Shown here: positions 1 to 64,000 of the stretch, piece by piece
Numbering within the stretch: the first letter of the stretch is position 1
Layout of the letters: every line of letters starts with the position of its first letter
DNA from: Pezicula radicicola
Lineage: Eukaryota; Ascomycota; Leotiomycetes; Helotiales; Dermateaceae
Assembly (NCBI GenBank): GCA_003008705.1
Contig: PDUO01000003.1
Span: 752,793 to 816,792, forward strand
DNA: 64,000 nucleotides
Direction: 5' to 3'
Notes under the pieces: model-generated
The model's database searches: none
What the model saw: the letters and a program-made list of their open reading frames with translations, nothing else
What the model was told of the DNA's origin: nothing
Program-made: the position numbers and the translations under genes

Positions 1-904
1 CTGCTTTTGTGCGAAGAACTTGGCTCCTTGGTTGCTAATCATGTGGAGCTGACAGTAAACCCACTCTCCAGCCTTGTTAATCGATTTGATAGTATGACCA
101 AGGTATCTGTGCATTTAACGGTAACCATCTGGAATACCTCGATCACCCATCAACATCATTGCCTGATGAATCGACTCTGGGCTCTGAGAAAGGTAGTCCC
201 AAAACATGGTCGAGTCGCCGCTCCAACTCAGATGGGTAGCAGAGTCTCACTTCTACGTGTGGATGAAGTGAGAAAACTTGGCTGGATCTCTTAGGAAGGA
301 AGGCGTATTGTTGGCCAACACATCGAAATTTCCCCCGTCGGTCTTGAATTTCACGGAGAGCCCTCGAGGATCTCGAGTGCAATCGTGGGAGCCGGATTCT
401 CCTCCTACGGTTGCGAAACGGACGGTTACTGGGTATTCATTGCCTTCTTCGAAAATATCTGCCAGGCAGACATCCGAAAGGCTGTGAGTCGTCTTGTATA
501 CTCCATGAGCACCTGCCAATCATCGTTAACATTTTCTTGACAATGCGACGACTACACCTCGATCTTTAGGTCTGTATGTTAAAACGTACCGGAACCCTTT
601 GCATGTACAACTCGCCCGGGGGTACGCTCGCGGTCGAAATGAGCCAGAAGATCGATCAAATGGAAGTCCTGGAGGAGTAGAGGGCCGTTCTCCTCCATTC
701 GTTGTGTCTCGTATGGATGCGGGTAAGGGGCACCTACAAGGAAAGAGATTGGGATTCAGTTCCATTAGTTTTCTTCTTGAACAGTGGAGGAATTATTTGT
801 AGGTGCGTACCATTACTGCTTGTGTAAACAGTGTCTTTGGCAGTGGCTTTTCTATCATCCTGATAGTCTCGGAACTGGTCTCCTGTTGTGTGTGATGCTG
901 TCAT
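1..904 (-). pseudogene. Catalase, 5' part, with three in-frame stops
   Basis: Heme catalase (hydrogen peroxide dismutation), N-terminal part; the gene runs off the left edge. Exons read 904-811, 733-590 and 512-1, with introns 810-734 and 589-513 (GTACGC/TGTAG and GTACGT/GGCAG). The phases join to the family motifs: the distal-His segment [12 protein letters not shown] across intron 2, then VRFATVGGESGSHD, RDPRGLSVKF and NNTPSFLRDPAKF. After FIHT the same frame has TAG (253-255) and TGA (247-249) where the family has Gln and Arg, then TAA at 115-117. Protein-like sequence in the same frame continues to position 1, so these are nonsense changes and not an intron. All three fit C-to-T change (CAG, CGA, CAA). 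Identity is certain; I infer a nonfunctional gene, barring sequencing error. Confidence 0.85.
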
Positions 905-2654
905 ATTAGTAAGGCTCGTATTGGTATATACAAAACAAAGTCTTTTACTATCGGAATTTCTCTTGTCTTCGTTTCCTCTTTCTTTTTTTCTTTTTTTTTG
1001 TTACACTGCAATGCAAATCGTAAGAGGTTGAGATTGAAGTTTTGTTTATATGTCCCCTACTATCCTAAATATTTTTACTTGGAGTTGCCTTTTAGATTCA
1101 GTGCGTGAAGGGATAAGTAAGTTATAATCTCATTAATTTAATTATAGGCAGCTTTTGATTTGTCGGTAGATATAATAGAGTCTAGAAGAATGGCCAGTTA
1201 CGTATGCTGCTTTCTTCTTTTACTACTATGAAAACGGAGAACAAAACGTAGAACTGTATATATATACAGTATAGGAACTAAGCTTAGTTTTGTTTCCTGT
1301 ACACGTAGGTCCTTTATTGTAACGGGAGATGATTCGGGATGTTAATTTTAATTAGGTTAGTTTTTGCCTTTATGAAATTACTTGATTCTTGTTGTGGAGT
1401 TAATATGGATTACATGTTCATTTTTTCTCTGTATGTTATCCAAGTACTTTTTATTTGGCGCCAGTTGTTTTAGTCGTATTAAAAGTACGAAAGGTACACT
1501 TGTATAAGTATTCGATGATTCTTCCGTTATCTAATCATATAGGGACTATACACTAATGTATTAATGGTATTGAGGCTCTTTTACTTGATATCTGTACGGA
1601 GATGTAGTGGACTCGGGAGCTTGCTTCGTAGATCCAAGGCTGGGCCTAGTTTTAAATTGAGATATAAAGGATAAGAGGGAAACTTTAATATTATAAAATG
1701 ATAATTTTTTTGTAGTTTAAGTTTGACACTGTATAGTACTAGTATATGAGCCATGGGAAAATACAGCCTTTTGAACCGTGTGTCCCATCTCAGATGCCTT
1801 TTAAGTTCGAGATATCCTGCAGCTTTTCGTATAGCTCTTGCCTTTGTGAGGCTAGTATATCCTCTAACTGTGTTTTTAGCCTATATATTTCTTAGGTTTA
1901 GGTATCCTTTAGCTGCTTGTACAGCGTTGGCTTTTACAATTACTAGTTTTGCCTTTTCCTATCCTAATATTAACATAAACCTACGCAACTATACTATAAG
2001 CGAGAGGTTATTCGCCTCGTCGTATGCAAAGCCTTTCTTTTTAAAGTACTCAAGTATCTGTCCCCCAACCTGGCCTGCCAGTACTTGCAATTTGGTCGAG
2101 TTTCCCTAACTCTTCAATATAATCACTCTCCAGACTGTGGCCATGTGGCCATGATGCGCATGTTCAATAGAAGGCTTCGAGGAATATCTGCATCTGCACA
2201 GTAGTCGGGGTCGTCGTGTGCGATAATATGCCGTAGACGCTGAAGCGTGCGCCCGAGGATGGAGTGAGAGGTTGAAGTGAGGAATATCGACGTCGCATCT
2301 TCGATGATGCTCAACACTGGTCTTTATAATGTAAGATGATTGGCAAGACTGCGCTGAACTGCATATGCAGAAATGAGAACAAATGACCTTCCCCATGTAT
2401 CGCTTGGCGCCCACACAAAATAGGAGAGGAAGGAACTCCTGTAGGGTTTGCTAAGCGAGCCACTCTTAGTGACTGTGGCTTAAGGAGTGGAAGAACAAAT
2501 TAATTGAGAAGTTATCTGCAGCACTTGTTGTAAAATGATATGGGTATTATTTATTCAATTCCTGCTAACCTGGATTATTTCGGTATGAGTGTAACTGTCC
2601 TATCTCTCTATCCCAAAGCCTAAACTCCATTTCCAACCGGAATCCCCATTCTAC
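905..2654. other. Gene-poor AT-rich stretch
   Basis: No intact gene seen. It is AT-rich with T-runs near 980-1000. It holds a decayed coding relic (listed separately) and a locally GC-richer patch at about 2120-2420, whose minus-strand open frame (2123-2317) has no ATG and no recognisable motif. Confidence 0.5.
1790..2075 (-). pseudogene. Decayed coding relic ending in a coiled coil
   Basis: Read on the minus strand, 1879-1790 gives a heptad-like, Leu/Gln/Glu-rich coiled-coil tail (LEDILASQRQELYEKLQDI) ending at TGA 1790-1792. Just upstream the same frame shows TAA codons at places where Gln would fit. A separate protein-like stretch follows around 2075-1980 (ILEYFKKKGFAYDEANN), with frame breaks between. 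It looks like the end of a mobile-element or other protein gene ruined by point mutation. The family is not identified. Confidence 0.35.
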
Positions 2655-4275
2655 TCACGCCAGCTCAACAGGTATATCCCAATCATGCTCCATCTTCCAA
2701 GCATCATCAGCCTTCAAGCCCACATCAACGATATCACAATCCCGATGGCCCCATTTCTCTCTATAAACAGCACGACCATGCTCAATAGTCATCTGAATAC
2801 CAATTTCAAATCCCTCTGGATCTCTATAATATGGTTCACCAATCCCACCTGCTTGTCTCGCTTGCCAAGTATTCCTTCCTCTATCCCCATCGTTCTTAGA
2901 TCGCTGCATCGCATCACAAGTTTCCATGATTTTCCCAAAAGCAGCTGAGTTAATATCGTCATCTTCCCATTTAACAGTGCCGCTTTTCCATTCCGGTGAT
3001 TTGTCGATGCTGGAATCAAGATTACGTTCCTCGGTAGGTGGCTTCTCTTTCTTGTCGGTTTCCTTCTTGGTTCCTTTTTCATCGCCTCTATTCAAATCAA
3101 TGAAACTTGCTGGTTGGGATCCCTCTTTTCGATAAAGGACTTCTAGATCATCCAAACTACTTCCGACGTCAAATACGTAACCTGCTTGTCGCTCTTCCTG
3201 GGAGAATCCGGCCATGGTTAGTCTAGAATGCATATCGCAGTCGCCCATGTAAAATGGTATCATGGTGTCCCAACCTCCAACTTCTTGGTATGCAGCTGTA
3301 TTTACCAGCGCGAGGCGATCGTAGGCCTAGATGTCCTCTTAGTTAGCATTCCTTCTTTCATGGGGATATATGAGGGTATGACATGATTCACGAACTTTGG
3401 CACATGCCTCAACTCTTGGATCATGTCTCACAGCTCATGAGTCTACCTCGAACAGGGAATCTTTGCTCAGCAAATGTACTTACAAAGAATCGAAGTGCCC
3501 AGTGAGAACCTCCCTCAGTCACATTCCGGAGTTCAGAGAGTGCCAAAGTGTAGAGAGAGTCAAAATCTTTATAGTGATTCGACTTTGAATTGGCATCTCT
3601 TTTATAACGGTCCTCATACGAGATAGCAATAACATCCATATGACTCCAAAAATAGGCTGGATAGTTTTTCTGGATGGCTGTCCAAAGGTAAAAGTTTTGA
3701 AGTTGAGCAAAGGTAAATAGTGTCGGCGTGATTATAATGTTCACACCAAGCATGTTTAGCCGGGTATGGTTGAGGAAGAAGGGATTCTGAAGCGATAAGT
3801 CACCGTGCTTATTTGAATCCATGACACCCGTGTTCTCGACAACGTAGATATCTTCTGGTGGCCATCCAGCCGTGATGTAACTAACCACAGCTTGCTGAAG
3901 CAATCTCCAATTCCTCGTGAAGCCGATGAATAGCGGAGTCTTTTCGGGTACATGCTTTGTCGGTGGACGGTTCCATATCGGGATCGGTGGTATCTCAGAA
4001 GGTGAATGTGCGGCTGCTGCAAGGGGGAAGTTGTCGATTATGGGAAGGTTCTTGGAAGTTGGCGAAGGCTTGTACGGCGGGTGTCTGGTGTTTGTGGATT
4101 GCCGTGCTGGAGCTTCTGAATCTGGCTTAGGGATAATGTCTTGTGCAGGCGAGTCAATTCCCTGAGGCGTAGAACTGTGGGTAGGAATACCATTGCGCAT
4201 GAAATTGGTAGTCAAGTAAAGAAATACGACTGTTAGAGTAGCGGCGACGATTAAACGCTGGCGAGGGTTGGTCAT
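2655..4275 (-). CDS. Type II membrane glycosyltransferase-like protein
   Basis: Exons 4275-3484 and 3326-2655 (intron 157 nt, GTAAGT...CTAG) give 487 aa. Residues 8-25 form a hydrophobic signal anchor, followed by a Pro/Ser-rich stem to about 110. A GT-A-like region then begins at PLFIGFTRNW, with a D214-containing SHMDV segment in the usual DxD position. Exon 2 has WDTMIPFYMGDCDMH (about 283-297), resembling the acceptor-site acidic motif of such enzymes. This suggests a Golgi-lumen glycosyltransferase. Donor and acceptor sugars cannot be told. A charged insert (Lys/Glu/Asp-rich) lies in the C-terminal half. The start is the first ATG and gives the anchor. The membrane topology is clear; the enzyme class is probable. 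Confidence 0.75.
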
Positions 4276-6349
4276 TTTTGCAGGCTAAGTTGCAGCTGTC
4301 TGATGATGATGATGCAGAGTGTCTTACAGAATAGCCAAACGAATTTGTATGAAAGAGAGCCTGCGCAAAGTGAGATCGAAAAGCAGGCCTAGCTGCTAGA
4401 ATAGTCAGTCACTCGCTAATTTGTAATGCGCCTTCAACTAGCCTAAACAGATCGAAGATAAAGGCAGTAAAGGTGAAGCCAACTGAAGCTCCTTCGGCCT
4501 TTCGAGGTCAAGTGGCAGCTCACTGCCTTTTGAGGTACAAGTAGTAGGTACAAGTAGTGGCACGATAGCAGGTTCCTTGTACATAAGCACGGGCATGAGC
4601 TATGACGGCCCCTACTCTGGCACCTGCAGGATTTGATGGTAACGAGGAAACCAGGAGACAAAAAGGATGTGACGAAAAGAAAACTGTGCCACTAGACGCG
4701 CAGGAGAACTGAATCATAGCGTAAAGAAGCTTCATTTGATGTTCAGGGTCTTCCTTCATTGGGCAACTACTCAGGAATGCCCCACGTAAGGAGACACTTA
4801 CCAATTGTACCAAGCTACGTTTCTCTCCATCTGTACATGTCATGAAAGTTACCTTTGTGAGGCTGCGTATCAGAATCCTGTTGATTTAATGTGCGGCGCA
4901 GAAGATTATTGCCTAAAGCCGCAACAAAATAAATTTTCATGTACAGTAATAAAAGCGGTACTTGGACGAATGTCCATGTTGGTCACAACAGAGTGACAGC
5001 ACTGTCGTATACAGAACCGGAAATGATGGCTGGGTCTCTGGTCTTGTCGTGCCCGGGACGCCCGGTTGATGGTAAAGTATCGTAAGTATGGTGACGTGAG
5101 GTGGGTGCTTGCTGTGTTCGCTGGCAGCGTAGCCTTAAAGTGTGGACGTCACTGGCCCAGACCGTCGTCCGAATGTCCAAAACACGGAGCCTTGAAATTG
5201 ATAGTAATGTACTGCAGGCCACAACTCGAAACAAAAAGACTTACCAAATATTTGTGAGGCCGGTTTCAAACCAGAAACCTGTGGATTCTACCTATTGACT
5301 AGTTATTAGTGATAAGCAATTATTATCGTAGCTGGCAGTAGTGCAAAACAGCCCTTAAACGAACATCCCCATGATAACATATTAGCCGGCAAGGGTGCTA
5401 CGCTTTCAAAAAAGCTTGTCTGCCGCTATGAAAGCATAAAAAAACTAGCGCCCAGGCTTCCGGAAGTGTGATCAGGCAAGTACTGTATACATAGCGAATC
5501 TGTAGGCATCTTGTAATACTCGTACTGTGCCTAAATGTGCCGCTGAATCGTGGAGATTTTTACAAGGAAGGATCCGAGGTCGTTTGAATTGTGCGGTACA
5601 ATCGACAAGAAGCAGCTGTTTTGAAAGACAAACTACGGTTGCGCAACAACAATGTGCTCGAATTCGATATGCTGATTCTGAGGTGTGATGTTGTCGCAGC
5701 TTCGCCCCAGATGACGACGACGGTTTCTTCCCTCACCACTTCATTCTTGGCTTTGGAAGCGAGGTCATGAGGAGATGCCGTAAACAAGCAGAAACTCCTA
5801 GGAAAAGCTATTTTTGTTCAGATAGTCAAAGAGCTCTATTTATTATTATTAGAAGTATTTATTGTTCTCACGGAAAACTCCAGGGCTATTCAGGCTTAAT
5901 GTCACATGACCAATACCAAAAAGATTCGTCGCTTATTAAGGGGGGAAGAACGACTCCAATTACTTACAAATATTACATTAATAGACCGTAGATTGATCAT
6001 AATCTTGCAACACCATTCGGAGATTGAATCCTGCTGGCCCTTAAAAGCCTCATCGAGTCATAAGACCCTGTTATTTACTCCATGCATTATTGACTGAGAT
6101 AACTGCAAAGTCACTTTTACAATGGGTTCCTACAGTCAGGTATCAAGTCATTTATCTTTGACTCGAAGATTCACGGGGCTCTAAGTAGTAATATAAAAAA
6201 GACCCCTGGCTCTGTTCTTCTATTCTCCTTCCAACTTCTAAACAACAAAAAGAAAATACAGGCTTCACAAAGAACAACTACAAAGCACAACCTACCAAGA
6301 AACAAACGTACATCTGTCGAACTCTAGTAAACAATCAATATCTCTCAAA
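4276..6349. other. Intergenic, no supported gene
   Basis: Only short open frames without motifs or splice continuity were seen. The last 160 bases (about 6190-6349) look like a fungal promoter and leader: an A-rich TATA-like ATATAAAAAA, a CT-rich tract, then a CA-rich stretch before ATG 6350. Confidence 0.45.
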
Positions 6350-6424
6350 ATGACTGGTCCTAGACCTCCAGATTCACCATCTCCCGAGCCGCCAGCACCA
6401 AGACCTCCTCCTACTCCACCGTAA
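6350..6424 (+). CDS. Tiny proline-rich ORF after a promoter-like leader
   Basis: A 24-codon frame starting MTGPRPPDSPSPEPP and ending at TAA 6422-6424. The ATG has a good context (CTCAAAATGAC) and lies behind a convincing TATA/CT-rich/CA-rich leader, so transcription is plausible. Almost half of the residues are Pro. A continuation by splicing was sought: a GTAAAA...CCCAG segment exists but would be a 27-nt intron, which is too short. It may be the surviving start of the broken gene that follows in another frame. Confidence 0.25.
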   Translation: MTGPRPPDSPSPEPPAPRPPPTPP

Positions 6425-6711
6425 AATCATTATCTTCTAATTCCCAGGAGCTCTTTAAGCCATATCCAGACCTCAGCAATGCCATACCATAGTACTCGAA
6501 TAGCTTTAATTGTAAGGAATGATTTATAGGCAAGGGGATTGAATAAGAGTACAAATGGGCTAGAAATGCGACTATTAGTCAGAAGTATTATCAGTTGTAT
6601 GATGATGAGAAAGAGAATCTTGCGCCTTTTCTGAAGGGCGATGATCAACGGGCTTATGATGATCTTATGCTTATTGTTGATCGGAATGCAAGGAGATATA
6701 GAGGCACATGA
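6421..6711 (+). pseudogene. Broken unidentified frame with three stops
   Basis: One frame from 6421 to TGA at 6709-6711 reads as protein throughout. It includes QELFKPYPDLSNAIP and a charged Tyr/Asp/Glu/Lys-rich tail with QKYYQLYDDEKENLAPFLK. It is interrupted by TAG (6490-6492), TGA (6514-6516) and TAA (6544-6546). Each is one C-to-T change from Gln or Arg. No family recognised. It is offset from the tiny ATG frame just upstream, so a frameshift may also separate the two. Downstream bases to 7041 show no further frame I can support. Confidence 0.5.
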
Positions 6712-7041
6712 GAACAGGGATGACAGAAATCAGGAATTGACATTAGGCTGGATTGAGGTGTTTTAGAGCAGTTCACTGGAACTCCAACACAATCATATGT
6801 GCTTTGTCTAAGAACTAAATAGTAACTTTGGTCAAGGAAAGGTTAACTCGCTTTTCAACTCTTACAACAATAGGCATACTCGAGCCACAGGTACCCTCGA
6901 GGTTTTTAAAGTCAATTGAGCCTTCATACATAACATGGGTAGTTGTATTCATCAGGGCTTGATTTTGAGTACTCAAACGCCCTATACCTGGGAATTCGTA
7001 TCCCGGTACTCTTATATGAACCACAAATGCCTTAACAGAAA

Positions 7042-7633
7042 TTAAGGCTCAGTATCCTTCAAAAAGTTAGCTACTAATTCAATACCTAATACCCCCGCCC
7101 TCTCTCCCACCCATTTGATAAAAAGGAAGAAAGGATAACTTACAACAATAATAGTATACTCATCAATCTCCACTTTCCCACCGTCCATCCTCGTGAAATG
7201 CATCCTAGCAGCCCAAGTAAAAGTAGTCTCCTCACCACTCTTATACTTATTCTCACTCCTTCCATGCAACATAATCTCATCCCTCTCCTTTCCATACGGG
7301 AAAACACCATAGACAGTATGTTTTCTCGCTTCAAGGGGTTCCCATCCCTTCTCAACCTGTGCTTGTAAGGCTACAAGATTGATATCAACATTATTTTCCA
7401 AAGTACAAAATTACACGAATGAAATGAGGGAGAAAACAGAAAGAAGAAGAGGTACCTTCACGTCCTTTAATCCTATTTGCGCCTTTCTTTAAAACCGCAT
7501 CTTTAGTAAAGTGTGAGGCCCAGAAAGGAACAGTTTCCCTTTTATCAACAGCTGCATAAAGGGTACTGATATGTGCTTTGATTATAGGATCGAGAGCGCT
7601 GTCATCGCATGGAATATTCGTAGTAGCTGCCAT
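7042..7633 (-). CDS. Small NTF2/SnoaL-like protein
   Basis: Exons 7633-7456, 7370-7144 and 7056-7042 (introns 85 and 87 nt; GTACCT/TGTAG and GTAAGT/CTAAC...GAAG) give 139 aa. The layout fits the NTF2-like fold: an N-terminal helical part (IKAHISTLYAAVDKRE, FWASHFTKDAVL), then GREALQAQVEKGW, then strand-rich residues ending HFTRMDGGKVEIDEYTIIV. Members act as small hydrolases, isomerases or ligand binders; nothing here tells which. The last exon codes for only four residues, so the 3' end is the weakest part. A minus-strand open frame at 6815-7024 without ATG could instead be an alternative 3' exon. Confidence 0.65.
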
Positions 7634-8346
7634 ATTGCTGTTAAGTCAAGCCTTTATCCAACTTCAAGGTAAAAAAGATATGCAAAGTCCTTCAAGATTT
7701 GAGATGAATAATGCCTGATACAGTAGCACAAAAACAGAAAGATAAACATATCAAGTATTGTATAAAACTTGCTATCGGCCACAACAGCGACAATCATCGG
7801 AACCCCCCTCTCAACATCGGCAAGCCATCGAAAAGAAAAGAACACCATCGCTTTGTTCCTGCAGTAAGCGGGCTAAACCGTTACTTCCCCGCATTCTAAC
7901 AAACATAACGATTGGTGATTAGCAAGCGAGTCGGCCAAAGCCCTTCAAGACCGTCAAGAGTGGGAACTAAAATTGCTACCTATTCGGAATATCAACCCCT
8001 ATCGAAGCGAGCAAAGAAGCTCTCCTGATTATCAGGATAGTAACTGTATCCGTGACCGCCTATCTTCCCCAATAATCCCACTACTGCAATGCAACAATAC
8101 AACCCTAGTAATACTGTGCCACTTCAGAATCCAGCTAAGGGTAATGAAACAACCAAAAAGCAAGGAGGCAAGCTCTTATCTAGCTGCAGATTTAAAAAGA
8201 GCTATGTGCAGATTCAGTCTTGGCATTGTGATATCATATACCTTTCATTCGTACAACATCAACTCTCGACTGATCTCTTACTTTACAATCTCCATTTCTA
8301 ATCACGATTTCCTCGAAAATAGTTGTTGGACAATCAGCGAGATATA
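7634..8346. other. Intergenic between divergent genes
   Basis: Shared upstream region of the NTF2-like gene (leftward) and the carrier gene (rightward). Short open frames here have no motifs. I see nothing else. Confidence 0.5.
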
Positions 8347-10010
8347 ATGGTAACAGACAAAGAAACACCAGAGGTTCACCCCGCACCTCAATCCCCCGAT
8401 ATCTCAGAAGGGTACGCAGAAAAAGTCATATTCAACGACGATGGCGATGACGTCGCAGCAGCATATGCCAATAAACTAGATGGAGAAAATGCATATACGG
8501 ATAAAGAAGCCAGGAAACTTAGATGGAAGCTTGATTGGAGGATCATGCCAATTGTCTGGTTTGCTGGAACACTTGGTGCAATTGATAAAGTTACTACTGG
8601 TAAACCTTTTTCAATCCTATTTAATATGAAGGACTTGTTTTTGTTGACGCGTGATGGAATCTAGGAACGGCAGCTCTATACGGAATGAAAGCATCATGCG
8701 GACTAACAGGAAACAAATATTCATGGGTCGGCTCAGCATTTTACTTCGGATACCTAATCTGGTGTTTCCCAACAGCGAATCTCCTTCAAAAACTACCGAT
8801 TGCTAAAACCATCGCCGGAGCGATGTGTCTCTGGGGTTTCATCCTTATCGGAACTGGATTCGCCAATAATTTTGCTACTTTGGTTGCTTTGAGAGTACTG
8901 TTGGGAGCTCTAGAAGCACCTGTTCTCCCGGGTAGTTTTTTGATTTTGAGTATGTGGTATACGAGACGGGAACAAACGCTTAGAACGGGTTTGATGATCA
9001 CTGGACTCTCGGTTCTTTTTACGGGGCCTATTGGTTATGGGTGAGTAAAACAGTTGGAGATCTGGATAAGTAATACCTGGACTGACTTGTACAGAATTGG
9101 ATTCATAGGAGGTCCTAACATCTGGCGCTACTTCTTCTGGATAACAGGTTCCATGACCGTAGCATTCGCAGGTGTCATCGCAGTCTTCCTACCAGACAAC
9201 CCCGTCGCCGCACATTTCATCACAGAACGACAAAAAGCCATAGCAGTAGACCGAGTCCGCGCCGATCAAACAGGAATTGAAAACAAGACCTTCAAAAAAG
9301 AACAAATGATTGAAGCATTTCTCGATCCTAAGACCTGGCTAGCTGTTCTCTTTCAACTCTGGTGCAATATTCCCAACGGAGGATTAACCAATTTCTCACC
9401 CTTGATCATTAATGGATTGGGATTTACGGCTCAGAGATCTACGTTGATTACTATGCCAACGGGTATCATTCAAACAGCTTCAAGTTATCTCTGTAGTGGC
9501 ATTATCTTCTATGCTGCACATAAGTATCCAAAATATCATACTCGAGGATTCGTGATCATTGGTGGTTTAATTGTAGGTATGATTGGTGCGATCTTCCTCT
9601 ATACACTACCACTAGGAAACCTCAATGGACGACTCGCAGCACTATATATGTCATATTTCTACATCGGTCCTTACGGTCTCTCATTAGGGTTAAACGCAGC
9701 AAATACAGCAGGCCATACGAAAAAAGTTACTACCAACGCCATGGTCTTCATCTCATATTGCGTATCCAATATCATCGGACCACAATTCTTCATCGCTGAT
9801 CAGGCTCCCCTTTACCCACTCGGTATGGGTGCAATCCTCGGCTCTTACTGCCTTTCGATTATTACCATGTGTCTTTACATGTCTTTCTGCGCTTATGAGA
9901 ATCGGAAGCGTGATAGAGCTGATAGCACTGGTGGGGAGAAGATACATATGGATACGGATTTTAAGGATTTGACGGATAGGCAGAATATTCATTTTCGCTA
10001 TGTGTGGTGA
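8347..10010 (+). CDS. MFS carrier, Dal5/allantoate-permease type
   Basis: Exons 8347-8599, 8665-9040 and 9095-10010 (introns 65 and 54 nt) give 514 aa. A hydrophilic N-terminus of about 70 residues precedes WKLDWRIMPIVW, the start of TM1 in the anion:cation symporter (Dal5) family. Family landmarks follow: YSWVGSAFYFGYLIW, RVLLGALEAPVLPG, the middle loop, TNFSPLIINGLGF and the C-terminal NIHFRYVW. It should be a plasma-membrane uptake carrier for a small organic anion such as a ureide, vitamin or dipeptide. The substrate cannot be read. Phases agree at both junctions (TTG|TAALYG, YG|IGFIGG). The ATG at 8347 is preferred because the frame extends only eight codons upstream, from a non-ATG codon. 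Confidence 0.88.
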
Positions 10011-10996
10011 AGGAATTGTTGGTGTATGGAGAAGTAAATATGATTAGTGAGAGTGAAATAAATTTGTTTGCTGGATGGCAGAAGGTGGTAAAGATAGCAT
10101 TCCAAAATCCAGCTGCAAGACGTATATGCACTGCAGTGAACGTGAACACTACAACTCCACTACCCTGCTCAACCTCATCTCGACATAGCTCATCTGCAAA
10201 ATCCCCAATAAGGACTGTAGCCATGCGGTAATAACACGGCCAAACTGCAGCCTCGCACCAAATCAAAAAAGAACGGATATATCCTATCAAGAACTTCATC
10301 GGACTCCAATTGCGAAGGTGAAGCTATCGGGGAACTACTCCGATAGAGCATCTACAGCCCACTCCTGCCGAATTATCCCACCTTAGCATGCTCGGCTAAC
10401 TTAAGCTGTTAGAGCGCTCTCATATCTTGAAGCGCCGCTATTGATAGGTCACGCCGAGAAAGTCATCTCAATGTAAATATTAAATACTACAAAGGTAGAA
10501 ATATGTCCTTCGGGTCTAAAGTGACATTTACATAGGGGCGTGGTAACTCACCTGAATTAAGTGACTTAAGTAACTTTGGTTAAGTCACTTTACGTTTACA
10601 AGAGACCGCACTCTACGCCCAACTAACACTAGTGACTACGTACTTGAAAATAAAAAAAATTCCATAAGCTAACTCTGCCTCAAAAAATGGCGATAAAAAA
10701 ATACTATTACAAAAGTCAACTACTGCTGCAGATGCGAAGAAAGCAAAATCGCTCCGTTCCAGCTACTTAATCCTTACATGCGTCCAGCGCCCAAAACCGA
10801 AGCAGAACCTGGGTTCCTCTTTCAAATATCTTTCCTATCCTCGACCCGGATCTCAACACCTGAATCTTTCTACTGAAGATAAGGACATACTTTCAAATAA
10901 TACATATGTTCGAGCTTGTTATCTTTTAGTCACCTATCACCGAGAGTACCGTCCTATTCCCGTATAGCATCTACTTCCACTTAGCTTCCCCTTAAC
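10011..10996. other. Intergenic with a short array of the 18-bp repeat
   Basis: No gene seen. Bases 10541-10591 contain several degenerate copies of the AAGTGAGTTACT-type unit in both orientations, described under the repeat findings. Confidence 0.5.
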
Positions 10997-11881
10997 TCAT
11001 ACAACCCTCCGTCTCTTAGAAGACGAGTCTACCTTTCCGGAAACCTCTCCCGAAACCTCCACATTCCCCCTCTTGATACGTTTAGCTTCTTCCAAGACAG
11101 GATTCTCTGGCACAACACGGAATTCAGTTTCCATGCGAATTTCCAGTGTATCGAGTGGAATATATGCCGGATCTAACCTCTTTATTTTCAAACTATTCTC
11201 CAAGGACTTCCATACTTCTTCCTCCGATGTGTCAAATGTCTCACCGACGTTGAATTCGCATAACAAGACAGGAAAGGCGCCTTTGAACTCTCGGTTTTCG
11301 GTGAGCTCGGTTCGTTTGAGAATCTCGTCCCATACCTTCTTTGCAGTGCCTTCTATGATCGCACCCTCGATTAGATTATCAGGGACATCACGGCCGAACT
11401 CTTCTCTCTCAGCTTGGCTGTTCATCTTGATCAGGTTGTAAGGTCCCGGCAAATACTGCCGGACGTGACACGGCATCACTGCCTTCATGGCTGGATTCAC
11501 GACTTGGTCCGTCCACTTTCTTTGGACCTTATCATCATCGAAGGACTTTCGCAATTTGGGAAATGCAACAAGTAGTTGCATGTCCGACAAGACACTGCGG
11601 CTATTGAAGCGACAGATCTGCAACTCGTAACCTGGGTTTCTCCATTCGCCTTTTGCGCCCCAGAAATTGCAGTGGTCCTCTATATTACGGCGAGCAAGGT
11701 TTGGAATGTCTACCGGATCGATCCAACAGGACGCATTCCAACTGAAGTGTTCTCGGAAAACGGCAAAGGAAGTTGGAAAGGCGAGAAATTGGGTGATGTA
11801 GCAGTTCCGGACAGTTCGAGAGGTGAAATTAAGACACGTGTTGTCAGGGTTGGTCTCGTCGGGGTTGATTTGAGTAGACAT
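10997..11881 (-). CDS. Unknown protein, 294 aa
   Basis: A single uninterrupted frame from ATG 11881. I do not recognise the family. The N-terminal third has Cys and Trp residues and aromatic-rich segments (FAVFREHFSWNASCWID, CNFWGAKGEWRNPGYELQIC). The centre is charged, with VVNPAMKAVMPCHVRQYLPG. The C-terminus is Lys/Arg/Ser-rich and ends SSSKRRRVV, a possible nuclear-localisation signal. No signal peptide or membrane segment. Length, ATG start and protein-like composition argue for a real, probably fungus-specific, soluble protein. Confidence 0.65.
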   Translation of the reverse strand: MSTQINPDETNPDNTCLNFTSRTVRNCYITQFLAFPTSFAVFREHFSWNASCWIDPVDIPNLARRNIEDHCNFWGAKGEWRNPGYELQICRFNSRSVLSDMQLLVAFPKLRKSFDDDKVQRKWTDQVVNPAMKAVMPCHVRQYLPGPYNLIKMNSQAEREEFGRDVPDNLIEGAIIEGTAKKVWDEILKRTELTENREFKGAFPVLLCEFNVGETFDTSEEEVWKSLENSLKIKRLDPAYIPLDTLEIRMETEFRVVPENPVLEEAKRIKRGNVEVSGEVSGKVDSSSKRRRVV

Positions 11882-12209
11882 CGTAATTGACTACCCAAAG
11901 CGTGATAGAGTGGATGTGTATGCAAAGAAATCAAATGAAAGGCACGATCGCGATGGTACGAGTCTTGAGGTTGTAGCTTCCAACTGTGCCACTGCGAGTG
12001 AGGTTTTCTTTTCCCCTCTCTACACGGTTTCACGCGACTGATACGTGTCTCATGAATATCCTGCTGTCTGGGAGATTTGGGGTTAGGCTTAGGGTTAGGC
12101 TTAGGGTTAGAACCTGAGGTTATAACTGCCACATGCGGAGCGATCAGCTGCTAAGTATTATGGTATTATCATTATATCACTTCTTTTCAACGAGCAAGTG
12201 CACCTTTAA
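11882..12209. other. Intergenic
   Basis: Upstream region of the leftward unknown gene. It contains the telomere-like repeat at 12079-12110 and otherwise nothing I can support. Confidence 0.45.
12079..12110 (+). repeat. Interstitial telomere-like repeat
   Basis: Two tandem copies of GGGTTAGGCTTA and a partial third, a variant of the fungal TTAGGG telomere unit alternating with TTAGGC. The tract is short and lies between genes, far from any chromosome end visible here. Confidence 0.6.
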
Positions 12210-13626
12210 CTACGAGCTGTATATGCTCAAAACATCAGTGCCGTTGGAATAATCCACCTCACAGCTGGTACCATAATCGCCAACGACCTCAGCCATTGAA
12301 GTCAACCAACTCGACAGATCATCTCCGGAACAACTCTCGCCTAGTCTATCAGCACATCCAACTAGCCCCTGGGGGCTGTTGTTTACAAGAACTCGGTAAA
12401 ATGTTCCTGAATCGAAGCCGAAGCCGTCACACTCCATCTTTTCAATGGCAATGTTTGTCAAGAACTGAAGGATGTTGCTTGATTTCCAGGATCGGCGATA
12501 GTTAATAGTGTTCAACGGCATTGTCGCATTAATATCGTTTGCTCCAGACTATGCAGAGTTGTTGAATAATCCAAGTGCTACCAAGACGGTAGGTAGCAAC
12601 TCTCGGTGAGTGAACGAGATATAGAGGTCCTGATCGGTCGTGGCATTTGACATGTTATTCTGCGTTGATATGAGAGTATTGAAAGTGGCATTGACCCAGG
12701 GAAATCCTATAGCATCAATCACGGGATTTCCGTAACCTGTGTTATAATGATATTGAATATCGTTTGTGTATCCGAAGCCGAGCCATTCGTTGGGCGAAAG
12801 TACTTCAAGATTGCAGAAGGGAGACGAACCCCGGATGACTGTTTCGTAGCCGTATAGAAGGGACATGGCGTAGATATCGTTGGCACTGAAGTTAAATGCT
12901 GGAGCAGCCGTGTCAAAGCGAGCAACCACCGGTTTAGTATAGATATCTTGGTATTGCTGAACTTGTTAGCAGGATGCAATTGAAGTCGTAGAGGCGCACA
13001 CATACCTGAGCCTGGTCACTCCCTGCTGATCAACTGTAGGCTGGACAGCCCTCATACGGCGTCAGAGAATTTGCGGCCTCCTCTTCTCCTTCAGAGACCT
13101 GAACCACCTCAATATCAGAAGCATCAACCGCAAGTCCGTTGACAAGAGCCTTCGCACTCTTCAAAGTCCGTTCCGCAGTAGACGTCCATATCTCCTCTGG
13201 CGTACGCAGTGTTTGGTACCTCTGAGTAATATTGACGCCCAAACCTGTAGCTTCCAGTTTTCCTGCCCTTATCAACATCTCCTGCTCTGCGTCTGTGATT
13301 GGGTTCTGCCATATCTAGAGGAAAGAGAGGACGGGGATCTTTGTCCAGTCAACAGTCGAGTTCCCTAGTTTCTGCACGAAAGGCTCGATGTACTCTTCGT
13401 AATCGAAATCGTTGGCAAATATAGCAGCATGGCGGACAAGGTAAGCTGCTCTTGTGACATTGCAACCTTGAGGAGGTGCTGGATCAGTCGGATGGTCGAG
13501 AGGGTCGTAGGTAGGGGTGACGCCAGCAAGGTGCTCTAGAGGATCAAAGGAATAGGAATCTGGATAGTGAGAGAGGGCTGTGCCTGCAAACAGAGCTGCA
13601 TAGAGAAAAGAGGTAGAAGGATACAT
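12210..13626 (-). pseudogene. Histidine acid phosphatase with three in-frame stops
   Basis: Secreted histidine-acid-phosphatase/phytase family. Exons 13626-13006 and 12956-12210 (intron 49 nt, GTATGT/GTTCAG) keep one frame. It has a signal peptide at the start (MYPSTSFLYAALFAGTALS), the phosphohistidine segment AAYLVRHAAIFANDFDYE, GCPAYS, a substrate-pocket region and the late motif ISFTHRELLPTVLVALGLF, ending at a stop at 12210-12212. Stops interrupt it: TAG 13315-13317 (between LSFL and IWQNPI), TGA 13030-13032 (inside PAYS-SAGSDQAQ) and TAG 12549-12551. The phase on both sides is preserved and no intron of workable size removes them. Each fits C-to-T from CAG or CGA. Identity is very likely; I infer loss of function. 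Confidence 0.8.
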
Positions 13627-13761
13627 GGTGGGCAATGGCGAGAGGATAGAGAGGAAGTCATGAGGGAGGCTGAAAGGAATGAGTACTTGTACCTAAAAAT
13701 CGCATTGGGATCAACATTAGCATGTTCGCCCTAATCGTCATCTCGCATGGCAATTGGCATC

Positions 13762-14136
13762 GTGTTGTTGACTTAGGCAAAACGATATCACGATTCCTAT
13801 ATTGTAACAAGATGATATGATATTAGAAGCCCCGTATTGTCGTGAAATGATATGATATAAGAGTGCCCATATTGCCAATATATTGTCATATTGCGATATT
13901 GTTTAGCCCAAAATGGCCTCCCATATAGGCTTCGAAATAGGCTCCTATATAGGCTTTGAAATTATAGGGGATGAGATAGTCAATATAGAGTTAGGATTAC
14001 TTAGTGTCATGTGACGATATTATTTATATTGGCAATATGGCAACATTATTGCTAGCAAAATGATATAGAAGTTCCTATATCGCAAATGAAACGATATTAG
14101 ATTTCTTATATCGTTTTGTTTATATTGTTAGCAACA
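13762..14136. mobile_element. Small inverted-repeat element
   Basis: About 375 bp of AT-rich sequence bounded by GTGTTG...CAACAC. Both ends continue inward to AAAACGATATNA after a gap of different length, so the terminal inverted repeats are imperfect. The inside is full of ATATCG/CGATAT and CTATATAGGC words. No open frame. It sits exactly between the decayed phosphatase promoter and the truncated sugar transporter. No clear target-site duplication. Confidence 0.5.
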
Positions 14137-14209
14137 CTGACCAGACGTTGGAAGATGATAACAAATAGCGGCAGTACAGCTAGAGTAACTGCGAGGGTTC
14201 AGAGGACGA

Positions 14210-14759
14210 TTCATCATTGCAATTGTCGGTACCGCCGCGCCTGACTCTGGAGCAGCTGGCTACGTCCTCGTCGTCTTTGTACGCATCTACATGTAAGATC
14301 ACACGCACCTCCCCAAGGAAACCCCAACACTGACTTCATATCCACAGTTCCTTTTTCGCATCAACCTGGGGACCAGCAGCCTGGGTAATAATCGGCGAGA
14401 TCTTCCCACTCCCAATTCGAGCGAAGGGAGTAGCAATGTCCACAGCAAGCAACTGGCTCTGGAATTTCATAATCGGATATATCACACCTTACATGGTAGA
14501 CGAAAACGAAGGAAACCTTGGCGCTAAAGTATTCTTCGTATGGGGCGCAACACGTACAGCTTGTATATTGTTTGCTTACTTCTTTGTTCCGGAAACTAAG
14601 GGGCTTTCGCTTGAGCAGGTTGATAAGATGATGGAGGAGTGTACGCCTAGACAGAGTTCTAGGTGGGTACCGCATTCTACTTATGCTGCTGAGTTGGGTA
14701 TGGAGAAGAATGTAGGCGTTGTTGAACATGATGCTGAGCATGCTGAGTTGAAGGTTTGA
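14210..14759 (+). pseudogene. Sugar transporter, 3' fragment
   Basis: Exons 14210-14292 and 14348-14759 (intron 55 nt, GTAAGA/CCACAG) encode only the last third of a hexose-transporter-type MFS protein. FIIAIVGTAAPDSGAAGY is followed by STWGPAAWVIIGEIFPLPIR, SNWLWNFIIGYITPYMV and FVPETKGLSLEQVDKMMEE, then the cytosolic tail and TGA. The family needs twelve membrane spans; about three and a half remain. Upstream of 14210 the homology stops and within 75 bases the inverted-repeat element begins. This is a 5'-truncated gene, probably cut by deletion or insertion at the element. Confidence 0.8.
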
Positions 14760-15444
14760 TGATTTGGGATTGGGTGTTATATTGAAATTTGATAATACTG
14801 TGGTACTCTATATTAGATTAGATTCTTGCGCTGTAGACGGTTTAGAAGAGAAAGGAAGTTTGCGGATGCAAATCTGTCGCTTTTTCTATATCTATAAACT
14901 AGCTAGCATTAGCGTATTAGATATTTTGATACCAATATCTCTAATCCTAGCAGCAGAAATGAGGGATTGACGATGGGCACCCAAAAGTCGGTGGTAAGTA
15001 AGTGTCTCTAAAAATGTAACAGGGTCTCGTTATTAGCTTCTAGTCTTTTTGGAAACCTTCTTAGCTATCTTTAGTTTATTCCCGAGTTATCAAAAAGAGT
15101 TTCCAGGTTGGCAGGGAAGGGGTGAATACCATCCCACTCTCTTATGGCCTCGCTTATGTACTAGTTGTATGTGTTCAGAGATGGTGAAATGCCTCCACAA
15201 TTTGGCGTATGCACGCTTAAATGGTTCCGGCAAGTCCAGTGCCAGCTTCCCGGCAATATTGTTGGATTTGAGGTAAGTTAGCGTAGCCATACAAGAGCTG
15301 TGATTTATCAGCTGGTGTATGTGATCTTTTGCTATTAATGAAGGCAAATATTTCAAAGGCTCTGCTTATGTGGAATGAACGTACTCAAGTAGAGATCTTA
15401 GAATTTTACAACTTCCGAATTTTGGACTTCACTTCTCATACAGC
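14760..15444. other. Intergenic
   Basis: No gene supported. Overlapping open frames at about 15050-15356 on both strands lack ATG support or motifs. The bases just before 15445 serve as the P450 promoter. Confidence 0.4.
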
Positions 15445-17343
15445 ATGACTTTCCTTGCAGATTTCTGGATAGGAAGTCCCGTCCCTCTTCTCCTCAACAC
15501 TTCCGCTCTTCTACTGGTCATCGTCCTATTTTACTTCATTGTCAATGAATACGTCAGGTACAGCAACCGAATAAAAGGAATTCCAGGCCCTCCAGGCCTT
15601 CCAATAATTGGAAACCTCCATCAAGTACCTTCCCTCCCACACACATCGCCTTCCAATAAACAAACAACCAAACTAATGTCTCAAAACCAAATAGATACAC
15701 AACCAACTAGCAGCCGAACAATACAGAATCTGGGCAAGCCAATATGGCGATGTTTTCCAAATCCAACTTGGGAATATGCCAATCCTAATCATTAATTCAG
15801 CAACAGCAGCCAAAGAACTTCTTTTATCCCAAGGCTCAGCTATGAATAGTCGACCTATATTTCATGTCTTTCATAAAGTTGTTAGTAAGAGTATTACCAG
15901 TATTGGAACTAGTCCTTGGAATGAAAGTTGTAAGAATAGGAGAAAGGCTTCAGCTTCGGCTTTGAATAGGGCGAAGGCTGAGAGTTATGAACCTGTGAGT
16001 TTGTGTTCCTGAATTTTGACTTCTTCTTTTGAGGTAGAAGACTTATTTTTAATTGGGTGAATTAGATCCTTAAATTGGAATCTAAGGAATTACTTAGAGA
16101 ACTTTTGGAGTACGGGAAAGTGGGACGGTGGCTTTGAGTTATCATTCTATCATTCAACGATATTCTCTGAACCTAGTACTTACTCTAAATTATGGTACAA
16201 GGTAATTCATTCTATTTGCTCTCTTTGTCCATTCCTTCTAATCCTTTAATAGGGTAGCATCAACCAAAGATCTCAAATCAGGTACCCAGAGCGAAATAGT
16301 CTACGTAGAATCCGAGATCTCCAAACTCCGTTCTACAGCAGTAAACTACACAAACTACATACCATTCCTACGACTCTTTGAGCCATTTCAAAAAGCCAAC
16401 ACCCACGGAGCTGATATTGGTAAACGACGAAGAGATTACAATGCAATCTTATTACATGAATTAAAAGAACGAATAAAGGCTAGAACTGATAAACCTTGTA
16501 TTCAAGGGAACGTACTCAAAGATCCTGAGGCAAAACTGTCTGGGGATGAGTTGACTAGTATCAGTCTTAGTATGATGGCTGTAAGCTTCCTCAAACTCTT
16601 CTTAATATCTATTAGCTGAGTTGATGACAGGGAGCTGAAAGTAGCACTCCATCCATTGAATGGGCGCTTCTTTTACTCAGTCGTACACCTTCCATTCAAG
16701 AAACAGCATTTAAAGCCATTCAGAACACAGCCGGACAGGACTTCGATCCATTTCTTGACACTCGCGTAGATTATGTGATGGCGTTCACGCAGGAAACGTT
16801 GAGATATTTTACAGTTTTAAGGCTTGCTTTACCTAAAGCTGCTTATACCGATGCAGTTTGGAACGGATATAAGATTCCTAAGGGAACAGCCGTCTTTTTG
16901 AATGCATGGGCTTGTAATCGAGGTAAGTCTCCAACATATCCAACACCATACCACACAATGTCCCGTACTAACAAAACATAAACAAAAAAGACCCAAAAGT
17001 TTTCCAAAACGCCTTTGAATTTCAACCGGAACGCTGGCTCAGACCCGATGTCGAGAAAACAGGAACTTCACATTACGCTTTTGGATATGGAGGGAGGATG
17101 TGTGTTGCTTCTCACTTGGCTAATAGAGCTTTATATCTCGCATTTCTTCACCTGTTTGCGAATTTTCGTATCTTACCTGCCGAGTCTAAAGATGATCAGT
17201 TTGGACAAGATGAGTCTTCTGTAGTATTTGATCCGCTTGAGGGTGTTGCGGATGTTAATGCTACGGGTTCTGAACCGAGACAATTTGCTTTGCGATTTGT
17301 GCCGAGGGATGAGGAGCGATTGGTTAGGGCGTTGAATGCTTGA
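15445..17343 (+). pseudogene. CYP504-like cytochrome P450, one-base frameshift
   Basis: Exons 15445-15624, 15695-15994, 16066-16201, 16253-16580, 16631-16922 and 16991-17343. An N-terminal anchor (LLLNTSALLLVIVLFYFIV) is followed by GIPGPPGLPIIGNLHQ, SISLSMMAGAESSTPS (I-helix), ETLRYF (ExxR) and the heme loop HYAFGYGGRMCVASHLA. The heme loop and N-terminus resemble phenylacetate 2-hydroxylase P450s. Exon 3 is 136 nt, against 137 nt in the paralogue at 24940. After LLEYGKVG the frame runs into TGA (about 16134), while the shifted frame continues with IIQRYSLNLVLTLNYGTR as in the paralogue. One base is therefore missing near 16125-16130. All other exons are intact, so the loss is recent or is a sequence error. 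Confidence 0.8.
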
Positions 17344-18330
17344 TTTGGAATTTCTTGAAGAAAATTATTCGGTTTTCTGGTTCTGTGAGAGCAACAGCAT
17401 ACAAGGATTTCCTCGTTGTCCGTTTTGGTGTGTAGGCATGTAGTGAAGAAATGACTGGGTGCAAAGAGAGCGTCTTTAGAAACCTACCAGGATATCTCCT
17501 GTAGAACGTTTTGCTTAACTTGCTTTGCACTCACTCAATTGACTTGAGTTACTCGGGTTACTCGGACCTGGATTTGGGTAACTTAATTCTAAACCTCTGG
17601 TAACCTTATTCTTAGGCAGCCTATGAAGTGACCATTAAGAGAAAGGGATTTTGTGCGAATAAGATTTAAATAAAACATCCTACTACTTTCGAACGAAGCG
17701 CCCCTCGAGACCTTGCCGAGTATCGCGCGACACCAAGCTTTCTCCGCATTTTGGTAGTTTGAAAAACGACACTCCAAGATTCCGACACATTCAGCTTATC
17801 ATATTTAACACAGTGCAGCATTTGACTATACCTTTCTGAGTTCAAATTGAGTGAAAGATCCGACAGCTAGTAGCTATGATATAGTTACATCGCAGATTAA
17901 CTTCGTAAATCCAGTTAACTGTGGGTCCTTATGCGTAACCGTGACATGAAAAATAAGCTCAGTCCGGACTGAATTTATGTCTACCCCTTCGACAACATGA
18001 TTAGTTAAACCTAAATGGCATCCTAGAACATTCGTCTAATTTGTCTTAATGTGTACGACTTAAGCCACCTCATATACCTTGAATCTGGGAGAAAGGATGT
18101 CTTTGTATCTCGGGAAAGACCGGAATTAAGCATCGAGGGGGATTACGGCATCGAATGCGGGGTCCTGGAGCTATCAAACTTAATGATCTTAAACCTATTT
18201 TACAACAAATAACTTGTCTTTCATCATCCTTCCATCCTCTGAGGTTTAAACATCTTTTCACAGTAGTCGTGTTTTTATTTACATTTTGAAATCGACCTTA
18301 TATTTTCAATCAATAAATCATTTCGCAAAT
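17344..18330. other. Intergenic
   Basis: No gene. A few degenerate 18-bp-type repeat copies lie at about 17520-17590 (GACTTGAGTTACTCGG and neighbours). The remainder is the upstream region of the SDR gene. Confidence 0.5.
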
Positions 18331-19346
18331 ATGTGGAGCATTGAAGCAGCAAACCTCTTCAGCGTCAAGGGCCTAGTAGCCGTAGTCACGGGTGGAGGCT
18401 CCGGTTTGTACCATTTTCACGTGAAACAGAATTTGGTTGCTGAAGAGACTAGGAATTGGGCTCATGATGGCAAAGGCTCTTGAGGCGAACGGCGCCAAGG
18501 TCTACATCATCGGTCGAAGACTAGCGACTTTGGAAGCAGCAGCGAAACAATCTGTAAGTGGAACAGAATTCACCTCAAGTAGCAAATGCCTAATCATAAA
18601 TCAGCAATATGCAAATATCATTCCACTCCAAGGAGATATAACCAATAAGGATGATCTTACGAAGATAGTAGAAAAGATCGCAGCAGACGACGGCTTCATA
18701 AACGTGTTGATAGCGAATTCAGGAATTACTGGACCAACATTCGAAAGGCTGAAGCCAAAATCATCAATCTCTGAATTCCGCAACAATCTCTGGGCAACTG
18801 ACCCTGACGATTTCACTCACACTTACAAAGTCAACACGTCTGGAGTTTTCTTTTCGGTTGTGGCATTCTTGGAGCTCCTTGATGCAGGGAACAAGAAAGG
18901 CAATGTTGAGCAGAAGAGTCAGGTCATTGCTATATCATCCGTGTCTGCTTTCAGTCGTGTTTCTTTGTCTAGTTATGCGTATGGTACAAGTAAAGCTGCT
19001 GTCGTGGATTTGATGAAGAAATTCGCTACGTCCTTGGTCCCATACAGTATCCGAAGTAACGTCATTGCGCCAGGTCGTAAGTAGAATAACTCTTTCACTC
19101 ATTCCAAGGCTCAAGTATTAACAATCTGTAGTTTTTCCATCGGAGATGGCGGATGGTCTTATTGAAAGCCTCACTACAAACGAAAATAAAATCCAGAGCT
19201 CTATTATTCCTCTCGAACGTGCAGGTAGTCTTGAGGACATGGCTGGTGCTACGTTATTCTTGACTTCGCGAGCTGGTGCTTATCTCAATGGAAATGTCAT
19301 ATTAAATGATGGTGGACGGTTAGGTATTATTCCGTCTAGTTATTGA
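18331..19346 (+). CDS. Short-chain dehydrogenase/reductase
   Basis: Exons 18331-18403, 18453-18553, 18605-19076 and 19132-19346 (introns 49, 51 and 55 nt) give 286 aa. Classical SDR: the cofactor loop VVTGGGSGIG is formed across intron 1, then ANSG, the catalytic Ser region ISSVSAFS, YAYGTSKAA (Y-x3-K) and IAPGLF. An NAD(P)(H)-dependent oxidoreductase of unknown substrate, cytosolic. A basic residue pair after the first strand (GRR) hints at NADP. It sits between the two CYP504-like P450s next to a carrier, so it may oxidise or reduce a product of the same pathway (inference). Splice phases agree at each junction. Confidence 0.88.
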
Positions 19347-19391
19347 TGCAAAACAAGTTCTAGCTATCTTTGACGTACTCAAATTCCGCGT

Positions 19392-21234
19392 CTATAGAGC
19401 GAATCTGAATGCAGGATTCGTCTCAATGCCAGCAACCCTCGTTATCTCCCCTCTGTTCAATTTGCCATTAATTCTTGCATAGTATTGTCTTTGGGCAAGG
19501 CAAACTACAATGAATACGCCTTGTGTGACAGCAACCGTGATCAAGGCTGGTTTGTAAATCGGTGCGTCTTGTGCTCTGAAAACAGCGGATGAAATGATAC
19601 CAGCCAGGTTTTGGAACCCAAATAAGAGCCCAAGGGTCAAAGCTCGACCAGTGGTGGTATGTGTATTACTTGACACCCAAGCTGGGACAAGAATACCGGG
19701 TGTGAATGTTCCGAAGGTGATCATGTACTTTAAGCCAGAATTAGCAAAGTCATGAGCGAATATCTTACGAGAAGCTCTTACGGTAATGAAGTAGCCAACT
19801 TTGACATGAGAAACGAGATCTAGTGTGCCGAGTAGGACAAATCCGATGAGCGACACCAACAGGGCACCTGAAGCAATGCTGGCTCGTTGCTGGAAGTGGT
19901 CCGACAACCACGAAGTAGACAATTGAATGAAGGCTGCGGTTAAGTTCGGACCAACAGTGTATAGATTCGCTTGTGCTGTATTTTTTGTCAACCGCTTCAC
20001 CATTGTCTACAGGATATATCAGTTCCGAACATTCAAGACGCGGGTGAGAGTCTTACGGGTAAGAAGTTTGAACTACTATTACTTCCAATTCCGTACATGA
20101 GAGCCATGAATCCAAAACTCCATACTTTCCAGTCCTTTAGTTCCCGGCCTGCATCCTCCCAGGAAAATGTCTCCGAAGTTGTATCTTGGTGAAGTCGGGT
20201 TTCGGAGAGCAGAGCTTCTTCTTCTGTGAACCACCGTGACTTTCGCACACTGTGCGGAAGCCAGAAGAAATTCACGATTGAAATCCAGACTGTCATTCCT
20301 CCTTCAATCAAGAAGAGATATTGCCATCCCTAATACCATTAGCTTTTTTAACTCGTAAAATTGAATGAACGGTGCCAACAAGTTCATGATTCGCTTAGCT
20401 TCACGAATCCTTTACCAAACCGTAAATTACTTAAGTGAGTTACCCAGATGTTAAGTCACCCACTTTGAGTGAATTATTTTGCCTGAATTCAGGAAGAGAT
20501 TCATGAACTAAGCGATTCAGGAGCTCGTCGGTGCATAGCAAAACATACCTTAAGCGAGCGATGCCATTGAAATACACTGTAAGCAATAACGCCACTGACA
20601 GCACCCTAGAAATCTGTCAGTTTACGCGTTACATTCCCAAATTTTTGATTTATATCTCACAGCAATAAAACCCATCATTCCAAACGCTGAGATCCGCAAA
20701 GATAACTCCTTACGAGTGTAGAATAACGAACAATAGAAGATAGCACAAGGAAGAAACCCCGCCTCTACTGCACCCATCAAGACTCGGCATGCAAGTATAC
20801 CGCCAAAGTTCTTCGTTCCAGCAGAAGCCATTGCCAAACTGCCCCAACAGAACATTATAACGGGCATCACCACGGCAGGATTAAACCGCTTTGCGAGCAT
20901 AGTAGCTGGGATGTTAAATAGCCCATAAGGAATGTAGAAGAGAATCAAAAGTAAAGAGTACTGGTTTCCAACTAGGCCTAGATCTGTTTCTATACCGCCT
21001 GTTTTTGCGTTTCCGAGGTTGGCTCGATCGAGGGTATGAGTGAAGTATGCGAGCACTTAAAATAGATTAGCTGAGGTTTTGAAGGACGAAATTTTACAAC
21101 TCACTTAGTCCCGGCATCAAGACCAGATCAAGCTTCCGGACAAGTCTCTTCTCAGCTGCAGATTTGACAGCTGAAAGAGATGTTTCCGAGGGCGAGTGAA
21201 CACTCGTTGTCGCTTCTGTCTTGACTTCAGACAT
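19392..21234 (-). CDS. MFS carrier, Dal5/allantoate-permease type
   Basis: Exons 21234-21105, 21055-20661, 20605-20549, 20329-20057, 20006-19782 and 19727-19392 give 471 aa. It starts MSEVKTEATTSVHSPSE and reaches the family TM1 segment LVLMPGLMLAYFTHTLDRANLGNA. YSLLLILFYIPYGLFNIPA, RVLMGAVEAGFLPCAIFY, FLIEGGMTVWIS and the C-terminal NPAFRFAL follow. A plasma-membrane symporter of the anion:cation family with unknown substrate. It runs convergently to the SDR gene, 45 bp away. Intron 3 (20330-20548, 219 nt) is unusually long for this window and carries an inverted-repeat element with copies of the 18-bp repeat. Intron 5 is a multiple of three and is removed on family grounds (GYFIT|YMITFG). 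Confidence 0.88.
20386..20519. mobile_element. Fold-back element inside a carrier intron
   Basis: Arms of about 27 bp, TGATTCGCTTAGCTTCACG at the left and its imperfect reverse complement ending at 20519, enclose about 80 bp. The enclosed sequence contains AAGTGAGTTACCC and other 18-bp-repeat units. It lies wholly within intron 3 of the Dal5-type carrier. Confidence 0.5.
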
Positions 21235-22580
21235 GTTGATAGGAACAAAAGACCGTCAATAATGAAGTGTTTGTGAAATATCAACGAAGGAGAGAAATTG
21301 AGCAGTTGCTACGTTGCAGACGTCCCAATGAAGATAAGGTCTCGAGAGTGCGTACACCTTGAATTGGCTGGACCAACACCTGAGTACCACAATTATGCTG
21401 CCATGCATTCATCATCGGTATACCTGCTGATAACGGTCCAGCGTGCATTGCACCTTATCAACCAAGATGTCGCCATACAGCGAATTGCAGAAAGATCCGC
21501 AACTTTGCGATCTCCTTAACATTTTGATCTTTGAAATCATATCCAGAGTCGTTCAGATAGCAAGGGTTTATTTCCGGCAGGCATTTTTGCCATTGTTGGT
21601 TATTGGCTGCCAAAATTGTCGTTAAACAGTTCTCCACAAATTTTAGGAGTCGTCGTTCCGGTGAAGTTGTGAACAAGAGTGGAGAGGTCTTGTGAGGCAC
21701 CGTTCACACTGCAGATGAAGTACCTGATGGAAAAGTGCGACGAGGCCTTGATATAACCTTAAGGGTAAGGCAAGGGCATGTGAAATCCGTATAGCCGGTT
21801 AAGGATGGGGGCTCCTTTTCAATAAATTCAAGGATCAACATGCAATTTCCATGCAAGCCACTTTCTTACGATAGCTTGACTACTGATACACGTACGACGC
21901 TAAAAATGATATTTGACAATACTACTCTCTATTTGAATTTTTTGGGGGGTCGTGACTTTTAGGTAACTCAATTTATTTTTGGCTTTTAAGTGACTGACTT
22001 GATTTGAATAATTGGCTTGAGGTTAAACTTGAGTAAGTGATTTGTTCTGAGTAACTAGCTTGATATTTAATTTCAGTAACTGTCTTAATATGAGTAACTC
22101 ACTTAGTTTTAAACCTGAACAACAGACCTAATCTGAGTAACTGGCTTGATTTATGCAAACCCACTCGTTTTGAGTAAGTCATTGACTTGAGTAAACTTAT
22201 GTTTTGCGTGTAATATCAATTGGAGCGCTGTATATGTATCACAAGCCGGCAGCTTGGTGACCCACAACCTTATCTCGACTCCTGAGGCCTGGGTTTTGTG
22301 GGGAAGGGTCAGAAGACTCAGAAGACGTGCTTAATATGCTCGCTTAAACCCGGCTGGGAGAGAAAATAGAGAAGTAACACTGGACGATGTTTCCAGTTAT
22401 GTGGTTGGCAGGATTTGTATTCCACTCTTGATCGTAATTTCTCATCCAAGGCTGTTTCCCTCTCTGCTGTATTCATTCCCAAAGGGCGTCCGAGCCTTGA
22501 CATTCCTCAATTTGTTCCCATGTTCAGTTATTAGGCATAGTTCAGATTTACGACTTGATGCTCTATAACTATAAGCAACC
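21235..22580. other. Intergenic between divergent genes
   Basis: Shared upstream region of the leftward carrier and the rightward dipeptidase. It contains the reverse-oriented 18-bp repeat array (21955-22200). No gene otherwise. Confidence 0.5.
21955..22200 (-). repeat. Degenerate 18-bp tandem repeat array
   Basis: About ten imperfect units of GAGTAACTCACTTGATTT (18 bp), some separated by partial units. It is the reverse complement of the array at 24326-24470, with the dipeptidase gene between the two. Confidence 0.65.
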
Positions 22581-24189
22581 ATGCCAGAAGTCACAACGGC
22601 TTCGTCGGCCGACACTCACAGAAAACGTGAGGGGTCCTTATCTGATGCTGACGTACCCTCACAAGAACTAATTTTGTCGACACCCGAGTCCCATCCAGCA
22701 AGTTGGTTCAAAAAATGGCAATTTGCAATATTTGCAATAGCAATTGGAGCTATAAGTCTACCACTGACTGGACTCAATTATCTTCTCCAGCCCGCTCAAA
22801 TTCCTATCGACCCCCATGATTATACTGCTCGCGCAAAGCATGTTCTCTCAACTACTCCGCTCATCGACGGCCATAATGATTTGCCGCACCTGATACGGAT
22901 CGAGCTATACGGAAAGATGTATGATGGCACTTTCAACTTCAATGATAAACTGCTTGGGCATACAGATGTGCAGAGAATGAGGAAAGGGCAGATGGGTGGA
23001 CAGTTTTGGAGCGTCTTTGTTGAATGCGAACCTGATGTGGCGATCGATGACCCTACTGTGAGTCTTTAAGTCATATATTTAAATACAAATATACTGAAAA
23101 GTCATAGTGGATTGTTCGTGATACACTTGAGCAAATTGATATCACAAGACGTTTTATCGAAGAATATCCGACCACTTTTCAATATTGTGACAATGCACAG
23201 TGCGCTCGTGACGCATTTAAATCCGGTCGCATTGCAAGTATGATCGGAATAGAAGGTGGTCATCAAGTCGGAAGTAAGTAAGTTCTTGACAAAAATGTAG
23301 GATATTCCTAACAGTCTCATTTGCAGACTCACTTGGTGCTATCCGTCAAATGTACGACTTAGGTGCACGCTATATTACCACAACCCACAACTGTGACAAC
23401 GCATTCGCGACAGCAGCATCAACAGTTGCAGCAGGTGGCGAAGACAATGGCTTAACCCCCTTCGGACATGAATATGTTGCTGAGATGAACCGCCTTGGCA
23501 TGATCATTGACTTATCTCACGTCTCTCACCAAACAATGCGAGATGTTCTTTCTATAAGTCGTGCACCTGCCATATTTTCTCATTCCGGTTCATACGCAGT
23601 GCAAAGACATCTTCGTCACGCCCCTGATGATGTCCTTCGAGGGATTAAGAAGAATGGAGGAATTGTGATGGCGACGTTCGTGACCAGGTTTTTAAATATG
23701 AAACATCCAGAGGACGCTACTATTCATGATGTTGTAGACCATATCATGCATATTGCTGAAGTTGCAGGATGGGATTGCGTTGGTGTTGGGTCTGATTTTA
23801 GTGGTACTCCTGCAGTCCCGATTGGACTCGAGGTGATATTTTCTTTCTCAAATTATTGCTATTTGCTAACCTTCTTGCAGGACGTCTCTAAATACCCCGA
23901 TCTTGTGGCATTGCTAGCCGAACGTGGTGCAACGGACGAGCAACTTCGTATGTTCGCTGGCGAAAACCTGCTCCGAGTTTGGTCAAACATTGAAAAGGTC
24001 GGAAAGCAAATCCAGGCTCAAGGGACCAAACCAAATGAAGCTGTGTGGGAAGAGAGAATCAAGGGATGGGCTACTGGTTTTGCTAATTCACCATTCATGT
24101 TCAGATCAACGCGCGAGAAGAGGAAGAACATTAAGCGGACGGCACATAATTTCAATGTGAATGCGGACGGGAAGCATCAGCCACAATAA
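22581..24189 (+). CDS. M19 membrane-dipeptidase-like protein
   Basis: Exons 22581-23057, 23108-23273, 23327-23832 and 23881-24189 give 485 aa. An N-terminal cytosolic stretch and one membrane anchor (about 48-65, [17 protein letters not shown]) precede the M19 metallopeptidase domain. Zinc-ligand motifs are visible: [22 protein letters not shown] (bridging Glu), [10 protein letters not shown] and IFSHSG, and VGVGSDFSG. The family hydrolyses dipeptides, and fungal members also work in catabolic or secondary-metabolite gene clusters. All metal ligands I can check are present. It probably faces outside or into the endomembrane lumen as a type II protein. Its position between carriers and P450s suggests it frees an amino acid from a conjugate (inference). 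Confidence 0.87.
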
Positions 24190-24325
24190 GAAAGTAGTAA
24201 CTGAAGCTAGAAAGGGTTGTCAAAATTGTACTACAAGCTTTAATCGGGTACGATATCCACAAAAGTACGTAAAAGAGTAGAGCGAATTCCATAAAACAAG
24301 CCACTGCAGTTATCAAAATCATGTC

Positions 24326-24470
24326 AGTAATTGAACTTAAGTGAGTTACCTAAATTAGGTGAGTTACTGAAACCAACTGAGTTACTAAAATCAAGTGAGT
24401 TATCAAAATCAAGTAGGTTAGTAAACTTGAGTGAATTGCTAAAATCAAGTGAAAGTAAGTTAGTCACTAA
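24326..24470 (+). repeat. Degenerate 18-bp tandem repeat array
   Basis: Seven to eight consecutive 18-bp units close to GTGAGTTACTAAAATCAA. As 18 is a multiple of three, the array reads as a six-residue repeat in one frame, but no gene structure surrounds it. Confidence 0.75.
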
Positions 24471-24939
24471 GGTAATTCGAACTTTTATAAGTAGTCACGT
24501 GGCAGGAACGCATATACAGAAATAAAGTACAATATTTAAAGAAAAGACAAAAAATAATTTGGCTAAGCATTGTTCGTCATTCCCACGCATGCAAGTCAAG
24601 GTATCTCAAAATGATTCCTCGTCGCTTAACGCCGCCCTCAAGATACCTTTACCCCACTTTAGCTTCTATAGAAGCTAATACCACGACCATGACCATGCAT
24701 ACTTCAGTATGCTTGTCCCCGCACATAAGCCAATGAAGCACGCAATATTTGTCAAGGATAGCACAATATCGTCGATGTCTTATTCCCATCGGCTCCCCGG
24801 CAACTCCATCAGTGGGAGGTGTGAGGAGACATCGTCTTGAGTGTCTCTCTAGTGAGACTACATATTAACTTGGAGATTATTACCTGTTCGTCCCTACTTT
24901 TGCTAATCACTGATCAGTTCTAAGCAGATCTCCGTCAAA
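24471..24939. other. Intergenic upstream of P450
   Basis: Promoter region for the P450 at 24940. No gene or repeat recognised apart from the end of the array. Confidence 0.45.
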
Positions 24940-26932
24940 ATGGCAAGCCTTTTGATTCCTATGTATGTAGTTAAGTTACTGCTTTTATCAACTGCTTTGG
25001 TCTTGCTAGGAGTAGTAGGGTATTTCATTGTAAATGAATGGACAAGATACAAAGCAAGACTGAAGGGACTCAAAGGACCACGGGGTTTTCCAGTCATCGG
25101 GAATCTTCATCAAGTACATATTCCCAAAGCATTCCAAAAGAAGGAAAAACTGACACCGGATTCATCTTAGATCCACAAGCTGCCAGCAGCAGAAAAATAT
25201 AGACAATGGGCTGCTGAATACGGCGATGTTTTTCAGATCCAACTTGGAAACGTACCTATTGTAGTCATCAATTCAGCAGCAGCGGCAAAGGCGTTGTTGC
25301 TTACTCAGACTTCTGCTCTGAACTCAAGACCTATCTTTCATGTTTTCCACAAGGTATTTATCTCAATATCCTGACCAAATAAATAGTACTAAGTGTTAAC
25401 ACAACTTAGATAGTCAGTAAGAGCGTACTTTCGATAGGAACTTCGCCGTGGGATGACAGCTGTAAGAGAAGGCGAAAGGCGGCTGCAACCGCGTTGAACC
25501 GCGCTAAAACTGACGATTATGTCCCTGTAAGTTATTATCATTATCAAAAGTCTTGTGTGGGTCCTACTTACATTTCTTTATAGATTATCAAACTGGAAAC
25601 CACCGAATTCATTCGAGATCTATGGAGGGTAGGTCAAGCCGGAAGACTCGCAATAGATCCAACTCCAATAACTCATCGGCTATCTCTAAACCTAAGCCTG
25701 ACTCTAAACTACGGTTTCAGGTGGGTTCCCAAAACCCCCAATATATATCAACTATAACTAAGAAGACAAAAGAGCCGAGTCTGCGAAAGCATTGCAAACG
25801 TCACCACTCCTCCTAGAAATAATGCACATTGAAACAGAAATCGGAAAGCTGCGAAGTACCGGAAATAACTATAGTAACTACATTCCAGCGCTCAGGGTTT
25901 GGAGTTGGCTTCGTGAACTCTTTGGAACTGGTCCCGGTCCTGCTTATGCTAAAGAGATTGGAAGGAGACGACTTGCGTAAGTTTGGGAAATTTTTTAGAA
26001 TGAATTGAGGGCCCTCTAACTTTCATGTGATTTCAGATACAATAAGGTCTTGCTTGACGACCTCAAGCGAAGAGTGGTGAATAATACGGATAAGCCCTGT
26101 ATTCAGGGTTCGGTGTTGACTGACCCAGATGCGACCAATTTAACAGAAGAGGAATTGCTGAGTATCAGCTTGAGTATGATGGCAGTAGGTTTATTCTCTA
26201 GCCTTTCTCCTCTCTGATCACCAACTTAATTTCAGTCACTAACCTTTGCAAAAACAGGGCGCTGAGACAACCACTCCGACGATAGGTTGGGGAATATTAC
26301 TTCTTTCTCAAAGACCAGATCTGCAAAAGAAGGCATTAGACGCTATTCACGAAGCCGGTATTCTTGATTCGGATCCGTTTAGCTCTTCCGAAGAAGTACC
26401 ATATGTGATGGCTTTCACAAAAGAAGTGCTTCGTTACTATACACCCTTGAGACTGGCCTTGCCAAAAGCCACTTCTGGTGAAGCGATATGGAATGGTCAT
26501 ATCATTCCTAAAAACACCATGGTGTGAGTAATATCTTCTCCAACTCCTACCCCAAGAAACTCCGACTCACAATCAAATCGCAGCTTCCTAAATTCATGGG
26601 GCTGCAACCGAGATCCGAATGTCTTTGAGAACGCCTTCGATTTCTATCCTGAGCGATGGTTAGAACACGAAACTTCTACTAGGTCCCATTATGCTTTTGG
26701 ATACGGAGGCAGGATGTGCGTTGCATCTCATGTTGCAAACAAGGCTGTTTATATGGCGTTTCTACACCTTATTCTAACATATGAGATCCTTCCGGGAGAA
26801 GCAGAGAAGATTGAAATAGATCCGATCGAAGGAATTCTTGATGTAAGGCATACGAGGGCTGCGCCGAAGCATAACAAAGTTAGATTTGTGCCAAGGAACG
26901 AACAGTCACTTAACGACTACCTTAAGAAGTAG
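24940..26932 (+). CDS. CYP504-like cytochrome P450
   Basis: Exons 24940-25113, 25171-25353, 25410-25526, 25584-25720, 25773-25976, 26037-26184, 26258-26523 and 26584-26932 give 525 aa with consistent phases. An ER signal anchor (VVKLLLLSTALVLLGVVGYFIV) is followed by GPRGFPVIGNLHQ, YGDVFQIQLGNVP, LNLSLTLNYGFR, an I-helix with GAETTTPT, KEVLRYYTPLRL (ExxR) and the heme loop HYAFGYGGRMCVASHVA. The heme loop and N-terminus match phenylacetate 2-hydroxylase-type P450s, so an aromatic acid is a likely substrate class (inference). It is a paralogue of the frameshifted gene at 15445 and has two extra introns where that gene has fused exons. Confidence 0.87.
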
Positions 26933-27071
26933 TGATAATTTAGGATGCGTGTTGGATCTTAATAAGAGAATTTCATAGATAACCTGTAAAAGATTGTCTC
27001 AAGTTTTAAAGTACACGGATTAGACCTACTACAACTCGGAGCACACTTACTTTGATATTAAAAACAAACTA

Positions 27072-27207
27072 CCATCCCTTTGTGCGTGAACCAGCTTTTT
27101 GTACAGGGATTCGACACCCCGAGAATTTTACCACTAAAAAGTATATGTATTTTGCCGTGCACATCCTGATGGCCCGTGTCGAAACCGTTTGACGCACAAA
27201 GAGATGG
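27072..27207. mobile_element. 136-bp inverted-repeat element
   Basis: Ends CCATCCCTTTGTGCGT and (reverse complement) CCATCTCTTTGTGCGT match at 15 of 16 bases. Inner parts repeat a TTCGACAC word in opposite orientation. No coding capacity and no clear target-site duplication. Confidence 0.5.
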
Positions 27208-27592
27208 CTTTGTTAAATGAAATAGGAAGAATATATGATCATCCTCCTCTAGCCACTACAAGTAGGCCCATTTCCACTCACTAGTTCCTTCCAGAATGCA
27301 ATACCTCTGCCTACCCACATGTTGCTCCCAAATAACCTTGCTATCCAACAGGTTATAAGCCTAGGAGCAGTTTGAGCTCGCAATTTAAAGGTAAATAATC
27401 TGTCCGTTTCCTAGTATGAAGGGTACAAAAACTAGCTATTACACAAACCACCTCGTCTCAAAGGAGGATCTTTTAGGAAAAAGAGGAGCCATTGATTGAA
27501 TAGCATCTAATTAAGTTAATATCTAAAAGTAAATCTTATATATATCTCTAGCATATTTTAAAATTACTTATATAAAGTTTTAAGTTTATATT

Positions 27593-27868
27593 ATCTCCCA
27601 CATAGTATATAACTATATTAAACATAGATGTAATATAAGCTTGTTTTTAAATATTAAGTATATACTACTTCCTATACATTTAGATGTATACATAGGGTAA
27701 TTCTACTCCTGAGATTATAAAGCAATAAACTCATCTAAAAAGCAAAAGTATATAGTAGGAGACTAATACAAATCGCTTGTACTTTCGCGGAGACAGATTA
27801 TATCGCTAGCAAGTGTTACTAGTTAGTGATGTAGACGCACTAGGGTAGTTATATACTATGTAGGAGAT
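27593..27868. mobile_element. 276-bp AT-rich element with 23-bp inverted ends
   Basis: ATCTCCCACATAGTATATAA and three further bases at 27593-27615 recur as reverse complement at 27846-27868 with one mismatch in 23. ATT flanks both sides and may be a target duplication. The interior is AT-rich and noncoding. Confidence 0.6.
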
Positions 27869-28636
27869 ATTAGTACTAAACCTTCTTATTAACTTCTATA
27901 TAGTCTACTTCTAAAACTCACCTCTAAGTTGTAGTATCTACAAAAAATCCGTCTACACATAATCATAGAACCCTTTAGATGTCCAAATGTCTATCTTTTA
28001 GTTTTATACAAGTATAAACAGATCACGTGCATCACAAATGCCCCACATTCATCGCCAACATTGTCCCACATCACCCACAATCTAGTGTAACCTCACTTAC
28101 AAGTCCCACGTGCAGAGCCCCGCCAAGAGCTCTTTTTGTTGCATATCTGATATTTTTGACTTTCCTAACTTTGTTGCAAGTCGTCTCATTTCAAAAAAGC
28201 AATTGCGGCGGAAGAAACTGGGGTTGTTGATTGGTTTGGGTTGCAAGAGGGCGAAGAAACGAAAGGAGTGTTTGTTGTCATGTGACCAACAACCTAGCAA
28301 CCCCAAATACTGTAGGTACTAGGTACCTGACAAGCTAAAGCGAAAACAGAGAGGATCTCGTGAATAGAAGACTGGTTTAATAATCCCCTCCTTAACATTT
28401 TGTCTCTTGTATTTAAGAAGAAGCTTTCGTTTAACGACTCACAACCCCCAATGTGGCTAAAATTAAAAGTGAACTAGAACAATGAACTCCACAGCTCAAT
28501 CAAAACTCCATTGAAATGCATCTGGCTATCGACTTGATGAAAAACCACTTCCGAGTATCCCATACGCATGCACATTCATGACATTCCTCAAAATTAATTT
28601 TCCTTGCCTTCAATCGCTTATTTACCGCTTGCCTGC

Positions 28637-31600
28637 TTAGTTAACGAGCACGCTCCCAAATACGTCAGAAATCTCCCTTCTAGTCGGCGGCTCGAACACT
28701 ATTGGTGCAGTCGAAATGCCAACAGCTAATCGTTCCTCCATAAGCTTGACGATGACAAGTGGGACACTCTCATCGGTGGCCCGGATTGTCAGACGGATCA
28801 TCTGTGAAAACGCATCGTTAGTATATTTCGACGATGCATACATTGGGTGGGAAAGGGCATACCTGAGTTCCATAGTTCGGCTCCAGTCTCAATAGACATC
28901 CGAACTTGCCACCATTACTTGTGTGCAGGACGCTGGCACCGACGAAATTTTTCTTGTTTGGATCAACGCTGTTCAGAATGCCCCATCTAAACCCTTCGAC
29001 CGTTTTCCGTATGAATGAATCATTGATCTCAACATCTCTACCTTTCACACCGAAAATACGTTGGGATTCACGCGGCGCCCCACCAATCTGCTTCCAGCGC
29101 TTGAAGAAGTCATCTGCACTAAGCTCTGCAGGGTCCATAAACTTGTGAATGGTTACAGGTAACTTTAGTGTGAGTGCTTGCAATGCACCTGCAAGATAGC
29201 TGATTCTAACCGTTGGACTTTTGTCGAATACTTTCTTGGCCTCAAACATAATCATCTGCTGGCTTTGTGCGCCTTCGCTAATGGTGCTTTCGGGTAAACC
29301 TTTGACTTCCCATGTTAAATTCTCCTTCTCTGCTGGTTCAAGGTCAAGCGTCGTGGTGAATGAGCTAATCGCGGTTGGTGCTTTGTTTGAGAAGTATAAG
29401 ATAACGCAGGCCATCTGACCTCGGTATTCTGACCGTACCCCAATCTGGACTTGTCCGTCTTCGTATAGAACACCTTCTGCCTTCAAGAGTAGCTTATTAT
29501 ACCCAATCTCCCAGTCGGGGGACAGATTTGCAGCACTTGCCATATTTGGCGCTTTAAGGGTCTTTGGTTCCGTCGGACCAGCATCCATCATATCGAGGCC
29601 AGCGAGGTCATGCCCATTGGTATGACCATTCTTTCCATTGGTTGCAGTACCATTGCTACCATTAGTTGGTATTTGTCCATTCGCATTGCTAAAGGCGCGT
29701 TTGAGGCCTGGGCTATTAGCCAAGGCAAACTCTTTCTGGTCGGCGTTGGCATCTTTCCCTCCAACAACCCATGTGCGTTTGTCGCTAGTGCCAGCATGCT
29801 TTTGGTGGAGACGTGACAAAAGAGCAGACTGTCGTTCAGGGAAAGGGGGCATTTCGTCGCAGACGGTTCGCAGAAGATCATCTGTAGGGAGACTTGCAAG
29901 TGCAAGATATTCACAGGCTCTTTGCTGCAGTTCAGAGTCGAGGGTGTGGCTATAAGCCTGAAACACGTACATGAGTCGAGGCTTGATCTCTGGAAAAAGG
30001 TTGACAAATTTGATGAAACACGACAGAATAATCGCCCTTGTACTCGACGAACAGCCTTGCAACTTAGTCTGCAGAGCCAAAAACTGTTCGATTGGACTGC
30101 AGCCCTTGTCTTCTGCGATCAAATGGCCAAACTCGCCCAGAATATAACCTCCAATTTTCACAAGCGTTTCATGACAGTGGTCGGCTTTGACGTACTGTAG
30201 AATATTTTGTGCGGCATACACCTGGAGCTCTTCGTTGTTTGTGACAATTTGAATGACTCGGTGCCATACTTCATCACTGACATGGTCTCCCGCCATTGCG
30301 ATGAGTCGCAGAGATATGTCCACATACCATTGGATATCCGTTGCATACTTTTCGGTCAAGATGGCAATTTTCAACACCATCTCTTCTCGGATGGCAAAAT
30401 CCGCATTTTGTAGATATTGCAAGAGCTCTCCAACGATTGGTTGAGCGTTGCTCTGATCACACATGCTGTAGAGGAGATCAAGGCCTTTCCGCCGCACACT
30501 GATATCTCTATCTTTCAAAGATCCAATGATGATTGCTTGATGCTGTTTTATGGGATCCAAAGTCTCCGCTCTGGCTGCTAAGTGCGTCATGGCCTCGAGA
30601 CCAAGATATCGCACATTAGTCTCCCGTGATTGGATGAACTTGCCCAGTCTTGATGATATTTGCTTCATAAGTGCCTGTTCAGTGTCCAGGTGAATAATCA
30701 AATTGATGGCTTCAAAAAGTACAGCATTCTGTGCATTATTTTGCTGAACGTTCTTGGGCATTTCCAAAGCGAGATTCAAAATCTTCTGCAAAGATTCGCG
30801 AATCAAGTCCCGGACATGGGTGTCCTCTATTAAGGTTAAATATTAACATCAAGATCTAGAACATGTGGGGATCAACGTAGATACTTACCCGATGGTGGAA
30901 AATACTGCAGTAGCCTTAATAGCTTGACCTGAATCCACGGACACGGGACTTTGTAGTATAGGTAGTCTGGAGCATATTCTTGGTCGACAAGTATCCGCTT
31001 CATTCTCGAAGCAGCCTTGACATAGCATCCCTTGTACTGCTCTGGGCTGGCCTGCGCCAACGCCATGATAAGGGAAGTCACGGAAAGAGCAACGCCCATG
31101 TCTGCATCATCCATCAGAGCAATAATACGCTCCGCCCATTGGGGTTGCACAATGTCGGGGTGCTTTCGGTAAAGACGGAGAAGTGTCAGAGCAGCCTTCT
31201 TTTTCACAAAAGCTTTCGATGTTCTGTTTCATTCATCAGCATAATCCACCACTTCGCAGGCGCAGCAGTCATACGGTGATATCAAAAGTCTATGGACTTC
31301 TCCACTCAGTGCCTCTCCCATTTCTCTTCCTCCTACATTGGCTATCGCATGCAGCGCCAAACAGTTATTTAACTCATTGTGGTCAGTAAGATCCTTCCTA
31401 ATGCTGTTTACAACCAAATGTAACAGCTCGTGCTGTTCGTGAAGGAATAGGGTCATGGAAAGGTATCCAATTTGTTTCTCAGAGTACTTGGTCGCAGAGA
31501 TAAGGTTGACAGCTTCGAGATGACCGAAATCGACGTTCCATCCAAGAATATATATGTAAAGTAGCTACATAAGTTAGTAGGGATTTAGCAGAAGACAGCA

Positions 31601-31953
31601 AACAAGACTTACCTTGCAAACATATTTCTTCTTGTGGTATCCACTGAGACTCCCGTCTGTCCCAATATGAAGTCAGTAAGTGCGTCAATACCCTTTCCTT
31701 TCTCCCATGATGTGCATACCTTTGAATTTCTGTCTACAGACCAGAATCAAGTCAGCCTCGTGTGATCATCTCCAAGCTCAACAGAAGGGACCACGCACCG
31801 TATGTTTGCCAACTCTTTGTTAATCCGTTTCTCCTCCAGCTCTCTTGCCCGAGCATTTCTCAAATCTGCAATAAATTGGACCAAGCCACGCATATTTGAA
31901 TTGTTCCCCGAGCTCCCGCGACCCAGAAAGCCCGCTGCCGCCGAGGACGCCAT
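28637..31953 (-). CDS. AP-2 complex subunit alpha (alpha-adaptin)
   Basis: Exons 31953-31799, 31733-31720, 31656-31613, 31564-31275, 31223-30889, 30826-28863 and 28801-28637 give 988 aa. It is the large chain of the AP-2 clathrin adaptor, working in endocytosis at the plasma membrane. The N-terminal trunk begins [33 protein letters not shown] and continues with [30 protein letters not shown] and HEAT-like helices. A Gly/Asn-rich hinge is at about 645-700. The ear follows, with [27 protein letters not shown] near the end. Exon 2 is only 14 nt long, yet its phase fits (IR|QKFK|DG). Length matches the family. Expected to be constitutively expressed and essential or nearly so. Confidence 0.95.
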
Positions 31954-32465
31954 GACGGGTGGTTGATCGGGTACCCTCTGATGGTGAGAGGATATTATCT
32001 AGGTCTTGTTGACGTTTTGTGGGCGCTCGGCACGACGGTCTAATGTCGAAATCGTGAGCCTCCGCTGATCGACCCAATTCAAGGGCGGTGCGTGCAAGGC
32101 CGTCTCAGACGCTGGGATGTTCGTGGTTGGTCAGGCTTTGCGCTGATGAAGATAGATTGGTGGTCTCAGTCTTGCACATTATCATCCATCCAACAATACA
32201 TGCTAGGCAAAAATCCCCAGTATCCGGTGTCTAGCAACAGGTAGTTGTAGAAGTAATCGTCAAAGGTGTAAATAGCTGGATGCGGTTGTCATAATCCCCT
32301 CGGTCTCCTTTAGTGGCTACAGCGCGCTTTGGCCATGCAGGTGATGACATAAGCGAGGCTTTGTAGCACCGCCAGTGCAGCCGTACTTCAGACATAAACT
32401 TCAAGGACGTCACCAGCCTCATCACACTCTCTCTCCATGAACACAATCCAAAAATTAAAGCTATA
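31954..32465. other. Intergenic between divergent genes
   Basis: Shared promoter region of the adaptin (leftward) and the mitochondrial methyltransferase (rightward). No other feature seen. Confidence 0.5.
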
Positions 32466-33581
32466 ATGAAGCTCGCACGTATACGACCATTGCTTCCTCG
32501 TTCAAAGTATAGAAGTATAACGTGTATATCTCGAACATACGCCGTTCAATCGCCTGGATCTCCTACACTACAGGTCTTCAATCGTCATACAAAATACCTC
32601 CAGAAAGAAAGAGCAGCAGCAAATGTGGAGAGGAGCAGACGGGTGGATTATCTCAAAGATGAGGTTGCTATGCGACTTTCAGAGAGATTGCTGGTGTGCA
32701 ATTAGCTCTACATATTACATTGCATCTTGAACCATCCTGATTGTTTCCAGGACATAAATCGACATTTCACTCACGTCCTAGACTTAGGCGCAAACTCATG
32801 TAATATAGCCCGCGCGCTCACACTCCCAGACCCAGACCCCGATCCAACGAAAACTACATCTCCTCCTCTTTCCAGCCGAATTTCGCACCTCACAGCCGCT
32901 GACTCGTCTCGCACCATGCTGTATCGCGATGCTGACCTTCCTTTCAATCAAGAAATCAACCTCACACGCGAAGTGCTCGACGACGAGGAGAGACTCCCTT
33001 ACGAAGCAAATACCTTTGACGCCGTGCTCAGTTCTCTGAGCATCCATTGGATCAATGACCTCCCATCTCTTCTCGCGCAAATCAACCACATCCTCAAACC
33101 TGATGCGCCCTTCATAGCAGCTATGTTCGGTGGTGACACGTTGTATGAGTTGCGAACCTCTTTACAACTGGCAGATCAGGAGAGGAGGGGAGGCGTTTCC
33201 CCGCATGTATCACCATTGGCGGATGTAAGGGACATGGGAGGATTGCTACAGAAAGCCGGGTTCAAGATGTTGACTGTGGATGTTGACGATATCATTGTGG
33301 ATTTTCCGGACACTTTCGCTCTGATGCAGGACTTGCAGTCCATGGGCGAATCCAATGCTATTTTGGGGAGGGAGATGGGCGCAATGCGGAGAGATGTGCT
33401 GCTTGCAAACGAGGGTATCTATCGAGAATTACATGGTAATGAAGATGGGTCGCTCCCGGCAACATTTAGAATGATATATATGATCGGGTGGAAAGAAGGA
33501 CCAAATCAATCACAGCCATTACCGAGAGGGAGTGGTCAAGTAAATATCAAAGACATACTTGGTGGTGGGGAAGTTAGGTAA
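32466..33581 (+). CDS. NDUFAF5: Mitochondrial NDUFAF5-like methyltransferase
   Basis: Exons 32466-32693 and 32751-33581 (intron 57 nt) give 352 aa. Its relatives help early assembly of respiratory complex I by modifying an Arg of a core subunit. The N-terminus (MKLARIRPLLPRSKYRS) is Arg-rich without acidic residues, as in a mitochondrial presequence. FNRHTKYLQKERAA is followed by the SAM-binding region HVLDLGANSCNIAR, then LSSLSIHWINDLP and DTLYELRTSLQLADQERRGG, all typical of this family. An Asp/Pro/Thr-rich insert near residue 105 is unusual. The assignment to NDUFAF5 rests on these motifs. Confidence 0.88.
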
Positions 33582-34583
33582 CGGTGCAGTGTAAAATAAT
33601 GTACAGTTCTCTGCGGGAGGTTACAAATGGGCAAGGCAGATCCTGGCCGTAAGATCAAATGCCTCTGCTCTTTGCACAGTCAGCTTGCGTTACCTGGACT
33701 AAGGTGATCATCTAGGAAAGACGTTTTTCCTCGCGCACTCGGCTTGGGATTTCCAAGCTCGGTGATTACTGGGAACGAGATTTGGAAACATCCAAGATGT
33801 GAATATCAAGCTGGCCTCAGTAACTCAAGCATCGCGTGGCGAGTAACGCTCCCAATTCTTAAGAACCCGGTATACTATCTCGTATTAAATGATTAGCTAA
33901 CATTCAGCATTTCTGGTCATGTTGGAAGATGGATTCCGTCGATAGTGTCTAGGGCCAATCCCTTGGCTAGGTAATACATGTGAGCGCATGTGGTCTTACA
34001 GACTCGGACAGGTACTGTACAACTCCTATCAGATTATCGTGGCAGTCAAAGTCCAAGATGGTCTCAAGATGAATTCCAGATGGAACCAATATGGAAATTG
34101 GCACTGAGAAGATGTGGAAGATGACATATCCAAGAACAACAACTCGAGATCTGTTTCCTGCACGTCACGCACACAGAAAGAAGCTTATCCTAACGTCCTT
34201 CCCAAAAGGTGCTGTACTCCGGCAGTGCAAGGCACAATAATGGCTTGGTAGTGGCCGCTTAGCGCTAATACTTGGTAAATTAAACCTTGTGCTTGGGCCA
34301 CGATCAAGGGCTGGGAACATGACTGGTCAATTCGAGATCAAAACACTTGCATCGCCTCAACAAATGGGGAATGACTACCTTGGCACATCCTTAAGCTCCT
34401 TGAGCTCCTTCCAGAAGAACCATTGAGATCCTCCTATCACAATCCGATGAACCTATTGCGCAGGCGAGAGGTTCAGATTAGCTTGGCGGATGGTACGATC
34501 AATCTATCTTCCACACTTCCCTCTTTTATTTCAATTCTTCATTTCAAGGTTACTCACTTGTCTTTTCTCTCGTTATTGACAAA
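33582..34583. other. Intergenic, nothing seen
   Basis: About 1 kb without a supported gene or repeat. The last 100 bases are the CT-rich leader of the acid phosphatase. Confidence 0.5.
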
Positions 34584-35784
34584 ATGAATCTCCTTCAAAT
34601 CTCTTCCGCTGTTGCAGCAATTACCTTTGCCTTCACTTGCAATGCCCAAACTCAATACACAGCTACTGCAGCGGCTTCAGTGGAAGCTGCGCGCGCGACC
34701 GCCCTAACACTGAGTCCTACTAGTTCAGTAAAGGGCAAAACTTTCGATCGCTTCGTGAATATCTTTCTCGAAAATACCGACTTTGATATGGCAGCCGCTG
34801 ACCGTTTGTCCCCCATCTTTCGACCTTGAAAACTCCGTTCCTAACATCAAGCAGCAAATCTCAACTGGTTGGCAACTCAAGGCATCACCCTCACGAATTA
34901 CCACGGTGTCACGCACCCCAGTCAGCCAAACTATATTGCGTCTGTGGGTGGCGCGACGCACTGGGTGATATGGGATCTATTCTCGCGCATATCCAGCAGT
35001 AAGAAGACAATTGTTGACTTATTGGAGGCTGGCGGCGTGAGTTGGAGCGAATACGAGGACGATATGCCTTACACCGGTTTCGAGGGCGACTATGTGAATC
35101 AAGTAAATGGCGCCAATGATTATGTGCGAAAGCATAAGTAAGTTGTCTCAGCCTTTAGCAATGAGAGCAAGGCTAATGCAGCTTGTACACAGTCCGTTGA
35201 TGAGCTATGATTCCATCACAGAAGATCCCAATAGGTTGGCTAAGATTAAGAACCTCACGATGTTTTACCAGGATTTGGAAGCCAATACTCTGCCGCAATG
35301 GATGTTTATCACTCCCAATATGAGTAGGTTTCTCAACACCACTAAATAAAAGACTTTCAAATGTTGACTAGATGTTTAGCAAACGACGGTCATGACACAT
35401 CAGTGACAACAGCCGGAACCTGGGTCAGAAGCTTTCTAGAGCCTCTTCTGTCCGATGAAAATTTCCTCTCAAATACCTTGGTTTTCTTAAGTACGTTTGC
35501 CTTTTCTCAGTTTACCTTAACCTCAAAAAAAGTCCCCTCATTGCGTTGTCTCATCTAGAACGATTCTATATACTAACTAAACATCAGCATTCGACGAGAC
35601 AGAGAACTACTTTTCCGACAACCGAGTCTTCTCCGTCCTGGTAGGCGATGCTGTCCCAGCAGAGTTACACGGCACCACGAATGATACCGAGTGCAATCAC
35701 TATAGTATTATGGCTACTGTAGAGAACAATTGGAATCTGGGGAACCTTGGGGAGGGGGATGAGGATGCTAATCCGTTCTTTTGA
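34584..35784 (+). CDS. Secreted acid phosphatase, phosphoesterase family
   Basis: Exons 34584-34803, 34855-35137, 35193-35323, 35380-35490 and 35588-35784 give 313 aa. The signal peptide is MNLLQISSAVAAITFAFTCNA. The domain matches fungal PhoA-type acid phosphatases of the phosphoesterase (PF04185) family: FDRFVNIFLENTDFDMA, NYHGVTHPSQPNYIAS, WSEYEDDMPYTG, the metal-site segment MTNDGHDTS, TLVFLTFDETENY and HYSIMATVENNWNLGNLG. It should release phosphate from extracellular esters. At exon 4 an earlier AG was passed over because only the later acceptor restores MTNDGHD. Length is slightly short for the family but complete. Confidence 0.88.
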
Positions 35785-36864
35785 GCTATATTTATTTGTT
35801 AGCCTTTGATACCCAAATTAAAATTATCATGATCGTATTATTCGGATCTTATGTTCAACATTAAATGATCTTGAGATGTATCTTTATCTCTTAATGCGTA
35901 AAAGTCCCATGTCGTTGTAGTACATAGAGCGGCAAGGCTAGTATGAATAAATGACTGTTGTAGAGTCCTAGAGTCCTAGAGTCCAATTTTATTAAATTAA
36001 GATAGAAGCGAACCAACTTACCCTGGCCGGTTTTCTTAGGCTAAAATGCAGTTGTATAAATGTTAGATAAGTCGTGTAAACTACTTTAGTCAAGTGACTC
36101 AAGTATCGAATCGCACGGAAGATATAAAGTGGTTTGGAGACGGAAAAGGCTACCCGTCTTCAATTGCAGCTTGAAAGGTACACTTAATACTATAGATCCA
36201 GAATAAACTTAGGAAATAGAGAGCTACTTATTATCTAACCGTTTTGGTTGTGATTCTTACTATGCGTTACATTTAGTACGAAAGTCCACGTCGCGAAGGC
36301 CTCTTTATTGGAGCTGAAGCGACCATGGTGATGAAAACGAAAACGAAGGTGTCAAACCAATCCCATGCGGTTAAATGCAAGCGCACTAACCTTTTTAAAA
36401 CCACCCATGCGAGGGGGAAACCCATGCGATTAACCCCCTGAACCCCACCAAAATCGGAGAAGCGAGGGGTATCAATCACAAGTTGCATCGGTTCTTGAGC
36501 TTATATGCCCCTATTTTAGAGACCTATAACACAGACATCCTCCCCCGACGATCTACAGAATAGAGGACAGCGTGGGAAATCACTCCACGTGATAGTAAAA
36601 TACAGCCTCACGACGTACATGCCACCTTGTTAACTAGATAGAATCCATAGGCCGTACCCAGACTTCCACAAAGCTCTAAGACTTCGACCCGCCTCTTCCC
36701 GGCTCTAAATGCGCCAGCGCTAAGAATACAGGCTGAATTCACTACCTACCCGGGACTCTACACGGGCTCTAGCCTCAACGTACGACGCCATCGAGACGTT
36801 GTGTGATCAGTTTCCTACATTGGATGTTATGTTATTAAGGGTTTAAAGCCTGAAAATTTACAGT
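35785..36864. other. Intergenic
   Basis: No supported gene. A weak 18-bp-repeat match lies at about 36075-36105. The word CCCATGCG occurs three times between 36360 and 36430 within a small motifless open frame. Confidence 0.4.
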
Positions 36865-38486
36865 ATGGCCTCCCCAAGGAGCCCAAATGTTCGTTCAAGC
36901 ATCGACGAGAAGTTTGCGGGGCCAGAAGAATCCATCGACCTTGAAGCTATGATCCGACCAGATCATGGCATTACACCTACAACTACTACCTTCAACACTC
37001 ATTCGTGCTTATTACTCAGACGATTAGAGGAGTCGCCAATAATACAGAAATTTCTTTGCTATCCCTCGCCGGGTTCCCTGAAAATAAAGTCAACATCATG
37101 GTTAGACGGAGTTCGAGGAGTAGCCGCTCTTGCGGTTTATATCTTCCATGCGATGGGTTGTTGGGCATCCACTGTCGCGGCGTGGCATTCAGACGAAAAC
37201 CAAAACAGTTTCCTTCAACTGCCCCTCATACGAACAATTTTTGTCTCTGGAGGAACGGCGGTATCACTTTTCTTCGCTATCTCCGGCTATGTACTCACAC
37301 ACAAGTCCCTTCGTTGGATGAGAAGCGGCTCCAAGCATCTAGTATACCCGGCTGTCACATCCTCTATGTTCCGTCGCGGCTTTAGATTATATCTCCCACC
37401 GATCCTCCTGACTTTCTGCGAAATGGTAGCAACACGCTTTGGCTACCTACCACCCTTAAATTTCTCCTTCGTTCCTGAAGCCAGCTTTTCAGCTCAGTTT
37501 GTGGATTGGTTCACAGAGATTAATCATCTTGTGAATCCATTCTATAACTCTGTGCGTTCACTACAGGGATTTGTTACTCATCCCAAATATGATGCCGTGG
37601 TGTGGACTATCCCGCTAGAATTCTATGGCTCGTTTGTGTGTTACGCCTTGTTGTTTATGCTGGCACGAGTTCCGAGCAATAAAGTGAGAATGGGATTGGT
37701 TGCTGTATTTGCTGCGTTTTGTATGGCCATGGGCAGTTGGAACATCTTTTGCTTTTCGGCTGGCATGTTGATCGCGGATTTTAACCTAAGTCAAGATGAG
37801 GAGAACACTATTTCGTTATCCACACCATCGAGGCATGGAAAGATATGGACTGCTATATTCGCGATAGCGTTTTATGTTGCAGGTTTTCCAACTCTTGTAG
37901 TTGAGGAAGCAAAACTCAAGCCTATGGTAAGTCACAAGTGTTGAGAGCAAAACTACCCTTTCCAGGCTTAATTACTCACCCATCCTACTCCAAGTTTGAG
38001 TAACTCCCAAAGCATCTAAAAAAAGTAAGCTAACTTAGAACCATCGACTTAAAGCCTGGGTTTGAGACCCTCCGATCACTCATCCCAATGACCCTAAACA
38101 TGGAAGACCACTCCCGCTTCCTCTGGTCTCTTTCTGGAGTCTCATTACTCCTCTCGATCTCGCAACTACCCCGACTCAAAACCCTCTTCGAGACCAATTT
38201 CTGCCAATACCTGGGCAAGATTTCTTTCTCACTTTACTTAGTACACGAATTCTGCCTCGTGCTCTTCGGATTGAGTTTCCAGGGAGTCATAATGCGATTC
38301 GCTGGTGTGGAACAGCGGGCTAATACTCTTTTATATTGGCTGGTTTGTGGGATTTGGTACTTCATTTTTACGGTGTTGGTTTTTGCTATTGCGGCGCAGG
38401 TTGAGAAGTGGGTTGATGTTCCTAGTGTTAAGTTTGCTAGGTGGTTAGAGGGGAAGTGTTTGAAGAGTTATAGAAGTCTTCATTAA
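36865..38486 (+). CDS. Acyltransferase-3 family membrane protein
   Basis: Exons 36865-37926 and 38055-38486 give 497 aa. Multi-span O-acyltransferase of the acyltransferase-3 (PF01757) family. After a cytosolic N-terminus come STSWLDGVRGVAALAVYIFHA (family start motif with catalytic-type His), VSLFFAISGYVLTHK, FRRGFRLYLPPI, VVWTIPLEFYGSF, and in exon 2 CQYLGKISFSLYLVHE. Such proteins acetylate or acylate sugars, peptides or metabolites at membranes. The intron (128 nt) contains 18-bp-repeat units at about 37965-38012. It is the nearest left neighbour of the RiPP-type genes and could be a tailoring enzyme, but that is only an inference from position. Confidence 0.85.
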
Positions 38487-39088
38487 AGAGCGAAGTATAA
38501 GAATTGATTCATATATCCTAAAAGTCATCTTAGTGGTATACTAGCCACATATTTCTATTATCTCTGCTGTTACAGTTTCCACTTCCGATGTCTCCTCTTT
38601 GAGACTTTCGAACCTCAATGTCTCAGTAAAACTTAGGGCCAACCTTTTCATGAAATACAATACTTACAATGCTTTGTCTTATTACATGTACTTCAACATG
38701 CTTTCAATTCAAATATACCACCAAATGGCACATGCCTAAGAGTTTTACAAATGGTTTAACATATATATTCTGGGCAAGATCTAGGCACTTCACTTTGATT
38801 GGTGTAACCTACCTTATTTGAGTTAGTTGATCTAATTTGGGCAAACCACTCAACTTACCTAGCCTCTATAGGTACTGGAAGTTATGTCAATTCACCACGT
38901 ATTGTATCTAAGTGAAGTAAAACTATTCTAAAAGCTATTGAGAGTGGTTTAGAGCCATAGCCAGTGTTTACTTTCAGAACATGAGAACTAATTGGATCTT
39001 TACAGGCAAGTGACCATGGTAAGTATAGTTTAATCTTTAATATTTCGCGCGCAATCCAACTACAAATCCCAGCCAAAAATCGAGGCCC
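38487..39088. other. Intergenic between convergent genes
   Basis: AT-rich 3' region. Weak 18-bp-repeat copies lie at about 38810-38870. Nothing else. Confidence 0.45.
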
Positions 39089-41046
39089 CTACTTTCTCAT
39101 TGTAAGATGAACATTCAAGCTCTTCAGTGATACTGCTGCAACCCACTCAAGGCGAGGCGGCAACGTAGCTTCACCAGTGTACCCTTCTTGTAATGGTAAT
39201 CTAACATGAAAAGTTTTGATGAACTGTGACAGAGAAATATATAGTTCTAGATAAGCAAAGCTAAGATACGTACAATCAGTCAGAGCTGTGTACCCTACAG
39301 ACACCCCAGGAAGACTTACTGTGCGCCAATGCAAGTATTTGGACCCTTCGAAAACGGAATATAGTACTCATCACGCAGATTACTGGACTCATATAACCAG
39401 CGATTTGGACGGTAGGTGTGTGGAGAAGGAAAGGCATCCTTGTCATGGAGATACCAGATTGGTGAACTGCTGAGGATTGTCTACATACTAAAATAAGCAG
39501 GGAGCAACACAAGTAGGATTTCTAAAACACATCGGGAACTTACGCCTTCGGGGATATACTTTCCAGCCAATGTAGCCCCTCCAGGTGGAGCTACCCGCGG
39601 TAACATAGCTGCAGCGGCACCAGTCCATCTAATTCCCTCCTTAACAGCAGCCCTCAGTCTCGGTAGAGCCTCCAAACTCGTCATATCCTCCGGCCACCCA
39701 GCAACAGCAAGGTCCTCATACAATTCGCATTGATACTTCTGGTCATGTGCAAGCCCCCATATTATATGTGCAAGAGTTGCAGATGTTGTGTCTGTACCAG
39801 GTCCTAACATCTCTTTTGCTTCCGAAAGAGCACATTCGGCTGGTAAACCTGAGCGTATCATGGTTTCGATGAAGTATGGATAGGTGTTATATGCTCTTTT
39901 GCCGTACATGATTTCTACGAGTTGAGTACTTGACCACTAAATCGTCATCAGTGGAAGTGCGAAAGTTCAGGAAGGAGAAAATACCTCGTCGAAACTCTCC
40001 ATGATGATGTCTGTTTGCTTCCTCCACCCTGTTAGGTCGTACAATTTGGTTTTGAAGGAAATCCAGAGAGAGATTAAACACGGCAAATTAGAGTGCTATA
40101 CAAAATCATCAGCAAAGAATCTCTTTGACAACTTCTAATAACGTTACCAAGGCAATCCATTGTGACAATCGATCATTTTCCGCTACCATGTCAAGGTTTC
40201 TACCCTGTTCCCATTCAGAAATACCTCCAATCTCGGCCCCAAATCCAAAACATGCTACGCAAATCAGTCTCGTCTTTTAAATATAACCCATATCATACAT
40301 ACAAATTATATCAGACTCAAGTGCTCTACAAGCAGGTACCAAATCAACAGCAAAACCACGATTCTTAACAGCGTTTAAAAACCTCGTGGTTTGCTGTAAC
40401 ATCATTCCCTCCAACAGAGGCATTTTACTCCTATTGAAAATCTGTCCCATAAGTCGACGTCGTTGAGCATGTTCTACAGCGTTCCTAATCAAAGCATATT
40501 AGTATACAAGCCGAAAAAGATTTTTTAGGTCACGAACGTAATAGAAAATAAACCAGGGTGCGAATCTTGAACAAATTGTCCGTAGACTCTTGGATCCTTG
40601 TCCCATTTACTTCCGGGTGCATTAATGGTTTTGTAGATGTCTAGTGAATAATATGAAAGCTCATTTGGTCCTATCCTTATGAGTGGTCCTGTTTAGTTAG
40701 TACGAGCATAATTACTTGTTAATGGCTTTTGTTCTCTTTATGAGTAGCTATGATAGGGATATTTACCCAATTGTTCATGAAGTTTCGGCAATACTATTGT
40801 TATTTTACCTCGGTGTTCTTGAATGAACGCCCAGATTAGACGTGATATTGGTGCTAATACTCCAGCATTAGGTATCTGAGATAGCGGAGTTAGGAAGTAG
40901 ATGGTTGTAAACTGCAGAGAAAACAATTTTGTTAATATAATGATAACATAATGTTGTTACGTGGGGGTTACACATACTTGCCATAAGACAGCAATTGCAA
41001 AACCTGTCACCGAGAGGACCAAGACTACGAATTGTGCATCGGCCAT
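39089..41046 (-). CDS. Cytochrome P450, RiPP-locus
   Basis: Exons 41046-40978, 40911-40767, 40688-40538, 40484-40303, 40254-40148, 40095-39985, 39936-39544, 39480-39320 and 39260-39089 give 496 aa. A short N-terminal anchor (VLVLSVTGFAIAVLWQ) is followed by PLIRIGPNELSYYS, the I-helix EMLGPGTDTTSATLAHIIWG, KEGIRW (ExxR), a PERF-like YRPNRWL and the heme loop FSKGPNTCIGAH. All key P450 residues are present. It is not close to the two CYP504-like genes. The intron at 40485-40537 starts GTTCGT, a rare donor, but the frame requires it. It lies 2.2 kb from the first UstYa-family gene and heads away from it. I infer a tailoring role on the peptide. Confidence 0.87.
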
Positions 41047-43220
41047 TGCTAGACCTCTGACGTTGTTCTTTAGGACGAGAATAAAAAGAACGCAAATTTA
41101 GGAATAGCAGTAAATATCACTATTGAATGATTAGACTGCTGATGACTGTTTATAGTTTTTTCTTCAAAGTATTGCTGCGGGGATGCCCGCTGTCTCCACC
41201 ATGGAGCCTATCTATATGACTGCTGCTGCAAGCCTCCCCGCCTTAAATGACATCTTAAAACTTACGCTAGGTCTTAGCCAAGCCATAGAGACTGCAATAC
41301 TCCGATTTTCACTGTCTAAATGCATCACCAACAATTTCTGTTTCTAGCATTTAGAGTTGGCTACCCCTAACTAACCCTTCATTACCAAAATCTTCTATAT
41401 CCAAGTTTAGACAAAACCCCATCCCTATTCGAGTTCCCGGGGCCTCAGAGAAAATTTTCAAGTATTGTCATACAATTAGTCCAGAGACGCCATTATATGG
41501 GGCGCTGATGTGATTTTCGCTTAGCCTAATACGTGATCAAATGGGGGAATGGCTAAGCGATATAATAAAGTCGAAGATTATCTATCTTTTATACCAAGTG
41601 ATATATCTAATAAAAATAAGGCGTTGGATTGGGAGGTTACGCTAATATACACGCTACAACGACGTGGAAAGAGATGTTGAATATAATGGCATCATGTGAC
41701 TTAATGCCAAGTCCCTTTCGGAATTAGAAAGCACAATTAAACCACAAACGTAACCTAATCAAAAAAAATTTGTCATATATACTATGAGCTTACAGTAACA
41801 ATGAAGAAAGGAAAACGCCAGGCATCACCGGGGCTCTAGCACGTGTCATCGCTTAACATGAGGTGTGTTCCGACGGTTTGACCAATTTAATTAATTAATC
41901 AATTCTATTAGTCGAATTAACTAATTTGACGACAATACGCGAAATTGCTAGGAATTGACTAAACCTACGTTGGATTGCTCAAATCGTTATATTAACGAAA
42001 TCGATAAAGATATTTTCCACCCATTTAACTAATTCAATTCAGCTTAATTATCTTTATTAGTATTTTTGATAGGTAGGTTAGGCCTAAAAAAGCTACGATC
42101 TATACCCGACCTATGAACTAATACTATCTAAATTGGTTTCTGGACCGAAATCTCAAAAGCAACTAAGTGGTAAAATAATTAGTAGATTAAGGATATACGT
42201 AAAAACACGGGATTTAAAGTGCTAAAGGCAAGTAGTAAAATAATAGGTAAAAATAAGGGCATACTTTCGTATACAAAAACACAGGAAGCAATTCGGAGGC
42301 TTTATTCCCGACTAGATATCGTCTTCTAGCTCGGAAAACTAATTAAGAATAAGAAGATCAATAAGACGATCGATAAGATAATTAATTAATCTAAGAGTCA
42401 AGTCAATTAGTGATAAGAGATCAATCAATTCAATAAATTAATAATAAAGCTACCGAATTAGTAAATCGTTGCCATTTCGCGTATTAATATCGAATTGACG
42501 AATTCGGTAGTCGAATATTGGTCAATTAGAGAGTTTGTAAAACCGTCGGAACAGGTCCCTCTTTTTAGACCCATCATATTAACAGCTGCTTTTTCAGAAT
42601 GCTAACTACACGTTTCAAGAATTTGTTAAGATATCTCCTACCTCTAGTTTATAATTTACATACTAAATTGCAAATCCCTTATTTAGCACAAATCTCTCAC
42701 TTAGTTTTACTACTTAAAAGGAAAATATCAATGTTTTACGGGGACCTAAAGAAATAGAGAAACTCATGTTATCTCAGAGTGGATACTGATGGCAGAACTA
42801 CTATAAATCTAGCCCTTGTTGTACCGGCAGATACATACATATTATTAACATATAATTAGTGGGCTTCGATCACATGATCTTGCACCGGATTGAAATGAGA
42901 CAGTGAAGGGATTTGACTGGAACCGGTGCCAAATGCGATATGCAACAAAATCTTGTCCAATAAGATAACTCACGTGCTATGCCAATGAATTCATGATTCC
43001 CTTGCTGAACATATTCAGCTCAAGCCAGTTCTGAATTTCAGCTTTGAGCGATCAACTAATTCTAGTTAAGACATTTCGTAGAACCCTCCTTCTACAGAGG
43101 AATAAAACTCCATTTTCGAGACTCCATCGTCCGACGCCACTTCCAATCAAGCTTCATACCTGAGCTCGTCTACACGACCGTCTCCTTAGCCAGCAAATTT
43201 CCAAAGAACCCATGCTCTAC
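41047..43220. other. Intergenic with a DNA-transposon relic
   Basis: No gene. It contains the 688-bp inverted-repeat element at 41866-42553 and one reverse copy of the TTTTGTTGCATATC word at 42937-42950. A short hairpin with TTCGCTTAGCC arms lies at about 41516-41565. Confidence 0.5.
41866..42553. mobile_element. 688-bp element with TGTTCCGACGGTTT inverted ends
   Basis: Left end TGTTCCGACGGTTT and right end its reverse complement. About 65 bp inward both sides also share AATACGCGAAAT in opposite orientation, giving roughly 80-bp imperfect terminal repeats. The interior is rich in AATTAATTAATC-type words and has no coding frame. This is a nonautonomous DNA transposon (MITE-like) or a decayed copy. 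No exact target duplication found. Confidence 0.65.
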
Positions 43221-44048
43221 TCATTTAGCCCAATTCAACCTAACACAAGTATAAAAACTAAAAACAACATCACTACTACTATTCATCCACTCAATACCAT
43301 GATCTTCCAAAACCTCCGAGCAATGGTCCGCATGCTCTACATTTAGTGTCTTAGTATCTAACCACTCCAACCTCCTCTCAACCGCCAGAGCCAATTTCCT
43401 CCACAAGAATAAACAATGTTGTCCGTGATATTGATGTGTATAGATATGCTTGTGTTTTGCTGCCCAGATATGGGCTTCGGGTATTATGGTATCGTTGGTG
43501 TAGTTATGTGAACTGTACCATGTTCGATCTGAGAAGGGTGTGTATTGTGAACTTAGGTCGGCTATGTAGCATGGTGCTGGCATCCAGCCGTATACCTATT
43601 TTGGAAGATTGGAGTTAGTTTACTTGTTCTCAAAATTCCAGGAATAAATTAGACCGTTAGACGTGATTTAGCTGTAGAGAATAAAATTGTCTAGTAAGTG
43701 AGTTCCACTTCCATTTTTTTTACTTACCATTGGTTCTATCACGCAGCCTCTGGCTATGGCTTCTTCGTTTGTTGAACCGCAGGTTAGAGTGTCGATTTCT
43801 GACGAGATCTGAGTCGTTGAATTATGGTGGAAGGGTCGCCACCAGAGGAGAAAGGTTCCAGCCGCAACAGTAGTTATGAGGGAGAGGAATATTAAACTTA
43901 GTTCCAATTGAGGTGATGTGATAATGCGTTTATGTTGTGTTGTTGTTTTGGAGGTTTCTTCAACATCGTCAACGAGCTGGTAATCGGCTGTTTTTGAGCC
44001 AAAGATGGTTGCTGTTCTTGCCCAGAGAGATTCACTTTTGGCCGCCAT
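43221..44048 (-). CDS. UstYa-family (DUF3328) oxidase A
   Basis: Exons 44048-43728 and 43595-43221 give 231 aa. UstYa-family proteins oxidise and cyclise ribosomal peptides in the fungal secretory pathway. Seen here: a cytosolic N-terminus, one membrane span at about 48-70, the family segment CGSTNEEAIARGC, W-x-P-A-P-C (about 111-116), and both HxxHC motifs, HGQHC (164-168) and HADHC (195-199). The frame has an in-frame extension above the ATG but no other ATG. The gene is transcribed leftward from the region shared with the precursor gene, consistent with co-regulation (inference). The HxxHC pairs make the family call firm. Confidence 0.88.
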
Positions 44049-44883
44049 CCTCTTCCTCCTTTGACAGTTTTTTACTCTGTCTGCCGAAATGATATGCCAC
44101 AAAATTATACACCATAAATGCCAAAACTCGCACCAAAATGTGGTGTTTTATGCTCCGGCAACAAAGTTAGTGCTCCTAGGAATGGGTAAAAACAAGCTCT
44201 TCAGAGCCCGGTATTTTTCTTCCGTCTGTTTGTCTCCACTTCTGCTACTTGGTGGATCATTTTAATGTTCAAAGACCCAGTGGACGGCTTCAAGGATCCA
44301 GGGCGTTGAACACAGCAGAACTGCTGCAGCCTTCAGAACCGATGCCTCCCTGATTAGGAAGCTCACACGAAGTGAAATGTCTTGGCTACATACAATACCA
44401 AAGTTCAACTTGATTTGCTTATAGGATGACGCGGATGTAAGCTTTGATGTGATGCTAGTGCGGCTGTGAGGCGTAGCTGCATTGAGCGGCACAGGTCGAA
44501 CTTGGATACAAGTTCAGTCGCTTAATTTTCTACACATCTTTCGTAGACGGTCATATATCGGCTAACCTACTAACAGTAAATAGTAATCCGATACATCATT
44601 GACCTGCCCTTTTCCCACTAGCTTATTGAGTGGACTGTCATATTTAGCGGAAAATAAAGGCGATTCTCAATTGCCAAGACATTAAACATCATTTACCTCC
44701 CTTAGTCGTGATGCCATCTGACCAATCTATAGAAACACAAACGCGCAAAACGGCTCCGTGCATGCCAAGCCATCTTCTATATCGTCCTATGGGTGTGTTG
44801 AGCTTATAGCATGTCACTTTCCTATTTTGTTCTAGGGATCTTATACTTGAGCGAGTTCTGACTGGCGTACAGGAAAGCCGTTG

Positions 44884-44915
<32 letters not shown>

Positions 44916-45063
44916 ATATGAATGCCAATACAACCCATTGGTATTCGATATCACTAGTCACAAATCAAAGAGTCTCCCTCAAGTCTTCCAAAGTTATTAC
45001 TCCCACTTCCCTCCACCAACTCGATATCTCTCCTAGCATCAAGAACTACAGCCACTATCGAAA
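44049..45063. promoter_or_regulatory. Divergent intergenic region, UstYa A / precursor
   Basis: About 1 kb between two divergent genes. It holds ten tandem TAC triplets (44884-44913), and right after them a CCAAT (44925-44929) and an inverted ATTGG (44937-44941) about 130 bp before the precursor ATG. A CT-rich, then CA-rich leader precedes ATG 45064. The small open frames inside have no support. Confidence 0.4.
44884..44913 (+). repeat. (TAC)10 microsatellite
   Basis: Ten perfect TAC triplets about 150 bp upstream of the precursor gene start. Confidence 0.9.
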
Positions 45064-45375
45064 ATGAAGTTCACACTCACCTTCGTGGCCGCCAGTCTCC
45101 TGACAACCATCATTGCAGCCCCAGTAACAAATGGTTCGATCCCACCTCTTGGAATTTTTTCACAAAACAACTAATATAAAACTATAGCAAATATAGCCAT
45201 CCGGCAGCGCGAGGCTCAACCTGAGAAGGCTGACGATTATGCTGAGTACACTGTGGAAGGAAAGCGTGAGGCTGAACCAGAGAAGGCTTATGATTATGCT
45301 GAGTACAGTGTGGAAGGCAAGCGTGAGGCTCAACCAGAAAAGGCTCTTGATCTTGACTACGCAGTTGGTCTATAG
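45064..45375 (+). CDS. Dikaritin-type RiPP precursor peptide
   Basis: Exons 45064-45133 and 45188-45375 (intron 54 nt) give 85 aa. Residues 1-19 form a signal peptide (MKFTLTFVAASLLTTIIAA). After RQR at 29-31 come three tandem repeats: 32-50, 51-69 and a shorter last one, 70-85. Each starts EA(Q/E)PEKA. The first two hold Tyr-rich cores (YAEYTVEG and YAEYSVEG) and end in Lys-Arg; the last ends YAVGL and stop. KR followed by EA/xP dipeptides is the pattern of Kex2 cleavage plus dipeptidyl-aminopeptidase trimming. A signal peptide, repeated Tyr cores and KR sites between two UstYa-family genes define the dikaritin class. The intron donor is GTTCGA. A second acceptor 9 nt downstream would also keep frame. 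The product is unknown. Confidence 0.85.
45211..45375 (+). repeat. Three in-frame 57-bp coding repeats
   Basis: Units 45211-45267, 45268-45324 and 45325-45375 (last truncated by the stop codon) encode the precursor repeats. The DNA is nearly identical outside the core codons. Substitutions fall at core position Thr/Ser, in the linker (Gln/Glu) and in the last core. Confidence 0.9.
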
Positions 45376-46274
45376 CTATTTGAGTTCTAGACGTTAAGAT
45401 ACCTCGGAGTTGATAAAAATCAACGAACGGTATTTGTTGAAGTGAGATATTGATGGATCTAAGATGGGCTGGTAGAGATTTTTGAGATGTTCAAGGACTT
45501 TTTGCAGGGCTTAGTAGATTATGTGGAGTGTAGTTTAAAATGGCAATTGGCAAAGGTTGGATTCTAACAATAACCTCAATTATCACTACTTTGGATGTTA
45601 CTTTTTGTTTCGTGACCTCCAACTGTGCTCTGGATTGTATCTAGAACCTCGGGAAATTGATGGGGCATTTTAAGCAGATGTTACTTTTTGGGTAACAACG
45701 TTTCTGTCGCTTGGTAACGGGTCCGTCACGATACGAGGAGAGGATCGGAGTGTATGACGTCTTACAATGCTTATCATTCGTACTAGATCAAGGCTGCATA
45801 AGGTGCAGAATCATGTATCTCAGGTGACATGATCTACAAGATTAAGCCTGTTGGAGAAGGAGAGTTAAGATAATGTACAATTTTTCATCCCCTCCTTCAG
45901 CTGCTCCGGCGCTCCATCGAAAGGCTCGATCTCCAAAGACCGAGCATTAGGTCTTCCGATAGGTAAATTCGTACGATAATTCCATTAGGAAGGTGTGTTT
46001 GTATGAGGCAAGTAACAGTAAAAAGCGTTCTGTCAGCGCCGCAATGGTGCATATGCATGAGTGGACGTTGCCTTGTCAGATACCAATACGGCAATTGGGC
46101 TCTACTCCCCAAAATCTATACGAGGGCGGATTGATACACAGTGATCGCGACAATTGAAATTGATTTTGCATCTTACAGTCGCCTTTGGTGGTTACCTTCT
46201 GACACCCAATTTTGTGTGTGCTTCTATTCTTTCCTTTCCAACAGCTACTTTCATGTGAGTTTTGTCCTCCTATC
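45376..46274. other. Intergenic, precursor 3' region and UstYa B promoter
   Basis: No gene supported. Motifless short open frames only. Confidence 0.5.
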
Positions 46275-47379
46275 ATGGACTCTCAATCTGAAGCGACAAT
46301 ACCGTTCTTATCTAGCAATGAGCAAGATTATACAGACAAGGAAGTAGCTTCTGAAGATGATGTTTTCACATCGAAACGGCATGAACGTCGTTACCGTTGG
46401 GGGCCACTTCTATGTTCCATCTGTCTCATCATAATCACCAATATAGCGACATTTTCAATAACGAATTGGAATTGGAAAAGAAACATTGATGGTATCTGCT
46501 CTTTGTATACATCACAAAGCTGGAGTATGTATTCTGTCTGTCGTTTACACAGAAAATTTTGTATCCTTTTACTTAATACAATAATACAGCACCCGTCTTC
46601 GATGAAGTCGATCTGAAATATACAACAACAACTTTCAATGGAACTTTTTTCAAAGAGACAATTTATCGACAGGATCCTAGCCCGGAAGTAGATGATGCGT
46701 GGAGAGCACTTGGAACAGAATGTACGAGCCTTCATCTCAACTCTTCCCTAGATGAAAAGGCTAATATGATCATATAGATACGGCTATACTTGTTCCCCCA
46801 GAAAATGCAGAAAGAGCAAATATTGCTCTTGATCGCTTGAAGCTTGGTGAGGAATATGGAGGACCAGGGTATCCCGCTATTTTTGAAGTTATGCATCAAT
46901 TGCATTGTTTAGTATGTAAACCGCAGTTCATCAAGAGCATATCTGATTAGAATCTTCTTTATATATAGAATCTCCTTCGGAAAAGTAACCACTTATACTA
47001 CGACTACTATTCAAAGTTGGGCCAAGGTCCCTTCAGCAACCCCGACCAGTTAAAACCGCACATAGGTAAATTATCCTCCCTCACTCCCTCCCTTTCCAAT
47101 CCAAAAGTCAACACCTGAAACTAATCAACTAACCATAAATCCGCTATAGGACATTGCCTAGAAAATATCCGACAACAACTCATGTGTACAGCAGATACAG
47201 GTTTACATCCATTCCTCTGGGCTGGTAATCCTCCACATGTATTTCCTGATTTCAACCGCGAGCATAAATGTAAGAATTTTGAGGCTATTAGAGATTTTGC
47301 GGAGAGGCATCAGGGAGGCTTTGATGAGTTAGATATTACTCCTGGGGTTGGGGAATTGGTTTTAAATGAGGTACCGTAG
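46275..47379 (+). CDS. UstYa-family (DUF3328) oxidase B
   Basis: Exons 46275-46524, 46590-46721, 46778-46911, 46969-47065 and 47150-47379 give 280 aa. A cytosolic N-terminus of about 42 residues, then one membrane span (43-62), a luminal domain with FFKETIYRQDPSPEVDDAW, and both HxxHC motifs: HQLHC (167-171) and HIGHC followed by LENIRQ (203-213), then MCTADTGLHPF. This is the canonical form of the family, closer to the standard motif than oxidase A. It is transcribed in the same direction as the precursor, 0.9 kb downstream. Two different UstYa-family members in one locus suggest two oxidative steps or a heteromer on the Tyr-containing core (inference from the ustiloxin-type pathway). Confidence 0.92.
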
Positions 47380-48629
47380 GCTTTTTTGATAAATACGTAT
47401 GATTTTCTGTATTTAATGGAATCATGGAAAGTAGTTTCAATTCCTTTTCTATGGGATTCATTTTGCGGCTTCACAGTACCCGATTAGATTTAGTTATAAT
47501 GTGTTAGGCCTTTGCTACTTTAAGGTTGATAAGAACTTGGATAGTAGCTAGCTACTGCAGCAAATTAACTAAATGAATAACTTGAATAACTCAATTTAAG
47601 TGACTAATTCAACCCAATGCCTAAGTAAACCATCCAAAGCAATTAACCTCCCTAAACCCAACCCCACAAATCCTCAATACCAAAGACTAGATACCTATAC
47701 CTAGCCACATGACCAAAATCCCAACTTAAACCCCTAAAACCCAAACCAACTACATACCTAGCCCTCAAAACCACAACTCAAAACCAGCATCCTCTACATA
47801 ATACTCCCAACTCTCTACAAAAAAATCTCGAAAAAAATAATCCAATCTCCCTCATCACGTGTACCAAGAGTTAAAATTTCCAGGTTTATTGAATATTTGT
47901 TGCACATCTTCAGCGGGAAGATGCATCAAAGATATCATCATGTGACTTACTAAGAATTTAAAAGCAAAAATTAAAAATAGGATATCACGAGGCTTTTGTT
48001 GCATATCGTAATGCTCTGATCAATAAGGCCATCCCAAATAGTCTGATCGTTTAACCCTTCTTATTGGCTACCTTACGGCTTGGGGGAGGGAGAAGTTTTG
48101 TTGCATATCGCAATTTTGGGCAGAGGAAAAAGAATGTGAGGTGGTTTTTTTAATATGTAGGTCATGTGATTGTTTCCTTTTTGCTCTACAGTAAGTTGAC
48201 TCATTTTTGCACTGTTGCAAACTAATATCTATTTTTGTTCTGTGGGCTTTATTTGTGTTGTCTTGCTTCCTGTAACTAGTGGATAGTGAGTATAAATTCC
48301 TTATGGTTCTACCTGAATTCCAACATGTGTATACTCGCCAAGCTAGTAGTAAACCTTTCTAGTTAACAGTTCGCTCTAAGAGCTTATAGTTATTTAGAGA
48401 TCAACCGATAGAAGGCATTAAGAATGGTAAGAACGGGTCAACGGAAGTGATGGCTACTATAGTCACAAGAGACATTGATCATATTCCACGGTAATGTGAA
48501 ATTCCTTTTTTTTATATACATTAGTTTCTCCTTAGTACACTTTGATAAACGGATGAATATCAGCTACCTGATAAACCATGTTTCAGAATATCAGCTCTCC
48601 TTCATTTAATCACGGATTGAAGATTGAAT
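47380..48629. other. Intergenic between convergent genes
   Basis: No gene. Degenerate 18-bp-repeat units lie at 47568-47620, and two direct copies of TTTTGTTGCATATCG at 47994-48008 and 48096-48110, each with a TCATGTGA word within about 60 bp. Confidence 0.5.
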
Positions 48630-50848
48630 TTACAAGGAACCCCAGTCACCCATAATATCTCGCCAAAAAGTATCATCGTTTAGCTCGCCAAAGTTATACT
48701 GAATGGCTGGAACTTCTGGGTTTTCAGGGCCTGTGCGATTGAAAGGATGGTCATCGAGTACCGGAATCGGAGATGCAGCAGTTCCACTCTGTGTAGCTTG
48801 AGGAGTCACTAATTTAGATTCGTACCACATCTTCAACCGTTGTACCCGCTGCGCATAGGCATTCCACCTGCACATCGGCTGGTGATAAGGATCCTCAGCA
48901 TCCTTTGCCAGTTGGAATTTGACCAGGAACTGATCGAGGATCTCAGAAAAGTGTACGACACTCCGGACATATATCAAGTCCCAACCTGGATCCTTCAGAG
49001 TTGAGAGTTTTGAAAGAACTAGAATCGCATGCATCGTTTGAACCCACATGACAAAGGGAAAGTTTCGATACTCTACTATTGGGAGTTCGAGGAATGTGGT
49101 GATAAGTTGTTTTGCTGAAAGCATACAAGAATGTAGAATGTCGGTCCGTCCGAGTGCAAAGGAACCATATGTAGCATGCCCGGCGCCTTCGCAAAGTGCA
49201 ATCTCATATAAGTGTATTTCATTACTCTGGATATGTATTTGCAAGGAAGCTAGAAAGTCAACATTAGGTGTTATGCCATATTAATCACATATTGGACGTT
49301 GAGAACATACAACTAGTACGAAGCTCGGCGGGGACGAAGTCAGTGAACATTTTGAGCTCTGCCTGATAAGATTGAACGAACATGCCGATAGGAGGTTTCA
49401 TTTCCCAAGAGCGTTCAGGTAGATCATAGGGAAGGCTCTGGGTGACATTCTCAGCGAAATGTTGCAGTCGGACAAGGTGTACCAAATACAAGTCGCTGCG
49501 ATACTCTGGAGATGCCGCTATCACCTTGTAGCTCTCGTCCACGTGTGAGTTATATCGCATAGCTTCCATCTTTTTGAAAGACGAGGAAATTCTACGAGAT
49601 GTGAGTGGAATGGTAAGAAACGTGGATCATCGGCACGAACACAGATGTTAAGTAGAAGCATCCCAGCAAAGCCCTCCTCTCATCTTTAGTACGAATTCCG
49701 AGAATGTCCGGTGCAGACCGATATGAATTGTCAACAGCGGTTTGCATGTTGGTCTGGCGAGGGGCTTTGTTCAACCCAAGATCAATAAGCAAAGAAATAG
49801 CCATTTGCAATAAGTTTGTAATCTGGTTATTATTTTGTGACTGTTGATGAATGTGGTACCTTCAAGCGGTAAGGTCAGTCACAATATAGATTATGTAGAC
49901 TGTAAACATCTTTACAGGGGGCAACAATCACGCACCATGAAATGTAGACAAGAAGACCTTGCAAGAGGTCAAGACTTTTCACGCCTGCAAAAAACATGTG
50001 ATGACTCAAGTATTTCATAATTGCTAAGGTCATTGATTCTTGTTGGAGAACACTCTGCTGAGACGAGAGTCCAATGACACACATGAATAAGAATGGCTTG
50101 GCTTGTTGAAGCCACATGGCATTTACGCCAGCAGGTATAACAACGAAAGGAAAATAGCCAGTCATGACGGTCTGAAATTTTCCCAGAAGGAGGTCAGCGG
50201 CGTCGTAATTGACTTTAAGATCTGGAGGCGGTGGTTGTCCTAGCTGACTTAGTCGTTCTTGGTTCCGAAGAACGTAAGTTTGATAAGAGGCAATAGGAGG
50301 TGGAGGTGGAAATGTCAACGTTACTGGCCCACGCGGCTCAGCAGATCGTTCGGCTGTTGATGAAAGGCTAGACTGAATTGGAGACTGGGAACCTTCCTCA
50401 AGCTCTTCCGGTTCAAGACTTCCAAGTTGCGGCATTGCTCGACGTTGGGTTGCAAGTATATTGGCGAGGTTGGCTACCTTTGCCTCTAACTCGGCTATAT
50501 GACTGAAATTGGCTCCCAATTAGTATTTCTTACCACTGGTAATGGTAGATTCTTAAAATGGTCATCTTACGCTGGTGGCGGTTTTGGCTTAGGCCCAGGA
50601 CGAGTCCTCCTTTCTCTTGCCATACATGGTCTATTATGTCGAATACACCTACCATCCATCACAATTAGCCTCATTTTCACATTTCTAGGTCGAATTTCGC
50701 TCGCTTACCTGTAACAGCTGCCTCCAGCTGGATCTCGAACACACCTCAATCTCAGATGGGAGCAGTCGGCACATGATTTCTGTATACCGAGAACAGGTCC
50801 CTGTGGGGCCTCATTTTGAGGTCCTCCAGGAGTACTATCTCCGTCCAT
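48630..50848 (-). CDS. Zn2Cys6 transcription factor with fungal_trans-type domain
   Basis: Exons 50848-50709, 50648-50571, 50502-49936, 49859-49641, 49591-49311 and 49249-48630 give 634 aa. The binuclear zinc cluster is complete: C-A-D-C near residue 28, then RLRC, CYRC (across intron 1) and the last Cys of HNRPC. A basic, Pro-rich linker (RRTRPGPKPKPPP) and a coiled-coil dimer helix (AELEAKVANLANILATQRR) follow. The middle-homology region includes MAISLLIDLGLNKAP and RRALLGCFYLTSV. No domain suggests anything other than a regulator. As the only regulator beside the RiPP-type genes it is the natural candidate pathway activator (inference). One intron (49592-49640) begins GTTCGT. Confidence 0.9.
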
Positions 50849-51412
50849 GTCCGATTCGCATAGATGATGTTAACCAAGTCGATAGCATGATTTCGTGTGT
50901 GATACGTGATGTGTGATGCGCGTCAAGTCGAAAGACAAGATCCAGTCGCGTCAAATCGTCAACAAATCTCGGAGATGGTGACACCGGCCGGAACCCGATG
51001 CAGAATTGCTTAGTAACTAACATGCGGCTTGGTGCACACCACCCCCACCTCACAATTCACAGTACAACTTCCAGTTAGTTAGACGGAAGGAAATGACAGC
51101 TATCCAAACAGGACCATTTATATCATATGAGCAATCTACAATTCGCAACACTGCCACCTAATTTGAATAGCACATAAACTCATCGAGATTTTCAAACTAG
51201 TGAAGTAACTAAACGCTAAGTCAGTTAGTTATTCAAGCCTAGTAAGTTAATCAAAACCCATCGAGGCACTTGAGCTATCACAATAACTCCTAGTTCGCCA
51301 AGAGATTCATAAAAAGAATAGCCTATGTGCATTGGTTTCGAAATAAATATATACAAAGAACTCGAGAAGAACGTCTCCTCAACGACTCTCCTCTTAAGAC
51401 GCTCCCAGCCAC
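50849..51412. other. Intergenic
   Basis: Upstream of the regulator and downstream of the xylanase. Weak 18-bp-repeat copies at about 51196-51260. Nothing else. Confidence 0.45.
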
Positions 51413-52654
51413 TCACAAGCACTGACTGTAATAAGCATTCGAGTATGTGCAAGTGGTCCCAGAAACACAAGTAGTACTTCCTGTGTATCCAATACCGCCA
51501 CACTGTCCCCACTTAGCAACGCTAGTTCCAGTCGATGTAGCAGTTGCCGAAGCACTAGTACTGGTAGCAGAGGCTGTTGCCGTTGCAGAACCGCCGAGGG
51601 CAGCGACAACTGAGTAGTAGGCGGGGTGAAGCGTGTAGTCGTCATACCAAAGACAGGCATCTCCTTGTCCCGAGAAAGTGGATGGAACCCAGGAGTATTT
51701 GTCTGTAAAATCCCATACAGTCACACCAACGCAGCCGGGAATTACAGCAAGGCATGCAGAAACGGTGTTGGCGTAATCGGTACCTTGTTGGACGAGACCA
51801 GCGTCGGTTGGTGGCAAGCTGGAAAAGCGAACGTCGAGTTCAGTGTACGCGACTTCAACGCCGGCATTGATAAATGTTTGGAGGTTGGAAGTCTGAGTAG
51901 AAAGACTAGGTGTCGATCCAACAATGAAATGCCCCTGTAATCCCACACCATCAATTTTGATACCCCTTGCCTTCAACGAAGTAACTAGGTTGAGGGCAGC
52001 AGTTGCTTTGGCGCCCGAGTACTCAATGTTGTAGTCATTGTAGTAAAGCTTTACGTCAGAGTCGTAAAGTGCAGCAGTTTCGAAGGCAATTGGAATGTAT
52101 TCGGGGCCAATGGTATTGTAGAAGACATCGGTCCGATATGTACCATCCTCATTGAAGGCTTCGTTTACCACATCCCAGGCGTAGCATTGCCCTTTATAGT
52201 GGGTGACTTCATTCTGAATGTGGTTCTTAAGGACTGCAATTAGAGTCTCGTTCGTCCATGTTCCGGAGGTAACTGATTGCTCTTAGTTTCTAGTGTTTGA
52301 ATTGTTAGAAGGCAACATCTTACCCCAGCTTGGAAGCTGGTTATACCAGCAGAGATTATGGCACCTCAGTAGCTGCGAGTTGTCGGCAGCGAATGAAGTG
52401 ATGACGTCTCCCTTCGTATAGGAGAAGGTATTCTGAGTTGGCTCAATAGTATCCCATTTTTGGGAATTGCCCGGCGTGATCTGCCCGAATTGGGAAGTGT
52501 TTGAGAGGATCGAAGTGTAGGTAGTATCGGTTAATTCGCTGTTGTCTGTTGCGGAACCAAAATATTTCAATCCTTTTGCAACGGCAAGTTCATTGAGTTG
52601 TGCGAAAGAAAATGGTAGTAGCGCAGCCACTGAGACAAGAGTTGAAATGTACAT
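51413..52654 (-). CDS. Secreted GH10 endo-beta-1,4-xylanase with C-terminal CBM1
   Basis: Exons 52654-52324 and 52272-51413 (intron 51 nt) give 396 aa. The signal peptide is [18 protein letters not shown]. In the GH10 barrel I see [12 protein letters not shown], the acid/base Glu in [10 protein letters not shown] (E148) and the nucleophile in YTELDVR (E256), then [14 protein letters not shown]. An Ala/Thr/Ser linker of about 30 residues leads to a cellulose-binding CBM1 ([11 protein letters not shown]... to the final QCL) with four Cys. It cleaves plant xylan outside the cell. Usually induced by xylose or xylan and carbon-repressed; sites not checked. It fits a plant-degrading lifestyle. Confidence 0.95.
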
Positions 52655-53460
52655 GGCGAAGTTAGAAGTGAAAGAGAGTATAGACCAAGAAGACAAGACT
52701 GCTAGTAGTTGGAATGAGTGGGTGCTGGCTGAGAAACTAAAAGTTCGGACGAAGATGAGAACGTCATAATCTTTATAATGCTTGATACTCCACACCAAGT
52801 CCACCCTGGCTATACGGTAAACATTTGACCGGTAAATTAAAGACGTTTTAGATTAACCATAAATGAATCCGCGTACTTTGAACATCGGACGAACCATCCT
52901 TTCCGCCACGAAGGAGTTGTGTGGACGGAACATTCTTTTTCACATCCACGTTCTCACGACCTTGCAAGAGAGTTTTGGCTGTATTCAATAAACTAAGGAT
53001 TAATATTACCCCAAGCAATAGCATTAACGTCGGAGTAGGATTTGTTTCAATTCGAATGCTGGTTGGCTAACCGAGCTATGTTTTATATTGAGTATCGCTC
53101 CGCTCCGATAGATCTCGTTTATCTGAGCCCCTGAAGATGTGGAGAGGATACCTTGGATTTTGCCGCTTTCAGCCCGTATTTGGTTCCAGCGAACCAGAGT
53201 CGTCCGTTTTGTTGCACGATGTACCGTTGATTCCGGCCCGCACCGCCTGAATGTGGAAGAAGAGAAGTTTACATGGCCATGTGGCAGCCCAAAGATGGAT
53301 AAATGAAGCCTGTGTGACCGTGAAAATCAAGTTGACCTGAAGGTGGTGTGTTCCAGAAATCGAAATGAGGGGTAATTGGTATCCCGTTATGCCGCGGTCG
53401 AGTTTAGTAAAATCAAGCTTTCTTTATTAAAACCACTATTTGAAGTTAGTGGTTGCACCG
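52655..53460. other. Intergenic, xylanase promoter
   Basis: Upstream region of the xylanase and 3' region of the next leftward gene. No further gene recognised. Confidence 0.5.
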
Positions 53461-54141
53461 TCAATCTAGAGGCGAAGCAATGTGGCACTGAAGCAAGCAA
53501 TATATAAGAAGCCATTGAGTTCTTTGGATGGGAAACACTTTCACAAAGATATCCACCAAACTTACATATGGGGAATGAGCAGCCCAAGATAAGTCCTGCC
53601 ATCTTGCACCAGCCATGTGCCGATCATCTCCCTGTTCGCGAGCGCTTTCGGTCGAAGATAAAGAATAGTCGCGTGTTCCTGCTGGGCGTGCAGATGACTC
53701 GAGGTTGTGAGTATCATGCGTAGCGGGAGGAGGTTTCATCAAATGGACGACCACGGCAGCAACGATAGCAGAGACGCCGAATACAGTAACACCAACGATA
53801 ATTCCCACTTTTGCTCCCCTGCTAAGAGTACTGATTCCGACGGATTGCGTCGGTTTGGCTGACGGCGTAACAGCTGGACTTGATGTGTTTGTCAACGTAG
53901 AGCTTGGTGTTGTTGTAGAGGAGGTGAATAATGTTGTTGGAGCCAATGGCGAAGACTGTCCAGACGCCGTTGAGGTCGTTGTAGATACATCTTTTGATGT
54001 AGTGGAAGAAAAGTTCGTGGAAGTTGGTAATGACGTTGACAAAGTTGCTTGTTGCAAAGCAATCGTCGATGTGCAAGATCCCACAGCGCAGATGAAAGCA
54101 CAGATAAAAATGGGATATCGACAGAAACTAGAGAGCAACAT
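53461..54141 (-). CDS. Ser/Thr-rich single-pass membrane protein
   Basis: Frame from ATG 54141 (MLLSSFCRYPIFICAFICAVGSC, signal peptide). An extracellular Ser/Thr/Pro-rich stalk of about 110 residues, likely O-glycosylated, then a transmembrane helix (VGIIVGVTVFGVSAIVAAVVVHLM) and a short charged tail. This layout is common in fungal surface sensors or mucin-like anchors, but no WSC or other sensor domain is present. A possible 78-nt intron (53565-53488, GTAAGT...TTCAG) keeps the frame, so the last residues are uncertain. Not recognised beyond this. Confidence 0.6.
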   Translation of the reverse strand: MLLSSFCRYPIFICAFICAVGSCTSTIALQQATLSTSLPTSTNFSSTTSKDVSTTTSTASGQSSPLAPTTLFTSSTTTPSSTLTNTSSPAVTPSAKPTQSVGISTLSRGAKVGIIVGVTVFGVSAIVAAVVVHLMKPPPATHDTHNLESSARPAGTRDYSLSSTESAREQGDDRHMAGARWQDLSWAAHSPYVSLVDIFVKVFPIQRTQWLLIYCLLQCHIASPLD

Positions 54142-55340
54142 TTTTGATATATACTTGAGAATCAAAGCAAGACTTCGAAGCTGAGATACGGTAGCATCTT
54201 CAAAAGAGTTGAGAATGGCAATTATAAGCCACTTGGCGTAACAGTTTTCCCAGCGTCGTATAGCACTTACAATCGAGACTGGCACAATAACTTACAACTG
54301 GGCTATGATATTGCTATCTCTGAGAATCGGTGCTTGTAGAGGCCCATTCATCGTGAAACCTTAGATCGGGTATAGTCCATGTAAGATGCAAACCAAGTCA
54401 GATTCCGGGCTTTACAGCTTTGGGCTCTGATAAGCTTCGCGGTTGGAATCGTGGAAGAATCTTAACCAACGGTCTGACGTGCAAACAGCTGGCGCCGTAT
54501 GTGCCGCGGTAGGTGCTGAATCTCACATCAGCGGGTATACCATAGCGAGACTACCGCGACGATGGTCTGACGAGACGATCCCCATGAATAGCTCATTCTG
54601 ACCCAGCTACGAAATTACCGTGGGTTGAATGGTAGGCTATCTGCTGCACATTCCCAAAGATAGATCCCTGAAAACACGCTCATGAACGGCGACCACAGAC
54701 TCTAAACAGAGCGATTGGGGTCCTGGTTTTTCTGGATAGGTAAGATCAGCTGTGACATGCTGCTGGTTGGTAATGTGATTCGTATGGAGGGCGAATGGCA
54801 AAGGCCAGCTAAGAAGTGTTCAGCAAGAATCTACTTCCTCGATTATTATGTTGAGTTGGTTGTAGGAGTTGGAAATCGAAGAAGAAGAAGACCTGGAAGC
54901 AGAATCATCGTGTCATGTGTCAAGCTAGACTGCTTCTGGCCAAGCGGGGGCCACCTCGCTTTGCTCAAAAGATCAACATCAAAAAAGAATATCTATCTCC
55001 TTCTTTCTCCTCATGTGCAAAACAGCAAAAAATTGAACAATGTAAAGGCCCCCTATCAGAATCGAACTAATGACCTCTTCATTTCGCGGCATACGAGTGA
55101 AGCGCTCTACCCCTGAGCCTGTTTTCATATTAGCAACTTCAGTGTTACAGGACACTGGGAAATCGTACTAAGAGGGCTTTTGCACCAGTGGTGTTTGTCA
55201 TGTTTGATTGCATTTCACCATATTTCAATACTTGACCTACCCAAGTCCTCCAAGATAGTTTCCAAACTCATTTGGTTGATGTTCTACTTTGGCAGGAATA
55301 TACCAGACTTTATTTAAATTCAGGACATTATTAATTGCAC
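54142..55340. other. Intergenic with a tRNA-like relic
   Basis: No protein gene supported. Open frames such as 54715-55116 lack motifs and overlap the tRNA-like sequence at 55048-55127. Confidence 0.45.
55048..55127 (-). tRNA. tRNA-Thr(CGU)-like sequence with broken acceptor stem
   Basis: On the minus strand: D arm GCTCAGGGGTAGAGC, anticodon arm CTTCA...TGAAG with loop CTCGTA and a 9-nt insert (TGCCGCGAA) at the normal tRNA-intron site, T arm ATTAGTTCGATTCTGAT, and a 3' acceptor strand AGGGGGC. The 5' acceptor strand should be GCCCCCT but reads TGAAAAC and cannot pair. The body is a good tRNA with anticodon CGU, so this is probably a 5'-replaced pseudogene. Confidence 0.6.
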
Positions 55341-57875
55341 TCAGCGGCCATTTCTCTTCGGAGGTTCAACACCCAACAAATGCTTGACAAAGAAGTCGCG
55401 CTGCCTCCGGATTGTATATTGATTACTAGATCCCACACCATGTTCAGCACCGGGAACGAAAAGAAGATCGTAGTCTTTCTCTGCCTCGTTCAAAGCATTC
55501 ACAACCTGCATTGTCGATGCCGGATCGACATTCGTATCCAACTCACCAACGATCAGCATGAGAGCACCGGTCAACTTGTGAGCATGCACAACGTTGGAAG
55601 AGTCTTCGTAGGATTGGTCGACTGGCCAACCCATCCACTGTTCATTCCACCATATCTTATCCATTCGATTGTCATGGCATCCGCAATCTGCAACGGCAGC
55701 TTTGTAGAAGTCGCCATACCAGAGTAATGCACTCATTGCACTCTGTCCACCCGCCGAACCGCCGTAGATTCCGACTCTACTTAGATCCATCCACGGCCTT
55801 GACTGTGAAGCAGCTTTCATCCATGCAATCCGATCTGGTAGCCCAGCGTCTTTGAGATTCTTAAAGCATATATCATGAAATTCCTTTGTTCGCCAATTCG
55901 TACCCATACCATCGATCTGAACAACCACGAAACCTAACTCGGCGAGCTCATGTTGCTTTACCAATGTCGAAAACTTCTTTGGTACGAAGAAATCATGTGG
56001 TCCCGCATAAATTTGCTCAATAACTGGATACTTCTTACTTGCGTCAAAGTTCGAAGGTCGGATGATAATACCATATATCATCGTTTCACCATCTCTTCCT
56101 GGTGCTGCGAAACGTTCTGCAGCTGTCCATCCTACCTCCAACAGCTTCTCGAGACTACCCTCTTCAAGCACCGTAATTTGGTTTCCAGTCTCCCCATTTC
56201 TCAACACTGTTTGAGGAGCTAGGTCCACTCTAGACCATGTATCAATAAGGTATTTCCGATCAGGGGTCCACTTCCAAGTATGTGTCCCATCACCTTCCGT
56301 CAACACTGTAAGATCCGAACCGTCAAAGTTGACTCTTATAAGATGTGCATAGTACGGGTCTTGGTCCTTCACTATCCCGAACGCTTCTAACCAAATTTGT
56401 CTGTTCTCCTCGTCGACCTTGTCTACGGAGTGCATAACCCATTCACCTTTCGTGATCTGGTTCTTTATGCTTCCTGTTGTCAAGTCAAAAAGATAAAGAT
56501 GGATCCTCCCATCTCGTTCGCTAGCCCAAATTATCTCGTTAGAATCCTTGATTTCATGGGAATATCCCTTCTGCGAGTAATCGACAAATGTGTTGCTAGT
56601 ATCCTCAAGTATAATTCGGGTACGTCCTTGTATATCCATGCCAACGAGGCGAAGGAGCTGATGGCCTCTCTGGTTATACAAGAACCGATACTCTCTGCTA
56701 TCAGTGTTCCATTCCATGTCGGTAATGTCAAATGGATTCTGGAACAGCGAGTCATCAGTTGTCACTTCCTTCTTTTCCGACAAGTCGAACATCTTCGGCC
56801 TATCAATCCGCACTTTGTCTCCAGGCTTCAAATACTGGAATTTTTTCAAGCGGGGTTGAACCTGATCCTTTGGACTTGACTCTACTTGGTATACCATATG
56901 CTCTTGCTCCGGTGTATACTGATAAACCACTGCGAAGCTGCCATCGGGTGATTCATAGATCTTGGCTTCATCAAAAGGATTCTCCTTTGTACCACTTTTG
57001 GAGAGCTGAAATTCTTGATCATCATTATCGCGGACCCAGGCATTGTAGTCTTTCACAAAAACTCTTGCATGTTTCTCCGGCTTCACGCAGTCTTTCTCGG
57101 CAGGCTTTTCAATTGCTTCTGTAGCAGACCTCATTCCGTCCTCGATGACAGCAATTGACTCATTGTCTTGAGCAATGAAACTCGCAATTGATTCATCCGT
57201 TTTTGTATTCGTTACCCGCCAAACATGCCCAATATACGTTGGTCTTCTGTTAGATTTCCCTTCTTCGACCGTCACATAATGCTTCGCATTGTTATCCCAG
57301 TCGATCCAGAAAAGAGAAATAGGTCCTTTTGTTCGGTTAACGAACGTGATGGAGGTACTATTTGATGGAGTTTTGTCTGATGCCTTCTCCTTGCGCAAAG
57401 GTTTCAGTGCTTCCTCATTGATATCTCCTTCATACTCAGTCAAGGTGCCATTGTTACGAAATTGCCATTTCTTCTCTCCTGTACGAAAGTTGACAACCTG
57501 TCCATCAGTACTAGGATCTATCCAATCAAACGGTAGTGCATTTGCATGTGCTTTGATGCCTTCGTCATTCAGCACTTTTGCCAGAACTTCGTGGTCGAAA
57601 GCATGTCGACGGACACCCTGCTCTGCGTCAACGAATATGAAAGCGAATTTTCCAGGCGCCGTAGCTTGTCGATACCAGAAGGTACTGCTGCCAGCTATCC
57701 AATGGGGAGAAACGGTTGTCTCCGTGTAGGCTTGCTTCACCCGCTTTGCAAAATTAGACGACCGCTGATAATTCGCTTCCATCGTTGAAGACATGGTATG
57801 AGCATAAAAGTTTGGAGGAAAACAAAGGTCTCGCAGATGTAGTCGTAGTGTATGTGGCGTTTGGATAAGCTGCAT
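55341..57875 (-). CDS. S9 family dipeptidyl peptidase / prolyl oligopeptidase-like
   Basis: A single exon of 844 aa from ATG 57875; an ATG at 57794 (MSSTMEANYQRSS) would give 817 aa and fits the family start better. The N-terminal half is a DPP IV-type beta-propeller (SPHWIAGSSTFWYRQ, FAFIFVDAEQG, repeated YLFDLTTG-type blades). The C-terminal half is an alpha/beta hydrolase with nucleophile Ser in GIYGGSAGGQSA (about 707), Asp in VGELDTNVDP (about 780) and His in GAEHG (about 812). No signal peptide or anchor is obvious with the later start, so it may be cytosolic. X-Pro/X-Ala dipeptidase activity is usual for the family. The neighbouring RiPP precursor has EA and xP dipeptides after KR, so a trimming role is conceivable but unproven. 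Confidence 0.87.
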   Translation of the reverse strand: MQLIQTPHTLRLHLRDLCFPPNFYAHTMSSTMEANYQRSSNFAKRVKQAYTETTVSPHWIAGSSTFWYRQATAPGKFAFIFVDAEQGVRRHAFDHEVLAKVLNDEGIKAHANALPFDWIDPSTDGQVVNFRTGEKKWQFRNNGTLTEYEGDINEEALKPLRKEKASDKTPSNSTSITFVNRTKGPISLFWIDWDNNAKHYVTVEEGKSNRRPTYIGHVWRVTNTKTDESIASFIAQDNESIAVIEDGMRSATEAIEKPAEKDCVKPEKHARVFVKDYNAWVRDNDDQEFQLSKSGTKENPFDEAKIYESPDGSFAVVYQYTPEQEHMVYQVESSPKDQVQPRLKKFQYLKPGDKVRIDRPKMFDLSEKKEVTTDDSLFQNPFDITDMEWNTDSREYRFLYNQRGHQLLRLVGMDIQGRTRIILEDTSNTFVDYSQKGYSHEIKDSNEIIWASERDGRIHLYLFDLTTGSIKNQITKGEWVMHSVDKVDEENRQIWLEAFGIVKDQDPYYAHLIRVNFDGSDLTVLTEGDGTHTWKWTPDRKYLIDTWSRVDLAPQTVLRNGETGNQITVLEEGSLEKLLEVGWTAAERFAAPGRDGETMIYGIIIRPSNFDASKKYPVIEQIYAGPHDFFVPKKFSTLVKQHELAELGFVVVQIDGMGTNWRTKEFHDICFKNLKDAGLPDRIAWMKAASQSRPWMDLSRVGIYGGSAGGQSAMSALLWYGDFYKAAVADCGCHDNRMDKIWWNEQWMGWPVDQSYEDSSNVVHAHKLTGALMLIVGELDTNVDPASTMQVVNALNEAEKDYDLLFVPGAEHGVGSSNQYTIRRQRDFFVKHLLGVEPPKRNGR

Positions 57876-58398
57876 TAGGGAATTGGCGGGGAAATAGGCT
57901 GCAGGACACCCCCAATAATCCTACGTGGCTCGAATTAGTTCTATCTAAGGTACCTACAGTACGTAAGTACTTTAACGAGAAACGGTAAATCTAGACCGTA
58001 GAATAGCTGCATATATCCTGCTAAAAAGAAAGGAGAGGATAACGATCACGAAATAGGGAAATGGAGAGGCGAAGTAAGAAAGTCGCGATAATGACGCTCA
58101 AGGCAGTATTTCTACCCTGTGTTTATCCCATTTCTATCTCTATTTACGGAGTAGTATATCGTCAATAATGAAGTTCTAACCCCACCCTTTACTAGCGCTA
58201 GAATGCGCCACGGAAGATAAGCCGATGGACGAATAGGGAAGGACGTTCGCAGGAGAAACATATCATTGCGAACTAAGTAATGGTCCTTGGCATACCCATA
58301 ACAGCATAGGGCGTCTGCTTTCTCTTTCTTGTTCTTCTGAAGATCTCTAGTCACTCGCCAAAAGGCTGTCGCAGCGTCGCCTTCGAGACGCTGCAATC
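57876..58398. other. Intergenic between divergent genes
   Basis: Shared upstream region of the peptidase and the amidase. Nothing else seen. Confidence 0.5.
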
Positions 58399-60520
58399 AT
58401 GATCTTCTCATTCTGTCGGCTCAGTTGCCTTCTCGTATCTATCATCTCACTTTCTCTTTGCACGGCAGCTCCTTTCGTAAGCAATGCGTACAAGCACCTC
58501 GAGACAACTTCTTCCGGTGATACTATCTTCAGCCTGGGAAGCGTCAACTATCTGGCAAATACGCGCTATCCAACCTTTGTGGTTGGAAGAGACTACACTG
58601 CGGAAGGAATTGAGGCTAGTCAGAGCTTGATACCATCTACGGTCATCCTTGCGAAGACAGATCGAATAACCTCTTCTTATCTGAACGAAACCGTCACCAG
58701 CTATATCGAAGGCGACGATGTTTACAATGAGAATTTCCTGGTCGGACTATACATTATTCCCGCACCTGGCTTTGATCCCGTCCTAGACTCTTCAGCACTA
58801 GACTTCTTTGTGCAGGCAAATGTTAGTAAACTAGTTCTGGACAAATCATTGTGGAGATTTAGCAGCGAAATATCGAGAGACATCGATGTCACTTTTGTTG
58901 AGCCAGAAGATCACCGAGCGCTTACTCCAGGTCCTTATGCTGTCTCCTTCACAACCCAGAGTTTGGCTTTCTTGTCAGTATACCGACTCTACCCCGATAC
59001 ATACAGGACATTTCTCTTCGGTGTTTATGATTCGAATGATGGAGCTGGCACTCACACCGCTTTGGGTACCTTCTTACCTGAGACTTGGGAACCTATGATT
59101 CCTGTACCTTCACGGATCTATTACTGGGAAGATGAACGACCTTTGGCTGGCGAAAGAGTTGCGGTCAAGGATTTATTTGATGTCAAAGGTGTTCAAACCT
59201 CAGCAGGCAGTCTAGCTTGGGCTAAAATTACTCCAATAGCTAACGACACTGCTCCTTCGATACAACGAATTCTTGACCTTGGTGGCGTGTTGGTCGGCAA
59301 ATATAAACTCGCACAGTTTGCTTCTGGTGCTAATCCGTGGGAGTGGCAAGACACGCACTATCCCTGGAACCCGCGCGGTGACGGCTACTTGACCTGCTCT
59401 GCTTCATCCTCTGGAGGAGGATGTGCGGTTGCTGCATATGATTGGCTCGACTTTGCCATTGGAAGCGATACTGGTTCTTCTATGAGAAGACCAGCAGCTG
59501 TTTCAGGAACTTATGGAAATAGACCCTCACAAGGACTGATGAATCTGGAACGGGTAGTAGCTTTGGGCGATGCTACTGATACAGCTGGTGTGTTCTGCAG
59601 AGACCCTCGTAAATGGGTTAAATTTGCAAAGGCTTGGTATACTCCGGAGCTGCATCAAACTCCAAACATCACAGGACTTCCAGCTCTTGATGTACCCGAC
59701 AACACGCTTTGGCCGAAACGAATCTTGTATCCTATTGAATACCTCCCGCTTGCTAATCCTGCGGCCGAAGAGCTTCTACAAGAATTTATGGGCAAGATGA
59801 GTCAAATATTTGACATGAAAATAGAAAGGTTCAATTTTAGCGCCTTTTTCGAGGCCGGGAATGATTATGACGACTTAGTTAATGCTAGGAATATCATAAA
59901 CACCTATCATCAATGGAGAGTCGTAGCCAAACCGCTTATCACAGCGTGGGCAAAGTTGTTTGATGGACGCTTTCCTCCTGTGGATATGCCATGGAGAAAC
60001 GATTGGAAAAATTATGATGAAGACGCAATAGATGAAGAAGCGCACAGATCCGCACTTTCTAAGAGAGCAGAATCAGTGGCATGGTCTGAGAAACATTACT
60101 TGTACTCGACGAACGAGTCTTGTTCCGAAAGCATCATGATTGCGGATGTTGGCACTGGAGGCCTACCGTCATTTCGAGAACGGGATCTCATGATCAACAA
60201 TACTGCGGCTACACTTCTAGCTGTCATAAACCCAGGAGCAATAATGAACGAGGTTTCCATTTGTCCAGCTCTTGCTTGGTACGTCTGGTTTAGACTTCAT
60301 TCCACGCTACTCTCACTAACTTGTTTTTAGCGCCGACTATACGGTTCCGATCGGGCAAGTCCCATACTACTCAAACGTTACGTTCCATACAGAGTATTTG
60401 CCAGTTACGGTGAACTTGATGGTGAAGCGTGGATGTGATTTTATGTTGTTTAATATGGTTGACAAGCTGGCGGAAGAGGGTGTTTTGAAGACGGTAAAAA
60501 CCGGAAGAACTGCTTTCTAA
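58399..60520 (+). CDS. Secreted amidase-signature family protein
   Basis: Exons 58399-60278 and 60331-60520 (intron 52 nt) give 689 aa. Signal peptide at the start ([15 protein letters not shown]). An N-terminal domain of about 220 residues without catalytic motifs is followed by the amidase-signature domain: catalytic Lys in [10 protein letters not shown] (about K257), the cis-Ser region [14 protein letters not shown] (about 337), and the nucleophile Ser in [19 protein letters not shown] (about S361). The triad is complete. It hydrolyses an amide outside the cell or in the secretory pathway; the substrate is unknown. The N-terminal extension resembles the one found in fungal Arp1-type or scytalone-dehydratase-associated amidases (tentative). 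Confidence 0.88.
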
Positions 60521-63500
60521 GAGGAAGTGAGCGATAGTAAGACAACACTCAATCATCTAAAAGCTACACTAAACGAGGAGCGCCCAAGGAGGTAGTCCGT
60601 TGTCACCGCTGGACTTATAGTAATTGCTGAGCGAAGAACCAATGTAGTTTATTGGAGAATTAGAGAGATATTAGAAAGATCTCAATAGACAAAACGATGT
60701 TTCACAGGTGTATTACACCGCGACCAATATTCTCTAAATGGATTCCAAAAGAATTTCTCTTTATTTTGTATTACTTCACAATTCTAAGGTCAAAACCTAA
60801 GTCTGCTATATGACTATTGAATGCTATTAACAGACCAGTTGTTCCTGAGCCTCAAGGCATTTGATCCTCGGGTCTACCACGGGGATGTAAGATATGTAAA
60901 TTTTGAGTTCATATGTTGCTGGCTAGCGAAATGCCAAAATAAAACTTCACTAAGCCGGCCGCTGCCGTCGGCCAGGGCCAGGGCCTTGGGAAATCATGGT
61001 CCATTCTTAAGATCGAGAGTCAGCGTCAACTTTATTCTTTTATGACGGAACTGGAATAACTAACTCGTCTCCAGTTGAGGATCCACAAAATGGGCATTCC
61101 CCAATTTGCACTCGAGGAAATCTAACTTCCAGCGGCAATCCAGGTTAAATCTCAACAACCTAACGCTGCATCAATCTCGAAAAGAGATTCATTTCATTCC
61201 AAATAGGATAGACGGGTAACTGTGTGGACATTCGAGGGTTTGGGGACTATACCTCCGTACAGATACCAGGGATGTTGTGGTAGGATTTTTCTTCTCTAAG
61301 TCTTAAATATGGAATGACAACATCTTGAACAATAGCAACAGTTTCTTTTCATATATAACTACTTTTGAACCTCTAGATACATCTAATTTAGTTTCTAAAT
61401 TCTTAGTCAACTTGAATCATATAATTGCTTGATAAATTACAAACATAAGACTCTGATCAAGGGTTTCTAAGGTTTGTAAAATGGGGGATACAACACCGTA
61501 GGGACTGGACTACTTGCGATACTTATTATATTAGCTTAACTTGTCTAGACAACTTGGTCTATATGTTAAGGGGGTTAAAAGGTTCGGTTTGTAAGGACCA
61601 TTTGGGGAGATAGATGAAAATACCACCAAACTGTACTCAAAGACAGTCGTATCAGCCCTAAAGGTTATACCGGCACACCTGTCACCAGAAAGAGAGCACA
61701 CGAGTCCAATAAGTTAAATGCGACCACATATATCAAGCCCTTTATCGAGGTAATTGCTCGCGTCGAGTACCCACACTGAGGGACATGCAGTACATATACC
61801 AGCCAATTGTAAGAGCGACCATATGGGAAGAGTGTTCATACCTGGAGTCTTTTTTTCCTCGCATACGGAGTGACAATTGTCTTTTGAATGACAACATATA
61901 TTTCTAAAAAGCATTAACAATTGCTTCTCGTGCGTAATCCCCTCTTTTCCTTGTGTGCTGTATATTGAGAAGCCTAGATTTCAACTTCTCTTAAAGTTCT
62001 AGTATTTTAAGTCTCCAAGAAAACACACTCCACTTGAAATCTTCTCGCTAGATCAAAGAAGTATTCTCAGCTCAGCAATAGTCTTACAGCTGGAATCAAA
62101 GTACAGATATCTTTTTCACTATTCCTCTATCTAACTTAGAAATCCTGTTCTGGAAAGAATTTGTACTGTTAACTTGATGCATGCGAGATTGTTTTCGTGG
62201 CCCCAAGTTCTAGTAGTAGTGGTGGTTGTGGTAGCCTTGATGCTAGAGGCTTGGATGCTATTAATGGGTATGGTTGCTTGAATTAAACTCGAGTTACTAG
62301 ATTTTATAGGCATATTACGGCCTTTTTTGTAAACCGAAAGTACGAGTTTGATCGAGCTTTTTTTCAGGCTGAATTATGCGTCTCTGAGCTGTTATTATGA
62401 ATGTGCTCAACTTCATAAATCGCCAAAGATAGACAGAAACCAAGAACCAAAAGCTGCTCTTCCACAAAAACCCCCGCAAGGGACAGCACGGGGACAGCAC
62501 CTCTAGTGACCGAGCCTTAACACACGCCTCTTCCTACAATATTTCTCGCTTACGACTTGTGCAATTAAGAACAAAAGTCGCAATGTTTTACGTTAACTTC
62601 TTCATACATGCAACACGATTAGGGTTATATTTTTTTTTTTAAAAAAAATATTATTTTATTTTTATTTTTGATTATTATACGGCTAGAATTAGCATAATTT
62701 GTTGCTTTCTATGCGCATGTTAGAAGTCAGTCACCAGAGGTGCTATTAGCGAAAAGGAAAAAAAGGCTGTCTCTTCCATGCGCATTAATCCCGATACTTC
62801 CCTCGTAACTAACTTTCTTCATACGGAGGTTCCGGTCAAAAGTCGTACAAATATAGGCTATGAAGCCTGTAGCAGCCTATAGCTATAGCGTCCTCTTATA
62901 GGTCTATGGCTATACTTCTTATAGGGCCTTTTTAGGCACTTAGACGCTAAAGGTGGGATATTATAGGGCCTTTAAGCGAAACTCTACCCCATAGAGGGCA
63001 GGGGGCAGCTAGTAGGGCAACTATAGTGCTTAATCACTAAGAGGACAGGCTCTATAGGCTATTTAAGCGGTAATCTATAGGCTCTAATACGCTATAACCC
63101 CTAAGCTACAGGCCTATGGCCTGCATTCACATGACTTTTGACCGGAGCCTCCGTACCCTCTCTCAAATCACTAAAATCATGCAATAATACTCCAGCATAA
63201 GAGCTTAACTCCTTATTCATTCATGTCAATCATGTGTACACTTTCCTGTTTTTTTGCTCGCCAAGCAAGACACCACACGTTTGACTCGACCAATGCTGAT
63301 ACACATACTTCGAATCGCGCATCAGATCTCTTCCCAGGAGAGTATGATGTACCCGAAAAATTAGCCACAACCGGCGGTAACGCAACGGCCACTTGAGATT
63401 TACTTTTGTGATCTGTGAGGCCCTGGTCTAAGTACCTAGTTCCGAGATACCCGCTAGTGATGGAACGTGTGCGTATCCACTAATGATCATTATCGTCCCA

Positions 63501-64000
63501 TATCTCTTGAGCAGAAAAGGTTATCGAGATCGTTGAATTACTGTATTAGGAGACCTTTGAAGTGATGGAGACTTTGGGTTATCGGTCCTATTTTCGGTCC
63601 GCCGGAGGAGTTGTCCTGGAGATCTGATGGGAGTTTGAAGGGTTTTAGAAGTGAGTGAGGCACTGAGTAGTGATGGGTAGGAGATGAGAGAAAAAGAAAG
63701 GGTTAGAAGTGAGTTTTTATTGTTCATTTTTCTTTTTATTCAAAGGTTATTAATGTTCAATATTAAATATTCTAAGAAAGGAATTGTCTTGGTATCATGC
63801 CGGTATCACACTATCTACAATGCTAATCCCTATTCTTGATTTTTTTTATACAGTACTCCTCACCTCCCTCCCCTGCCACATATTCGCACTTCGCAGCAAA
63901 AAAAGTACTCCATGACCCCATCCGTTTCCCATACTCCACTGCTTTCCTATCCATTCTCATGCTTTGTTTGTGTTTTTGTTGTTATTTTTTCTTGGTGTCA
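60521..64000. other. Gene-poor right end
   Basis: No gene I can support in 3.5 kb. It is AT-rich, with a T/A homopolymer tract at about 62629-62680 and the MITE at 62822-63155. A 68-codon ATG frame on the minus strand (63727-63521) has no motif. It could be the start of a gene beyond the edge, but there is no evidence. Confidence 0.5.
62822..63155. mobile_element. 334-bp MITE, TA target site
   Basis: Left end TACGGAGGTTCCGGTCAAAA then GTCGT; the right end is its reverse complement with two mismatches in about 25. TA is present at both outer edges, as expected of Tc1/mariner-type insertion. The inside is noncoding and rich in CTATAGGC and GCCTATAG words. Confidence 0.8.

Follow-up and report, generated by a model that had tools for sequence, protein, structure and literature searches.

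A predicted dikaritin-type RiPP locus of Pezicula radicicola with Ste13-type dipeptide spacers and a Pfam-invisible oxidase-type gene

Does the stretch 39089-50848 of the Pezicula radicicola genome segment analyzed here (64,000 nt, hereafter the window) specify a cyclised ribosomal peptide, and how would such a peptide be released from its precursor? Pfam searches and reading of the frames placed a cytochrome P450, the double-HxxHC protein YB, a KR-punctuated precursor, the UstYa-family protein YA and a Zn2Cys6-type regulator within less than 12 kb. The features of the locus and its flanks are as follows.

45064..45375, + strand: precursor gene; two exons, repeats, relatives P0001 and P0016
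46275..47379, + strand: YA, UstYa-family (PF11807, 196 bits)
43221..44048, - strand: YB, double-HxxHC protein (HxxHC motifs; no Pfam family above cut-off)
39089..41046, - strand: cytochrome P450 (PF00067, 140 bits)
48630..50848, - strand: regulator (Fungal_trans domain; Zn2Cys6-like cysteine cluster below the Pfam cut-off)
44049..45063, no strand: divergent upstream region common to YB and the precursor, from reading of the sequence
36865..38486, + strand: acyltransferase, possible outer locus member (PF01757, 66 bits for 36865-37926)
55344..57920, - strand: S9/DPP-IV-type dipeptidyl peptidase frame (PF00930)

An earlier note on this DNA had proposed a dikaritin-type RiPP locus, with the precursor between two oxidase-type genes, the P450 on one side and the regulator on the other. 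This class and gene order were borne out: the repeat precursor, whose N-terminus is signal-like, is flanked by one PF11807 gene and one further gene with a double HxxHC motif. No other recognizable gene lies among the five in 39089-50848, and the note had likewise recognized none as unrelated. All gene models have ordinary fungal introns and lack internal stops, and Rfam gave no matches at gathering scores in 36.5-52 kb. By gene content, the stretch is likely an ustiloxin-type (dikaritin) RiPP locus with a predicted product.

The precursor starts at the ATG at 45064, with exon 1 at 45064-45133 and exon 2 at 45197 (or 45188)-45375 including the stop codon, and comprises 82 (85) aa. Its intron donor, GTTCGA, is unusual; GTTCGT serves as donor in the P450 and regulator models. 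The signal-like N-terminus, judged from hydropathy alone (best 12-residue mean, 2.23), is followed by three units, REAQPEKADDYAEYTVEGK, REAEPEKAYDYAEYSVEGK and REAQPEKALDLDYAVGL, so that the protein combines a secretion-type start with core repeats split by kexin sites, as expected of a dikaritin precursor; unit 1 follows QR instead of KR. At the DNA level, the repeat has a period of 57 bases, 2.5 copies and 89% matches. When frames from the window and the oxidase loci were tested for repeats between dibasic sites, 11 of 5083 passed versus none of 5083 shuffled frames; the 11 represent three precursors, repeated through overlapping loci and shadow frames. Scanning 341 more frames from additional loci yielded none. 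Among the 40 other PF11807/YB groups, the repeat scans covered nine with 7.5 kb flanks, three with ~4 kb flanks and 10 only as 3-4 kb loci, and 18 lay outside the scan.

No paralogue of the precursor was found in its own genome. Among 435 candidate relatives, P0001 (E 5e-5) and P0016 (E 1.8e-18 with the two-sequence profile A2; six member sequences, 29 contigs) were the only ones that passed, both from metagenome sources without genomic context. The window's second unit and P0016 have the unit AYDY[A/G]EYSVE[G/A] in common. Across the three precursors, every unit, 11 in total, contains Y-[T/S/A]-V; in P0001 and P0016, unit 1 lies in a gene-caller frame that probably spans introns. The Y-x-I-x core of the ustiloxin/phomopsin precursors (KEP type G-10) occurs in none of the 11. 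In type G-10, just three of 441 units depart from the conserved Y and I (PMC7329392). The cores, which the earlier note had considered unlike any it recognized, thus do resemble known ones, with Y-x-V in place of Y-x-I.

In each of these 11 units, zero, one or two dipeptides separate the cleavage site from E[K/E/V]A, and all 17 are X-Ala or X-Pro, as expected of alpha-pheromone precursors after the kexin site. None of 20000 shuffles reached 17/17, a count that is not a probability because the dipeptides come from units related by descent. The dipeptides form a Ste13 signature as in alpha-pheromones and suggest that the units would be trimmed in the same manner.

YA is encoded by five exons (280 aa), has a hydrophobic stretch at 45-63 and HxxHC motifs at 167 and 203, and matches PF11807 with an E value of 9.9e-58, which supplies the UstYa/DUF3328 gene of a dikaritin locus; its best match by sequence in the PDB was unconvincing (E 0.64). 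YB (exons 43728-44048 and 43221-43595; 231 aa) has a hydrophobic stretch at 50-68 and HxxHC motifs at 164 and 195. None of YB and 14 relatives matched PF11807 at E 1 or less, and in a wider YB-type set 4 of 18 did so at E 0.1 or less (best 5.4e-5). The claim of two UstYa-family genes therefore stands for YA; YB falls below every Pfam cut-off, and a search of NCBIfam with the 18 YB-type proteins brought up no convincing match. Nonetheless, two HxxHC motifs were present in all 14 close relatives and both were invariant in alignments A1 (15 sequences) and A5 (18 sequences: YB, six of the 14 homologues and 11 frames of the same genome). When YB-type proteins were aligned by hhalign with UstYa (six sequences, A4), both motif pairs fell in register (probability 38.6%, E 3.2e-4). 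YB was assigned to the oxidase type because of the two invariant motifs and this profile alignment.

Structure models fit this assignment. In the model of the YB relative P0002 (mean pLDDT 83), a helix at 40-73 precedes the motifs on helices 156-172 and 185-196; the exon-2 domain of YB itself was modeled with a mean pLDDT of 89. Motifs and models thus agree with the layout of DUF3328-type copper oxidases, in which HxxHC(x)nHxxHC follows a single membrane helix; as such an oxidase, YB would bind two coppers and oxidize peptide C-H bonds. The DUF3328 protein CctR of cyclochlorotine biosynthesis likewise has a single membrane helix followed by a helical domain in which two helices bear HxxHC(x)nHxxHC, but it hydroxylates a non-ribosomal peptide, whereas YB has no PF11807 match. 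The two YB-family models gave no fold match among solved structures. The paired motif binds copper in a different enzyme that modifies peptides; YA and YB are predicted copper oxidases. Judged from its sequence, YB is a divergent, Pfam-invisible type.

YB-type genes are linked to UstYa genes elsewhere in this genome, which has 62 PF11807 places. With the window's own genes excluded, 11 of 18 YB-type genes have a PF11807 place no more than 10 kb away, against 0.22 expected (P 3e-17). The 18 remain from 25 YB places after five with E over 0.04 were dropped and the window's two set apart; dropping the five was conservative, because four sit near PF11807 places and one is an exon of a counted gene. 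On contig C86, a KR precursor of six units is grouped within ~10 kb with one PF11807 gene and four YB-type frames. In that precursor SQ follows KR instead of X-Ala or X-Pro, which means that not all YB-UstYa loci share the Ste13 feature.

The P450 (nine exons, 496 aa) has no close paralogue among the 86 of 292 genomic candidates that were scored, other matches being 28-40% identical over parts of it. The regulator (six exons, 634 aa) has an N-terminal Zn2Cys6-like cysteine cluster; its Fungal_trans domain exceeds the Pfam cut-off (29.8 bits, cut-off 23), but the Zn2Cys6 domain itself scored 12.5 bits against a cut-off of 21. Co-regulation through a shared promoter word was considered and rejected: the regions upstream of the P450, YB/precursor and YA have 2, 0, 0 and 0 words of 8, 9, 10 and 11 bases in common, versus means of 3.2, 0.47, 0.07 and 0 in random stretches of the window. 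The YB/precursor upstream region and that of YA each hold a single CGG-N2-CCG, too few to use. A CTA microsatellite lies near 44885 in the YB/precursor upstream region.

At the flanks, the acyltransferase is a possible outer member of the locus. Two PF00930 places turned up in the genome, the DPP-IV-type frame ~10 kb from the precursor and a full-length gene on contig C68 (389 bits, 934-aa frame). The frame at 55344-57920 is a possible partner of the precursor, although its product looks cytosolic. We do not claim it as a certain locus member, given that the regulator, a GH10 xylanase and a Ser/Thr-rich membrane protein intervene and that no signal or membrane exon was seen upstream in the three frames read. 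Genes at 15-27 kb (P450-like frames, an SDR, an MFS transporter and an M19 dipeptidase) were rejected as part of the locus because housekeeping-looking frames intervene at 28.8-33.6 kb; we take these to be housekeeping-like genes, the domain search there having covered a methyltransferase domain only.

The locus resembles several known systems. Ustiloxin B (ust of Aspergillus flavus) and phomopsin (phom) are likewise made from a secreted KR-repeat precursor adjoining UstYa-family genes, with Tyr two residues ahead of a beta-branched core residue; the P450 is shared with ust and the zinc-finger regulator with phom. In contrast, their core is Y-x-I, they need a tyrosinase, and their precursors are not predicted to have the Ste13-type spacers found here (PMC6339444). 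None of the genome's 54 tyrosinase (PF00264) and six S41 peptidase (PF03572) places is on the 2.0 Mb locus contig (C65), which sets the locus apart from that subtype. The earlier note had likewise seen no S41 peptidase and had read the pathway as smaller than that of ustiloxin or split; it is small, as for asperipin-2a (apr). For asperipin-2a, a 2019 review describes four genes without tyrosinase or S41 peptidase, the core FYYTGY, a reductase, a transporter and a single UstYa homologue proposed as the cross-linking enzyme (PMC6514808), whereas the present locus has two double-HxxHC genes and a P450 instead. KEPs of type G-10 (POI2 of Neurospora and ustiloxin precursors) likewise have KR-bounded units with a conserved Tyr, and DUF3328 genes are nearby in 41 of 45 (PMC7329392).

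We propose, with a probability of roughly 0.78, that the repeat precursor between YB and YA defines a dikaritin-type RiPP locus in which kexin and Ste13-type processing precede cross-linking by predicted copper oxidases. Once secreted into the Golgi, the precursor would be cut by kexin after KR, and a Ste13-type dipeptidyl peptidase would trim the fragments to peptides beginning with E-K-A, EKADDYAEYTVEG, EKAYDYAEYSVEG and EKALDLDYAVGL. Calculated [M+H]+ values are 1523.654 (EKAYDYAEYSVEG), 1489.633 and 1306.689 for the linear peptides and 1521.638, 1487.617 and 1304.673 after loss of 2 H. From EAEPEKAYDYAEYSVEG, a DPP-IV-type enzyme would take off both leading dipeptides, and trimming would end at EK. 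YA and YB would then cross-link the trimmed peptides, presumably through an ether that joins the Tyr phenol and the Val beta carbon, on the model of the Tyr-Ile linkage in ustiloxin and phomopsin, and the P450 may oxidize the peptide further under control of the linked regulator. Secretion and cleavage are predicted from sequence signals, and expression, trimming and the cross-linked, cyclised product are predictions as well. Val at the expected cross-link site counts against the dikaritin reading, as do Glu before Gly in two of the three window units, the small number of units with a diverged third and QR ahead of the first, the lack of a tyrosinase, the low hhalign probability and missing fold match for YB, and the missing promoter word. 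The two metagenome relatives showed no linkage to UstYa genes, and the C86 precursor lacks the Ste13 dipeptides. More tentatively, and on balance doubtfully, the locus may bridge pheromone processing and cross-linked RiPPs: kexin and Ste13 would free peptides of 12-13 residues, UstYa and its sister family YB would link Tyr to Val, and the DPP-IV-type enzyme at 55344-57920 could be a dedicated trimmer.

The precursor might instead be a linear signaling KEP, alpha-pheromone-like or other, which undergoes cleavage and Ste13 trimming without cross-linking, the neighboring oxidases serving another substrate. Alpha-type pheromone precursors (KEX2 and STE13) likewise have X-Ala or X-Pro right after the cleavage site and predicted peptides of 12-13 residues. 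The core of filamentous-fungal pheromones is W-C-x3-G-Q-x-C. That of the yeast type is WxW (PMC7329392). No unit of the 11 has Trp or GQ, and the Tyr residues and the place between YB and YA fit a RiPP. None of 227 alpha-factors of the yeast type and three of 216 pheromones of filamentous fungi have a DUF3328 gene nearby, but so do 17 of 76 Ste13-type KEPs homologous to putative Basidiomycota pheromones (PMC7329392). In favor of this explanation, the Ste13 signature is described as marking alpha-pheromone precursors (PMC9769878), and the genome has the full-length DPP-IV-type gene on C68. As the genome's own alpha-pheromone had no convincing place (strict W-C-x3-G-Q-x-C, no hits; a wide pattern, five scattered hits, none clustered), this explanation is weakened only by the core and the neighbors; we consider it unlikely.

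It is still less probable that YA and YB belong with the P450 to a small-molecule cluster and that the repeat gene between them is incidental. DUF3328 enzymes also serve polyketide and non-ribosomal pathways (PMC12048977), and the genome's 62 PF11807 places stand against only three KR precursors in the scanned loci. However, no frame of synthase size is present in 36-58 kb, where the largest is the 859-aa S9 peptidase, the precursor is separated from YB by 1.0 kb and from YA by 0.9 kb, and the combination of precursor, YB-type and UstYa genes recurs on C86. We give very little credence to a decayed or never-translated remnant, which would suit a repeat of only three units, the third diverged and truncated, with two frames open across it. 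Units 1 and 2 differ by three silent and three replacing codons, no sign of strong constraint, yet four of the seven base differences are at third codon positions. The signal-like start is intact, P0016 and P0001 keep the unit sequence, and the reading frame is settled because both relatives retain the KREA frame.

The dikaritin-type reading bears on how such peptides are matured and found. The proteases that remove residues flanking the ustiloxin core were called unknown in the 2019 review (PMC6514808); the spacers point to a candidate trimming activity, Ste13/DPP-IV. Loci of this class are common, nine being reported for Venturia inaequalis (PMC9632046), which limits the surprise; what goes beyond the first reading is a precursor family with Y-x-V and Ste13-type spacers and a Pfam-invisible YB family beside UstYa genes. 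antiSMASH is said to rest on a nearby peptidase (PMC12048977), and with 18 further YB genes counted in this genome, PF11807- or peptidase-based searches would miss such oxidases and loci. Cyclic KEP peptides have been proposed to have evolved from linear, pheromone-like ones (PMC7329392), and pheromone-type trimming signals on a precursor between oxidase genes make this proposal testable.

The gene content between an acyltransferase (PF01757) on the left and a GH10 xylanase, a Ser/Thr-rich membrane protein and an S9/DPP-IV peptidase on the right makes this likely a small RiPP locus of the ustiloxin type. The 61.0 Mb genome (152 contigs), taken as fungal from its intron structure and gene families, is rich in UstYa, with 62 PF11807 places, which are exons rather than genes. 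Gene models were derived from the DNA sequence as follows.

39089-41046, minus strand: P450, 9 exons (PF00067, 140 bits)
43221-44048, minus strand: YB, divergent double-HxxHC protein, 2 exons, 231 aa
45064-45375, plus strand: KR-punctuated repeat precursor, 2 exons
46275-47379, plus strand: YA, UstYa-family protein, 5 exons (PF11807, 196 bits)
48630-50848, minus strand: regulator, 6 exons (Fungal_trans, 29.8 bits)
51416-52852, minus strand: GH10 xylanase with C-terminal CBM1, adjoining the regulator
55344-57920, minus strand: S9 peptidase, 859-aa frame with DPPIV_N and a VHL-like match (28.6 bits)

The domain matches bear out the earlier note in placing a P450 on one side and a regulator on the other. 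A 1.0 kb region separates the divergent YB and precursor genes, and YA starts 0.9 kb beyond the precursor. A CTA trinucleotide run (44880-44915) lies within the upstream region common to YB and the precursor. The locus was also said to lack an S41 peptidase, and none of the six PF03572 places of the genome is on the 2.0 Mb contig C65, of which bases 752793-816792 form the window. Likewise, none of the 54 tyrosinase (PF00264) places is on this contig; as some UstYa loci elsewhere (contigs C17, C91, C115 and C137) have tyrosinase places at most about 10 kb away, this absence is a property of the window's locus. Elsewhere in the window, 15379-26932 holds two P450-like genes spotted by eye, both containing AFGYGGRMCVASH, whose two N-terminal frames gave no Pfam match, together with a short-chain dehydrogenase, an MFS transporter and an M19 membrane dipeptidase, and appears to form a small metabolic cluster of its own. 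Within it, 18-base units are repeated 6.3 times at 24339-24452 (71% matches).

The precursor reads MKFTLTFVAASLLTTIIAAPVTNA-IRQ-REAQPEKADDYAEYTVEGK-REAEPEKAYDYAEYSVEGK-REAQPEKALDLDYAVGL. Similar segments between dibasic sites were found in 11 of 5083 real frames and in 0 of 5083 shuffled ones, and the 11 frames collapse to three precursors; the same scan passed none of 341 frames from further loci. Among the 40 other PF11807/YB groups, nine were scanned with 7.5 kb flanks, three with about 4 kb and 10 as 3-4 kb loci only, and 18 lay outside the scan. A protein search with the precursor found one metagenome relative, P0001 (84 aa, E 5e-5). A search of the window's own genome found no paralogue. 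The two-sequence profile added another, P0016 (122 aa, E 1.8e-18; 6 member sequences, 29 contigs), which starts with MKFFISAVSATLLVTAICSP and has four AYDYGEYSVE[A/G]-type units closely resembling the second unit of the window's precursor.

All 11 units of the window's precursor, P0001 and P0016 contain Y-[T/S/A]-V. The beta carbon of valine is tertiary like that of isoleucine, so a Tyr-O-Val bond in the product is a natural guess by analogy. The ustiloxin cores YAIG and YVIG and the phomopsin core YVIP carry a Tyr-Ile cross-link, and Y-x-I is conserved in type G-10 of the kexin-processed repeat peptide precursors (KEPs) (PMC7329392), whereas the window core has Val in place of Ile. Four strings cut from units of the precursor family were not found in the open-access literature, nor was the window core, a scope that leaves out most subscription papers and the supplementary KEP tables.

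In the 11 units, zero, one or two dipeptides (EA, QP, EP, DA, VP, AP or TA) separate the cleavage site from a constant E[K/E/V]A start. Ala or Pro is last in 17/17 of them, and their removal leaves E[K/E/V]A at the start of every unit, an outcome reached in 0 of 20000 prefix shufflings, which is not a probability because the units are related. Judged from sequence, this pattern is a Ste13 signature, like the X-A/X-P dipeptides that STE13 takes off behind the kexin site of alpha-pheromone precursors (PMC9769878). In contrast, no STE13 processing is predicted for the ustiloxin and phomopsin precursors (PMC6339444). Pheromone-type spacers beside DUF3328 (UstYa-family) genes are not without precedent: KEPs with homology to putative Basidiomycota pheromones have such neighbours in 17 of 76 cases, and a DUF3328 gene stands two genes away from one Rutstroemia pheromone homologue (PMC7329392).

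An X-Pro/X-Ala type peptidase, encoded about 10 kb from a precursor with an apparent need of one, is a candidate partner. Only two PF00930 places were found genome-wide, on contig C68 (389 bits) and at 56217-57101 of the window (117 bits). Bacterial PDB entries named dipeptidyl aminopeptidase IV come closest to the 859-aa frame. As no signal or membrane segment is visible in this frame and other genes intervene, we count the peptidase as a lead only.

The earlier note had two UstYa-family genes flanking the precursor. This stands for YA but not by Pfam for YB, which matches no family above the cut-off though it carries two HxxHC motifs. The DUF3328 protein CctR is a binuclear copper enzyme anchored in the membrane, and its activity requires HxxHC(x)nHxxHC (PMC12435403); for naming the family, the two motifs are recommended in preference to homology (PMC12871659). 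They lie at residues 167 and 203 in YA and 164 and 195 in YB, preceded in both by a single hydrophobic stretch near residue 50. Both motifs are invariant among YB and 14 relatives, none of which reaches PF11807 even at an E cut-off of 1 (0/15), and in an 18-member set including 11 own-genome frames, where C90, G91, A97, C102 and C116 are also invariant and 4/18 reach PF11807 at E 0.1 or less (best 5.4e-5). In a profile alignment of 47 columns between this set and six UstYa proteins (E 3.2e-4, probability 38.6%), both motifs fall into register. AlphaFold models of the YB relative P0002 (mean pLDDT 83) and the window YB exon-2 domain (89) place the motifs on two helices, a predicted arrangement like that described for CctR (PMC12435403); solved structures gave no match to the models.

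YB has 25 places in its own genome. Omitting the window and five weak places, 18 genes at 14 loci remain. A PF11807 place is found no more than 10 kb from 11 of these genes, where uniform placement would give 0.22 (P 3e-17), and from 8/14 of the loci (P 2e-12). Thus, YB genes accompany UstYa genes in this genome. At about 289.9-299.9 kb of contig C86, a cluster of four YB-type frames also holds one PF11807 gene and a second precursor (L016:316-843, about 295.2-295.8 kb; with L025, L019 and L052) of six KR-separated units around STAAYPVIEEDIVE, which, unlike the window's, has SQ behind KR and no Ste13 dipeptide. A third (L036:4158-5288, contig C1, about 2.242 Mb) adjoins two PF11807 places and consists of many KREAHHTASQIAAKKAG units with EA behind KR; the repeated unit lacks Tyr, and its di-histidine gives it a possible resemblance to KEP types G-3 and G-8 (PMC7329392). 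YB-type genes also occur at C71:346421-351076 and C83:321254, contigs on which no PF11807 place was found, and the family may therefore in some cases work on its own or serve other pathways.

In the pathway we propose, the precursor would enter the secretory pathway and be cut by kexin behind KR, the basic tail would be taken off by Kex1, and a Ste13-type peptidase would trim the N-terminus to EK. YA and YB, held in the Golgi membrane so that their domains face the lumen, would together link Tyr to Val; the other Tyr residues of EKAYDYAEYSVEG are perhaps further cross-link sites, and the P450 may carry out further oxidation. The class is known and common, as illustrated by nine dikaritin clusters reported in Venturia inaequalis (PMC9632046; for background, see also PMC9233826), and this likely member has a core unmatched in the open-access literature, pheromone-type spacers and a predicted oxidase partner that Pfam does not see.
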